Shown one piece after another: positions 1 through 64,000 of a DNA stretch of 64,000 nucleotides. Location of the stretch: contig JAQGEQ010000295.1 of assembly GCA_034620365.1 (NCBI GenBank), positions 124,001 to 188,000 of the forward strand, in the 5' to 3' direction. The stretch is from Pegea sp. RAD2-039 (Eukaryota; Chordata; Thaliacea; Salpida; Salpidae). Under the pieces are notes generated by a model. That model did no database searches and had not been told where the DNA came from. It saw only the letters and a program-made list of their open reading frames with translations. The first letter of the stretch is position 1, and the number at the start of each line of letters is the position of its first letter. A program made the position numbers and the translations under genes.

Positions 1-1069
1 AAAAGTTTAAACATAATTAGTATAATTATAAGAAATAATTAAAATAAATATAATTAATACAAATTATAAGTAATAGATATTAATAATTATAAATAATGAT
101 TAAAATAAATATAATTATTAGTAATTATAAAAGGCTATTTTCTAAATGAGTTTTATTTACAAATAAAATATAAATATATTACACAAAATATATATTTTGT
201 GTTTATGAACAATTAATTATATAATTATAAAATATAATAGCTTCATTAATGTTTTATAATTATTGATAACTTGTATGATTTTTAAATATAACATCTATGA
301 TAGTTTAAAATTATTATTATTTATTGTTATATAAATTTGTATATACAAAAAGTATATTCATAAGATGTTATAATGTTAGTCAAAACTCCAATAAATCAAA
401 ATTTGTTTGAATTTTTCATATTTAAAATTTATATAGAAAATAATTTATTTTTATTTTTATACATTTTTGATAAATTTTATAAATTTAAACCAAATATTTC
501 TAGTGAAGTGAAAATGCCCTGTTAGTAGGTTAGTTAAATGTATCTTCCTAGAATCAAAACAATTGAAAAATATAATTCAACTTGGTATGTGAGTATATTT
601 TAAATTAGTTGAAATAACTTAAAAAGTAAACAAAACATTAAGTTATACAAAAATGGGTTTTTATTCTTTTGAAAACTTTTTTGTTAATTTTTCTTGAAAT
701 CATAAATTAATTTTTTGAAAACAAATTGATAAATACAAGATTTACATAAAATACAACTCAAAAATATAATAAACCTATTTTAAAAATAAGTACAATTGTG
801 ATGTTAATTTTAGTTAAAATATTTCTCATTATTCAACTGGTTTAAAAAATAATTTATTACTTTTACAATTATAATTAAATAATTTTTGAGTCGATTTCAA
901 TCATTTTGCTTTAATTTCGTTAAGTTTAAAGGAAATACACAAAAAGTTTATAGAGAACTTCCATGCTGTTGAGCTCAAAAGATGAAATGAATAATTTCAA
1001 AAATTAATGAAGCTTAAAAGCAAAGCAAGACTCAGTGAAATGCAAAACAAAACATTTAGGGGTTGCTTG
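1..1069. other. AT-rich stretch without recognisable gene
   Basis: No open frame of useful length, no tRNA or rRNA signature and no simple repeat stands out. Bases become visibly less AT-rich from about 960, just before the LINE remnant. Confidence 0.5.
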
Positions 1070-1249
1070 TTAAGAGCTATGTCTTTCTCTCTCTGCTTCA
1101 GTTTTTTTAAGAATACATAGCGCCATTTGGAGGTAGTTGATGGTATTTATATTTAGCGGATGTATATCGCCCTTGCAGGTATCTTTAAAACAAAGACAGG
1201 GGTGGCCAAATATTTCATTTGCCTTGTAACAGCTCTTTAGAAAACAGAT
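1070..1249 (-). pseudogene. Decayed non-LTR retrotransposon ORF, C-terminal remnant
   Basis: The minus strand has an open frame of about 60 codons bounded upstream by a stop near 1250 and ending in TAA at 1072-1070. It has no convincing start codon. Its middle reads G-H-P-C-L-C-F-K-D-T-C-K-G-D-I, followed by an L-N-I segment and then a Y-L-Q-M-A segment. From memory this resembles the conserved tail of some LINE reverse-transcriptase proteins, which carries a RFKDVCKRD-type motif followed by an aliphatic residue and a W-x-x-x-A block. No RT or endonuclease domain lies upstream, so it can only be a 5'-truncated, decayed copy. The local composition is less AT-rich than its surroundings, in keeping with inserted coding sequence. 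The alternative is the last exon of an unrelated minus-strand gene. Confidence 0.4.
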
Positions 1250-2658
1250 CCTTTAAGATCCACCCGTCATTTATTCGATGAAAATCTCAGAACTTAGGTT
1301 GGTAAAATTGTGTTGTAAAACTAGTCGAGTAACTTAAATTAACAACAAGGGGCCAATAAAAAGTCAGGAATTCATGTTTAGAAGATCTCATTGATAAAAA
1401 TATGCATTAAAGTTCATCTTATAAACTGTTGAATGAAATGTTGAAACGATAAAAAGATCAACTTTGCTAACAATTAGAAGATAGGGAAAATTTAAAATAT
1501 GATTTTACAGTACTGACAAAAAGATGCCGTTTTTATAAGCCAAAAAGTTACTTTGTAATTATAATAATAAAATATAGTCAAACATTTCTATTTAATTTCA
1601 TCTTCAGGCTTTTATTTTAATCTCATTCTTCTTTAAAAAAATCCGAAATTTTTATCCAAACAAAAAAATGTCTTTTTTTTTCAAAACTATTTATGCTGTT
1701 ACTTGCTTGAGTGATATTAGGTTCTACGCGTTTTCCTTAAAAAAATCTTTATTCATTTTATACTTCAAATTCATGTTAGAATATTTAGAATATAATTTAG
1801 AAAAATTAAAGTTTTGTTTTTATTTTAGCCTTTTACTAGTCTCAAAAGTTGATATTAAATTAGTTCAAATAAATTACTTTTTTATTTTCAACTTTTTTCG
1901 ACTTTGATATTATTTAATAATCCAATCATTTAGATCCATTACTGAAATTTTATTTAATTTCCTTCACATTTTTTCTTTTAATTTTCTTCATAATTTTCTT
2001 GAATTTTTTTGGTTTTTTGAAATTTAAAATGTCTAAGAAGATTTTGTTTTTATAGTTTGTAAATTTTACTAAGAATTATTTAGTGGTTATCTTTAAATAA
2101 TTATTTTATGATCTCATTAAAATTTAATGATCTAATTTTTTCTCAAAAATATTAAAACTTTTCTATTTTCAAAAAAAATCATTAATATTTTTGTATCCTT
2201 TCTGACAATAAGAAGTTTCTTAAATCAACATTGATTTTCAATTTTTTGTTATTAAATAACCTATTGGTTTTATAAAATAGTTAAACAAATTAATCAAGTT
2301 ATAATTTGCTTTAAAAATTGTTATCATTTCAATCAAACTGTTATTTAATGTTAATTTTAGATAATCATACAACTTTAAGAATTTGTTTTAAAATAAGTGT
2401 TTTATTTATATAAAACTTTTCTTTATCTAAAATATTTAATTTTTCAAAATGTTTATTTATAGATAAGTGCTTGATTTGTTTATAAATAATTGTTTTATAA
2501 TCAAATATGAAATTTAAGGGAAAAGCATTTTACTCTTTAAATTCTTCAAATAATTTTATCTTTTTTGAATTAATGAAGATTTTCACAATTTTAACAGGGT
2601 TTATTTAATATTTCACTTTTACAAGTTGTGTTAAAGTGTTTTTGACAAAAATTTTATT
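1250..2658. other. AT-rich intergenic region upstream of E2F
   Basis: Long A/T runs with no convincing coding exon. A 79-codon frame at 1668-1907 is dominated by Phe, Leu, Tyr and Lys, as expected from AT-rich noise. The E2F promoter should lie in the last few hundred bases, but I see no E2F-type TTTSGCGC site or other clear core promoter element. Confidence 0.45.
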
Positions 2659-4628
2659 ATGTCTGATGATGAAAAAGGGATTTTTTCAGCAACTTTAACT
2701 CAGCAAAACTTTGCTCAAAACCTTGAATCTGTTCAGCCTGCTTTTAAGAACAGGTTTGTCATTTAATCTTTAATATTTTAAGTATATTTAGGACAATTTA
2801 CTTTTTAGCTCTAATATCCAGAAGCCGGATGTATCGTTAGAATATTCTGCTAGTAATCTTCCAAATAGCCCGGAGAACCTCAACCCACCTCTCATAAGCT
2901 CAGTAAATGATTTACAAAAACCTTCAGAGACAATTGTGTTAAATATATCTGTTACAGGTGAAACCAACACTAAATTTGGATGATGCAAATCTTAGTAGTA
3001 ACACAAAAGTAATCAAGAAAGCAAACTCTGCTTATCTACCTTGCAAAGTAAATGTAAAAAAAGTAAGAAACCATTTAATCTTTAATATTTTTTAAAAAAT
3101 TTCTCATCCAGAGAAAGAAAAAACCAACAAAGAAAGAGTCAACATCAGTGAATTATTCAGCAGGGAAATCTAAAAATGAAGCATCACTAAGTCTGCTAAC
3201 TAGAAGGTACAAATCTTTAAACTAATTCCAAATCTTTTTATGTAGGGTGTCTTTTACAGATTTATTGAGATGATGGGTAACTCACCACAAGGTATTTTGG
3301 ATCTTAACAAAGCTGCTGAGGTTTTATCAGTTCCAAAACGACGCATATATGATATCACTAATGTCCTTGATGGAATTAAACTAATTGAAAAACAATCCAA
3401 GAACAATGTACAGTGGATGTGAGTAGATTTTTACAACTAGAATCAATTTTCTGATTTTACTAAAACATTTCTTATAAGCTTTTTGTTTTAATGAAAAAAC
3501 CTAAGAAAAAATAGATTTAAAATCATCTTGTACGAGTCTTATGTGGTTGAGAAGTAAAAAGTGAAAAGCCAACTGTCAAACCAGCACCTTGACTTGTAAA
3601 AACTCCCCGCCCAGCAATTAAACCAAAGGTCTTGGTCAAAGTTGCTGAGAACTAAAGAATTTTTTTTTATTTAGCACCTTCACTTCCTAAAAATTTCATT
3701 TTTCGATCTCTTTTCATTTTCTGAGACCTCACAAATTCAAAGCTTCATCTTTTAGAGCTTCAAAGACCAGCAGCGAATCGAGCGCTTCTACCGCAAGTCA
3801 TGTGGAGTTTTTAAAGAAGGAATGTAGTCAGCTCGACGAACAAGAAGATCGTTTGGATGAACTGATCCAGCAGACTCGAATGAACCTGGAAAGCCTTTAT
3901 GAAAAGGATTCTGAATACTCTTATGTGACGTTCGATGACATCCGAAACATCAGCGCTTTTCAAAATCAGCTTGTAACTTGTGTCAAGGCTCCTGAAGACA
4001 CAAAACTGGAGATTCCTGATCCCGGCAACAACGGAGGAGTACGTTAGATTTATCGCCCTCTAGTGGCCGAAATCAGCAAAATCTTCATCTTACAGCAATT
4101 TCAAATGAAGCTGAAGAGCACTAGAGGGGCGATAGACGTCGTATTTTGTGCAGATATTCAAGCAAGAGACAACAAAGAGTATAATGGGAAGGATTTTGAT
4201 GTAAATTCTCTTCTTAAAGACACCCACACTAAAAGTAGTTCTCGCCAACTCCATCTTGTATTTAAACTCACTCTTTGATATATTTCAGGTCCTCCTGCTT
4301 CCTCATCACAAGCATCTTCGTCATCACGGACGTCACAACAACCTCAAGAATCCTCAAGCAATGATTTGATGCCTTTGCCGGAGTTTGCCTACTTTTTGGA
4401 TCCTACCTCTTCTTCAAGTCAACTTCAGGCGCCATCTCCGCGTGAGCAGCCTTCGACTGCAGAGTCCTCGTTTCCATTTTCGTCGGATGATCAATTTGGA
4501 TCAAGAAGAAGATTTGGTTTTTATCGAGGATGAAAACCATTCTTTTATCGTTTTTGTCTAACCTTGAAGACAGTGAAGGTATCTCTGATTTATTTGATAT
4601 TCAATCAAATGATCTTTTATCGAATTGA
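2659..4628 (+). CDS. E2F: E2F-family transcription factor, nine exons, about 418 aa
   Basis: E2F proteins bind DNA with a DP partner in the nucleus and drive S-phase genes until held by Rb-type pocket proteins. My exon model is 2659-2753, 2809-2902, 2958-3062, 3112-3206, 3260-3418, 3756-4038, 4096-4234, 4289-4516 and 4570-4628; every phase matches and the sum is 419 codons. The winged-helix DNA-binding domain spans residues about 119-183, with [10 protein letters not shown] at 143-152 and the recognition motif [10 protein letters not shown] at 157-166. It is followed by N-N-V-Q-W. The dimerisation/marked-box region covers about 199-295, with [16 protein letters not shown] (239-246), VKAPEDT (259-265) and KSTRGAIDV (284-292). 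A Ser/Gln/Pro-rich linker leads to the pocket-binding motif [10 protein letters not shown] at 400-409. Length is close to vertebrate E2F1 (437 aa). Introns are 49-57 nt except the fifth (337 nt). The last intron (4517-4569) has a weak donor, and the reading frame around it is the least certain part. Exon 1 choice rests on the first ATG of the open frame. Confidence 0.9.
4051..4134 (+). other. Inverted repeat spanning the 3' splice site of E2F intron 6
   Basis: TATCGCCCTCTAGTG at 4051-4065, inside intron 6 (4039-4095), is the inverse complement of CACTAGAGGGGCGATA at 4119-4134 in exon 7, apart from one unpaired G. The 53-nt loop contains the TTACAG acceptor at 4090-4095. A pre-mRNA hairpin of about 15 pairs would enclose the acceptor. 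The sequence shows the complementarity; an effect on splicing is inference. Confidence 0.65.
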
Positions 4629-4854
4629 TGCCTTCCTCTCTGAATTCTCATTTTTTTGAACCAGTCGTTCAACACTAATTTGTTGGCATCACTCTAATGT
4701 CTTGATTATCTCAGATATCCTCTTCATGCTTGCTTTTGTAACTTAGAGCGTTTTATGAAAAGTTCTTTCGACATTTTTCAGCGAAATTTACATCTTTCTT
4801 TATTAATTCAATTATGTTTGAAGAAAATGTATTAATTGATTTCGTTTTATAGAA

Positions 4855-6480
4855 TCTAGCTTTGAATGCTTAGTGTCATGACACACAACTAAATTAAATA
4901 TTATAAATTTTATCTTGGTTTAGTTATATGATATCTAACGTATATATTTAAATAAAATTACGCTCGTTGAAAGTAAAACAGTTTACCTTTTAATAAAAAT
5001 ATTGTGTAAAGATTAATCAACTGAATGTTTATGTACAGATGAAATTTAAATCAGTATTTACGGTTAATATATTAGCAGGTATTTAGTGTAACTCTTTGGA
5101 AGTTGTACAAATAGAATTAACTAATTATTAAAAAATTAAGTAAACCAATGAAGTACAAAGTAGGTCAGTTTTTCTTCATCGCTAGTATTATTAAGATATT
5201 AAACTCATATGCACGGCTTTTGAGAAATTTATGATGATGTCAATTAACTAGTTCATCTGCAGTAATTTTAAGATTCTAAGAAACAAAGAAACCAACTCTG
5301 AAAAGATTTTAAGAGAAAAAATTTGTTTTGTTATAAAAAATATCTGTTCATAAAGATTGAAAAATAAAATTACAAACAAATTATTTCATGAATTATTTTT
5401 GATTAAATTTTTAAAAACTGATACCTATTTTGTTTCAAATTTTAAAACCCTTAATAATCTATTTGTTATAAACTGAAGTCAATTTTGGATGATTGGTTAT
5501 GAATGAAAGCATGAGACAAGTAGTGAGTAATTTTTTATTTTAATAGTTTGGTACTTTTACAAAAAACGTTTTTTATGTGGCTATTTATTTAGCTCAATCC
5601 AGCTTTTATGAATAATAATTACTCTAGTAAGTACAATAAAATATCATTTTAACATTTTTAATTCTTTGGTTAATGATACATGTGTCACATGACTTTCGCC
5701 AAATATACACACGTCATGAAAAGTATCCATAAACCAACTCTTAAACTAAATAGCAATTTTCATCAGATTTCAGAAATATTATGAAATTTAAAGTTCAAAT
5801 CCACAATTTAAATTTTTTTTAGATTTTTTCACTGTTAATTCTTTTAATGAGACATTGGTAAATCTAAGGCCAAGAATGCCGAAAAAGATGACTTACTCAA
5901 ATCAAAATTCGTCTTTCTGAAAAGTATAAATTGATAATTTAAAAATTTTTATTAGCCAGATAAGGGTTGCTTTATAAGCAAAACTTGAAAATAAAATTAC
6001 GATGAAGGAAGCAAGGGTAGCTGTAGAAACAAAGTTTGTAATAAGTTTTTTCTCCTTAACCTTTATAATTTACCAATTGAAGACTTACTTACTAGTTGTA
6101 AAAGTTGTACTAGTTTTTGTTATAAGTTGTAAAATCCAAAGTATTAGGATGTAATTGATGACATCTCAAGATATTTTTGAGTTTTTATCGAAATTATTTT
6201 ATTCCTAGCTCTTGCTCAGGTTTCATTCTGTATGATTTGTAATAGAAATATAACTCACTAACAACGACTTATTAACAGCTGCTACATTGTTAAGAGTAGT
6301 TAGTTGTCCAAATGATGATTGCGATAGAAGCCAGTTAACCACTATTGCTGTTAAGAAGATACAACAGTATTTGTTTAATAATCAGATCTTATTTTTTAAA
6401 GGAACCACTTTCTAAAAGTTAAAAATGATAAAACCAAGAGTTTGAAGTTCGTGAAATCTTGATATTAATCTTATTTTGTG
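4855..6480. repeat. B repeat, copy 1 (E2F 3' flank onward)
   Basis: The first 190 bases match about 47025-47215. The rest matches 35400-36600, 41770-42120 and 43320-44560. Shared landmarks include a GTCACATGACTT box followed by a TATACACACGTCATGAAAAG box near 5684-5722 (also near 35840-35880 and, diverged, 43780-43820), the run ATAACTCACTAACAACGACT near 6250, and a closing CAAGAGTTTGAAGTTCGTGA near 6434. I find no coding capacity. In this copy the segment that follows the closing box elsewhere (a 215-base block present at 36625, 42130 and 44570) is missing and the A repeat begins instead. Confidence 0.75.
4951..4956 (+). terminator. Candidate polyadenylation signal for E2F
   Basis: AATAAA lies 323 nt after the E2F stop codon. 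It sits inside a segment that is duplicated at about 47.03-47.2 kb, so the 3' end of the transcript may lie within repeat sequence. AATAAA is frequent by chance in DNA this AT-rich. Confidence 0.3.
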
Positions 6481-6540
6481 TTAAATGGAACGTATGTTAT
6501 ATGAAAACTACAAGCAAAAAACAAATTCTTTAAATGTTTT

Positions 6541-6660
6541 AGGTCCGTTCTAAGTTTATTGACCGCTTACTGATAACATGGCGCAGCTAGGTTATAAGTA
6601 ACTAAGGCCACTGAAATGAAATTTAACATACACCATACAACTGCGCTAATTATTGACGAC
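6541..6660. repeat. GC-richer conserved box of the A repeat
   Basis: A 120-base block that includes GACCGCTTACTGATAACATG followed by GCGCAGCTAGGTTATAAGTA. It is nearly unchanged at 21534, 28025 and 34728 while flanking AT-rich DNA differs. About 170 bases downstream all four copies also keep a box built around GCGCTGCATATTTACTAAGC. Stronger conservation than the surroundings suggests constraint, a protein-binding site or an RNA. It does not fold as a tRNA and I found no good box B. Confidence 0.6.
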
Positions 6661-9256
6661 TTTTCTTGCTTACCATAAAATTTTTAAACTATTTATCCAT
6701 ATCACCTGAAATTTACATTTTAATTGGAGATAATATCCTAAACTAAAACATACGAGTTGGCCTTAATAAGTAGTTAATTATAACAAAACTGATTTTTTAT
6801 ATTTTTCTATGGTGATACTCAGCGCTGCATATTTACTAAGCAATAGCAAAACAGTTTTATATTGTATCAAGTTAGTTTAGGGAAGCGTAAAAATTACTAG
6901 TACAAAGTATTAGTCAATGTGAGATTTTGATTACTTAAAATTTTGAAAATTAAGATCTCTCAACTCTGAAGATATTTAAAATAATCGGCGTAAAACATGT
7001 ATTATCATATATTACACAATTTCAGCTTTAATAAAATCCAAAAAAATGAGATCTTATCATAATTCAGGGTTAATAAGTACAAATAAGTTCGTTTTCATTA
7101 ATTTAGAATAGTTTTATTTTATATAAAAGTTACATTATTTTTAAAATAGCAAGTAAAGAGTTTGAAATTTTTAAGAATAAAATGGATTTAATGATCAACA
7201 TTTTTTCTTTGCTTTTTCAAAAGCATTTCGTCCTATCACTAGTTTAAAGTTATGAAATATCATTGTAATCAAAACAGTTTACCAGTACAATGTTTTTGAA
7301 AACCAGTGATATTGAAGTTTTAAATCCTTTATTTGCAAATGAACAAAGTGAAACTTGTGAAAATGTTATGCTAAAACTTGAAGTTAAAAATTACAACTAA
7401 TAGAAATGTTATTCTGAGTCTAGACTTTCTTTTGTTCAAAATGATAATTTTAAATTTCTTTTAAAATCGCTTGTAGAAAACAGTAAACCATGACAAGACA
7501 TCTCTTCATTTCTAAGATAATCACTAAGATGAATCTTGTAAACAGAAATATTACGCATAATTTATCATGAAACCATTGTAACTATAAACAGGCTTAAATT
7601 TCCAGAAATCTTTCCAGCATTTGCAAGTTTTTTTAAAGAATAAGATTTCGTAAGCTGATGGAATCAATGAAACGCTTTAAAACAATGATAATTTCTATAA
7701 GACTAGGCAATTAAATTAAACATCTACATTTGAGTTTAATGATGAAAATGAGTTTTGTCGAAAAAATGCAATATCCATGATATAAAAATATTATTGCTCT
7801 GTGTGATTACTAACAACTTAATATTTAGGATGATAATATTTGATCTCAAAGTATCTTATCATATTTAACTTTGTCATAGTAGATATTAATTGTGATATTT
7901 CTTCGTTTTTTGTAGTATTTTATTAAATTTTAACTTTGACGTAATAAAACAATTAAAATTTCTACTAAAATCGTTCATTTAACAAATTCAGTTATATACT
8001 AAACCTTTTCCATTTGATCTTATATATCATATGCAGCGGTATTCTGTTGCAATTAAAATAAATTTCTAGAAAATCCAATTTCACCCATAGCATTTACACA
8101 AAGTTGAAACAAAATATTTCAAATCAAGTAATATACAAAAAGATAAATTTATGGTTTAATGTTTTACGATTTGTATCTAAATTGCAATTTAATCTTTAGA
8201 ATGAATTATCTAGACACTGTAGTAACAGTTTGCATTACCATTGGCACAAATCTGCCGATTTAAATGATTTAGTCAAAATATCATTAAGATCTTATAAGGG
8301 ATTAGATAAGATGCTGTGTTTTGAGGTTGTTTTCAAACTGTCGTAAACCTCAATATTTACAAAAATATCAATACTGATAATTGTTATTTTATATTTTATT
8401 TTCTTACAAAGAAAACTAAATAATTGCTGCAATGTGTATAAATTTAGGCGTCACCACCACATTTTCAGCAGTTTGTTGTAAGAATCCAGCTTTGACAAGA
8501 TATAAAAAATTTTATCTTGTTTGATTATTAATATATAAATCATCAGGTGGTAAGTGCTGAATAATCATTGGAACAGGAGAGTATTACGTCATGTTTAATA
8601 TTATTATAGTAAGTGCTTTCTGTTCATGTTAGTAATCAGCGGTATTTTGTTTTAATTAAAACAGTTTTCTAGAAAATATAAAATTCACCATAGTATTTAG
8701 ACAAAGTTGAAAGAAACTGTGTAAAAATTAATAAATTATTAATTGATAAAACTCCAAGAAAACTCTGTAGTTTAATTTTGTTCCCTTTTGTATCTTAATT
8801 TATCATTAATCTGTAAATGAAATTATTTAGACGGCATTTTAAGACATATTCAAAATGGTCATACTAATTGATGTGAAATAATCATCTGAAACATTTTTTA
8901 TTGAACATAAAATCAAACAAGCTTTATTTTCAAAGAATGAAAAAATTACACCAAAAAAGCTTGAAAAAGAATCAAAAGAATCCCATGATGAAAAAGGAAA
9001 AAGCAGTAGAAATTTTGACATCTGTATGATAAATTTTATTAATTGGTGATTGTGAAACCCTTATAATCTAAGGTCGACTACTACATAATAACAAAGTTAT
9101 ATCTCTTAGAAAAGTATGATATCAGTAATATCATCTCCATCTTCAATTTTTGCTTGAAGATTTGATTGATACTAAACTCTGAGATTTTTCAGATTACAAG
9201 AAGTCAACTTGAAACTCTTTTCTCCAAATCTTTCTTCAAATTTTAGGTTTCATTCA

Positions 9257-9358
9257 GAGTTTCAGCTTTCAATGATCAACAAGACGGCCTGCAATTGGCA
9301 TCACTTGTGTCTATACATCTTTACTGATGTCAATCAGAGTAAAGCAGATTTGAGCTAA
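9257..9358 (+). other. Short conserved open frame of the A repeat, copy 0
   Basis: Thirty-four codons that begin E-F-Q-L-S-M and include W-H-H-L-C-L-Y-I-F-T before TAA. The same frame is open at 23177-23278 and 29802-29903, and a diverged version opens at 55774-55854. Upstream of it all copies carry a T-rich run ending in TTTTAG in copies 0-2, compatible with a 3' splice site, so it could be a terminal exon. I do not recognise the peptide. It may equally be a chance frame inherited with the repeat. Confidence 0.3.
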
Positions 9359-9499
9359 GTTGGTATTCTACAACACCTGTTGATTAAGCATTATAGTTGC
9401 ATTTTGACTATCAATCGTAAATTGTTACCCAGTTATTTTTCTATTCTTTCTGATTTTATAAGAGACAAACCTTCTGAGAGCATCATATATTATTTCTAC

Positions 9500-12400
9500 T
9501 TTGGTCTGAATTTAGTTTTGTAGACTAACCAATACAACATTTTAATGTTTTATTCATTCAAATAAAAACTAATTCAATTGATGAAATAAACTTATTAAAA
9601 CAAAACATCAATATGAATTTAATTTTGAAGTGTTTTGAAAAGTCAATATTTTCAATCAGCTAATCTTAATCTTCTTATAACTATATAAAAGATAGATTAC
9701 TTTAATTAGTAAATATGTAACAGAAACATAATAATTACAAAACCTGAGCCATATATATAATCACTTCAAAACTAATTGAATTTTAATATTAATGAATAGA
9801 ATCACAAAACAACTTAATTTAAAATATTATACATTTATTCATTTTTTACTTGAAAATTTTGTTTACATTCTGAGATCATATTGTTCTGTATTCGCCTTTT
9901 AACACCATTAAGTGTTTTATCTTCTTTGTTCATCTCTTTTAATCATACAATTAAATTTATAATTTTCCTAGAAATTAATTTTTCATCTTTATTGTTGTAA
10001 TAGTAATCTTTGACAAAAATAATCAAGCTTAATAGATTAATATTTAATGATTGCTGTAAACTATAAGACACAGCGGTATTCTTGTGAAGTAAAAGCTATT
10101 TATCTTAAATTCGTGTAATAAGCATAGATGAAGTTAAATTTTCTTTAAATAAATTACAGAGTAGGTCAAGTTGATTTTGTTTTTGAATATTTAATTTGTC
10201 ACTAAATTACTGTTAATTACATATTTTAATGGATTTTAAAAGACGCTGTGTTTCAAGTTTTATTTAAAATTTTAATAAATCATAAAATTCATTTAGGACA
10301 AAATTTATGATTTAACTAATTTATTTTGATAAACATAAAATATTATGTACTTGGTTTCAAGCAAATACAAATTATACTTTATACATGATTATATATATAT
10401 GATTGTAAACAAAGGAATGAATTATTGCTGAATTGTTCACAAAAATGATCTCATCAACTTTAGATCTTTATCAGCACATCGATATCAAGTTAATATACTG
10501 TAATTGATGCAGACTAATCAGTCAATGAAATACTGTAGGTGAAGTATATGAAAGTAAATGAAGTTTAAATGCTCATTGCGGAGTTTTGATACAGGTCTAA
10601 CTTTAGATATATTTTAACCTTTTATATATTTGTGTAAAATAAAATTATGTATTTTTTTCTACTTGTAAGCAAAAAATATTAATTTAAATTATTGAATATT
10701 GTTAAACAATTTCAAAATTTATTTTTATTCTAAAATGAATTGAAAATAATTTCAAACCAAGTTTTCACATTCACACTTCTGTTCTTAATTAAATTTTTTG
10801 TTTCAATATTTTTCTTAATTTTACTAAAAGTACTTCTTTTAATAATTTGACAACTTATTTTAGTAATTTGTAAAGCAGTAGCTTTTTTAAACAGAAATCT
10901 CTTCATTAACGAGCACTATCATATTAGCAACGTTCCAAATCTTAATCAACATTTATTGAATTTTATCATAGTTTAGTTAGTTTCTGGTCTTAATCAATAT
11001 AAGAATTCATCTATCTGTTAAGTTTTCTATCATTTAATGTTTATGAACTTTCAGCATGATATGAAATGTTTGTTGTAACTTACCTTGGCAATTTCCGCTG
11101 TCCTTACATTTGCCTGAAATTGATGAACTTATTCACAGACTAAAATCCTTATGATTATAGAGACATCATAACACCTAAAAACCTACAAAATTGTTAAATT
11201 TCAGCTTATTCTGTGTTTGTCATACAATTGATACCTGAAATGCTTATATTTCATTCTTTTGATAAACATGAATCAAATTAAGAAGCATTTTTTTAATATA
11301 TTTTGTCTTATTTTATGAAACGTTTTGATAACTTTTCAGCTTAATTTTAACATAAGAAAAATTAATATTTTCTTCATTATCTATTTATATGTATTGGATC
11401 AACTTCTGTTTTAACATTTTTAGTTATTTTCGTTTCCTCTCTCAGATTAATATCTTTTTTCATATATTGACTTTTTTATTTACTATATTTAATAACTTTA
11501 AAACAATAATTCTTTTTTTCGAAAATATATTTACTCTTATTAAAGATCCAATATGTTTTACCTTTAGTTAGAAAGTCTTTTGTTCGAAGATATCTTTTTC
11601 TTATCCGGTGATAAAAAAATTCAAAAATTCACTTAAAATTTAATTTTAGTTTACTTTAGTTAGAAACATTTTGGTTCAATTCTAGTTTTAAATATCTTTT
11701 TTTTTGTTTTTGCAAATAAAAAAAAAATGCTTTTTCAAAGTTAATTTTTTTCTAAGAACACAACAAATACTATATAACAATATTACACATATTAAAGATT
11801 TCTAAAATTAATTTTATTACTGAATTCAGACAAAACTGAACTGAAAACATTAAAGATTATTTTGTAATTATTTACTCTTCTTTTTTTAATTATAAGTTGT
11901 TAAATTATCATTTCTCTTCTAAATTCTTTATTACTAAGTTTTAATATTTTAGCAACTCAACATTATAATTTAATTTTTCTGATATTCGCAAAAATTCTCA
12001 AAATGTCTTACAAGTAGTCATTTGTGAAAATGGAAAATCAGTCAATAGTATGCTCTTTCATGCTATCAAAACCCAATTTTAAGAAGACATAAACAAACTT
12101 CATCATAAACCAGTTCTTATTAAGTTTAGGTCTGAATAGAAATTAGTTGTTAAAAAAATTCTTTAAACGAACTTACTGAAGGTATTGAAATTTTAACATC
12201 CAGACAATTTTGACTATAAACAGTTTAAAACTTGAAATAGTCAATTTACAACAGATATAAGAAAATAAATTATTCTTTTGATAAAATTTGACTTACTTCT
12301 TGCTTCAGCTGTAAGTGAATAATGCTTAAACATACTCAACAAACTTCTTTAAATAATTATAATTTTAACCAAAAAAATATTTTTAACAGCTGCTAATACA

Positions 12401-12540
12401 ATTTGTAAAAATTCTTTGAAGGTAAACCTGATGTTTTGAAATACTTTTCTAGAAAAAGAACTAGTTTAGGTCTGAAGTTAACGATCTCTAAAAAACAGAT
12501 TAATAAAGACAAAACATGAATGTTGTATCTATAAAGAGAA
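9500..12540. repeat. Extra 3-kb block inside A copy 0, built of C-type modules
   Basis: The segment 9510-9790 is repeated at 12550-12850, so the block is bounded by direct repeats about 3.03 kb apart. Copies 1 and 2 have a single version of the boundary. Inside, 9830-9900 resembles 19735-19810. A CACAGCGGTATTCTTGTG box at 10069 is followed 170 bases later by AAGACGCTGTGTTTCAAG. A weak island IV (ATGATCTCATCAACTTTAGA) follows near 10445. The order is that of the C modules found at 47-63 kb. Only noise-type open frames are present (for example 11389-11571). Confidence 0.6.
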
Positions 12541-14113
12541 CTTTGATACTTTAGTTTGAATTTAGTTTTGTAGATTAACCAATACACATTTTTGATGTTT
12601 AATTCATTCAATCTAAAAACTAATTCAATTTAGATGAAATAAACTTATTAAAACAAAACATCAATATAGATTTAATTTTAAATTGCTTTGAAAAGTCAAT
12701 ATTTTCAAACAGCTAATCTTAATATTCTTATAACTATATAAAAAGATAGATTACTTTAATTAGTAAATATGTAACAGAAACATAATAATAACGAAATATA
12801 AGCTATATATATAATCACTTCAAAACTATTTGAATTTTATTATTAATGACTAGAACCCCAAAAAAAATTTCTATTGTTTCTATTAGTAGTGATATTTAAA
12901 ATAAAACAATTTGTTTTTCTGCAGCGTTATCGTTTGGTCTCTTTTCAAGCAGCTATATCGTTTACTATGTTTAACAAACGATGAACAATTAAAATACTGA
13001 TAAAATAAAAATAATGATTTTTTTTGCTGCACAGCAAAATGTTTGCATACTAAAGATATTTTTGTCCTTTAAAAACTAAATGTTTTTCAATTGTATATTG
13101 AAAATATTTATGTAAAAGTAGTATCTTCAGTATCTAAAATAATTTAGTTTAGATACTTTGCTTTAAACTTCTAGCTTTAAAGTGGTCAAGTTTTAATTTG
13201 TATTTGGTTATTTCTGCTTTATAGAAAAATACATTTAGTATTTAATTTTTTATAATATTTCTTACCATTGTTAATATATTATAATTATTTAGTTATCTAG
13301 AGTAAGTGGTTTACCTTAAATACTGTTAATTATTATAAGGGTAAAAGTTGCAATACATGTTTGAATTTTGTTTGTTTAATATATGGTTTCAATGATTTAA
13401 ATGCAGGATTTTTACTATATATAATTTCATTTCTAGATAACAAGTTTTTCTTAAGAGAAATATTAAAATTTATTTAACTTAAGCATCATTGAGTATTTTT
13501 ACATCAAACATATCGTTGTTTAAAACCTTAATGTTTATTTTGCAGTGTTGTTTGTCAAGGTAAGTAATTATTAGGGTATTATTACATTATCCTAAAAAAT
13601 ACTTACTTTAATTTTTCAACATTATAAACTCTATCAGTATGTAAGAATCGACAAAAAATTAAAATTTTAAATATGAAATATTTATTGTAGTTTCAAAATA
13701 AGTTTTTCAATTAAGTATCTTTTAAAGACTTCAATAATCGTTTAAAACAGTTTTTAATAAGCCCTGTGTCATTTTAGTGTCACTAACAATTATACTTTTT
13801 AAAATCAAAAACTTTTATTTTTCACACTTAAAATTTTTAGTAGAACTAGAAATAATTGCAGCATCTATTACCACATTTTTATTTGAAATTATCAACAATA
13901 ATCATTATCAAAATTATTTAATATATTAACTCAGTATACCATTTAGAACTTAAATGAAATACAAAATTGATAAGCATTTTTTTGTTGATTGCTACTAAAA
14001 TGAGTTAAACATTTGTAAAAGTTATTTATAGAAATCAGAAACAATTATAAAATGTTATACAAAATATCTGTCCAAGTTTTTTAAGAAAATTTTGCTTTTA
14101 ACATTTCATTAAA
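12540..14113. repeat. A repeat, copy 0, segment left of the retrotransposon
   Basis: Aligns with 23425-24983 and 30050-31562. Landmarks are CTGCAGCGTTATCGTTTGGT near 12921 and GTAAGTAATTATTAGGGTAT near 13562. Over the last 345 bases I count roughly 20-25 differences from copy 1, noticeably more than on the right side of the retrotransposon. No gene seen. Confidence 0.75.
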
Positions 14114-14320
14114 TTCATTCTATTTGAATAAGTTTCAGGTTATAGGTTCTTTTTGAATAAGTGCTTATAAGTTGTGATAAAGTTATTTCTAGGAAGTGAA
14201 TTGTTTATTATATATATATTATATTTTGTGGTTGGTGACAGTAAAAATCTTTTATAAATCTTTGGTGGATACACATTTATTAACCTTGTATACTTTGGTG
14301 GGAGTTACTAAAAATCTATC

Positions 14321-15316
14321 ATGGAAACTATGGTAGATACAAATGACAGGACCTTGCGGTCAAAAGCTCCAAAAAACCCAAGCAAACCAAGTTCTTCAAA
14401 ACAAGCTTGCAATGGCAATTGCCAAGCTTGTAACAAAACTTGCTCTGGTAAAGATCTGGCAATAGATTGCATCAAATGCCTCTCTAGGTTTCACCTCACT
14501 TGTAGTGATGTGAATAAAAAATTATATGATATATTTGAAAATAATAAAATGCAGCAAGTGGGATTTTGTTGGTCCTGCATTAAATGTAGATCTATGGACA
14601 AAACAACTACCTCGTCCAACACTAACAAAAGCCTATTGTCTGACATCAGCAACACCATATCCACTGAATTGACCAAATTAAAATCTGAAATCGGCAACGA
14701 TGTTGCCAAAATCAATGAAAAGATTTCTATCTTATCCAAATCTATGGATGAACTGGAAGCCTCCACAAAGAAGCCTCTCACATGGGCCTCAGTTGTTGGT
14801 AATTCTGGATCCGAAAAAAATACTAGCGTGGTGCAACTTCTTGCCAAGAAGGTTACTGACACGCACAAGAAACTTACTCTGGACCGGGAGGATAGAGAAA
14901 ACAATGTCATCATCTTTGGTGTCCCTGAGACTGATAAAGACGATGACATCAAGACTTTTAATCAAATGTGCACTCAAGGCCTTGGTGCTGTGGACACTCC
15001 AAAAGTTTCAATGACCAGACTCGGGGCAAAAAGATCAAATCATAAAAGACCGTTAAAAGTTTCCTTTCAGGAAAGATGGGACAAACGTAAGTTTCTTGCT
15101 AAGCTGTATAAACTTAAGCAGGACGAAAAATTCCAGGGCATCAGAGTAGCACATGATATGTGTGAAGATGATCGCGTAGAAAATAAGCGTCTTCTAAAAG
15201 AGGCGTACAGCCGAAATCAGAAAGAGCAACCAACTGATTTCAAATACAAAGTTCGAGGTCCACCATGGGCTTTACAGATTGTGAAGGTCTTTTCAAAAAA
15301 CGGAAGTGCAGAATAA
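14321..15316 (+). CDS. Retrotransposon ORF1 protein (PHD finger, coiled coil, RNA-binding fold), 331 aa
   Basis: Expected to coat the element RNA in a ribonucleoprotein. A PHD-type zinc finger occupies about residues 30-90, with C34, C37, C50, C53, H58, C61, C86 and C89 in C4-H-C3 order and W84 two residues before the seventh ligand. A coiled coil is likely at about 102-150, where the sequence is rich in Ile, Leu, Lys, Glu and Ser in heptad-like spacing. The C-terminal part begins with a NNVIIFGVPE strand and has a RPLKVSF strand. It resembles the RRM-like plus C-terminal domain of LINE ORF1 proteins. The leader contains no longer in-frame extension, and the ATG at 14321 is the first of the frame. 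The stop lies 52 bases inside ORF2 (different frame), which suggests reinitiation or another coupled mechanism. Confidence 0.85.
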   Translation: METMVDTNDRTLRSKAPKNPSKPSSSKQACNGNCQACNKTCSGKDLAIDCIKCLSRFHLTCSDVNKKLYDIFENNKMQQVGFCWSCIKCRSMDKTTTSSNTNKSLLSDISNTISTELTKLKSEIGNDVAKINEKISILSKSMDELEASTKKPLTWASVVGNSGSEKNTSVVQLLAKKVTDTHKKLTLDREDRENNVIIFGVPETDKDDDIKTFNQMCTQGLGAVDTPKVSMTRLGAKRSNHKRPLKVSFQERWDKRKFLAKLYKLKQDEKFQGIRVAHDMCEDDRVENKRLLKEAYSRNQKEQPTDFKYKVRGPPWALQIVKVFSKNGSAE

Positions 15317-18312
15317 CCACTGGACCCACATCACCCTTATTCAACCTCTCTTCGCACAAAATTATTAATACTATGCTTCCAGCCCAAGATAACAGTACAC
15401 AGAAGACTACCACCAAATCTTACAAGTGTCAAAAAGACAATTTTTCTTTTATATTAGGTATGTTTTTCAACGCACGGTCAATTGTCAACAAAATTTTCGA
15501 ATTGAAAGCTCTTTTGCTTTCTCAAGATTTTACATTTGTTTTCATTACCGAAACTTGGTTGAAACCCTTTTATCCTGACTCCTTTCTGGATGACACTGAT
15601 CTTTTTCGTGCTTTGCGCTGTGATAGACTGTTTGATAGAGGCGGCGGTGTTTGTGTAATCTATAAAACATCACTGGCACCCATGATTTCAAGAATTAAGA
15701 TAAATACCATTGATTGCCCAGGATTTGAGATTATTGCTTTCAATTTTCATTACTCAAAGTCTAAGTTTTCCCGCTTTATATGTACCTACCTACCACCGTC
15801 TAAAGTTAACGATGAGGTTACTATTAAGGCCTTATTGAAGGTTCTGAAAAGCCTTGTTTGTCCTGAGATGTATATTCTCGGGGATTTTAATTTTAGTAGA
15901 ATTGATTGGAATAACCCAAATTTAGCATTCAATGGAAAAACGTTTAATTTGAATGGAGACAAAACTAATTTAGCCAATCTGAGTCATGTCTTTGTAAACT
16001 TCCTTGATGCCAATAATCTATCTCAGATGGTTACTTTTCCAACCCAAGTTAGTGGTAATACTTTGGATCTTCTCATCACATCAAAACCTGATAACGTTAT
16101 CTACGTTGATCAAAATGAACCTTTTGCTCTGACATGCGATCACAACATGATTGAATTCAAGCTCCAACAAACTTTTTCTACGAACGTTAAAGCTCCAAGC
16201 ATACGGAACTTTTATCGTGGAAATTATAACAGTATAAACAAGTTTTTATCAGGTGTTGACTGGATTTCTGTTTTCAACTCTACCGAAGACATCAATGATA
16301 TCTACTCGAGGTTTAATAACATTGTTAATGAGTCAATTAAAAAGTTCATACCTTTATATAGAGTCAACAAAAAACCACACTTGCCAAGATATTTAAGGAA
16401 TTTACAGCATTTGAAAAACCTCTTATACAAACAAACTAAAGCAGATCCTTCCATCAAACCTCTATACAAAGATCTTTGTCTAGTCTACAAGAAATCAGTT
16501 TATAGCCTCTATTTAGGAAAAGAAAGTGCAATCTTATCTTCACCTAGCAAGAAAACGTTTTTTGGCTTCATTAATCACAAGCTTAAGGCGAGATCTCATC
16601 TACCTCCCTTGCTTGATAACGCCAATCAGCTGGTGATGGAACCAAAGAATAAAGCTGAATTGCTAAATAAACAATTTGAAAAGGTTTTTATAACCGATAA
16701 TGGCAATACTCCTACTATTTCCTACTCCAATATCCTTTCAAATATCTCTGAGATGGTAGATCTAGACATAACAGTTGATATAGTATCTAAGGCTATTTCT
16801 TCTCTAAAATCAACAGTTTCCAACACCCCAGATCAAATCCCAGCTTTGTTTTTAAGAAAAAGTACTTCTTCTTTAGCGCTACCCTTATCGCTACTCTTTA
16901 ACATGACTCTTAAGCGGGGAAGACTTCCACAAATTTGGAAGAATGCTATTATTACTCCAATTTATAAGAAGGGTCCTAGAAACACTGCACTTAACTACAG
17001 ACCAGTTTCGCTTACTTCGGTTATCTGCAGAACTCAAGAACACATCATTCACAACCATATAACTAGCCATTTGACGGAGCATCATCTAATATCTGATGCC
17101 CAGCATGGCTTTGTTAAGCAAAGATCTTCTTTGACTCAACATCTCACTTTTTTCAATGAGCTTACAGCTCATTACGAAAGTAATACTCCATGTGACATCA
17201 TATACCTTGATTTTGCCAAAGCGTTTGATTCTGTTCCACACAACAAGCTCATTACTGTATTGAAAAACATAAAAATCAGCAACTCTATCTTAAAATGGAT
17301 TGAAGATTTCTTATCAGGTAGAACCCAACGAACCCGTGTAGAAAGATCTTTATCTACTCCTAGTAAAGTCACCAGCGGCGTTCCTCAAGGTTCCGTCCTG
17401 GGTCCACTTCTCTTTTTGATTTTCATTGAAGACCTCATCAGAAGACTAATAACAGTAGACAATGTCAGTGTGTTTGTGTATGCAGATGACATCAAGCTAT
17501 TATCTGGTTCTCACTCAAAACTCCAAACTGCACTAAACATTGTAGAAAACTGGTCTGCGAATTGGCAACTTAAAATCCAGCCAACAAAGTCTGAAGTTAT
17601 AACATTCTCCCGTAAGCCAGCGGCCAACTTCAGCAACCAATACTACATCAATGGATCCATTCTTGAACGAGTATCCTCAGTCATAGACCTCGGCATTACT
17701 CTGACATCTGACTTCAAATGGCACAGTTATGTTTCCAGAATCTTTGGAAAATCTATCAAGCTTGTCCACCTCATCATAAAGACTTTTAATTCTAAAGATC
17801 CATGGTTTTTCGTCAACCTTTTCAAACTGTACATACGCCCTATTCTTGAATACAATATCAGTGCATGGATGCCATATCAAGTTGGTGATATCAGAAAAAT
17901 CGAATCTGTTCAGGCAACATTTACGAGATTGGTTTGCAGGAAACTTAATATCAAATACGAGAGTTATAACCATCGTCTCAGCTTCTTCAATCTAGATACT
18001 TTGGAAATCCGAAGAATCAAATACGACCTTATTCTGATTTTTAAAATTATTCACAACCTAATTGATCTTCAGTTTGATGACTTTTTCTCCATTAGTCCCT
18101 CCCTCAAGTTATATCAACTTAGAAGACATAAATTACATCTTAATAAGCCCACTCCACCAGCTACGTTAACCAGATTAAGTTTTTTCTCATACCGCACAAT
18201 CAGTACATGGAACAATCTGCCATCAGAGATTGTCATGTCAAAATCACTTATGCTGTTCAAGAAAAAGCTGAATTGTTATAATATCGCCAACATTGCCATT
18301 TCTAAACTGTGA
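15265..18312 (+). CDS. Retrotransposon ORF2: APE-type endonuclease and reverse transcriptase, 1015 aa
   Basis: Nicks target DNA and copies the element RNA at the nick (target-primed reverse transcription). The N-terminal exonuclease/endonuclease/phosphatase domain shows N69 in FNARS, E96 in ITETW, the GGGVCVIYK strand, GDFN at 206-209, a LDLLITS stretch and the catalytic D292-H293 pair. The reverse transcriptase follows, with NYRPVSL, a DIIYLDFAKAFDSVPH palm motif, SGVPQGSVLGP and the catalytic YADD at 739-742. The C-terminal region has the W-N-x-L-P and S-x-x-x-F-K-K-x-L endings common in CR1, L2 and Jockey proteins. I see no RNase H domain. No stop or frameshift interrupts it and the length is normal for the group. 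The ATG at 15265 overlaps ORF1; the true start could be a later Met in the same frame, since residues 1-40 are not conserved in any way I recognise. Confidence 0.95.
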   Translation: MGFTDCEGLFKKRKCRITTGPTSPLFNLSSHKIINTMLPAQDNSTQKTTTKSYKCQKDNFSFILGMFFNARSIVNKIFELKALLLSQDFTFVFITETWLKPFYPDSFLDDTDLFRALRCDRLFDRGGGVCVIYKTSLAPMISRIKINTIDCPGFEIIAFNFHYSKSKFSRFICTYLPPSKVNDEVTIKALLKVLKSLVCPEMYILGDFNFSRIDWNNPNLAFNGKTFNLNGDKTNLANLSHVFVNFLDANNLSQMVTFPTQVSGNTLDLLITSKPDNVIYVDQNEPFALTCDHNMIEFKLQQTFSTNVKAPSIRNFYRGNYNSINKFLSGVDWISVFNSTEDINDIYSRFNNIVNESIKKFIPLYRVNKKPHLPRYLRNLQHLKNLLYKQTKADPSIKPLYKDLCLVYKKSVYSLYLGKESAILSSPSKKTFFGFINHKLKARSHLPPLLDNANQLVMEPKNKAELLNKQFEKVFITDNGNTPTISYSNILSNISEMVDLDITVDIVSKAISSLKSTVSNTPDQIPALFLRKSTSSLALPLSLLFNMTLKRGRLPQIWKNAIITPIYKKGPRNTALNYRPVSLTSVICRTQEHIIHNHITSHLTEHHLISDAQHGFVKQRSSLTQHLTFFNELTAHYESNTPCDIIYLDFAKAFDSVPHNKLITVLKNIKISNSILKWIEDFLSGRTQRTRVERSLSTPSKVTSGVPQGSVLGPLLFLIFIEDLIRRLITVDNVSVFVYADDIKLLSGSHSKLQTALNIVENWSANWQLKIQPTKSEVITFSRKPAANFSNQYYINGSILERVSSVIDLGITLTSDFKWHSYVSRIFGKSIKLVHLIIKTFNSKDPWFFVNLFKLYIRPILEYNISAWMPYQVGDIRKIESVQATFTRLVCRKLNIKYESYNHRLSFFNLDTLEIRRIKYDLILIFKIIHNLIDLQFDDFFSISPSLKLYQLRRHKLHLNKPTPPATLTRLSFFSYRTISTWNNLPSEIVMSKSLMLFKKKLNCYNIANIAISKL

Positions 18313-18417
18313 ATTTTTCTCTTTTACAATACTATGATTCTGTGCAGTTCTTCATTGTCATATGCTTTTTCGTTTACACGTCAAATAGATCTAATTTGTG
18401 AGAATGTGTGTTAGCGA

Positions 18418-18441
18418 GAGGTGCTCTTTTTAGGCACCCTC
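18418..18441 (+). other. Stem-loop in the retrotransposon 3' UTR
   Basis: GAGGTGC at 18418-18424 can pair with GCACCCTC at 18434-18441 (one bulged C) around a 9-base T-rich loop. It sits about 40 bases before the tandem tail, where CR1/L2-group elements are thought to carry the hairpin recognised by their own reverse transcriptase. Pairing is seen; recognition is inferred. Confidence 0.6.
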
Positions 18442-18455
18442 CTTCACATTTATTG

Positions 18456-18458
18456 TAA

Positions 18459-18489
<31 letters not shown>

Positions 18490-18490
18490 A
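18456..18490 (+). repeat. AATA tandem tail of the retrotransposon
   Basis: Eight tandem AATA units follow TTGTAATA. Microsatellite-like tails in place of poly(A) are usual in the CR1/L2/RTE range of LINEs. The tail joins directly to GGTTTTTG of the A repeat. Confidence 0.85.
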
Positions 18491-21479
18491 GGTTTTTGTT
18501 TTAATCTTTGACTATTTCTGACACTAATTTTTTATTTGATGTAAAAGTTATACAACTGAAAATTTTCTGCACAACTTATGATACTTATAGGATGCTTTTT
18601 AAAAGTCACTTTAACCTAAAATAAACCTAAAGTAAAATCTGTGGTAGTCTCAAACAGAAGTAGTAATTTCTAGAATGGATATTTATTAAGTTTTTAAAGC
18701 TCTGCAGCGCTTAATTCTCTGAATCTACCACAATTTCCGAGTTATGATGAAACAATCATTAAGTAGATTTTTATTTCTACCTAATTACAACAAATTAGAA
18801 AAAGCAAGTTAATCAAAGAAAAAGTATTTGATTACTTTTTCAAGAACTATTATCTCCATATTTACGGTTTCCTATGTTTTACTCTGTAATGAACATGATA
18901 GTAAATAAACTGAAGCTGATTATTTTCATTAATATGCTTTTCTTTCATAAAAGTTAGAAGAATAAAAAAGTTTTTAAGTATAAATATAATAATATAAGTA
19001 TAAAAATATTAAGTAAGGTGCTTGAAAAGAATAATATTGTATTATGCAGAATAATAAGTTTTATATATAATGAAGATACAAATAAAGAATAAAATATTTA
19101 GCTTATTTCACTTCAGTAATCCCCACACAAAATACCAGTGAATACACACAGAAAAATATATGAAATTCATTGAACATTTTAAGAAAGTAATTTATACTGA
19201 ACAATCTGCGGACAAACCAAACTCAAACAAGTTCTTTATTAAAAAAGTAAAAAATTGTAAAGATTTTAGTTTTAACAGTAATCTATTGAGCTTTTTATCT
19301 AATTGTTACAAAATGCTTCATTAAAACAGTTTTTTCTGCTACAAACTGTCTTTTATTCTTTTTATAAATTTATAACAGTAAATTTTTTTTAAATGCTTGC
19401 TTTCTAGTCTACGAAACCTTGTATTATTACATCAAACAACATTTTACTAAGTGATAAAGATGGATTTGTAAACACCAAATAAGGAACTATATAAAAATTT
19501 ACATTAAAATAATTTTATTTTTGAAGAGTTTTGAAAAGTTAATATTTTCCTTTAGATATACTAAATATTTTCAAATGAATATAAAAATGATGTAGTAGTT
19601 TATTTGGTAAAAATGTAACAGAAACATAATAACAAAGGAAATTTATATCATATGTAGAACCAATTCTAAACTAGTTGAATTTTAATATTAATAAATAGAA
19701 CGATAAAAGATTTTCATTGAAAATTTTAAACATTTATTCATTTTATACTTGAATATGTCTATTATTTCTTTAGAGAATATTGTTCTGTATTCAACTTTTA
19801 TTACCATAAGGTTGGTCATCTGCAGCCATGTGTCTTGTGAGCTGTTATGACTCAACAAAATTTAGATATGAGTCTTCTTCTGATGTCTCATTTAAAATCT
19901 TGATTAGATCTTCTATTTACTTGATTGTTGTTTCTTAACTGTAATGTGTGTTAGGTTTTAACATCTTATGATCAACTAAAAGGAACATTAAAGATAATTT
20001 TATCAGCATTTAATAGACTACATTCTAACTAGCCTTCAAAAATATTCTTATTTATTCATGAATTTGTCTTCAGCTGCAAAAGCCAGTTAAAATTCGAAAA
20101 GCTTCAAAGGTTTTTCACTAACAATTATATCAGAAACAAAAAAATTACAATTGAATTTAAACAAAGAGATTATAGCAGATTTAACTTGTAGTTTTAAAAC
20201 TATAACTTAACAACAATCATTTGAGGATTTTAAAGAAAACAATTGGTAGACATAGATATTTAAGCTAAATTTGAGATCCTAACTACTTAAAAGCTTGCTC
20301 AAAATGTTTTTTAAAAGAGTCACAGAAATAAATTTATATCAACTTATATTTCCTTTAAACAAAAGAACAGCGAAAGAGCGGTATGTTATGTCATCTTATA
20401 TCTCGAGTAATATTTTTACAAATGATATTACTTCTTTTAGTTTTTTTTGTTGTTTCTATATAAATTATTTGTTTTCATTTTTATTTTAGTTCTTGTAATC
20501 TCTTATCAAAGTAATCAAACTTGAAATGTTACTATTTGATGACTGCTTTAATTTATATAAAACAGCGGTATGCTTGGGGAAGTAGTAACAATTTATCTTA
20601 AATTAGTGGAATCAGCATATATTGAAGATCTGTTAATAGTTTAATTTTGTTTAATTAATTCGTGTCAAGTTTCTTAGAAAATTGTAATATCTCTAATGAT
20701 GCATTTACGATGTCATCTTAGATTTAAATAATCAATTTTATTGAACCGTATTTTTTTTGTATTTGGTTTTATGCAAAGAACAAACTATACCTATGCATGA
20801 TTTAACATAATTTTCTTTTATTGACCCTTTCAGAAATTCTCAAGAAGTGTTAAAAGTAGTCATTTGTGAAAATAAAACAACTGTGTTATGTTAGCAATAC
20901 AAAATTTTAGGAAAAAACAAAGGCCTTCATCACAAATCAGTTCCTTTTGAGTTTTGGTCTTAGTAGAAACTAATAGATCAAAAATATTTAGTTAAAAAGG
21001 ACCTTAATAAAAGTGCTGAATTTGTATCTTCAAGTTTGCATTGACTGTAGATATTTCACAGCTTGAAAGTTTCATTTTACAATAGAAATAAGATTCACCA
21101 CCTTTTTTGTTGGCTATGTATGCTACCAAAAGATTGAGCAGTACAATTACATCCAAAAATAAACATTTCTGTTCCAATTTAGTTGGTCAAATCTTGTACA
21201 ACAGCTTCAAATCAACTACAAGAAAATAATTTCATTATGTTTCGACAAGCTCAAAGTTATGTTTGTAACATCAATTAGTTTGACATCGATTACTATCTCT
21301 ACAATAATATCGAATTCAAGATAGAAGTTTGAATAATTCTTTAACAAAAAATATTTCAGAATATGGTTTATATCTTTAAAACTTACTCAGCTGTTAAATG
21401 AGAATTAAACCAAACTATAAAGGTCGAATGATTAATATAAGCAAATAAATGTGTTAAGTAAAAGTCATTTTAAACCAAA
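18491..21479. repeat. A repeat, copy 0, segment right of the retrotransposon
   Basis: Nearly identical to 24984-27971; I count about four differences in the first 410 bases. A 64-codon frame at 20295-20489 is identical in copy 1 at 26787-26981 but is not kept in copy 2, so it is a passenger of the duplication. Landmarks are GGTTGGTCATCTGCAGCCAT near 19811, the island I box GAAAGAGCGGTATGTTATGT near 20370 and island II AACAGCGGTATGC near 20562. Confidence 0.85.
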
Positions 21480-24400
21480 TGGAACGTATGTTATATGAGA
21501 ACTAAAAGAAAAAGCAAATTCTATAAATGTTTTAGGTCCGTTTGAAGTTTATTGACCGCTTACTAATAACATGGCGCAGCTAGGTTATAAGTAACTAAGG
21601 CCACTGAAATGCAATTTAACATACATCATAGGACTGCGCTAATTATTGACGACTTTTCTTGCTAAACATAAAATTTTAAACTTCTATATCCATATCACCT
21701 GTAATTTACATTTTAATTGAAGATAATATCCTAAATTAAAACATACGAGTTGGCCTTAATAAGCAGTTAATTATAACAAAACTGAGTTTTTATATTTTCC
21801 TATGGTGATACTCAGCGCTGCATATTTACTAAGCAATAGAAAAACAGTTTTATATTGTATCAAGTTAGTTTAGGGAAACGTAAAATTTACTAGTACAGAG
21901 TACTAGTCGATGTTAGATTTTTGGAGAATACATTCTTCGGTGGTATTTGACAAAATAACTTTCAATCATTTAAGTTATAGTAGATATTAATTGTGATATT
22001 TCTTCGTTGTTTGTTGTATTGTTGTTTTATTTTAACTTTGATATAATAAACAATTAATATTTCTACTAAATTCGTTCATTTAACAAATTCAGCTATATAC
22101 TAAACCTTTTCCATTTGATCTTATGTATCATATGCAGCGGTATTCTATAGCAATTAAAATAAATTTCTACATAATCCAATTTCACCCATAGCATTTACTC
22201 AAAGTTTAAACAAAATATTTCAAATTAAGTAATATACAAAAAGATAAATTTGTGATTTAATTTTTTCCGATTTGTTTCTTAATAGCAATTTAATCTTTAG
22301 AACGAATTAATTAGACACTGTAGTATCAGTTTGTATTACCATTGGCACAAATCTGCCGAGTTAAATGATTTATTCAAATTCTATTTTAAGGGATTATAGA
22401 TAAGACGCTGTTTTTTGAGATTTTTATCAAATTGTCGCAAGCCTTAATATTTACAAGAATATCTCAAATTTAAAAGATAAATTTTGATGAATTGTTACTT
22501 TATATTTTATTTTCTTACAAAGAAAACTAAATAATTGCTGCAATGTATATAAATTAAGGCGTCACCACCACATTTTCAGCAGTTTGTTTTGAAACAATTT
22601 TCTAAAAAATCTGAATTTCACCATAGATTTAGACAAAGTTGAAAGAAACTATTTAAAAATTAATAAATTGTTGATTGATAATACTCAGAGTAATATCTGT
22701 GGCTTAATTTTGTTCCATTTTGTATCTTAATTTCTCATTAATCTTTAAATGAAATTATTTAGACGGCATTCTAAGACATATTCAAAATGGTCATACTAGT
22801 CGATGTGGAATAATCATCTAAAACATTTGTATTGAACATAAAATCAAACAAGGTTTAATTTCAGAGAATGCAAACGTTACAGCAAAAAATCTTGACAAAA
22901 AAACAAAAGAATCCCACGATGAAAAAGAAAAAATCAGTAGAAATGTTGACATCTGTATGACAAATTGTATTATTTGGTGATTGTGAAACCCTTATAATCT
23001 AAGGTCGACTACTACATAATAACAAAATTATATCTTTTAGAAAAGTATGATATCAGTATTGTCATCTCCATCTTCAATTTTTGCTGGAAGATTTGATTGA
23101 TACTTGAATCAGATTACAAGAAGTCAACTTGAAACTTTTTTCTCCAAATCTTTCTTCAAATTTTAGGCTTGAATCAGAGTTTCAGCTTTCAATGATCGGC
23201 AAGACGGCCTGCAGTTGGCATCACTTGTGTCTATACATCTTTACTGATGTCAATCAAAGAAAAGCAGATTTGAGCTAAGTTGGTATTCTATAAGACCTGT
23301 TGATTAAGCATTATATTTGCATTCTAACTATCAATCGTGAATCTTTACCGAGTTATTCTTCTATTCTTTCTGATTTTATAAGAGACAAACCTTCTGAGAG
23401 AATCATATCTTGTTTATACTTTAGTTTGAATTTAGTTTTGTAGACTAACCAATACACATTTTTGATGTTTAATTCATTCAATCTAAAAACTAATTCAATT
23501 TAGATGAAATAAACTTATTAAAACAAAACATCAATATAAATTTAACTTTGAAGTGTTTTGAAAAGTCAATATTTTCAAACAGCTAATCTTAATCTTCTTA
23601 TAACTATATAAAAAGATAGATTACTTTAATTGGTAAGGATGTAACAAAAACATAATAATAACGAAATATAAGCTATATATATAATCACTTCAAAACTATT
23701 TGAATTTTATTATTAATGACTAGAACCCCCAAAAAAATTTCTATTGTTTCTATTAGTAGTGATAATTAAAATAAAACAATTTGTTTTTCTGCAGCGTTAT
23801 CGTTTGGTGTATTTTCAAGCAGCTATATTGTTTACTATGTTTAACAAACGATGAACAATTAAAATACTGATAAAATAAAAATAATGACTTTTTTTGCTGC
23901 ACAGCAAAATGTTTGCATACTAAAGATACTTTTGTCCTTTAAAAACTAAATGTTTTTCAATAGTATATTTAAACCATTTATGTAAAAGTAGTATCTTCAG
24001 TATCTAAGCTACTTTAGTTTAGATTCTTTGCTTTAAACTTCTAGCTTTAAAGTGGTTAAGTCCTCATTTCTATTTCCTCACTTCTGCTTTATAGAAAAAT
24101 ACATTTAATTTTTATGTTTTTAATAGTTCTCACCATTGTTAATATAGTATAATTACTTAGTTATCTAGAATAAGTAGTTTACCTTAAAGACTGTTATTTG
24201 ATATTGGTGTTAAAGTTGCAATGAATGTTTGAATATTGTTTGTTTATTATATGATTTCAATGAATTAAATGCAGGATTTTTACTATATATAATTTCATTT
24301 CTAGATAACAAGTTTTTCCTAAGAGAAATATAAAAACTTATTTAACTTAAGAATTATTGAGTATTTTAACATCAAACATATCGTTTTTTAAACTTTATTG

Positions 24401-27400
24401 TTTATTTTGCATTGTTGTATGTAAAGGTAAGTAATTGTTAGGGTATTATTACATTATCCTATTAAATGCTTACTTCAATTTTTCAACAATATAACCTATA
24501 TTAGCATGTCAGAAACGACAAAAAAATGAAAGTTTTAAATATCAAATCTTTATTGTAGTTTCAAAATATGTTTTTAAATTAAGTGTCTTTTAAAGACCTA
24601 AATAATCATTTAAAAAAGATGGTTTTGATAAGCCATGTGTCATTTTAGTGTCACTAACAATTATACTTTTCAAAATCAAAAACTTTTATTTTTCACACTT
24701 AAAATTTTTAGTAGAACTAGAAATAATTGCAGCATCTATTACCACATTTTCATTTGAAATTATCAACAATAATCATTAAAAAAATCATTTAATTTATTAA
24801 ATCAGTGTATCATTTAGAACTTAAACGAATTAAAAAATTGATAAGCATTTTTTGTTGATTGCTACTAAAATACGTTAAATATTTGTAAAAGTCAGTTATA
24901 GAAATCAGAAACAATTATAAAATGTTATAAAAAATATCTGTCCAAGTTTTTTAAGAAAATTTTGCTTCTAAAATTTCATTAAAGGTTTTTGTTTTAATCT
25001 TTGACTATTTCTGACACTAATTTTTTATTTGATGTAAAAGTTATACAACTGAAAATTTTCTGCACAACTTATGATACTTATAGGATGCTTTTTAAAAGTT
25101 ACTTTAACCTAAAATAAACCTAAAGTAAAATCTGTGGTAGTCTCAAACCGAAGTAGTAATTTCTAGAATGGATATTTATTAAGCTTTTAAAGCTCTGCAG
25201 CGCTTAATTCTCTGAATCTACCACAATTTCCGAGTTATGATGAAACAATCATTAAGTAGATTTTTATTTCTACCTAATTACAACAAATTAGAAAAAGCAA
25301 GTTAATCAAAGAAAAAGTATTTGATTACTTTTTCAAGAACTATTATCTCCATGTTTACGGTTTCCTATGTTTTACTCTGTAATGAACATGATAGTAAATA
25401 AACTGAAGCTGATTATTTTCATTAATATGCTTTTATTTCATAAAAGTTAGAAGAATAAAAAAGTTTTAAGTATAAATATAATAATATAAGTATAAAAATA
25501 TTAAGTAAGGTGCTTGAAAAGAATAATATTGTATTATACAGAATAATAAGTTTTATATATAATGAAGATACAAATAAAGAATAAAATATTTAGCTTATTT
25601 CACTTCAGTAATCCCCACACAAAATACCAGTGAATACACACAGAAAAATATATGAAATTCATTGAACATTTTAAGAAAGTAATTTATACTGAACAATCTT
25701 CGGACAAATCAAATTCAAACAAGTTCTTTATTAAAAAAGTAAAAAATTGTAAAGATTTTAGTTTTAACAGTAATCTATTGAGCTTTTTATCTAATTGTTA
25801 CAAAATGCTTCATTAAAACAGTTTTTTCTGCTACAAACTGTCTTTTATTCTTTTTATAAATTTATAACAGTAAATTTTTTTTAAATGCTTGCTTTCTAGT
25901 CTACGAAACCTTGTATTATTACATCAAACAACATTTTACTAAGTGATAAAGATGGATTTGTAAACACCAAATAAGGAACTATATAAAAATTTACATTAAA
26001 ATAATTTTATTTTTGAAGAGTTTTGAAAAGTTAATATTTTCCTTTAGATATACTAAATATTTTCAAATGAATATAAAAATGATGTAGTAGTTTATTTGGT
26101 AAAAAGGTAACAGAAACATAATAATAAAGGAAATTTATATCATATGTAGAACCAATTCTAAGCTAGTTGAATTTTAATATTAATAAATAGAACGATAAAA
26201 GATTTTCATTGAAAATTTTAAACATTTATTCATTTTATACTTGAATATGTCTATTATTTCTTTAGAGAATATTGTTCTGTATTCACCTTTTATTACCATA
26301 AGGTTGGTCATCTGCAGCCATGTGTCTTGTGAGCTGTTATGACTCAACAAAATTTAGATATGAGTCTTCTTCTGATGTCTCATTTAAAATCTTGATTAGA
26401 TCTTCTATTTACTTGATTGTTGTTTCTTAACTGTAATGTGTGTTAGGTTTTAACATCTTATGATCAACTAAAAGGAACATTAAAGATAATTTTATCAGCA
26501 TTTAATAGACTACATTCTAACTAGCCTTCAAAAATATTCTTATTTATTCATGAATTTGTCTTCAGCTGCAAAAGCCAGTTAAAATTCGAAAAGCTTCAAA
26601 GGTTTTTCACTAACAATTATATCAGAAACAAAAAAACTACAATTGAATTTAAACAAAGAGATTATAGCAGATTTAACTTGTAGTTTTAAAAATAAAACTT
26701 AACAACAATCATTTGAGGATTTTAAAGAAAACAATTGGTAGACATAGATATTTAAGCTAAATTTGAGATCCTAACTACTTAAAAGCTTGCTCAAAATGTT
26801 TTTTAAAAGAGTCACAGAAATAAATTTATATCAACTTATATTTCCTTTAAACAAAAGAACAGCGAAAGAGCGGTATGTTATGTCATCTTATATCTCGAGT
26901 AATATTTTTACAAATGATATTACTTCTTTTAGTTTTTTTTGTTGTTTCTATATAAATTATTTGTTTTCATTTTTATTTTAGTTCTTGTAATCTCTTATCA
27001 AAGTAATCAAACTTGAAATGTTACTATTTGATGACTGCTTTAATTTATATAAAACAGCGGTATGCTTGGGGAAGTAGTAACAATTTATCTTAAATTAGTG
27101 GAATCAGCATATATTGAAGATCTGTTAATAGTTTAATTTTGTTTAATTAATTCGTGTCAAGTTTCTTAGAAAATTGTAATATCTCTAATGATGCATTTAC
27201 GATGTCATCTTAGATTTAAATAATCAATTTTATTGAACCGTATTTTTTTTGTATTTGGTTTTATGCAAAGAACAAACTATACCTATGCATGATTTAACAT
27301 AATTTTCTTTTATTGACCCTTTCAGAAATTCTCAAGAAGTGTTAAAAGTAGTCATTTGTGAAAATAAAACAACTGTGTTATGTTAGCAATACAAAATTTT

Positions 27401-27971
27401 AGGAAAAAACAAAGGCCTTCATCACAAATCAGTTCCTTTTGAGTTTTGGTCTTAGTAGAAACTAATAGATCAAAAATATTTAGTTAAAAAGGACCTTAAT
27501 AAAAGTGCTGAATTTGTATCTTCAAGTTTGCATTGACTGTAGATATTTCACAGCTTGAAAGTTTCATTTTACAATAGAAATAAGATTCACCACCTTTTTT
27601 GTTGGCTATGTATGCTACCAAAAGATTGAGCAGTACAATTACATCCAAAAATAAATATTTCTGTTCCAATTTAGTTGGTCAAATCTTGTACAACAGCTTC
27701 AAATCAACTACAAGAAAATAATTTCATTATGTTTCGACAAGCTCAAAGTTATGTTTGTAACATCAATTAGTTTGACATCGATTACTATCTCTACAATAAT
27801 ATCGAATTCAAGATAGAAGTTTGAATAATTCTTTAACAAAAAATATTTCAGAATATGGTTTATATCTTTAAAACTTACTCAGCTGTTAAATGAGAATTAA
27901 ACCAAACTATAAAGGTCGAATGATTAATATAAGCAAATAAATGTGTTAAGTAAAAGTCATTTTAAACCAAA
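21480..27971. repeat. A repeat, copy 1 (6.49-kb unit)
   Basis: Bounded by recurrence of GGAACGTATGTTATATGAGA at 21480 and 27972, a period of 6,492 bases. It has no retrotransposon: the insertion site is intact at 24975-24990. The short conserved frame of the array lies at 23177-23278. No gene is supported; the longest open frame is the 64-codon passenger at 26787. Confidence 0.88.
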
Positions 27972-30900
27972 TGGAACGTATGTTATATGAGAACTAAAAG
28001 AAAAAGCAAATTCTATAAATGTTTTAGGTCCGTTTGAAGTTTATTGACCGCTTACTAATAACATGGCGCAGCTAGGTTATAAGTAACTAAGGCCACTGAA
28101 ATGCAATTTAACATACATCATAGGACTGCGCTAATTATTGACGACTTTTCTTGCTAAACATAAATTTTTAAACTATATATCCATATCACCTGTAATTTAT
28201 ATTTTAATTGAAGATAATATCCTAAACTAAAACATACGAGTTGGCCTTAATAAGCAGTTAATTATAACAAAACTGAGTTTTTATATTTTTCTATGGTGAT
28301 ACTCAGCGCTGCATATTTACTAAGCAATAGAAAAACAGTTTTATATTGTATCAAGTTAGTTTAGGGAAACGTAAAAACTACTAGTACAGAGTACTAGTCG
28401 ATGTTAGATTTTTGGAGAATACATTCTTCGGTGGTATTTGACAAAATAACTTTTAATCATTTAAGTTATAGTAGATATTAATTGTGATATTTCTTCGTTT
28501 TTTGTTGTATTGTTTTTCTATTTTAACTTTGATGTTATAAAACAATTAATACTTCTATTAAGATCGTTCATTTAACAAATTCAGCTATCTCTAAACCTTT
28601 TCCATTTGATCTTATATATCATATACAGCGGTATTCTGCTCCAATTAAAATAAATTTCTAAATAATCCAATTTCACCCATAGCTGTTACACAAAGTTGAA
28701 ACAAAATATTTCAAATTAAGTAATATACAAAAAGATAAATTTGTGATTTAGTGTTTTACGATTTGTATCTAAATTGCATTTTAATCTTTAGAATGAATTA
28801 TCTAGACACTGTAGTAACAGTTTGCATTACCATTGGCACAAATCTACCGAGTTAAATGATTTATTCAAATTCTCTTTATCCTCTTTAAAGGGATTAGATA
28901 AGACGCTGTTTTTGAGGTTGTTTTCAAATTGTCGTATACCTATATATATATAATATTTACAAAAATATCACAAATCCAAAAAATAAATTTTGATGAATTG
29001 TATTTTTATAGTTTATTTTCTTACAAAGAAAACTAAATAATTGCTGCAATGTATATAAATTAAGGCGTCACCACCACATTTTCAGCAGTTTGTTGTAAGA
29101 ATTCAGCTTTGATAAGATATCAAAAAATTTCATCTTGTTTGATTATTAATAAATAAATCATCAGGTGGTAAGTGCTGAATAATCATTGGAACAGGAGAAT
29201 ATTAAGTCATGTTTAACTTTATTATAGTAAGTGCTTTCTTTTTATGTTAGTAATCAGCGGTATTTTGTTGTAATTTCGTGGGATAAGTAGTAATAATAAT
29301 CAGAGTAATATCTGTGGCTTAATTTTGTTCCATTTTGTATCTTGATTTCTCATTAATCTTTAAATGAAATTATTTAGACGGCATTCTAAGACATATTCAA
29401 AATGGTCATACTAGTAGATGTGGAATAATCATCTAAAACATTTGTATTGAACATAAAATCAAACAAGGTTTAATTTCAGAGAATGCAAACGTTACAGCAA
29501 AAAATCTTGACAAAAAAACAAAAGAATCCCATGATGAAAAAGATAAAATCAGTAGAAATTTTGACATATGTATGATAAATTGTATTATTTGGTGATTGTG
29601 AAACCCTTATAATCTAAGGTCGACTACTACATAATAACAAAATTATATCTTTTAGAAAAGTATGCTATCAGTATTGTCATCTCCATCTTCAATTTTTGCT
29701 TGAAGATTTGATTGATACTAAACTCTGACTTGTTTAGCTCGCAAGAAGTCAACTTGAAACTCTTTTCTCCAAATCTTTCTTCAAATTTTAGGTCTCATTC
29801 AGAGTTTCAGCTTTCAATGATCGGCAAGACGGCCTGCAGTTGGCATCATTTTTGTCTATACATCTTTACTGATGTCAATCAGAGGAAAGCAGATTTGAGC
29901 TAAGTTGGTATTCTATAAGACCTGTTGATTAAGCATTATAGTTGCATTCTAACTATCAATCGTGAATTGTTACCGAGTTATTCTTCTATTCTTTCTGATT
30001 TTATAAGAGACAAACCTTCTGAGAGAATCATATATTATTTCTACTTTAGTTTGAATTTAGTTTTGTAGACTAACCAATACAACATTTTAATGTTTTATTC
30101 ATTCAATCTAAAAACTAGTTCAATTTAGATGAAATAAACTTATTAGAACAAAACATTAATATTAATTTAACTTTGAAGTGTTTTGAAAAGTCAATATTTT
30201 CAAACAGCTAATCTTAATCTTCTTATAACTATATAAAAAGATAGATTACTTTAATTAGTAAATATGTAACAAAAAGATAATAATAACGAAACATAAGCTA
30301 TATATACAATCACTTCAACACTTTTTGAATTTTATTATTAATGACTAGAACCACAAAACAACTTTCTATTGTTTCTATTAGTAGTGATATTTAAAATAAA
30401 ACAATTTGTTTTTCTGCAGCGTTATCCTTTGGTCTCTTTTCAAGCAGCTATATCGTTTACTATGTTTAACAAACGATGAACAATTAAAATACTGATAAAA
30501 TAAAAATAATGATTTTTGTTTGCTGCACAGCAAAATGTTTGCATACTAAAGATACTTTTGTCCTTTAAAAACTAAATATTTTTCAATAGTATATTTAAAC
30601 CATTTATGTAAAAGTAGTATCTTCAGTATGTAAACTCAAAAGTTCTCATTTATATTTCCTTATTTCTGCTTTATAGAAAAATATATGTAGTGTTTATATT
30701 TTTTAATATTTTTCACCATTTTTAATATAGTATAATTACTTAGTTATCTAGAATAAGTAGTTTACCTTAAAAACTGTTATTTAATATTGGAGTAAAAGTT
30801 GTAATGCATGTTTAAATTTTGTTTGTTTAATATATGATTTCAATGATTTAAATGCAATATTATTATTAAATATAATTTCATTTCTAGGTAACTAGTTTTT

Positions 30901-33900
30901 CTTAAAAGAAATATTAAAATTTATTTAACTTGAGCATCATTGATTATTTTTACATCAAACATATCGTTTTTTAAAACCTTATTGTTTATGTTGCTGTGTT
31001 GTTTGTAAGGGTAAGTAATTATTAGGGTTTTATTACAATATCCTAATAAATACTTACTTTGATTTTAAAACATTATAACCTCTACTAGTAGTTAAAAAAC
31101 GACAAAAAAATTTAAATATCTAATATTTATTGTAGTATCAAAATATGTTTTTAAATTAAGTGTGTTCAAAAGACTTCAATAATCATTTAAAACAGTTGGT
31201 TTTGATAAGCCATGTGTCATTTTAGTGTCACTATCAATTATACTTTTTAAAATCAAAAACTTTTATTTTTCACACTTAAAATTTATAGTAGAACCAGAAA
31301 TAATTGCAGCATCTAATACCATATTTTAATTTAAAATTATCAACAATCTTCATTAAAAAAATCATTTGATTTATTTACTCAGTGTAACATTAGGAAGTTA
31401 AATCAAATGAAAAATTTATAAGCATTTTTTTTTGTTAATTGCCACTAATATATGTTAAACATTTGTAAAAGTCATTTATAAAAATCAGAAACAATTATAA
31501 AATGATATACAAAATATATGTCTAACTTTTTTACGAAAATTTTGCTTTTAACATTTCATTAAAGCTTTTTGTTTTAATCTTTGACTATTTCTGACACTAA
31601 TTTTTTGTTTGATGTAAAAGTTATACCACTGAAAATTTTCTGCACAACTTATGATATTTATATGATGTTTTTTTAAAAAGTTACTTTAACCTAAAATAAA
31701 CCTAAAGTAAAGTTCGTGGTAGTCTCAAAAAGAACTAGTAATTTCTAGAATGGATATTTGTTAAGTTTTTAAAGTTCTGCAGAACATAACTCTCTGAGTC
31801 TACCACATTTTCCGAATTATGATGAAACAATCATTAAGTAGATTTTTATTTCTACCTAATTACAACAAATTAGATAAAGCAAGTTAATCAAAGAAAAAAT
31901 ATATGAAAACTTTTTCAAGAACTATTATCTCCTTATTTTCGGTTTCCTATTTTGTACTCAGTAATGAACATTATAGTAAATAAACTGAAGCTGATTATTT
32001 TCATTAATATGCTTTTAATTTATAAAAGTTAGAAGAATAAAAAAGTTTTTAACAATAAATATAATAATATAAGTATAAAAATGTGAGGAAAGATGCTTGA
32101 AAAGATCACCTTTTGCTAATATAGAATCTCCCAAATAATATTATGTAGACTAATAAGTTTTGTATATAATGAAGATACGAATAAAGAAAAAAATATGCAA
32201 CTTATTTCACTTCAGTAATCCCCACACGAGATACCAGTGAATACACACAGAAAAATCTATGAAATTCATTGAACATTCCTCAGAAAGTAATTTAAACTGA
32301 ACAATCTTCGGAAAAATCAAATTCAAACAAGTTTTTTTTTTGGAAAAGTAAAAAATTGTAAGGATTTCAGTTTTAACTCTATTCCAACGAGCTTTTTATC
32401 TAATTATTACAAAATACTTTATTAACATAGATGTTTCTGCTACAAAATGTTTTTGATTCTTTTTCTAAATTTATAACAGTAAATCTGATTTAAATGCTTG
32501 CATTCTTATTTAGAAACCTAGTATTATTACATCAAATAACATTTTACTAAGTGATATATATGAATTTGTAAACACCAAATAATGAACTATTTAAAACATT
32601 ACATTAATATAAATTTATTTTTGAAGAGTTTTGAAAAGTTAATATTTTCATTTAGCTATACTAAATATTTTCAAAATAATATAAAAATGATGTAGTAGTT
32701 TATTTGGTAAAAAGGTAATAGAAACATAATAATAATAGAAATTTAGATCATATATAAAATCAACTCAAAATTAGTTGAATTTTAATATTAATAAATCGAA
32801 CGATAAAAAATTTTTATTGAAAATATTAAACATTGATTCATTTTATACTTGAAATTGTCCATTATTTTTTGAGAGATTATTGTTCTGTATTCACCTTTTA
32901 ATACCATAAAGTTGGACTGCAGCCATGTGTTTTGTAAGCTATTATGACTCAATAAAATTTAGTTATGAGTCTTTTCTGATGTCTCATTTAAAATCTTGAT
33001 TAGATCTTCTATTTACTTGATTGTTGCTTAACAACTGTGAAGGGTGTTAGGTTTTAAAATCTTATGATCAACAAAAAGGAACATTAAAGATAGTTTTATC
33101 AGCAGATAATAGACTAGATTCTAATTAGCCTTCAAAAATATTCTTAGATATTGATGAATTTGTCTTCAGCTGCAAAAGCAAATTAAATTTCAAAAAACTT
33201 CAAAGTTTTCTCACTAATAACTATATCAGAAAGCAAAATATTACAAGTAAACTGAAAAAAGAGATTATAGTAGATTTAACTTGTAGTTTTAAAAACATAA
33301 CTTAACAACAATAATTTTCGAGTTTTAGAGAAAAAAATTTGGTAGACATAGATATTTAAGTTAAATTTGAGATCCTAACTACCTAAAATCTTTCTCAAAA
33401 TGTATTTTAAATATATAGCAGTAGCAACATATGTTTTCTATAAGCTAAAGAACAGCAGAAAGAGCGGTTTGTTATGTCATCTTATCTATCAGAGTAAGAT
33501 TTTTACAAGTAGTTTTACTTCTTGTAACTTAATTTGTTGTTTTTATATAAATTATTTTTCCATATTCATTTTAGTTTTTGTAATCTTTTACCAAAGTAAT
33601 CAAACATCAAATGTTAATATTTGATGATTGCTTTAAATTATGAAACACAGCTGTATGGTTGTGAAAGTACTAACGATTTATCTTAAATTACTGCATTCAG
33701 CATAGATAAAACTAAATAATCTTTAAAATAATTACAGGAAAGAACAAAGTCAACTTTTGTTTTTAATTTCTTTCAAGATTTGTCACTAAATTAATGTTAA
33801 GATCTTTCAATAGTTACTTTTAGACACTTTGAGTCAAGTTTCTTTGAAAATTGTAATAAATCTAAAGATGCTTCTACGACATCATCTTAAATTTAAATAA

Positions 33901-34674
33901 TCAATTTTATGAAACCATTTTTTTTGTATTTGGTTTTATGCAAAGAACAAACTATACTTATGCATGATTTTACATAATTTTCTTTTATTGACCCTTTTAG
34001 AAATTCTCATGAAGTGTTAAACGTAGTCATTTGTGAAGATAAAAAAAATATCAATAGAAAGCGCTGTTATGTTAGCAATACAAAATTTTAAGAAGAAACA
34101 AAAGCCTTCATCACAAATCAGTTCCTTTTGGCTTTTGATCTGAGTGGAAACTAATAGATCAAAAATATTTAGTTAAAAACGAACTTACTAAAAGTATTGA
34201 ATTTGTATCTTCAAGTTTGCATTGACTGTAAATATTTCAAAGCTTGAAAGTTTCATTTTACAATAAAAATTAGATTCACTACCTTTTTTGTTGGCTGTGT
34301 TTGCTACCAAAAAATTGAGCAGTACAATTACACCCAAAAATAAATATTTCTGTTCAAATTTTATTGGTCAAATCTTGTACAACAACTTTAAATCAACTAC
34401 AAGAAAATAATTTCATTATGTTTAGACAAGCTTAAAGTTCTGTTTGTAACATCAATTAGTTTGACATCGATTACTATCTCTACATTAATAATAAATCCAA
34501 GAAAGAAAGAAAGAAAGAAGTTTGTAATAATTTATTTATAATATAAAGTTCAGAATATGGGTTTTATCTTTAAAACTTTCTCAGCTGTTAAAAGAGCATT
34601 GAACCAAACTTTATAGATCAAACGATTAATATAAGCAAATAAATGTGTTATATAATAGTCATTTTAAATCAAAT
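27972..34674. repeat. A repeat, copy 2 (6.7-kb unit)
   Basis: Same order of landmarks as copy 1 but visibly more diverged from about 28490 onward, with small indels throughout. The intact retrotransposon target lies at 31550-31575. The short conserved frame is at 29802-29903. A TA-rich run is inserted near 28941-28960. No gene supported. Confidence 0.85.
34501..34520 (+). repeat. GAAA microsatellite
   Basis: Five GAAA-type units in A copy 2. The corresponding place in copy 1 (near 27806) has no tandem run, so it arose after the units separated. Confidence 0.85.
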
Positions 34675-35155
34675 GAAATATATGTTATATGAAAACTAAA
34701 AGTAAAAAATAAATTCTATAAATGTTTCAGGTCCGTTCTAAGTTTATTGACCGCTTACTGATAACATGGCGCAGCTAGGTTATAAGTAACTAAGGCCACT
34801 GAAATGAAATATAACATACATCATACAACTGCAATAATTATTAACGACTTTTCTTGCTAAACATAAATTTTTAAACTATATATCCATATCACCTGAAATT
34901 TACATTTTAATTGGAGATAATATCCTAAACTAAAACATACGAGTTGGCCTTAATAAGCAGTTAATTATAACAAAACTGATTTTTTATATTTTTCTATTGT
35001 GATACTAAGCGCTGCATATTTACTAAGCAATAGCAAAACAGTTTTATATGGTATCAAGTTAGTTTAGGGAAACGTAAAAATTACTAGTACAGAGTACTAG
35101 TCGATGTGAGATTTTTGGAGAATAGATTCTTCGGTGGTATTTGACAAAATAACTT
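34675..35155. repeat. A repeat, copy 3 stub
   Basis: Begins in register with the other units and includes the GC-richer box (34728-34850) and the GCGCTGCATATTTACTAAGC box near 35007. Similarity stops soon after GGTGGTATTTGACAAAATAA near 35132. The array ends here. Confidence 0.8.
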
Positions 35156-35399
35156 TTATTCATGGAGTAAGTAAGTTATGTTGTGGTATAACAAGTAGTT
35201 TAGGTTTACGTTACAACAAAATTATTGCAGTTGTTGACTAATTGATGATTTTGTTATTGGCAATTCTTTTTAATATTTATATAGTTTAAGATTGCTAGCT
35301 TTTTTGCAACTGTAAACTAAAACCATTATTGTATAATATTTATCTGATATTAAAAATCACCCAGTAAAAAATAATAGAAAATACAGCGAATATGAAGAT
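35156..35399. other. Short AT-rich junction between A stub and B repeat
   Basis: I find neither a match to the neighbouring repeats nor coding signs. Confidence 0.4.
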
Positions 35400-36840
35400 T
35401 TATAATATGAGAAGTCACAAAAAATTTTTGAACTTTGCCAAAAAATAACAATGATTTAGTTCAAATATTAAAATAATTAAAATTGTTTCACTTGGGAAAA
35501 AGATTTTTATCACTAAATGTTAATCATTGTAAGTTAACAAATTTCTGTTCATAGAGATAGAAAAATAAACTTACATACAAATTATTTCATAAAAGTTTTT
35601 TTTGATTGAAAGTTTTAAAAATTGATACCTATTTTGTTTCAAATTTTAAAACCTTAAATAATATATTTGTTATAAACTATAGTAAGTAAATTTTTATTTT
35701 AATATTTTGGTACTTTTACAAAAAACTTTTTATGTGGCTTTTTATCTAGCTCAATCCAGCTTATATGACTAATAATTACTGTAGTAACTAAAATAATATA
35801 TTATTTTAACATTTTTAATTCTTTGGCTAATGATACATGCGTCACATGACTTCGGCCAAATATACACACGTCATGAAAAGTATTCATAAACCAACTCTTA
35901 AACTACATAGCAATTTTCATCAGATTTCCGATATATTTTGAAATATAAAGTTCAAATCCACAATTTATATATATTTTTAGATATTTTCATTGTAATTCTT
36001 TTAATGTGACATTGGTAAATCTGTGGCCAAGAATGTCGGAAAAGACGATTTACTTAAATCTAAATTCAGCATACTCAAAAATATAAATTGATAATTAAAA
36101 AATATTAATGATAAGGGATGCTTTAAAAGCAAAACTTGAAAATAAAATTATGATGGAAGAAATATTACGGAAGCAAGGGTAGCTTTAGAAACAAACAAAA
36201 TTGTTTCTCCGTAACCCTTATAATTTACTAAATGAAGATTTACTTGCTTCTCTAAGAGCTAATAAGTTATAAAACTCCCAAGTATAAGAATGTAATTGAT
36301 GACATCTCACGATATTTTTGAGTTTTTATCGAAATTATTTTGTTCCTATCTCTAACATTCAGGTTTCGTTCTGCATGATTGGTAATAAACATATAACTCA
36401 CTAACAACGACTTATGAACAGCTGCTGCATTGTTAGACTAGTTATTTCTCCAAATGGTGAATGCTATAGAAGCCAGTTAACGACTATTGCTGTTGAGAAG
36501 ATACAACAAAAGTTGTACAATAATCAGATCTTTTATTCTAAAAGAACAGATTTTTAAAATTTAAAAATGATAAATTCAAGAGTTTGAAATTCGTGAAATC
36601 TTGATATCAATCTTTTTTTGTGTTTGTAGAATCAACAAACTTTAAGAAAGTCAATCACCATACACTTCGTTTTCTGTGATGAAGAGTGGGTTGTTATCTC
36701 AACTACTGTTAGTACTAGAAACAATTTTTATTAAAAATCATGAATCACACGATTTTGCGTGTAGGTGGTGCAAGGTTTTATTCATGTATAGTCTCTGCGG
36801 TTGACGACAGAAGACAGCAGCACCTGCAACAACAAGTGAA
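35400..36840. repeat. B repeat, copy 2
   Basis: Matches 5200-6480 and 43400-44790. Unlike copy 1 it continues into the 215-base block at 36625-36840 with AACAAACTTTAAGAAAGTCA, a CATCATTACTAC-type end and CAGCACCTGCAACAACAAGT. That block recurs at 42130-42345 and 44570-44790. A 72-codon frame present there at 44570 is broken here, so I do not call a gene. Confidence 0.75.
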
Positions 36841-36985
36841 TAGTTAAATATCTAAAATCGATTCATCATTACTACATTATTCTGCTTATAAAATGTAAAC
36901 TACAGAATCAAAAGTAAACATTAACTTCATTTTATAACAAATTTTGTCAAATAAGAGTTTATAAATATTTGGAAATAAGTTTGAG

Positions 36986-37058
36986 TTGTTTGTGGCGCAA
37001 TTGATTAGTTCGTTCAACTGTTATTTGTTAGGTTGGTAATTCAAGCCCAACCGGGATG
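36986..37058 (+). tRNA. tRNA-Asn(GTT)-like relic, probably a pseudogene or SINE head
   Basis: The segment follows the tRNA-Asn layout: GTGGCGCAATTGATTAG in the D-arm/box A region, anticodon loop CTGTTAT with GTT at the centre, AGGTTGGT variable region and TTCAAGC as the T loop/box B. The anticodon stem is spoiled (TTCAA against TTGTT), and the acceptor arm shows no clear pairing between TTGTTT and GGGATG. The call as Asn rests on recalled conservation of this tRNA. About 20 bases downstream a TTTTAATTTTT run could be a pol III stop or an A/T tail. Confidence 0.5.
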
Positions 37059-37475
37059 GCTGTTTTAATTTTTAATAAAATATAATAATTTCAAGCACTT
37101 TTTTTAGTTTTCAGTTCTTCACCAAGATTTGCATTTCAATATAATTGTTTAAAAGAATTTCGAAGTTTTTATTCTTTTTTAAAATATATATTACAATAAA
37201 CACGAAATAAGGTGTTGAAAAATAGCACCTTTTGGTTACACCTAATTTCACAAATAATAATATTTTTAATAACAATTTGTATATATGAAGAAGATACAAA
37301 TAGAGAAAAATAGATGTGACACGTAGTCACACGTAGTTTCAGTAGTCTCCATATAATAAAATAGTGAATAATTACATAAAAAACTCTGTTTAAATTTAGT
37401 TTTTAACAACCCTCATTTTGTTTATACCTCCTTTTTAATTTCATTTTAAAGTTTTTAGAAAAGGTACTAAAATTT
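37059..37475. other. AT-rich spacer
   Basis: A piece near 37325-37370 loosely resembles the CTTCAGTAATCCCCACAC box of the A repeat (near 19110). A 62-codon minus frame at 37111-37299 looks like AT-rich noise. Confidence 0.4.
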
Positions 37476-37758
37476 AAAAAAGAAATGGGTCCAATCTTAT
37501 TGGTTTGGCTGTGGCAGTTGTTTAGATATATCTGGCAGTGACGGAACTCAGCGAAATAAATCACGAAATAAGCAATAATAAATAAGAAATAATTAAAGGA
37601 ATTAGCACGACCAGCACGCTAATTAGAAGTATAATGAAGAAGCAGAGTTCACAATGATACACAACCACAACTTAGCGCACACAGCTTCAAACCTCATACC
37701 GTCCACCATCTCAAGCCTCCCAGCAGCTGGATTACAAGCGCTCGCCACTGCGCCCGGC
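37476..37758 (-). ncRNA. 7SL/SRP RNA-like sequence, full-length ends with degenerate centre
   Basis: SRP RNA scaffolds the particle that targets ribosomes to the endoplasmic reticulum. On the minus strand the 5' end reads GCCGGGCGCAGTGGCG, then TGTAATCCAGCTGCTGGGAG, then GGCTTGAG, matching the 5' Alu domain of SRP RNA closely. Further on AGCTGTGTGCGCTAAG fits the start of helix 5. The 3' part has AACTGCCACAGCC and a GACCCATTTCTTTTTT end, which lines up with the 3' Alu strand and a pol III terminator. Total length about 283 nt is right for SRP RNA. The middle is AT-rich, and I cannot find the GGAA tetraloop and its flanking asymmetric loop expected in helix 8. Upstream there is a TATA-like CTATACAAAT about 30 bases before the start. 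It is either a pseudogene, a 7SL-derived SINE or a highly diverged gene. Confidence 0.6.
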
Positions 37759-40337
37759 GAAAGTTAGTTTGTAAAATAATTTGTATAGTTAAATTTCTCT
37801 ATGTAATATTCTCTGGCAAAAACACTTTCCCTTTTTTGCTTTTTAACCTACGAAACATATAAAATTATATTTTATTTTTACTTTATTGTATAAAAAACAT
37901 TAACTAATTTTGCAAACTTATGTCAGCAGACCTCTAGCAGCTATTACTAAACTTGTAATAACTTTGGTTTAGAAGTTTACCACAAAAAGTATAAAGTATT
38001 TTCACGAAATTCTAAACTTGATAATTAATTTTGTAATCATCAATTTTAGTTGACCAAAAACCTTTCTTAAATACAATTAATCTTGTTTTGTTGCATTTAC
38101 GAAGATTGATAATTACAAGTATTATTTAAACCCTGCGAAATGTCACAAATTTAAGTAATATTCTCATTGAAGAAAATGTTTGCTTTGCATTTAAATCATA
38201 AATTTATTAAAACTATCATCTGTGTAATCACAATATCAATAAAATAAAATTCGCGACAAATGTTCTTTAAAGTTTGGTTTGTTATTGATCTTATGTTGAT
38301 AGAAACAGATTTTATTTTTGATTATCGGAAAATCTGAAAAAGTTCTATAAGATTTAATTACAAGAAAGAACTATTTAAAACATCATGTTTGACATAGAAT
38401 GTTAAAAAAAAATCAAAGTAATTAGAAACATCAAATGCATGTCATTGAGTTTTTTTCAAATAAACAACTCATTGGTGAAGCCAAATCTCTTAAAAAGGTT
38501 TTTAAGCTTAAAAAGTTACTTCTACTTTGAAAAACTTTTCTGATTCAAGCATCACTGCTTTACTGCCGAATTTAAAATATGTATTTATTCTAATAACTTT
38601 TCAATTGTTTCCAAAATGATTTTCATGCCTTGACTTGTTAAGTCTTTTTACAAACTTCTGTACAAATGTCACAAGAATTGTGTTTGAACTTTCGAGACCT
38701 TGTAGCTGGCTTTATTTATGATTGTATCATGAAAAAAGTTTACTTGAAAAGCAATATCAAAGACAATTTTAATGAACTAAATTTTTGTTTATCAACTTTC
38801 TAGTTTTTGTTTACAAAGTACAAACACACACAATACTATCATAAAAGTATTGGAACAGTTTTTAGATTGTTTTAAACAAACTTTCAAAATTTTTTTTAAA
38901 TTGTATAGTTAAATAATACGTTGTATTAATTCTTTTACAATACTTATTCTAACTGAAGCAATTTTTCCAATTGATTGCAGACAGCATCTTAAGCAAAATA
39001 AATGTAATTAAAACAGAACTAAGTTGTAGTTCTTGATTATTTAAATCTTAATTGCAACTAACTTTTCATGCATTTGTAAATAAAGATCGAACTCATTACA
39101 ATGAACATGACATGATGACGTAAGGTTGAAAAATAAAACTTGAAAAAAATTACAGATTAATTTTTAACCCTTAAGAACTTAAAGTCGTCGTTAACGTATT
39201 TATAATTAGTTAATCAAAATTGTTGTGATAATCGTTGTATGATAATCGTTTAATATATATGCAAGACAGACTTAAAAAAAGTTGTCATAAAACAGCTTGG
39301 TTTCTATTAGAATTTAAAAATAATGCAAACTAAAATGATATTGAATAAAGGCCAACTTTAAACAACTTAATAATCAAGAAGCTTTATTTAGTAAAAAAAT
39401 TGTTTCATGAGAGGCATGTAAAGGTTAGTCTTGTCTTCATCCTTACTTTTTAACCACAATAATAATTTACAGATATTTTGAGTTATCATGATTGTTTAGA
39501 AGAAAAAACAATTAGTGTCTTGAAGTTGAATTCTTGTTGAAAATTGATTGTATTTTTAATTTTATCATAAAAATGAAGTTATAATACCATAAGAATATTT
39601 TAAGACCAAATTTTTATTATTTTTCAAATAAATTAACGAACTAAATTTTAGTAAAAACCAATTTTAAAATAAGCTATAGAAAATATACAAATATTTCTGA
39701 AAATTTTTATTATTATTTAGTTCTTTTAGTTGAAACTTTCTAATAGTAATGATAAAATCAGCACAGATGAAACCAATCAAGCGAACAGAAGTTTTGATAA
39801 AGAAAGAGATGAAACTTTAGAAAACAGCAAATTTAATTTTAATCGAGTTAAATCGTTGTTCATTATCAAGCTATTTCTAACAATTATTTGAAGTAAAATG
39901 CTATCATTAAATTAAACTTGTTTAAAAAGTTATGTTCTTAAAAAGTGATCTACTTTTGCCAATCATATTTCTTAAAGTCTATGATTACTAAGTTTATGAT
40001 TACTTCAATCAATTAAATTTGTTTTAAACTTTTTTTTGAATTTGTCATTTGTTTTTGCATTTAGATTTCTGTAAGAAGTTTGAAAGCATTGTTTGAAAAG
40101 AAAATGTTCTCATATAGTTGAATTTAAAATATAAATGTTAGTAAATTTCTTTAATATAAGCTGAAAATGAAAGAAAAATTTGTGTTTTCCTAGATAGTCG
40201 ACGAAAACTAAAATATACTTTTTTATGTTCAGCTAATGATAAGTCAGTTTTATTAATCTTCTTTTGTTTATCTAAACGTTAAAAACAATTTATTTTTAAT
40301 TAAACAAAACCTACTTTGAATTTTGGAGAGAAGTTTT
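37759..40337. other. AT-rich region without recognised gene
   Basis: No long open frame, no RNA gene signature and no obvious match to the A, B or C repeats. This appears to be one of the few single-copy-looking stretches of the window. Confidence 0.45.
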
Positions 40338-41026
40338 ATGAGTGAGAAGAAAAAAATTGCCTCAACGAAAAAAGGATTTTTTTATCGAAGTTTCATCAGC
40401 AGTTTGTTTGAAAGTTATTCCCATTTACCTCGTGTTCTCGCAGAAAATCTCAAACGTAAGTTGATATTTAAGTTGATTCATTAAATTTAGATTGTAAAAT
40501 TATAATGTCTTTGCTTTTCAGGTACAAAAAGATGAATGAAGATAGAAACTCTCCTCAGGATTTGTTGAAAAAAGAAGTGAATGATCTTGAGATCAAGATT
40601 AGCAACTTCTTTGTACTGAGGATGCTATGGATTGAAAATTTAAAATCTAAACAAGTTGAGCTCATGGAACGCATTGATGAAGCAAGAATATTGTTTCCAG
40701 AGGCGGAAATTGCTTCCCAGTCAAGCTTAAACAGAGCGTTTGAAGCTTTCATTAATATAGCAAGAGATCAGATTAATGAACGTTCAGCTGATTTTAACCC
40801 CAGCTATTATGTAACTTGCAAGAATATGTTGGATATTTTTGATACCTGTGGGCGGGAGATGGCTGCTTTGCTACCCAGAAGAATTTACAATGCCTTTGAT
40901 CGTTTTAAAAGAAACAAGACGAGGTTTTTCCAAAAGATTGGGCAACAAGGCAATGAGATTGATAATACACTGTTAACAGTGTATTATCAGAAAATGGATG
41001 TGATCGAGCATTTGGAGGATGTGTAA
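40338..41026 (+). CDS. Two-exon gene, protein of about 217 aa, unknown function
   Basis: Exon 1 is 40338-40455 and exon 2 is 40491-41026, joined across a 35-nt GTAAGT...TTTAG intron. The phases fit and the total is 218 codons with TAA. The local composition is clearly less AT-rich than the flanks and codon use looks coding. Exon 1 encodes a basic start (M-S-E-K-K-K) and S-F-I-S-S-L-F. Exon 2 begins with a Lys/Glu/Leu-rich stretch that could form a coiled coil over about residues 60-105. A more globular part follows with PSYYVTCKNMLDIFDTCGRE, an ALLPRRIYNAFDRFKRNK region and a C-terminal acidic L-E-D-V. No signal peptide or membrane span is evident. I do not recognise the family. A shorter product from the ATG at 40505 is possible if the acceptor at 40518-40520 (TTTTCAG) is not used. 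Further upstream exons cannot be excluded. Confidence 0.65.
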
Positions 41027-41080
41027 GAAGACACTGATTGATTCACTACGAAGTGTAAATTAAATGAAATAAGTAGCGCT

Positions 41081-41086
41081 AATAAA
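41081..41086 (+). terminator. Candidate polyadenylation signal of the 40.3-41.0 kb gene
   Basis: AATAAA 55 bases after the stop codon, a typical distance for a compact 3' UTR. Confidence 0.5.
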
Positions 41087-41769
41087 ATATTTTAAAATCA
41101 TATGTTTATTTTTTTATTTCCATTGCCAGATTTCAGAAAAAAAACTCACCAAAAAATCGAAATTAATTTCTCAATTACTTTTCAGTTAGTTTGAAATAAA
41201 GTTGTAATCAATAAAGTTTTAATAAAACAAATTCCTTATCTGATCAATGTTTTAGTAGAAAATATCTTCGATAAATTCTTTTGCTCCAGAAGTTTTAAAA
41301 AAATTTGAGAGATTTAAGTTGATGATTATCTGATTTTCAAAAATGCTCAAACTTCAGAAAGAAACAAATCAACTTTTAGTTATTAAATTTAAAATTTGGG
41401 CTTCAAACTTAGAAAGATAAGACACAATTTCTACTTACAAAAAGTAATTTCAGTTTAATGCTGGTTTAATTAGAATACGACGAGAATGGTTTATTTATAA
41501 AATAGAAATTAATAACTTTTCTTCAATGTGAACACTTTCTGCAGAGGTCAAAAACGTTTACAATTACCACCTGCTTCTATCCTCTTCTTTAAAATATCCA
41601 ATTTATATAAAATATAAATAACAAGTCAACATATAAAGTCATATAGACTGTTTCATTGTTGTTTTCAAAGTAAATTTAGTCAATAAAGGTCGTGAGTGTA
41701 TAAAAACACCACCTACTTAAACCTATGATCGGCTTTCGAAACAGTATAAGCTGATAGAAAACGAATTCT
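41087..41769. other. AT-rich spacer
   Basis: No gene or RNA signature. A few phrases near 41700 resemble B repeats, but too weakly to set a boundary. Confidence 0.4.
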
Positions 41770-43319
41770 TTTTAACCAAATAAGGGTTGTTTTATGAGAA
41801 AACCTGGAAGAGAAAACTATGATGCAGATAGCAAGGATATCATTAAAAAATCAAAATTTTCAAATTAAATAATTTTGAATTTATACTTTTGATTTGCAAA
41901 TTTAATGTCTTATCGACTTGTGAATACTTGCTACATTGTTAATAGCTACTTAGAGAAATAATAATTGCTATAGAAACCAATTATTGAGTATTTTCGTAGA
42001 GAAGATACAAAAGTAGTAATACAATAATTACATCTTATATGAAATCAAAAAGAACAGATTTTTAAAAGTTAAAAATGATAAAACCAAGAGTTTGAAATTC
42101 GTGAAATCTTGATCTCAATCTTTTTTTGTGTTTGTAGAATCAACAAACTTTAAGAAAGTCAATCACTATACACTTCGTTTTATTTGATGAAAGTTGGTTG
42201 TTATCTCAACTACTGTTAGTACTAGAAACAATTTTTATTAAACATTATGAATCATACGATTCTGCTTATAGGTGGTCCTAAGTTTTATGTATGTATGTGG
42301 TTGACACGAAGATGACAGCAGCACCTGCAACAACAAGTGAATACTTAAATATCTAAAATCGATTAATCATCACTAAAATATTCTGCTTACTGTTGTAGTA
42401 TACAGTTTTTTAAATTATAAATGTTTATGATTTAGAAAAAAGAGTTGCTTACTGTTGTTTGTAGGTTAAAAACACATTTCAGTTTAAAAATAACAATTTT
42501 AACATTTTTTATCAATAGAATTACACCATTTTTAAAAGTGTTTATTTCTTACAGATTCTATGAAAGGTTTTTTACAAAAAATTTTAATTGAATTTACATT
42601 AAAACTTTTTTTTTCAAACTGTGTAAGGTTTTTTGTTCAAACAAACAACTTCTATAAAACAAAATCAAATTTGAATTATTATCGAGTTTTCTAAGATATA
42701 GTAATAGTAAAACTCTCCGTATTGTTTCACTTGAATAAACACGATTTTCTGTCGAAATATTTCTATCATAAAGTATCAAACTGAAGTTACTGAATCAAAT
42801 ATAAAAACAAAATTCAATCACAAACGATTAAACAATTTCTTATAGAGTCACAAAAGTCACATGATTAGTTTCAGAACTATTAGAAAGACATTATTTCCTT
42901 TTTTTCTCAATCATCTTCTTCTCCACATAACAAAAATAGCCATGATAACGATAATGACTTCATTAAACTTCATCTTTGATGGTTGGTCGTTAATTTAATG
43001 AAAATTATTTCATAGTTTGTCACAAATGATATCTCATAGTTAAAACGAAAATTTTTATTGTGTAAGTTGGATTTTTTTCATTTTACTTCTAGATATACAC
43101 CAAATAATTTCTAAGAACAAAGAATCAGTTGTAGAAATGCCGTTATCCAAGTTTGCGCGTGCTTATGTATTACGTCAATAATATTTTGAAAGGTTTAAAC
43201 AGAGATAAGTAAAGTTATAAATGTTTAAATGATCTTCCAAACTAATATTCAATTAATCAATTTTTTAGTTTTATCAAAAGCAATTCAAATTAAGAAAAAT
43301 AATTTTGATATCATTTGCT
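41770..43319. repeat. B repeat, copy 3 (truncated at its left end)
   Basis: Starts at the AAATAAGGGTTGTTTTATGA phrase corresponding to about 5960 in copy 1. It includes the GATAAAACCAAGAGTTTGAA box near 42078 and the 215-base block at 42130-42345. It runs on to TTTGCGCGTGCTTATGTATT near 43153. The latter part repeats at 45255-45530. A 61-codon minus frame at 42594-42779 is not conserved in the next copy and is rejected as a gene. Confidence 0.7.
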
Positions 43320-45530
43320 TAGAGCAACTATTTAGTGTAACTCTTTGTAAGTTGCAGAAATTTGTAGATTTTAAATACTTTACTAAACAAAGAAACCAAC
43401 TTTGAAATAATTTCTAGAGAAGAAATTTATTTTGTTATGAAAAATTTCTAATAAAATTGATAGAAAAACAAAATTACAAACAAATTATTTCATAAAAGAT
43501 TTGTTTGATTGAAAGTTTTACAAACTAATACCTGCTTTGTTTCAAATTTTTAATCCTTAGATAATTAAATTGTTATAGATTGAATTCAATTTTAGATGAT
43601 CGTTTATGAATGAAAGTTTGGGACGAGTAGTGAGTGCATTTTAATTTTACACTTTCGGTACTTTCACAAAAAAGTTAATGTGGCTACTTATCTAGCTTAA
43701 ACCAGTTTGGTTAGTTAGTATACTAACTAAAGTATTATATCACTTTAACTTTTTTAATTCTGTGGCTAACGATAGAGATGTCACATAACTTTGGCCAATT
43801 ATACACATGTCATGTAAATTATCCATAAGTTAACTGTTAAGCTACATATCCATTTTCGCCAGATTTCTGAAATATTATGAAATCTAATAAGCAAACCAAC
43901 AATCTATAATCTTGATAGATTCTTATATTAGTTTTTTTAAAGTGAACTTTTTTATTAAACTATCAATAATGTGGAAAACGACGACCTGTTAAAATATAAA
44001 TTCGGCTTGTAAGAAATATAAATTGATAAATAAAAGATGCCTATAAGCCAGATAAGTAAGTAAGATAATAACTTTAAGAGCAAAACTGAAAAAAAAGATG
44101 ACGCAGTAAGCAAGGGTAGCTTTAGAAAAAAATCAAAAGTTTCTAATAAAGTTTTTCCAACCAAATCTTTTTAATTTACCAATTGAAGACTTATTTGCTT
44201 CCTTAGCATTTAATAAGTTGTAAAATCAAAAGTATTAAAATGTAATTGATGACATTTCAAGATGTTTTGGAGTTTTTTTCGAGTTTTACTTGTTCCTATC
44301 TCTATGTTTCAGATTTTGTTCTGCATGGTTGGCAATAAACTTATAACTCACTAACAGCGACTTGTTAACAGCTGCTACATTGTTAATAGTTACTTAGATA
44401 AAAGATGATTGCTAAAAAAACCAATTATTGAGTATTGTCGTTGAGAAGATACAACAGTAGTTGTACAATAATTACATCTTATAGGAAATCAAAAAGAACA
44501 GATTTTTAAAAGTTAAAAATGATAAAACCAAGAGTTTGAAATTCGTGAAATCTTGATTTCAATCTTTTTTTGTGTTTGCACAATCAACAAACTTTAAGAA
44601 AGTCAATCACTATACACTTCGTTTTATGTGATGAAATTTGGTTGTTATCTCAACTACTGTTAGTACTAGAAACAATTTTTATTAAACATTATGAATCATA
44701 CGATTCTGCTTACAGGTGGTCCAAAGTTTTATGTATGTATGTAGTTGACGCAAAGTTGACAGCAGCACCTGCAACAACAAGTGAATAATTAAATATCTAA
44801 AATCGATTCAGCATCACTAAAATATTCTGCTTACTGTTGTAGTATACACTTTTTTAAATTATAAAAGTTTATGGTTCACATAACTAGTTGCTCACTGTTG
44901 TTTGTAGGTTAAAACACATTTCAATTAAAAAATGAAAATTTCAACAAAACTCATCAATAGAATTACTCCTTTTTTAAACCTTTAGTTTCTTACAAATTCT
45001 CTGAAAGGTTTTTCACACAAAATGTTAATTGAATTTACATACAAACTTATTTTTTTCAAACTGTTTAAGGGCTTAGTTCTTTTACATCAAAAAATTGATT
45101 TTAAAGAAAATGGGATTTAAATTTTTTTTTTCTAAGATATAATGATAGAAATAAACCATGCCATATATCAGCGGTAAAATTATCCAAATTGTTCCACTTG
45201 AATAACACGTTTTTCTGTCAAAATATTTGTATAAATTTACTTCATAGTTTGTCACAAATGATATATCATAGTTAAAACAAAAATTTTCAATATGTCAGTT
45301 AGTTCTTATTCATTTTACTTCTAGATATTAACCAAATACTTTCTAAGAACAAGGAATCAGTTGTAGAAATGACGTCATCAAAGTTCGCGCGTGCTTATGT
45401 ATGACGTCAATAATATTTTTAAAGATTTAAACAAAGACAAGTAAAAGTTATAAATATTTAAATGATCTTTCAAACTAATCTTAGAATAATCAATTTTTTA
45501 GTTTTATCAAAAGCAATTAAGAAAAAAAAC
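43320..45530. repeat. B repeat, copy 4, in tandem with copy 3
   Basis: Begins with TAGTGTAACTCTTTGTAAGT, the same phrase as near 5086. It includes the 215-base block at 44570-44790, here open for 72 codons, and ends after the paired CRE box. The offset to copy 3 is about 2.2-2.45 kb, so copies 3 and 4 form a direct tandem. Confidence 0.75.
45370..45409. promoter_or_regulatory. Two CRE palindromes bracketing a CpG-rich core
   Basis: TGACGTCA occurs at 45370-45377 and again at 45402-45409, with TTCGCGCGTGCTTATG between them. CREB/ATF and related bZIP factors bind this palindrome. The paralogous box at 43140-43180 keeps the core, but both palindromes differ there (TGCCGTTA and TTACGTCA). Function is inferred from the motif only. 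Confidence 0.45.
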
Positions 45531-47024
45531 GTTAACATTTACTGAATGTTTAGTTTTTGAAAAATCCTTTTTTACTAAAATTTCATCAACATTTAACATT
45601 AAAACTGGTCGTCATCTTATGAACCTGCAAAAATTGAATGAAAATTTTTTATTTTGAATTTTTATTTAAATACTTACTTTTTATCAATTTTAATTTTCAA
45701 ACATCCGAAGTAAATTTATTTAGAAAATATTAAAGCTACCTTTTTATATATTTTTATTTTTGTGTAAAAACATTTTTACCTCAAAAATAAAATTTACAAT
45801 AAGCTTCACAACATACCTGTAAACAAAACTCTATTTTTAGAATTCGATTAATCACAAAGTTACCGCCAGAAGCACTTAGTGACACCTAAATGACAATTAA
45901 GAGTAATTAGACAAATTTGTAAAAGTAGACTTTAATGAAATTCAGCAAACGAAATTATAGTAATTTGTTATCATGTTTGTCAAGTTATAATCCATATAAA
46001 ATGTAACATTAAATTACGTTTCTTAATTAAAAGTTTTTGTTTTAGTTTATTTATAAAAAAAATATATAAAGTAATAATAAATACCCAAACGTCTACGAAG
46101 TGATAGTTTTTATAAAAAAAATAAAATTTAGGGAATGTTTTGTTTGTAACATTTTCTAAAAATAAAATTTTAATCATTAACCAATCAAACTTTGAAATCC
46201 TATATTTGCTTCAATACTCGTAAATTTTAGTTTTGTATTTCTATCACTGAGTCAGAACTTTTATAAGAATTTTTGTACACATGCAGGTTACTAATTTGAA
46301 CTAAAACTATTTTGAATCTACCAATCGATTATATTTACCATTTGACTTAAACCTATTATTTTCCAACTCGCTGAATTTTTGATTTAATTACATCTAAACT
46401 TGATTTGTTTAACTTTTATAATAGTACCTAACAGTAATCTACTATGCAATTTTTGATATTAAGCATTTCAAACTAATTTCCAAAAAAATTAAACTTTGTT
46501 TCTATGATTTATCTTGTATATTAAAAAAAAGTGAAACTAATAACTTTAAAGTTCCCCAAAAAATATCCATAAAACATTAGATTTTATCTGTACAAAATTT
46601 GTACATTTGTAGTAAATTATATAAAATAAGTTCGAATTAATGAAAAAAAACTAATATTTAACATATAGAATTATAGATAAGAAATACTTTTACTGGAATA
46701 CTTTTGTAGTCAGGGTGATTAAAACCACAAACAAAATAAGAAAATTAGTCTTGAATTTAATTTGAATAGTGAATAATAATTCAGTTCAGTAAAAACTTGA
46801 CAATAAGAAATTGTAAAATATTAAAAACAGTGCAGTCACCACTTATTCAAAAAGATTAAAAATATTTATATTAATTGAATAAATAAACTCTTTTTTAAAT
46901 AAAAAGAATAATTATTTAGTTTTATTCGTTTACACAATTTAAACAAACAGATGTTTGGTTTTATAAAGTCCTTTATACAGCTTTTCATAAAAAAATGAAT
47001 CTTATATCACTTTATTTTGTTTTA
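45531..47024. other. AT-rich region without recognised gene
   Basis: No coding signature; the 65-codon minus frame at 45980-46177 is Phe/Lys/Ile-rich noise. I see no clear repeat match. Confidence 0.45.
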
Positions 47025-47340
47025 AACAATCCAGATTTGAATGCTTAACGTCATGATACAAAACTAAATTAAAATTGAGAAATGTCATTTGGAGTAGTTA
47101 TATCATAACTATCGTATATAAATAAAATTTACTAAATGAAATTTTGCTGACTTAAAGTAAAACATCTTTTATTTTAGTAAAGAATTGTGTACAGATTAAT
47201 CAACTAAATCTTTTTTTAAAGTGAATACTTAAATATCTACAATCGATTAATGATTACTAAGTTTTTCTGCTTACTAATGTAGTTTGCAATTGTTTAAATT
47301 TAAAAGTTTAGATTCGATTAAAGAAGTTTGTAACATAAAA
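47025..47340. repeat. Displaced copy of the E2F 3' flank joined to a B-repeat tail
   Basis: 47025-47215 matches 4855-5040 (for example TTTGAATGCTTAACGTCATG against TTTGAATGCTTAGTGTCATG). It runs directly into a phrase that in B copies 3 and 4 follows the 215-base block (AGTGAATACTTAAATATCTA, also near 42338). Confidence 0.65.
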
Positions 47341-50300
47341 AAATGAGTTACTAACTTTTGTTTAGGTTCAAAAAACATTTCATTTAAAAAGTTACATTTC
47401 TTAACAAAATTTATCAGTAAAAATACACCATTCACAAACTTTGATTTCTGCATACACTGTTTATGACAATGTAAAACATGTTTTCTTTAAATGATGGATC
47501 TATTTGATTAATTCTATTTTTGCTTTTAATCTAAAATGAAAATAAAATAATTGTGAATCCATATTTAATATTCACACTTCGGTTTTTAGATTTATATTTT
47601 TGGTTTAACAGTTTTTTTACCTTCTCTTAAAGTATTAACAATTTAGCACATTTTGATCGTAATTTGTTTTTCTTTACATATCTCAAGATGATTTAAAAGT
47701 CATCAATTTTTTAAATACAACCAAATACTAAAAACAACAAGAATAATCAAAATAGTAACTTACTTACTCTTAAAAAAAGTTTAATGGCTATATCATAATT
47801 TAGTTGATTTCCAGTTTTAACCTTAATAAGAACTGTTTTATCTTTCAAGTTTTGATTATTTAATGATAAAGAAATTTGAGCATTATTTAAAAACTTTGTT
47901 TTTTATTAGCTTGGCAGTATCAGCTGTTCTTATACATGCTTATAGTTGATGAACTTATTTAGGAAATCAAATACTTATCACATTCCATATTATTATCACT
48001 ATACCTAAAAACCTACAAGTAGTTACACTTCAGCTTATTCTTTATTTGTTATCTTATTTAGACTGAAAAAGCCCATAAATATTCTTTTGAAGGAAATTAT
48101 TGAAAATGAAAAGCATTTTATTTTAAATATATTTTTTCTTAAAGTATGAAACGTGTTGTAAACTTTTCAAATTAATTTCAACGTATGAAATTTTAATATT
48201 TTCTTCATGATCAATTTCGTTTGATAAGAACTAAACCTTCTAGTGTGAACGTTAGACGTCCACCAGAAGAGCGATGCATGATGTCATCTTTAACTTCTTA
48301 CAGTTTAATTTGACTTCTACTTTTACTTCTTTTTGTTTTAATTTGTTTTCTTGTTGCATTTTACTTTGGATATTTAATATTATAATTGGCATATTTGTTT
48401 ACTTCATTAATACTAATCAAACTAACTGTTGAATTGCTAGTATTTGGTTATTGATTCTAATTACCAAATACAACGGTATTCGTATGAAACTAATACCAAT
48501 TTGCCAAATATAATTTTACAGTTTTAAATGAATCTAACTTTCTTTTAAATTAATAACTTAGTTGTTCAACGTTAACATTTGTCATATTTTGTCACACAAT
48601 TAACCTATGAAAATGTTAAATGGATTTAATAAAACGCTGTGTTTCAAAATTCAAAGTTTGTTTTAAAATTGTCGAAAAATTAGAGATGCAGTTCCAACAA
48701 CCTCACTAGTTTCAGTAACTGATGTTGATATGCTGTTTGTTGTAACTGGTTTCATACGAAAAAAAAAGAATTGTTGCTACATTGAATATGAAATGACGTC
48801 ATCAAGACTAGATCTTCATCAGCTATTCAATGTCGAGTCATTTTATTTTAATTGATTTAGAAGAATCAACCAAAATAAAACTAAGTCAAAAAATTAAAAG
48901 TAAACGAAGTTTATTAAATGAAATTTTCATTAAACAACAGAAACCAAAGAAAATTAATAAAACTAATTATTTTTTTTAATACTTTTTTTTAATTTAAGTT
49001 TCTTATAATTTCAAGAATATTAATTTGCTATTATAAGATTTTATAATTCAGTTTTCATTTGATGTATAAAATGGGAAATTAGATCTTCCCCATTAAATTT
49101 GTTAGTTGAAAATTGAATCCTTAAATTGTCAGCTCTAACAGCTCCCCGAAAGAGCGTTATATGACTTCATTTCAAACTAAAAAGTTTACTAATAACTATG
49201 CATCTTTGTATTCTTAAAAAAATAATAATCTATTCTTCATTAAATTTTTTATCTAATAAAAACTGAATCATTAAGTGATCAGCACTAAAAGTCTACCAGA
49301 AGAAGAGTGTATATCCGTCATATCCAGCTGCATCATGATAGGATTTTCATCTAAAACTTACTACAGTTAGATTGTTAAGATTTGATGTCTTCTGACCTTT
49401 TCTCCTAACGAGCGTTTCACCAACTCTAATTCAGCTAATCTTACTATTTGATTATCAGCATTTAGTAACTCATTTTGACTATGAATTACTGTGGTATTTT
49501 GTTCATCTGAAGTAAATTTCTATAGTGTAGTGTTAAGTATACATTTTGAACTTATATTAAACAAACAGTCAAAAATAAATCAATTATTGGTTAAATAGTT
49601 CAAGTCAAGATTACTTTTTGTACTTAGCTTTGGATTTGGCTTTTACCTTATTCTTTTGAAATATTCAAATAAAATTTTACGATGTTGTATTATTTGGTTA
49701 CATAATTTGTTTGGTGATTTCTTCAGGTTTGTGGTGAAATTGATACAATTTTGAATTTTTATTAAATGTACAAACTGAAACAAAAGTTGAAGTTTCATTT
49801 AAAGTCTTGATTAGATCTGCAATTTAATTGATGGTTGTTTCAAAACTGTAAAGTGAGTTACAGAATCTTATGATCAACACAAAGGAACATTGAAGATAAT
49901 TTTATCAGAAATTAGTAGATTAGATTTTAACAAGCCTTCACGAATATTCTTATTTATTGATGAAATTGTCTTCCGCTGCAAAACTCAATTAAATTTCGGA
50001 AAACTTCAATGTGTTCTCACTAACAACTCTAACAGAATAAAAATACTGCAATTGAATTGAAAAAAGGAATATCAACCATAACCATAACACTCATTTATTA
50101 GATTATTACTATATACTCAAAATTAAACAAGCAACAAATATAATAATCCATTCTAAATATATAGTTTTTTTTATTATTGATAATTATCTTATTCAAAGAT
50201 TTAATTTAACTTCTAAAATTGTTTAAACTTCTTACTTCTAAAATATTTTGTAAGTATATCAGTATGTAATACAAACTTTACTTTATGAGTAGAACAAAAG

Positions 50301-52010
50301 AAATCTAAAAATATTAATAATAAAGTAAAACAAATTAAGATATATATAAAATATAAACTTGGAAAATGAAAATATATTTTATTCAAATCCATAGTAATAA
50401 CGATTTATCTTAAATTAGTGTAATAAGCATAGAAAAGTTAAGTTTTCATCAAATTAATTACGGAGCAGGTCAAAGTTAACTATTGTTTTTGATTTTTTAC
50501 ATTTGTCACTAAATTACTGTTAACATCTTTTAATGGATTTTTAAAGTCGCTGTGTTTCGAGTTTCCTTGAAAATTGTGGTAACTTTAAAGATGTATGTGG
50601 TACAATATCACAGATTTAGGTATTCAATTTTGATGACCTGTTATAACACATTTGTTTTCCTGCAAAAAAACTGTACATGAGTTCGTATATATGATTTTAT
50701 GCAAAAGAAGGATTAATCGTTGCATTGTACACAAAATGATGTCATCAACATGAGGTCCTTATCATATCATCAATGTCAAGTCAAAGTATTTTAATTGATG
50801 TTACTAATAATTTTGCTTTTTAACAAATATATAAACTGAAACAACCAGTATAAGGATTTGATTATTTAAGAAAGCTTTAACATTTGCTATATCTTTTACA
50901 CAAAAAAATCCTTAGTAAATAAACTTAAATAGCAAATTCTAAAAGTTTTACTACTATTTTCAATATAGATATATTTAATTTATTTTATGTTTACTGAATA
51001 CCAAACAGAGTATACAAGTTAAAGTTTTTCAAATTTCCTCATATGTCTCTTTCAGTAAGAAACATTAAAAAGTTAGCGCTATTAATAAATTTGCATAAGA
51101 ATGAGTTATATGAAATAATTTGGATTTGGTATTTGACACTAATAAAATACAAACTTGTTTTGGTATACTAAGTCGGAGCACAAAAGCTGAAAAGTAGCTT
51201 ATCATGTTTAATTTTGTCATAGAAGATATTATTTGTGGTTTGTCCTTGTGTTTGATATGTTGTTGGTTTACTTCAATTTTGATGTAATATAACAATTATA
51301 ATATCAACTAACTTCCTTAGTTTATTAAATTCAGCTCTATACTGAATTGTGTGTATTTGATGAGTCATCTTATGTATCACAGGCAGCGGTATTCTGTTGC
51401 AATTGAAATAATTTTCAATCGAGTTTCAGTTGCAATGAAAATTAATTTCTAGATAATCTAAATTTATCCATAGTATTTATGTATTTATATACATTTTTTT
51501 ATTGAACATAAAATCAACAAGCTTTAATTTGAAAGAAAGCAAATAAAAAGAGCTTGACGATAAATTAAAAAGTCAAATCTCAAGATATAAACGACAAATA
51601 CAGCAGTAATTTTACAATTGATGATAGATGAAATTATTTGTGAATGTGAATCACTTAAAATGTAAATTCGACTAGTAGATAATAAGAACATTTTTTATCT
51701 TTGTCAGAAAAGTATGACATCAGTAATATCGTCTCGATCTTCATTTGTTGCTTGAAAAATTGATTGATACTTGAATCAGATTACAGGAGCTCAACATGAA
51801 AATTTTTTCTCCAAATCTTTCTTTAAATTTTTTAGTTTATATTAAACTTATTAAAAGACGAAAGTTATCATTCAAATAATCTTTCATTTAATTTCGGAAT
51901 AAATAGATAGTTAAACTAAATTTGAGATCCTAACTACTTAAAAGCTTTCTCAAAATGTATTTTAATAAGTAAAAAAAGAAAATAGTATTAAGTTTCTCTT
52001 AATCAAATCA
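47341..52010. repeat. Degenerate C modules and fragments of the A repeat
   Basis: Recurrent boxes appear in diverged form. Island I versions lie near 48258, 49145 and 49300, island II near 48470 and island III near 48632 and 50545. Island IV lies at 48791-48820 (with a full TGACGTCA at 48794) and near 50731. A fragment near 49780-50060 matches the A-repeat region at 19860-20140. 51330-51480 and 51700-51830 match the A-repeat boxes at 8000 and 9110. No gene supported; the 76-codon minus frame at 51065 is noise. Confidence 0.55.
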
Positions 52011-53700
52011 TGATTTAAAAAAAAATAAGTTTATATTAACTTATGTTTTCGATAAGCTAAAGAACATCTGGAAGAGCGGTATGTTATGTCATCTTATCTA
52101 TCAGAGTAAGATTTTTTTTTATTGATTTTGCTTTCTATAAATTAATTTGTTGTTTTCTTATTTCCTTTCATATTTATTGTCCTAATAGAGATTTCTAACC
52201 AAAGTAATCAAACTTGAAAAGTTAATTTTTGAAGATTGCTTTAATTTATATAACACAGCGGTATTTTTGTGGTTGTAGTAACAATTTATCTTTAATTAGT
52301 GTTATAAGCATAGATGAAAGTAAATATTTTTTAAATTAATTATTGAGTGGGTCAAAGTCAACTTGTGTTTTCAATTTTACCCAAGTTTGTCTTTAACTTA
52401 CTGCTAGGATCTTGCAATAGATTTTATAAGACGCTATTGTTTGAGTTTCTGTGAAAATTGCAAAAAACATTAAAATGCATTTAGCACCACATCCCAGATT
52501 AAACTAATCACTTTTGATGAACTGTTATTATGTTTTTAGTTTCAAACAAAGACAGATTAAACTTTAGACATGATTTTACAAATATTATTTTTATACAAAA
52601 TAAATAATAGTTGCTGCATTGTACAAAAAATGAAGTCATCAATACTAGATCTACATCAGCTGATCGATAACAATTCAAAGTATTTTAATTGATGTAGACT
52701 AACCCTTCAAAAAATACAGTAAGTGAAGTATATTAAAGTAAATGAAGTTTAAATGCAAATTTTTAGTTTTTGATACATGATTCGCTTTAGACAATTTTAA
52801 TGAATTTTATATTTTTTTGTTGAATAAAATTTATGTGTTTCTTTGACTTGTAAAGAAAAAGTATTATTTTATTTATTGAAACTATTTAAAAAATTTATAA
52901 ACTTTTTCATTCTAAAATGAATCAAAAATCATCGCAAACCAATTGTTAAAATTCACACTTATATTTGTAATGATTATTTTTTAGTAATATATTTCTCGTA
53001 GATTTTTCTAATATATAATTATATATAATATTATATATATATATTATGTAAATTATATAATATTATATATATATTATATAATAATTATACTTTTGAAATT
53101 TAGCAGTTTATCACAGTAATTTGTTCTTCTTTAAAGATCTCAAAAAGTCTTAAAAACAGTATTTTTTTCAAAATAAGAAAACTCTTCATATAATCACAGA
53201 TATAAATTAGAAACTTACCAAATCTAAACACAAATAAATGGCTTTTATCATAATTTATTTGGTTTCCAGTTTTAAAAAAGTTAATTTTCCTTTAATTTAA
53301 TTACAGGGTTGTTCAAAGTTAGCATCATTTTTTGTCGCATAATTAGTCTCGGCACTGCATTTCAAATTTGTTTTAAAATTGTAAAATATTCTCAAATCTA
53401 TTTACAACAACCTCACAGGTTTCAATAGACAAATTTAAAATCTTTTTTTTGTAATTAATTTCATAAAAAAAGAAATAGAATCGTTGCTGCATTGAAACTT
53501 AAATGACCTCATCAACACTAGATCTTCATCAGCTATTCAATTTCAAGTCAATTTTTTTAATTAATTTAGAAAACTCAACCACAGTTAATTATGGCAAACA
53601 ATTCAAAAGTAAAGAACATTTTTTAAATGAAATTTCTTTTAAGCAAGAGAAACCACAAAAAATTGACTAAAATTTAATTTCTAATAAATATTTTATTGTA
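52011..53700. repeat. C module, about 1.7 kb
   Basis: Contains islands I to IV in order: AAGAGCGGTATGTTATGTCA near 52070, AACACAGCGG at 52252, a broken island III near 52431 and island IV near 52631 with a hairpin at 52650-52698. A second island IV follows near 53508. It corresponds to about 57600-59340 and 59340-60990. Confidence 0.75.
53011..53090. repeat. AT microsatellite
   Basis: A run composed almost wholly of TA and AATA units. The paralogous modules at 58730 and 60365 lack it, so it is a local expansion. Confidence 0.8.
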
Positions 53701-55640
53701 AATTAAGTTTTTAAAACTTCATAATATAATTAATAATAAGTTTATATCAACTTATATTTTCTATAAACTAAAGAACAGCCGGAAGAGCGGTATGTTTTGT
53801 CATCTTATCTCTCAGAGTAAGATTTTTACTAATTATTTTTGTTTCTTTAAATTAAATTATTGCTTTTATATTAATTCTATTTTCTTATTTATTGTTATAA
53901 TTGTGATCCTGAACCAAAGTAATTAAACATCAAAAGATAATATTTAAATACTGCTTTTATTTATTTAACACAGCGGTAATCTTGTGTTAATTGTAAGAAT
54001 GTATCTTAAAGTAGAGGAATAACCATCAATGAAGATCGATGCTGAAATTCTGTAAAGTTGTTATCTTTTAATTTAAATTCTCACTTCTATATACGTTTCA
54101 AGATTGAAAAAAATATTTAAAATCAATTTTCAAATATTTTTATTAGCTGTACCGAAGAATATCTACATAGCAGCAAATTAAATGATGTGACTAAAACTTT
54201 CATAGTCCAGTTTTTTATAGTCCAAATATTTAAACTTCTTTTATTATCAAATTGAAAAAGTTTAATCAAATCTGATGTTTTAATTCTATATTGGAAGATT
54301 TGTAATGGATTATTAGTTTTCATTTAACAAATTTTTGAGATCATTTTTATTTATACGAATTGTAATTTTATTAGAAACATCTTAATTTTATTTAAACAAG
54401 TTGTCAGCGCTAAAAGTCAATTCAAAGAAATTAATGACATTACTTTCAACAGATTAAACTTTTCAAACTAAGTGTTAATTAGTATTTAACGATTGCTCTA
54501 TATTATAAGCCACAGTTGTATTCTAATAAGACTAATAGCCACCTAACTTAAATCTTTGTAATAAGTATAAATGAAGATAAATTTTATTTAAATTAATTAG
54601 AAAAATAGTCAAACTCACTATTGGCTTTAATTATGCCACATTTTTCACTCCATTACTCTCATAAAATTCTCATTAAATTAAAAGTGACGCTCTGTTTCGA
54701 ATTATTTTTAAATTTGTAAAAAAACCTTGAGATAAATTTCCAACAACACCGCAGATTAAAAGATAAGTTTTGTTGAACTGTTTTTATAAAAGTTTTTTCA
54801 TATAAGAAACAATAGTTGTTGAATTGCATCTAAAGTTATTTTAGCAACACTAGATCTTCATCAGCTAATCAATTTCAAATCAATTTATCTAAATTGATGT
54901 AGAAGAATAAATCAAAAAATTTTTTGTAGAAAATATAAAAGTAAACGAACTTTATTAAATGAAATTTTTATTAAGCAACAGAAACCAAAAATTTTTAAAA
55001 CTTATGTTTTCATGAAGATTTTATTTTAATTTAAGTTGGTTATAACTTTAAGAACATTTATTTGCTATTTAAGGTATTTATAATTCAGTTTTCATTTGAT
55101 GTACAAAATGGGAAATATGATCTTCCCAATCAAATTTGTTAGTTGAAAATCGAATCCTCAAAATAGCATCGCTTATAAATCACCAAGAGAGTAATCTATG
55201 ACTTCATCTTCAACCTAGTCAAGCTAAAACTTCTACTATTCATTTTACTTTCTTTTATTATTACAATATTGATAATCTATTTTTCATCATACTGTTTAGG
55301 TGATAAAAACTGAATAATCAAATAGTCAGCAAAAACAGTCTCTTAAGAAAGAGTGTATGACGTCATCTCCAGCTGCGTCACAAAAGGATTTATAAACATA
55401 ATAAAATATAATACGATATAATTATAAACATAAACATAATTTTTTAGGTATAATGTATGATGATAAAACGATCAGGAGCATCAAATGTGGTTTTACAAGT
55501 TTCCACAAGCAAAAGTCAACTCCTTTATAATATAATGAAAAACAGATTTAAGCAGGCTTCAAGTCGAACAGGTTAAATAATAAGTAACTTACACTGATCA
55601 TGATAAGTAACTATCATCACAGAACTAATTGACCAAAATA
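53701..55640. repeat. C module, about 1.9 kb, duplicated at 60990-62890
   Basis: Offset to the second copy is about 7.24-7.28 kb and the similarity covers the whole length. Shared phrases include TAGCTGTACCGAAGAATATC near 54147 (61427) and GTCAGCGCTAAAAGTCAATT near 54403 (61680). AAGAGTGTATGACGTCATCT near 55349 (62589) is also shared. The 66-codon minus frame at 54123-54323 does not stay open in the other copy. Confidence 0.8.
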
Positions 55641-56580
55641 TGCTAATTACATAAAGCTCATTGTAGTAATATCGTCTCGATCTTCATTTGTTGCTTGAAG
55701 AATTGATTGATACTTGAATCAGATTACAAGAAGTCAACTTGAAACTTTTTCTCCAAATTTTATGTTTCAATCAGAGTTTCAGCTTGCAATGATCAGTAAG
55801 ACACTCTGCAGATGGCATCAACTGTGTCTCTACATCTTTACTGGCGCACTCTGAGGATAGAAAACTTGAGCTAAGTTGGCATTCTACAGGACCTGTTAAT
55901 TAATTATTTTATTTCGATTTTGACTATTAATTGTAAAAAGTTACCTGGTAACAGAGTTGTTCTCTTTCTTCATCTGTTCATTCTGATTTTATAAGAAAGT
56001 GGCTTCCTGAAAGTTTCATAATTTGTTTCCACTTTAGTTTGAATGTTGCTTAGACTAATCATTACAACGTTTTGATGTTTCATATTCATTCAGTCTGCAA
56101 ACTAATTCAATTTAGATAAAGTATGCTAATTAAACCAAATGATTAGGATAAATCAATTTTGAAGAGTTTTGAAAAGTCAATTTTCTCAATCAGCTAATAT
56201 ACATCCTTTCAAAAGTATATCAAAATGATATATTAGTTTATTTGGTAAAGATGTTACAGAAATTTATTAAAAATGGTAATTTAAATCATATATAAAAATT
56301 TTCAAAAATAGTTGAATTTTATAATCAACCTAAAAAAACATTAGGGATAAGTTTATCAGCAAATAACAGATTAGATTTTAACAAACCTTCAAAAATATTA
56401 TTATATATAGATGAATTTGTCTTCAGCTGCAAAAGTTACTTGAAAATCCCAAAACTTCTAAGGTTTTTCACTAACAGTTATATCAGAAAGAAAAATATTA
56501 CAATTGAATTGAAAAAAGAGATTATAGTAGATTTAACTTGTGGTTTTAAAAAATATCTTAACAACAGTCATTAGAGGATT
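55641..56580. repeat. Fragments of the A repeat inside the C region
   Basis: 55660-56060 matches the A-repeat stretch around 9110-9510, including the short conserved open frame at 55774. 56080-56300 matches the region near 9560-9790. 56340-56580 matches the region near 19990-20240. The order is the same as in the A unit with internal deletions. Confidence 0.65.
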
Positions 56581-57600
56581 TTAAAGAAAAAGGTTAAACA
56601 ATATCAGAAGCATTTATTAGGAATGTTTCATAAATATCTTATTGATAAAATCTAAGAAAAGCAACTTTAAAACAAACAGCCTCAAATGAAAGAAGATAGA
56701 AATTTATAACATTGATTCAAAAATAAGTTTTAAGTAGTTTAGTAAATCAAGCATTACCATAATAATCATTTAGTGGATAAATAATGAATACTATAAAATA
56801 AACAAGCAAAAAATATAAATATAATTATTTTTTTTAAGTATAAAAGTAATCATACTATTATAAATTATACTATTTAAAGAATTGATTAATATTCATAAAT
56901 GCTTAAAAATACTTCTGAAAAATTTTAAAACTATATCAGTGTTTAATACAAAGTTTATTTTATGATTAGAACTTAAGAAATTTAAAAAAATCGAAGATAA
57001 AGTAAAATAAGTTAAAATATATCTCAAATTTCAAGTTTAAAAAATAAAAATACTGTTTATTTAAGTATTTAAATTCATAAAAGAATTGTTATTAAAAAAA
57101 AACTAGCAAAAAAGAAAAAAAAAACTTTATTAGAATAAAAAGGACAAAATAATAGTTTTTTGTACAATTGATTTTGTATTTGAATAAATACTTAGAAACA
57201 AAAATATTGATAAATACTCAGTATATTTATTTGATTTCTATATTAATCAAAGTTAAAAAAATGTTATAATAGTAAATTTTGATCCTTAACAAAAATATTA
57301 AGTATAAACAAACAGATTGCAAATCATTATATAAATTGTATGAAGACAAATACAAAGCAAATTGGGAAAATAAATATGAATTACTACAGTAGTAAAAATA
57401 TACTATTAGTACTTTCAATTTTAATGGCCTAGAAATATTAAGTAAATTATCGACAATTTGCTACAGGCATTGCAATAAATTGCACTAATATGAAACAGGT
57501 GTCTTCTTAGAAGTTTTTAAGCATTCTAAGAGATCTTTTATGTTTGAGTTAAACTTATTCAAAGACGACAGTAATCATTGAAATAATCTTTCATTTAATT
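56581..57600. other. AT-rich, no gene seen
   Basis: Dense A/T runs; the 63-codon minus frame at 57227-57418 is Tyr/Leu/Ile-rich noise. Toward the end, TTCATTTAATTTCGG (near 57589) repeats a phrase at about 51883. Confidence 0.4.
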
Positions 57601-59340
57601 TCGGCAAAAATAGATAATTAAACTAAATTTGAGATCCTAACTACTTAAAAGCTTTTTCAAACTGTATTTTAAAAAGGTAAAATATTAGTATTTAGCACCT
57701 GTGAATGAAATTATGAAGCTTTTAATAATAATTTTATATCAACCTAAATTTTCTATAAGCAAAAGAACAGCTGGAAGAGCGGTAAGTTATGTCATCTTGA
57801 GTATGTCTCTGAGTAAGATTTTTATTACTGATTTTGCTTTCTTAAAATTAAATTGTTGTTTTATTTTTTATTTTTCGTATTTATTGTCATAATTGAAATC
57901 TCTAACCAAAGTAATCAAACTTAAAAGTTAATATTTGATGATTGCTCTAATTTATATAACACAGCGGTATTCTTTTGTTAGTAGTAACAATTTATCTTAA
58001 ATTATTGTAATAAGCATAAATGGAACTAAATGTTCTTTAAACTAATTATTAAGTGGGTCAAAGCCAACTTTTGTTTTCAATTTTATCCACATTTGTCTAT
58101 AACTTACTGCTAGGAACTTTCAATGGATTTTATAAGACGCTGTGTTTCGAGTTTCTTTGACAATTGCAAAAAAAACATAAAATGTATTTAGGACCACATC
58201 CAAATTAAAATAACCACTTTTGTTGAACTGTTATTATGTATTTATTTTCAAACAAAGACAGATTAAACCTTAGACATGATTTCACAAATATGATTTTCAT
58301 ACAAAATAAATGATAGTTGCTGCATCGTACAAAAAATGAAGTCATCAACACTAGATCTACATCAGCTGATCGATAACAATTCAAAGTGTTTTAATTGATG
58401 TAGACTAACCCTTCAAGAAAATACCATAAGTAAGATGTATAAAAGTAAATGAAGTTTAAATGCAAATTTTTAGTTTTTGATACATGATTCGCTTTAGACA
58501 ATTTTAATGAATTTTATATTTTTTTGTTGAATAAAATTTATGTGTTTCTTTGACTTGTAAAAAAAAAGTATTAGTTTTATTTATTGAAACTATTTGAACA
58601 ATTTATAAGTTTTTTCATTCTAAAATATATCAGAAATCATCGCAAACCAATTGTTAAAATTCACACTTATATTTTTAATGATTATTTTTTAGTTATATAT
58701 TTCTGTTTGATTTTTCTAACTTGATACTTTTGAAATTCAGCAACTTAATACATTAGTTTGATCTTCTTCAAAGATCTCAAAAAGTGTTAAAAATAGTATT
58801 TTGTCAAAATAAGGAAACTTTTCATATAACAACCGATATAAATTAGTAACTCACCAAATTTTAACTAAATTTAATGGCTTTTATCATAATTCATTTGGTT
58901 TCCAGTTTAAAACAGTTAATTTTCCTTTAATTTAATTACAGGGTTCTTCAAAGTTAGCATCATTTTTTGTCGCTCAATTAGACTCGGTGCTTCATTTCAA
59001 ATTTGTTTTAAAATTGTAAAATATCCTCAAATCGATTTACAACAACCTCATTGGTTTCAATAATCAACTTTGTAATCCTGTTTTTGTAATTAGTTTCATA
59101 AAAAAAGAAATACAATAGCTGCTGCATTGAATCTTATATGACCTCTTCAACACTAGATCTTTATCAGCTATTCAGTTTCAAGTCAATTTATCTATAATTG
59201 ATGTAGAAAACTCAACCACAGTAAACTTTTGCAGTAAATTTAAAAGTAAAGAAGGTTTATTAAATGATATTTTTATTAAGCAACAGAAGGCACAAGAAAT
59301 TGATTAAAATTTGATTTATTGTGAATATTTTATTTTAATT
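57601..59340. repeat. C module of the 1.64-kb tandem, first copy
   Basis: Island I near 57770, island II AACACAGCG at 57958-57966, island III CGCTGTGTT at 58138-58146 and island IV near 58334 with the hairpin at 58356-58404. A second, diverged island IV (TGACCTCTTCAACACTAGAT) follows near 59140. The spacing to the next island I is about 1,645 bases. Confidence 0.8.
58356..58404 (+). other. Island IV hairpin
   Basis: TCTACATCA at 58356-58364 is the exact inverse complement of TGATGTAGA at 58396-58404 with a 31-base loop. The same nine-base arms occur at 52650-52658 and 52690-52698. Related modules carry TCTTCATCA with TGATGTAGAAGA, which can still pair with a small bulge. Confidence 0.55.
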
Positions 59341-59438
59341 TAAGGTTTTAAGACTTCATGAAATTTTTGATATTAAGTTTATATCAACTTATTTTTTCTT
59401 TCAGCTAAAGAACAGCCGGAAGAGCGGTATGTTATGTC

Positions 59439-59460
59439 ATCTTATTTCTCAGAGTAAGAT
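59439..59460 (+). other. Island I stem-loop
   Basis: ATCTTA at 59439-59444 pairs with TAAGAT at 59455-59460 around a short loop. Arms and spacing recur near 33478, 52093, 53801 and 61082, and a T-run follows in nearly all. The conserved AAGAGCGGTATGTTATGTC lies immediately upstream. Confidence 0.5.
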
Positions 59461-59602
59461 TTTATTAATGACTTTACTTTCTTTAACTTAATTTATTGTT
59501 TTTTTATGAATTCTTTTATCATGTTTATTGTCATAATTGCAATCTCTAACCAAAGTAATTAAACATCAAAAGATAATATTTGAGGATTGCTTTAATTAAT
59601 AA

Positions 59603-59791
59603 AACACAGCGGTATTCATTTGGTAATAGTATTAATTTATCTTAAATTAGTGTAATGAGCATAGATGAAGTAAAATTTTCTATAATTTAATCACAGAGTA
59701 GGTCAAAGTTAACTTTTATTTTGATTTTTGTCCAAATTTGTCTATAACCAACTGCTAGGATCTTTCAATAGATTCAATAAGACGCTGTGTT
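59603..59791. other. Islands II and III as a long-range inverted repeat
   Basis: AACACAGCG at 59603-59611 is the exact inverse complement of CGCTGTGTT at 59783-59791. The pair recurs at 57958-57966 with 58138-58146 and, shortened by a base or two, at 10070 with 10246. Weaker A-repeat counterparts lie at 8035 with 8316, and 28627 with 28898. Confidence 0.55.
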
Positions 59792-60990
59792 TCGAGTATC
59801 TTTGAAAATTGCCAAAAAAAAAACATAAAATGTATTTAAGACCACATCCCAGATTAAACTAATCACTTTTGATGAACTGTTATTATGTTTTTAGTTTCAA
59901 ACAAAATCAGATTAAACTTTAGACACGATTTTACAAATATTATTTTTATACAAAATAAATGATTGTTGCTGCATCGTACAAAAAATGAAATTATGAACAC
60001 TAAATATTCATCAGCTGATCGATATCAATTCAAAGTGTTTTAATTGATGTAGACTAACTCGTCAAGAAAATACCGCGAGTTAGATAAATAAAAGAAAATG
60101 AAGTTGTAATGCAAATTGTTAGTTTTTAATATGTGATTCGCTTTAGACAATTTTAACAAATTTTGATTTTTTTGAAGAATGAAATTATGTATTTCTTTGA
60201 CTTTATAGAAAAAGTATTATTTTTGTTTATTGAAACTATCTGAACAATTTATAAACTTTTTCATTCTAAATTGAATAAAAAATCGCAAACTAATTGTTAA
60301 AATTCACACTTATATTTTTAATGATTATTTTTCAGTAATATATTTCTTTTAAATTTTTATAACGTATTACTTTTGAAATTTAGCAACTTATCACAGTAGT
60401 TTGCTCTTCTCTAAAGATCTCAAAAAGTATTAAAAATAGTATTTTGTCAAAATAAGAAAACTTTTCATATAACAACCGATATAAATTAGCAACTAACCAA
60501 ATCTAAACACAATTTAATGGCTTTTATCATAATTTATTTGGTTTCCAGTTTTAAAAAAGTTAATTTTTCTTTAATTTAATTACAGGGTTGTTCAAAGTTA
60601 GCATCATATTTTGTCGCTCAATTAGACTCGGCGCTGCATTTCAAGTTTGTTTTAAAATTGTAAAATATCCTCCAATCTATTTACAACAACCTCACAGGTT
60701 TCTATAGACAAATTTGAAATCCTGTTTTTGTAATTAGTTTCATAAAAAAAAGAAATAGAATAATTGCTGTATTGAAACTTATATGACGTCATCAACACTA
60801 GATCTTCATCAGCTATTCAATTTCAAGTAAATTTTTTTTAATTGATGTAGAAAACTCAACCACAGTAAATTTTGGCAAACAATTCAAAAGTAGAGAACGT
60901 TTTTTAATTGAAATTTCTTTTAAGCAAGAGAAACCACAAAAAATTGACTAAAATTTAATTTCTTATAAATATTTTATTGTAAATTAAGTT

Positions 60991-62890
60991 TTTAAAACTT
61001 CATAATATATTTTATAATAAGTTTATATCAACTTATATTTTCTATAAACTAAAGAACAGCTGGAAGAGCGATATGTTATGTCATCTTATCTCTCAGAGTA
61101 AGATTTTTACTAATTATTTTTGTTTCTTTAAATTAAATATTGCTTTTATATTAATTCTCTTTTCTTATTTATTGTTATAATTGTAATCTCTAACCAAAGT
61201 AATTAATTTCAAAAGATAATATTTAAATACTGCTTTTATTTATTTAACACAGCGGTAATCTTGTGTTAATTGTAAGAATCAATCTTAAATTAGAGTAATA
61301 AGCATCAATGAAGATCGATGCTGAAATTCTGTAAAGTTGTTAGCTTTTAATTTGAATTCTCACTTCTACATACGTTTCAAGATTGAAAAAAATATTTAAA
61401 ATCAATTTTCAAATATTTTTATTAGCTGTACCGAAGAATATCTACATAGCAGCAAATTGAATGATATTACTAAAACTTTCATAGTCCAGTTGATTATAGT
61501 CCAAATATTCAAATTTTTTAATTTCAAATTCAAAAAGTTTAATCAATTCTGATGTTATAATTCTATATTGGAAGATTTGTAATGGATTATTAGTTTTCAT
61601 TTAACAATTTTTTGAGATTATTTTTATTTATACGAATTGTAATTTTATTGAAAACATCTTAATTTTATTTAAACAAGTTGTCAGCGCTAAAAGTCAATTC
61701 AAAGAAATTAATGACATTACTTTCAACAAATTAAACTTTTCAAATTAAGTGTTAATTACAATTTAATGATTAATGATTAATCTAATGATACTAAGAACCA
61801 CTTACCTTAATTTTGTTAAATTTTCTTTAAACTAATTTCAAAAATAGTCAAATTCACTTTTGTTTTTTCTTATGTCACATTTTTCTCTCGATTACTCTCA
61901 TAAATTTCCTATTAAATTCAAGGTGACGCTCTGTTTCGAATTATTTTTAAATTTGTAAAAAAATCTTGAGATAAATTTCCAACAACACCGCAGATTAAAA
62001 GATAAGTTTTGTTGAACTGTTTTTATAAAAGTTTTTTCATTTAAGAAACAATAGTTGTTGAATTGCATCTAAAATTATTTTGGCAACACTAGATCTTCAT
62101 CAGCTAATCAATTTCAAATCAATTTATCTTAATTGATGTAGAAGAATGAATCAAAAAAATTTTTGTAGAAAATATAAAAGTAAACGAACTTTATTAAATG
62201 AAATTTTTATTAAGCAACAGAAACCAAAAAAATTTTAAAACTTATGTTTTCATGAAGATTTTATTTTAATGTAAGCTAGTTATAATTTCAAAAATATGTA
62301 TTTGCTATTTAAGGTATTTTTAATTTAGTTTTCATTTGATGTACAAAAGGGGAAGTATGATCTTCCCTATCAAATTTGTTAGTTGAAAATCGAATCCTCA
62401 AAATAGCAGCGCTTATAAATCACCAAGAGAGTAATCTATGACTTCATCTTCAACCTAGTCAAACTAAAACTTCTACTATTCATTTTACTTTCTTTTATTA
62501 TTACAATATTGATAATCTATTTTTCATCATACTGTTTAGGTGATAAAAACTGAATAATCAAATAGTCAGCAAAAACAGTCTCTTAAGAAAGAGTGTATGA
62601 CGTCATCTCTAGCTGCTTCACAAAAGGATTTATAAACATAATAAAATATAATACGATATAATTTATAAACACAAGCATAATTTTTTAGGTATAATATATT
62701 GTGATTAAAACGACCAGGAGCATCAAATGTGGTTTCACAAGTTTCCTCAAGCAAAAGTCAACTCCTTTATAAAATAATTAAAAACAGATTTAAGCAGGCT
62801 TGGGGTCGAACAGGTTAAATAATAAGTAACTATGATTATTATGATGCTAGCATCACAGAACTGATTGACCAAATATGTTAATTACATAAA
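60991..62890. repeat. C module, copy of 53.7-55.64 kb
   Basis: Island I near 61058 and island II near 61246, then CTGTACCGAAGAATATCTAC, a GACGCTCTGTTTCG island III near 61924, island IV near 62089 and the AAGAGTGTATGACGTCATCT box near 62589. A 62-codon minus frame at 62566-62754 is not open in the paralogue in the same way and is not called. Confidence 0.8.
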
Positions 62891-63652
62891 TCTCATTATA
62901 GTTCAATTTGTAGGAATTTAAAAGCCAAAAAATCGAATCTTGCAAAAATAAAGATGAACAAAAAATGATGACCTTTCTACAAACCATTGAAAAAGTGAAA
63001 ATAATTTTTACTATTTAATTTTTAAAAGAAAAAAAGAGTGAAAAAAAAATTTTAAAAAGCTGGGTTACATTCCCATTATTAAATTTATTTTCTTGCTAGT
63101 TTTTTGTAAGGTTAGCAGAAGAAGAAGGATAAATTTCTAAATTCGCTGATCTTTATTGGCTTGGTTGTGCATAAACATATAAAAGAAGAGTCAAAAAATT
63201 TAACTTTAGATTTACTTGAATGTAAAATTCGTTGAATGTTTAAAAAAGTTTTTAAAAAACCGAACCGAAGTGATATGAACAAGTAAACATTATGTTATAA
63301 AAGAAGAAAGCAAAATACAGCAATACTAGATGACACCTTTAAAAAATATTGGTATTGGGCATGTTTTCTCAAAATAAGATACTGCCACTAATCCACAATT
63401 ACAATTCATCATAGAAATTGTCAAAACTCAAGGTATGAACGACGTAACAAATATAAAGATACAAAATAGTACAACAAAACCTTTTATTTAGAATAAACTA
63501 AAATTTTACTCCTAGATTTTCAATCTTTCATTCCCATCAACTAGAATCAGCCTCGTTTTTCATCCATCTGACAAAAGAATATATACTTTCTGAAAAATTA
63601 AAAAATTCTTTATATTCGTTGATTCCAAAAAAATTACACCTTTATCTTTCAA
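62891..63652. other. AT-rich upstream region of the last putative gene
   Basis: No recognised repeat. From about 63480 the sequence is less repetitive and more pyrimidine-rich, which fits a 5' flank or UTR. No core promoter is certain. Confidence 0.35.
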
Positions 63653-63843
63653 ATGAGTTGTAATCTTGTTGAAGACGTCAAACAAGATGCCAATCTCGAT
63701 GCAGCAGCTACTAGCTTGAAGTTGTCAGCTGCTTTAAACGGAATAACACCATCTGTTTAGGTATAATTATGTTAAAATGGTTAAACAGATCACCATATCT
63801 CTCACTAACTCCAGAAAGATCATCTTTGAAGTAAATACTGATT
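63653..63843 (+). CDS. Possible start of a gene, two short exons, function unknown
   Basis: An ATG at 63653 opens a coding-looking frame (M-S-C-N-L-V-E-D-V, then an Ala/Leu-rich stretch with AAATSLKLSAALNG). The frame meets TAG at 63758. A 34-nt GTTTAG...AACAG intron at 63755-63788 would skip that stop in phase 0, giving ITISLTNSRKIIFEVNTD before TGA. The intron length equals the other shortest intron in this window (35 nt at 40456). Just after the TGA another frame reads D-G-N-T-L-S-L-K-S-C-F-D-E-D, so a further intron or a frameshift is likely and the gene may continue beyond the window. I do not recognise the protein; it could be a decayed copy of a real gene. Confidence 0.3.
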
Positions 63844-64000
63844 GATGATGGCAACACTCTCTCTTTGAAATCTTGTTTTGATGAAGACTAGCCGAAGAAG
63901 TCAAATTACAAAACATCAGCTGTTAAGTTCAAACAATCTTTAAACTTTTAATGATTGATTTTTTGTTAGCTATGTAACGCTGATCACGTGACTATTTTCA
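63844..64000. other. Window end, with a GATCACGTGAC E-box
   Basis: The frame after 63844 is unclear. GATCACGTGAC near 63982-63992 is a canonical E-box of the bHLH-Zip (MITF/USF) type; its use is unknown. Confidence 0.3.

What the first reader, a model, noticed from the sequence alone, without database searches (positions are those of the whole stretch)
47341..62890. Recurrent four-island modules in a non-coding tandem mosaic
Short GC-richer islands recur in a fixed order in otherwise AT-rich DNA: I (AAGAGCGGTATGTTATGTCA), II (AACACAGCGGTATT), III (AAGACGCTGTGTTTCGAG) and IV (TGACGTCATCAACACTAGAT). Clean modules sit at 52.0, 57.6, 59.3 and 61.0 kb. Older ones sit at 48-51 kb, and the same islands are embedded once or more in each 6.5-kb A unit (20.37, 26.86 and 33.45 kb). 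Flanks diverge while islands stay, which implies constraint or concerted turnover. No coding frame accounts for them and I know no named element with this layout. Candidates are a structured RNA family, a regulatory/insulator array or an ancient non-autonomous element.
Basis: partly seen in the sequence, partly recalled or inferred. Interest (0 to 1): 0.75.

Follow-up and report, generated by a model that had tools for sequence, protein, structure and literature searches.

The report
Non-coding tandem array among E2F genes

Summary
The four islands exist where stated and recur beyond chance: 15 genome matches to a 28-mer of island I (up to 3 mismatches), all in contig C53, reversed control 0. 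They belong to tandem modules (about 0.7 kb, in 1.65-kb dimers) and 6.5-kb units that cover most of the window, an inverted arm at C53:256-288 kb and an array at C58:837-941 kb. Three window modules (52.0, 57.7, 59.4 kb) have regular I-II-III-IV spacing; at 61.0 kb II and III are 677 bp apart. Excess conservation fails the deepest independent test: against C58 copies islands match 309/486 bases, flanks 1973/2918, p=0.085, islands lower. In C53 copies islands change at 0.3-0.85 of the mean rate, but on the unseen inverted arm p=0.23. No coding signal, RNA fold, Rfam or Pfam match was found. Best reading: a local macrosatellite-like duplication array within an E2F gene cluster, kept similar by duplication and exchange, with no demonstrated function. 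A bound DNA box (CAGCGGTATTYTGTTG) is not excluded.

The parts
47341..62890 (+).
   Evidence: self-BLAST, profile hits, repeat coverage per 5 kb
52042..52749 (+). Full module, islands I-II-III-IV in order
   Evidence: nhmmer profile hit, columns 2-663, E=3.2e-171; island starts
57746..58456 (+). Full module, islands I-II-III-IV in order
   Evidence: columns 3-663, E=2.2e-179
59390..60105 (+). Full module, islands I-II-III-IV in order (IV degenerate)
   Evidence: columns 2-663, E=4.1e-172; alignment
48255..48911 (+). Older full module
   Evidence: columns 20-663, E=3.6e-117
53753..54043 (+). Half module with I and II; homology stops at column 287
54460..54952 (+). Half module with degenerate II, III and IV
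   Evidence: columns 165-663
61034..61322 (+). Half module with I and II; homology stops at column 287; not a clean four-island module
61779..62191 (+). Half module with III and IV
   Evidence: columns 222-663
53244..53618 (+). III-IV half of the about 1.65-kb dimer
   Evidence: columns 244-661
58881..59257 (+). III-IV half of the about 1.65-kb dimer
   Evidence: columns 245-663; III vs III' z=5.4 and IV vs IV' z=16.8 over shuffles
60523..60901 (+). III-IV half of the about 1.65-kb dimer
   Evidence: columns 244-663
50392..50801 (+). Partial older module with III and IV
   Evidence: columns 232-609
20345..20625 (+). I+II segment inside the first 6.5-kb A unit
   Evidence: columns 2-277
22382..22586 (+). 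III and degenerate IV in the first A unit, about 1.8 kb after its I+II
   Evidence: columns 368-577; alignment
26837..27117 (+). I+II segment inside the second A unit
   Evidence: columns 2-277
28876..29093 (+). III and degenerate IV in the second A unit
   Evidence: columns 362-578; alignment
33430..33952 (+). I+II and degenerate III inside the third A unit
   Evidence: columns 2-517; alignment
18487..24983 (+). One 6.5-kb A unit; 18487-22588 is 97.6% identical to 24980-29094
55665..56634 (+). Segment well conserved between the C53 and C58 arrays (its first 632 bp up to 82% identical to C58 copies); codon positions vary alike
42425..57835 (.). Arm of a large inverted duplication; partner is 148359-163741 in window numbering, beyond the window, 95.9% identical over 15450 bp
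3258..3419 (+). Neighbouring gene, not part of the array: exon of an E2F DNA-binding domain
   Evidence: PF02319, C53:127258-127419, E=7.0e-20
3811..4149 (+). Neighbouring gene, not part of the array: E2F CC-MB domain, one TAG inside the stretch
   Evidence: PF16421, C53:127811-128149, E=3.3e-23; reading E=5.6e-21

Best explanation
The region is an old, local, non-coding tandem-duplication array of macrosatellite type, lying in and beside a cluster of E2F genes in a 105.7-Mb AT-rich eukaryotic genome. An ancestral stretch of several kb was amplified by repeated tandem duplication, unequal exchange and inversion, which gave nested units (about 0.7-kb modules, about 1.65-kb dimers, 6.5-7-kb A units, E2F-plus-array blocks, and an inverted arm of at least 15 kb). 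Islands I-IV are short GC-richer stretches of those units. They catch the eye because the DNA around them is only about 21-27% GC and because the modules descend from one ancestor. Within C53 they have changed somewhat more slowly; across the older C53/C58 split they have not. Shown: tandem, nested and inverted structure, confinement to C53/C58 (lower-bound searches), no coding signal in the parts tested, no RNA-fold support, no island excess against C58. Inferred: unequal exchange as the mechanism, and absence of a sequence-specific function.
For: Self-similarity: 147 off-diagonal alignments of at least 600 bp in C53:104001-287741, including a 15450-bp inverted pair at 95.9%. Of the 13 5-kb bins from window 1 to 65 kb, 11 are 0.91-1.00 repeat-covered and two (35-45 kb) are 0.38 and 0.62 (E2F and LINE copies count too). 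Whole-unit homology to C58 arrays. All 67 matches of a 2-kb module probe lie in C53 or C58 (lower bound). Module mean identity to consensus 0.80, top windows not islands. Islands vs flanks against C58: 309/486 vs 1973/2918, p=0.085, islands lower (25 of 51 island occurrences usable, copies not independent). Unseen inverted arm: 12 differences in 384 island bases, 16.9 expected, p=0.23. Coding: in four stretches of segment 55665-56634 variability at the three codon positions is 0.096-0.119, 0.127-0.158, 0.086-0.117 and 0.111-0.143, not formally tested, and gaps of 1, 2, 7, 8, 10 and 11 bases occur; 0 Pfam families in three forward frames of 47341-57002 and three array-strand frames of 9.9 kb of C58. 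RNA.
Against: Base-corrected rate in 12 full modules is 0.33, 0.31 and 0.38 of the mean for I, II and III (IV 0.77), the first three in the slowest 0.8-1.4% of windows; in two partial blocks (18 and 25 copies) I 0.53, II 0.58 and 0.37, III 0.71, IV 0.85. But the islands were picked by eye from part of these copies, and overall clumping of rates is p=0.102, 0.015 and 0.052. G/C bases in islands differ less than other module G/C bases between inverted arms: 15/262 vs 136/1246, Fisher p=0.009, pooling three of the four aligned pairs, the fourth overlapping the second. In general C58-C53 alignments G/C bases with GC-rich neighbours are kept at 72-75% vs 61-63% elsewhere, and matches clump at 15 bp (window sd 0.1212 vs 0.1125+-0.0013 permuted; perfect windows 4.0% vs 2.7+-0.24%); copies there are not independent and gap columns were dropped; 6 of the 40 longest perfect runs listed contain CAGCGGTATTCTGTTG. 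AGCGGTAT occurs 37 times forward and 0 reverse in about 120 kb of C53 array (the script's label says 160 kb) and 9:0 in 30 kb of C58, the most frequent 8-mer of its composition in both. So mild constraint on some boxes remains possible.
Confidence: 0.75

Rival explanations
1. The islands, or the box CAGCGGTATTYTGTTG, of which islands I and II share the core AGCGGTAT, are protein-binding sites under selection in a repeat array (regulatory, insulator-like or chromatin-anchoring), comparable to conserved boxes in satellite DNA.
For: 51 of 55 genome matches (up to 1 mismatch) and all 29 exact matches are in C53/C58, reversed control 2; a 23-mer around it has 35 matches (up to 3 mismatches), all in C53/C58, control 0; strand-coherent octamer; several differing flank contexts in both arrays; among the longest perfect runs between arrays; lower rate of I-III inside C53; G/C effect between inverted arms p=0.009.
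Against: With the core masked in the search, so that copies are not chosen for having it, the core ranks top 2%, 48%, 27% and 58% among windows of families a, b, c, e, and CAGCGGTA is intact in 14/17, 8/9, 16/22 and 3/10 copies. Islands are not better kept than flanks against C58. Strand coherence would follow from head-to-tail duplication alone (inference).
Confidence: 0.12
2. The modules are genes for a family of structured or small RNAs.
For: Strand-coherent modules; a predicted hairpin in IV (CTACATCA...TGATGTAG) in some copies; z=-1.86 for one copy.
Against: RNAalifold covariation term positive (unfavourable) in both alignments; 1 of 14 and 1 of 12 predicted pairs shows any double change; z-scores of the other five sequences -1.20 to 0.40; no Rfam match; no tRNA by ARAGORN, run with the bacterial code.
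Confidence: 0.05
3. The array is made of decayed E2F gene copies, and the islands are remnants of the DNA-binding helix codons (RRxYDV, as in the genome's own E2F genes).
For: E2F genes lie in and beside the array; several copies read RRRVYDVI or KRVIYDFI at or near the island I position. Weak profile hits are more numerous than in any of 12 shuffles: 24 vs 9-22 above -2 bits, 12 vs 3-8 in the helix part, as repeated copies of one motif would give.
Against: Best score of a protein profile of the genome's own E2F DNA-binding domains over 150 kb of array is 2.3 bits; 12 dinucleotide shuffles give 0.2 to 8.6. The DNA profile of those exons finds array copies only at E=3 or worse (two LINE hits reach 0.94 and 2.7), reversed control best 1.2; the E2F gene profile finds no array copy better than E=4.6. 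Codon positions vary alike in the segment tested.
Confidence: 0.04
4. An ancient non-autonomous transposable element that happens to be clustered.
For: Repeated, non-coding, AT-rich with short common motifs.
Against: Not dispersed: 67 of 67 and 75 of 77 matches in two contigs. Terminal repeats and target-site duplications were not searched for.
Confidence: 0.04

Closest known systems
Macrosatellites (for example human DXZ4, D4Z4)
   Same: Very large tandem repeats at particular loci. Openings of the abstracts of PMC3081327, PMC3018141 and PMC3599962 seen in the listing only; that units are multi-kilobase and confined to one or a few loci is recalled.
   Different: Units here are diverged roughly 2-30% and mosaic, not homogeneous; copy-number variation, chromatin and transcription unknown.
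[quoted passage not shown]
   Same: Divergent non-coding repeats in nested higher-order arrangement, with short motifs that look conserved (abstract and found passages seen).
   Different: There a 17-bp box has a single change between satellites sharing 32% identity and lies at monomer junctions; here islands are not kept better than flanks across C53/C58, and the recurrent homology break (8 profile hits) lies about 52-63 bp past island II (columns 276-287). Similarity to the CENP-B box was not tested.
Brachionus asplanchnoidis satellite CNV regions, rotiSat1 and rotiSat2 (PMC8447722)
   Same: Long tandem non-coding arrays with few genes, in a possible relative (passages seen).
   Different: Those have 154- and 143-bp monomers and elevated GC (peak about 37%); this array has 0.7-7-kb units at about 22-26% GC outside LINE and E2F stretches. 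That this genome is a rotifer is an inference, not tested.

Membership tests
Macrosatellite / tandem segmental-duplication array | Kilobase-scale units repeated head to tail | tested here: met
   6.5-kb A units (18487-22588 vs 24980-29094 at 97.6%), about 1.65-kb dimers
Macrosatellite / tandem segmental-duplication array | Confined to one or few loci | tested here: met
   67/67 matches in C53 and C58; 75/77; lower bounds
Macrosatellite / tandem segmental-duplication array | Copy number varies between individuals | not testable with these tools
   one unnamed assembly only
Satellite DNA with conserved protein-binding box | Box kept while the rest of the monomer diverges | tested here: not met
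   islands 63.6% vs flanks 67.6% against C58; core-masked ranks 2%, 48%, 27%, 58%; contrary hints
Satellite DNA with conserved protein-binding box | Bound by a nuclear protein | not testable with these tools
   no binding data
Structured RNA family | Compensatory changes supporting a fold | tested here: not met
Structured RNA family | Match to a described family | tested here: not met
   0 Rfam matches in the window at gathering score
Structured RNA family | Transcribed | not testable with these tools
   no reads available
Protein-coding gene array or E2F pseudogene array | Codon periodicity or significant match to the parent protein | tested here: not met
   (one segment, no formal test)
Non-autonomous transposable element | Dispersed copies | tested here: not met
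   (lower bounds)
Non-autonomous transposable element | Terminal repeats and target-site duplications | not tested
   no search made
Centromeric satellite | Present at every chromosome | tested here: inconclusive
   found almost only on two contigs, but centromere type and chromosome map unknown and both contigs end in copies of one duplicated segment

The most novel reading that the evidence does not exclude
An array of roughly 240 kb (both contigs together) in and around an E2F gene cluster carries dozens of one-strand copies of a 16-bp box (CAGCGGTATTYTGTTG) that a lineage-specific nuclear protein binds, so that the array acts as a chromatin or copy-control element for the expanded cell-cycle genes.
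Probability: 0.06. Interest if true: 0.65.

Novelty: new member of a known kind. Interest (0 to 1): 0.22.

Why it matters
As it stands it is one more macrosatellite-like array, useful as a clear case in which islands of conservation seen by eye in very AT-rich repeats shrink when tested on copies the observer had not seen. Its place among duplicated E2F genes could matter for how that gene family expands. If some box were shown to be bound, it would be a conserved-box repeat outside the usual satellite setting.

Tried and rejected
Coding: under table 6 the window is open nearly everywhere (203 ORFs of at least 120 aa), under table 1 only nine stop-to-stop ORFs of at least 90 aa appear and they include a LINE and E2F, so the ciliate idea was dropped. 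E2F-relic idea: raised from RRRVYDVI-like readings; not supported, see rivals for the count excess. A first E2F exon DNA profile mixed strands and was redone. CRE-like TGACGTCA: first-ranked among 24 same-composition palindromes in 47341-57400 (2 exact) and in one C58 locus (4 exact), but also in 24 kb of non-array control (3 exact; 0 in a second, 13-kb control); dropped. 180-bp monomers: islands I-IV show no mutual homology; of 36 pairs only I with one upstream element, III with III', IV with IV' and the two upstream elements with each other pass z 2.5. RNA folds. Viral origin: three island patterns, 0 exact matches in viral contigs. Metagenome and genome contigs collections were not searched.

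Papers: Brachionus satellites and genome sizes (listings; passages); rotifer plus E2F plus gene duplication (listing: 2 papers, neither opened); macrosatellites (listing only); satellite boxes (listing, outline with abstract, passages). None of these named this repeat; that is not proof that it is unpublished.
Full report
What was checked. The window is C53:124001-188000 of a 105.7-Mb, 387-contig genome. It is very AT-rich and has standard-code genes: a LINE with endonuclease and reverse transcriptase domains and E2F genes. Size and composition suggest an animal such as a monogonont rotifer; this is my inference from general knowledge and was not tested.

The observation. A profile built from the 57.7-kb module and iterated gives 67 hits in C53:104001-287741 plus 30 kb of C58. 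At 61.0 and 53.75 kb homology to the module stops after island II (column 287) and the next III follows about 0.7 kb later. In the first two A units I and II are adjacent and III with a degenerate IV lie about 1.8 kb further on; the third has a degenerate III. Matches to island I (28-mer, up to 3 mismatches) number 15, all in C53, control 0; for island IV 22 of 56 matches, and all 19 with at most one mismatch, are in C53. So the recurrence is real.

What it is. Self-comparison shows nested duplications: modules, about 1.65-kb dimers, 6.5-kb A units, and larger E2F-plus-array blocks (an E2F unit at 1.8-4.5 kb recurs at -6.2 to -3.5 kb and 68.5-70.8 kb in window numbering), and an inverted arm of 15450 bp at 95.9%. 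A second array of the same units, on the other strand, lies at C58:837-941 kb. Of the last 10 kb of C58, 9.8 kb are 97.4-98.7% identical to window 37.5-47.4 kb, and its last 5 kb are 97.7% identical to the right end of C53. Both contigs therefore end in copies of one segment; whether these are alleles, a third copy or a join cannot be told. Except for two matches (C50, C115) of one probe, all reported matches of the long DNA probes fall in C53 or C58; these counts are lower bounds.

Is it coding? In four stretches of segment 55665-56634 variability differs little between codon positions (0.096-0.119, 0.127-0.158, 0.086-0.117, 0.111-0.143; no formal test) and many gaps are not multiples of three. 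Stop-masked forward frames of 47341-57002 and array-strand frames of 9.9 kb of C58 match no Pfam family at E up to 5; the other strand was not sent.

Is it an RNA? No Rfam match in the window. Consensus folds of I-II (13 copies) and IV (15 copies) have unfavourable covariation terms, and six single-sequence folds have z from -1.86 to 0.40. Island III was not folded.

Are the islands constrained? Four tests. (1) In 12 full-length C53 modules, with a base-composition correction, I, II and III change at 0.33, 0.31 and 0.38 of the mean rate and IV at 0.77; in two partial blocks (18 and 25 copies) I 0.53, II 0.58 and 0.37, III 0.71, IV 0.85. Overall clumping of rates is p=0.102 in the full block and 0.015 and 0.052 in the partial ones. 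The islands were chosen by eye from part of these copies. Pooling three of four aligned pairs, the fourth overlapping the second: 33/649 vs 338/5210, p=0.20, and for G/C bases alone 15/262 vs 136/1246, p=0.009. (3) Against C58 copies: islands 309/486, flanks 1973/2918, p=0.085 with islands lower; island I 52% vs 68%, II 76% vs 69%, III 79% vs 74%, IV 63% vs 62%; G/C bases 98/194 vs 352/697, p=1.0. Of 51 island occurrences in the window 25 had a usable alignment and 26 were dropped; the copies are not independent. (4) For the commonest box, with the core masked in the search, its conservation ranks top 2%, 48%, 27% and 58% in four repeat families. Taken together: at most a mild slowdown inside C53, and no ancient constraint shown.

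Residual signals. AGCGGTAT is the most frequent octamer of its composition in both arrays and always on one strand. CAGCGGTATTNTGTTG has 29 exact genome matches, all in C53/C58; 51 of 55 with up to one mismatch are there, one of them (C58:830105) outside the array span and on the other strand. Between the arrays G/C bases with GC-rich neighbours are better kept in general, matches clump at 15 bp more than in permutations, and 6 of the 40 longest perfect runs listed contain the box. Head-to-tail duplication can explain the strand bias; the rest keeps a binding-site reading alive at low probability.

Verdict. A real, non-coding, macrosatellite-like duplication array in an E2F gene cluster; islands real but not shown to be special. 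New member of a known kind.

Noticed in passing
14117-18482: LINE retrotransposon (ORFs of 334 and 1024 aa, endonuclease and RT domains), 99.2% identical to a second copy at C53:210258-214624, in which the long ORF is split into 140 and 832 aa; both are flanked by array sequence.
   Followed up: partly
C53, C58, C79, C6, C21, C18: The E2F/DP family looks expanded: 15 stretches over the Pfam cut-off for the DNA-binding domain, 6 of them in C53 and 4 in C79; 12 CC-MB stretches.
   Followed up: partly
L040 (C58:966596-976595) and C53 right end: Both contig ends are copies of window 37.5-47.4 kb at 97-99% identity.
   Followed up: yes
40472-41026 (+): 184-aa open frame, GC 35%, in one of the less repeat-covered bins; no Pfam match for a 173-aa part of it.
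   Followed up: no
L017, C53:263829-264402 (window numbering 139829-140402): Simple repeat of about 570 bp, GC 13%, reading as repeats of YLFTYLLI in three frames, beside an inverted module.
   Followed up: no
C53:243729-245225 and C53:251430-252908: Two open frames of 499 and 493 aa in a 2457-bp pair at 97.2% identity, a recent duplicate gene outside the array.
   Followed up: no
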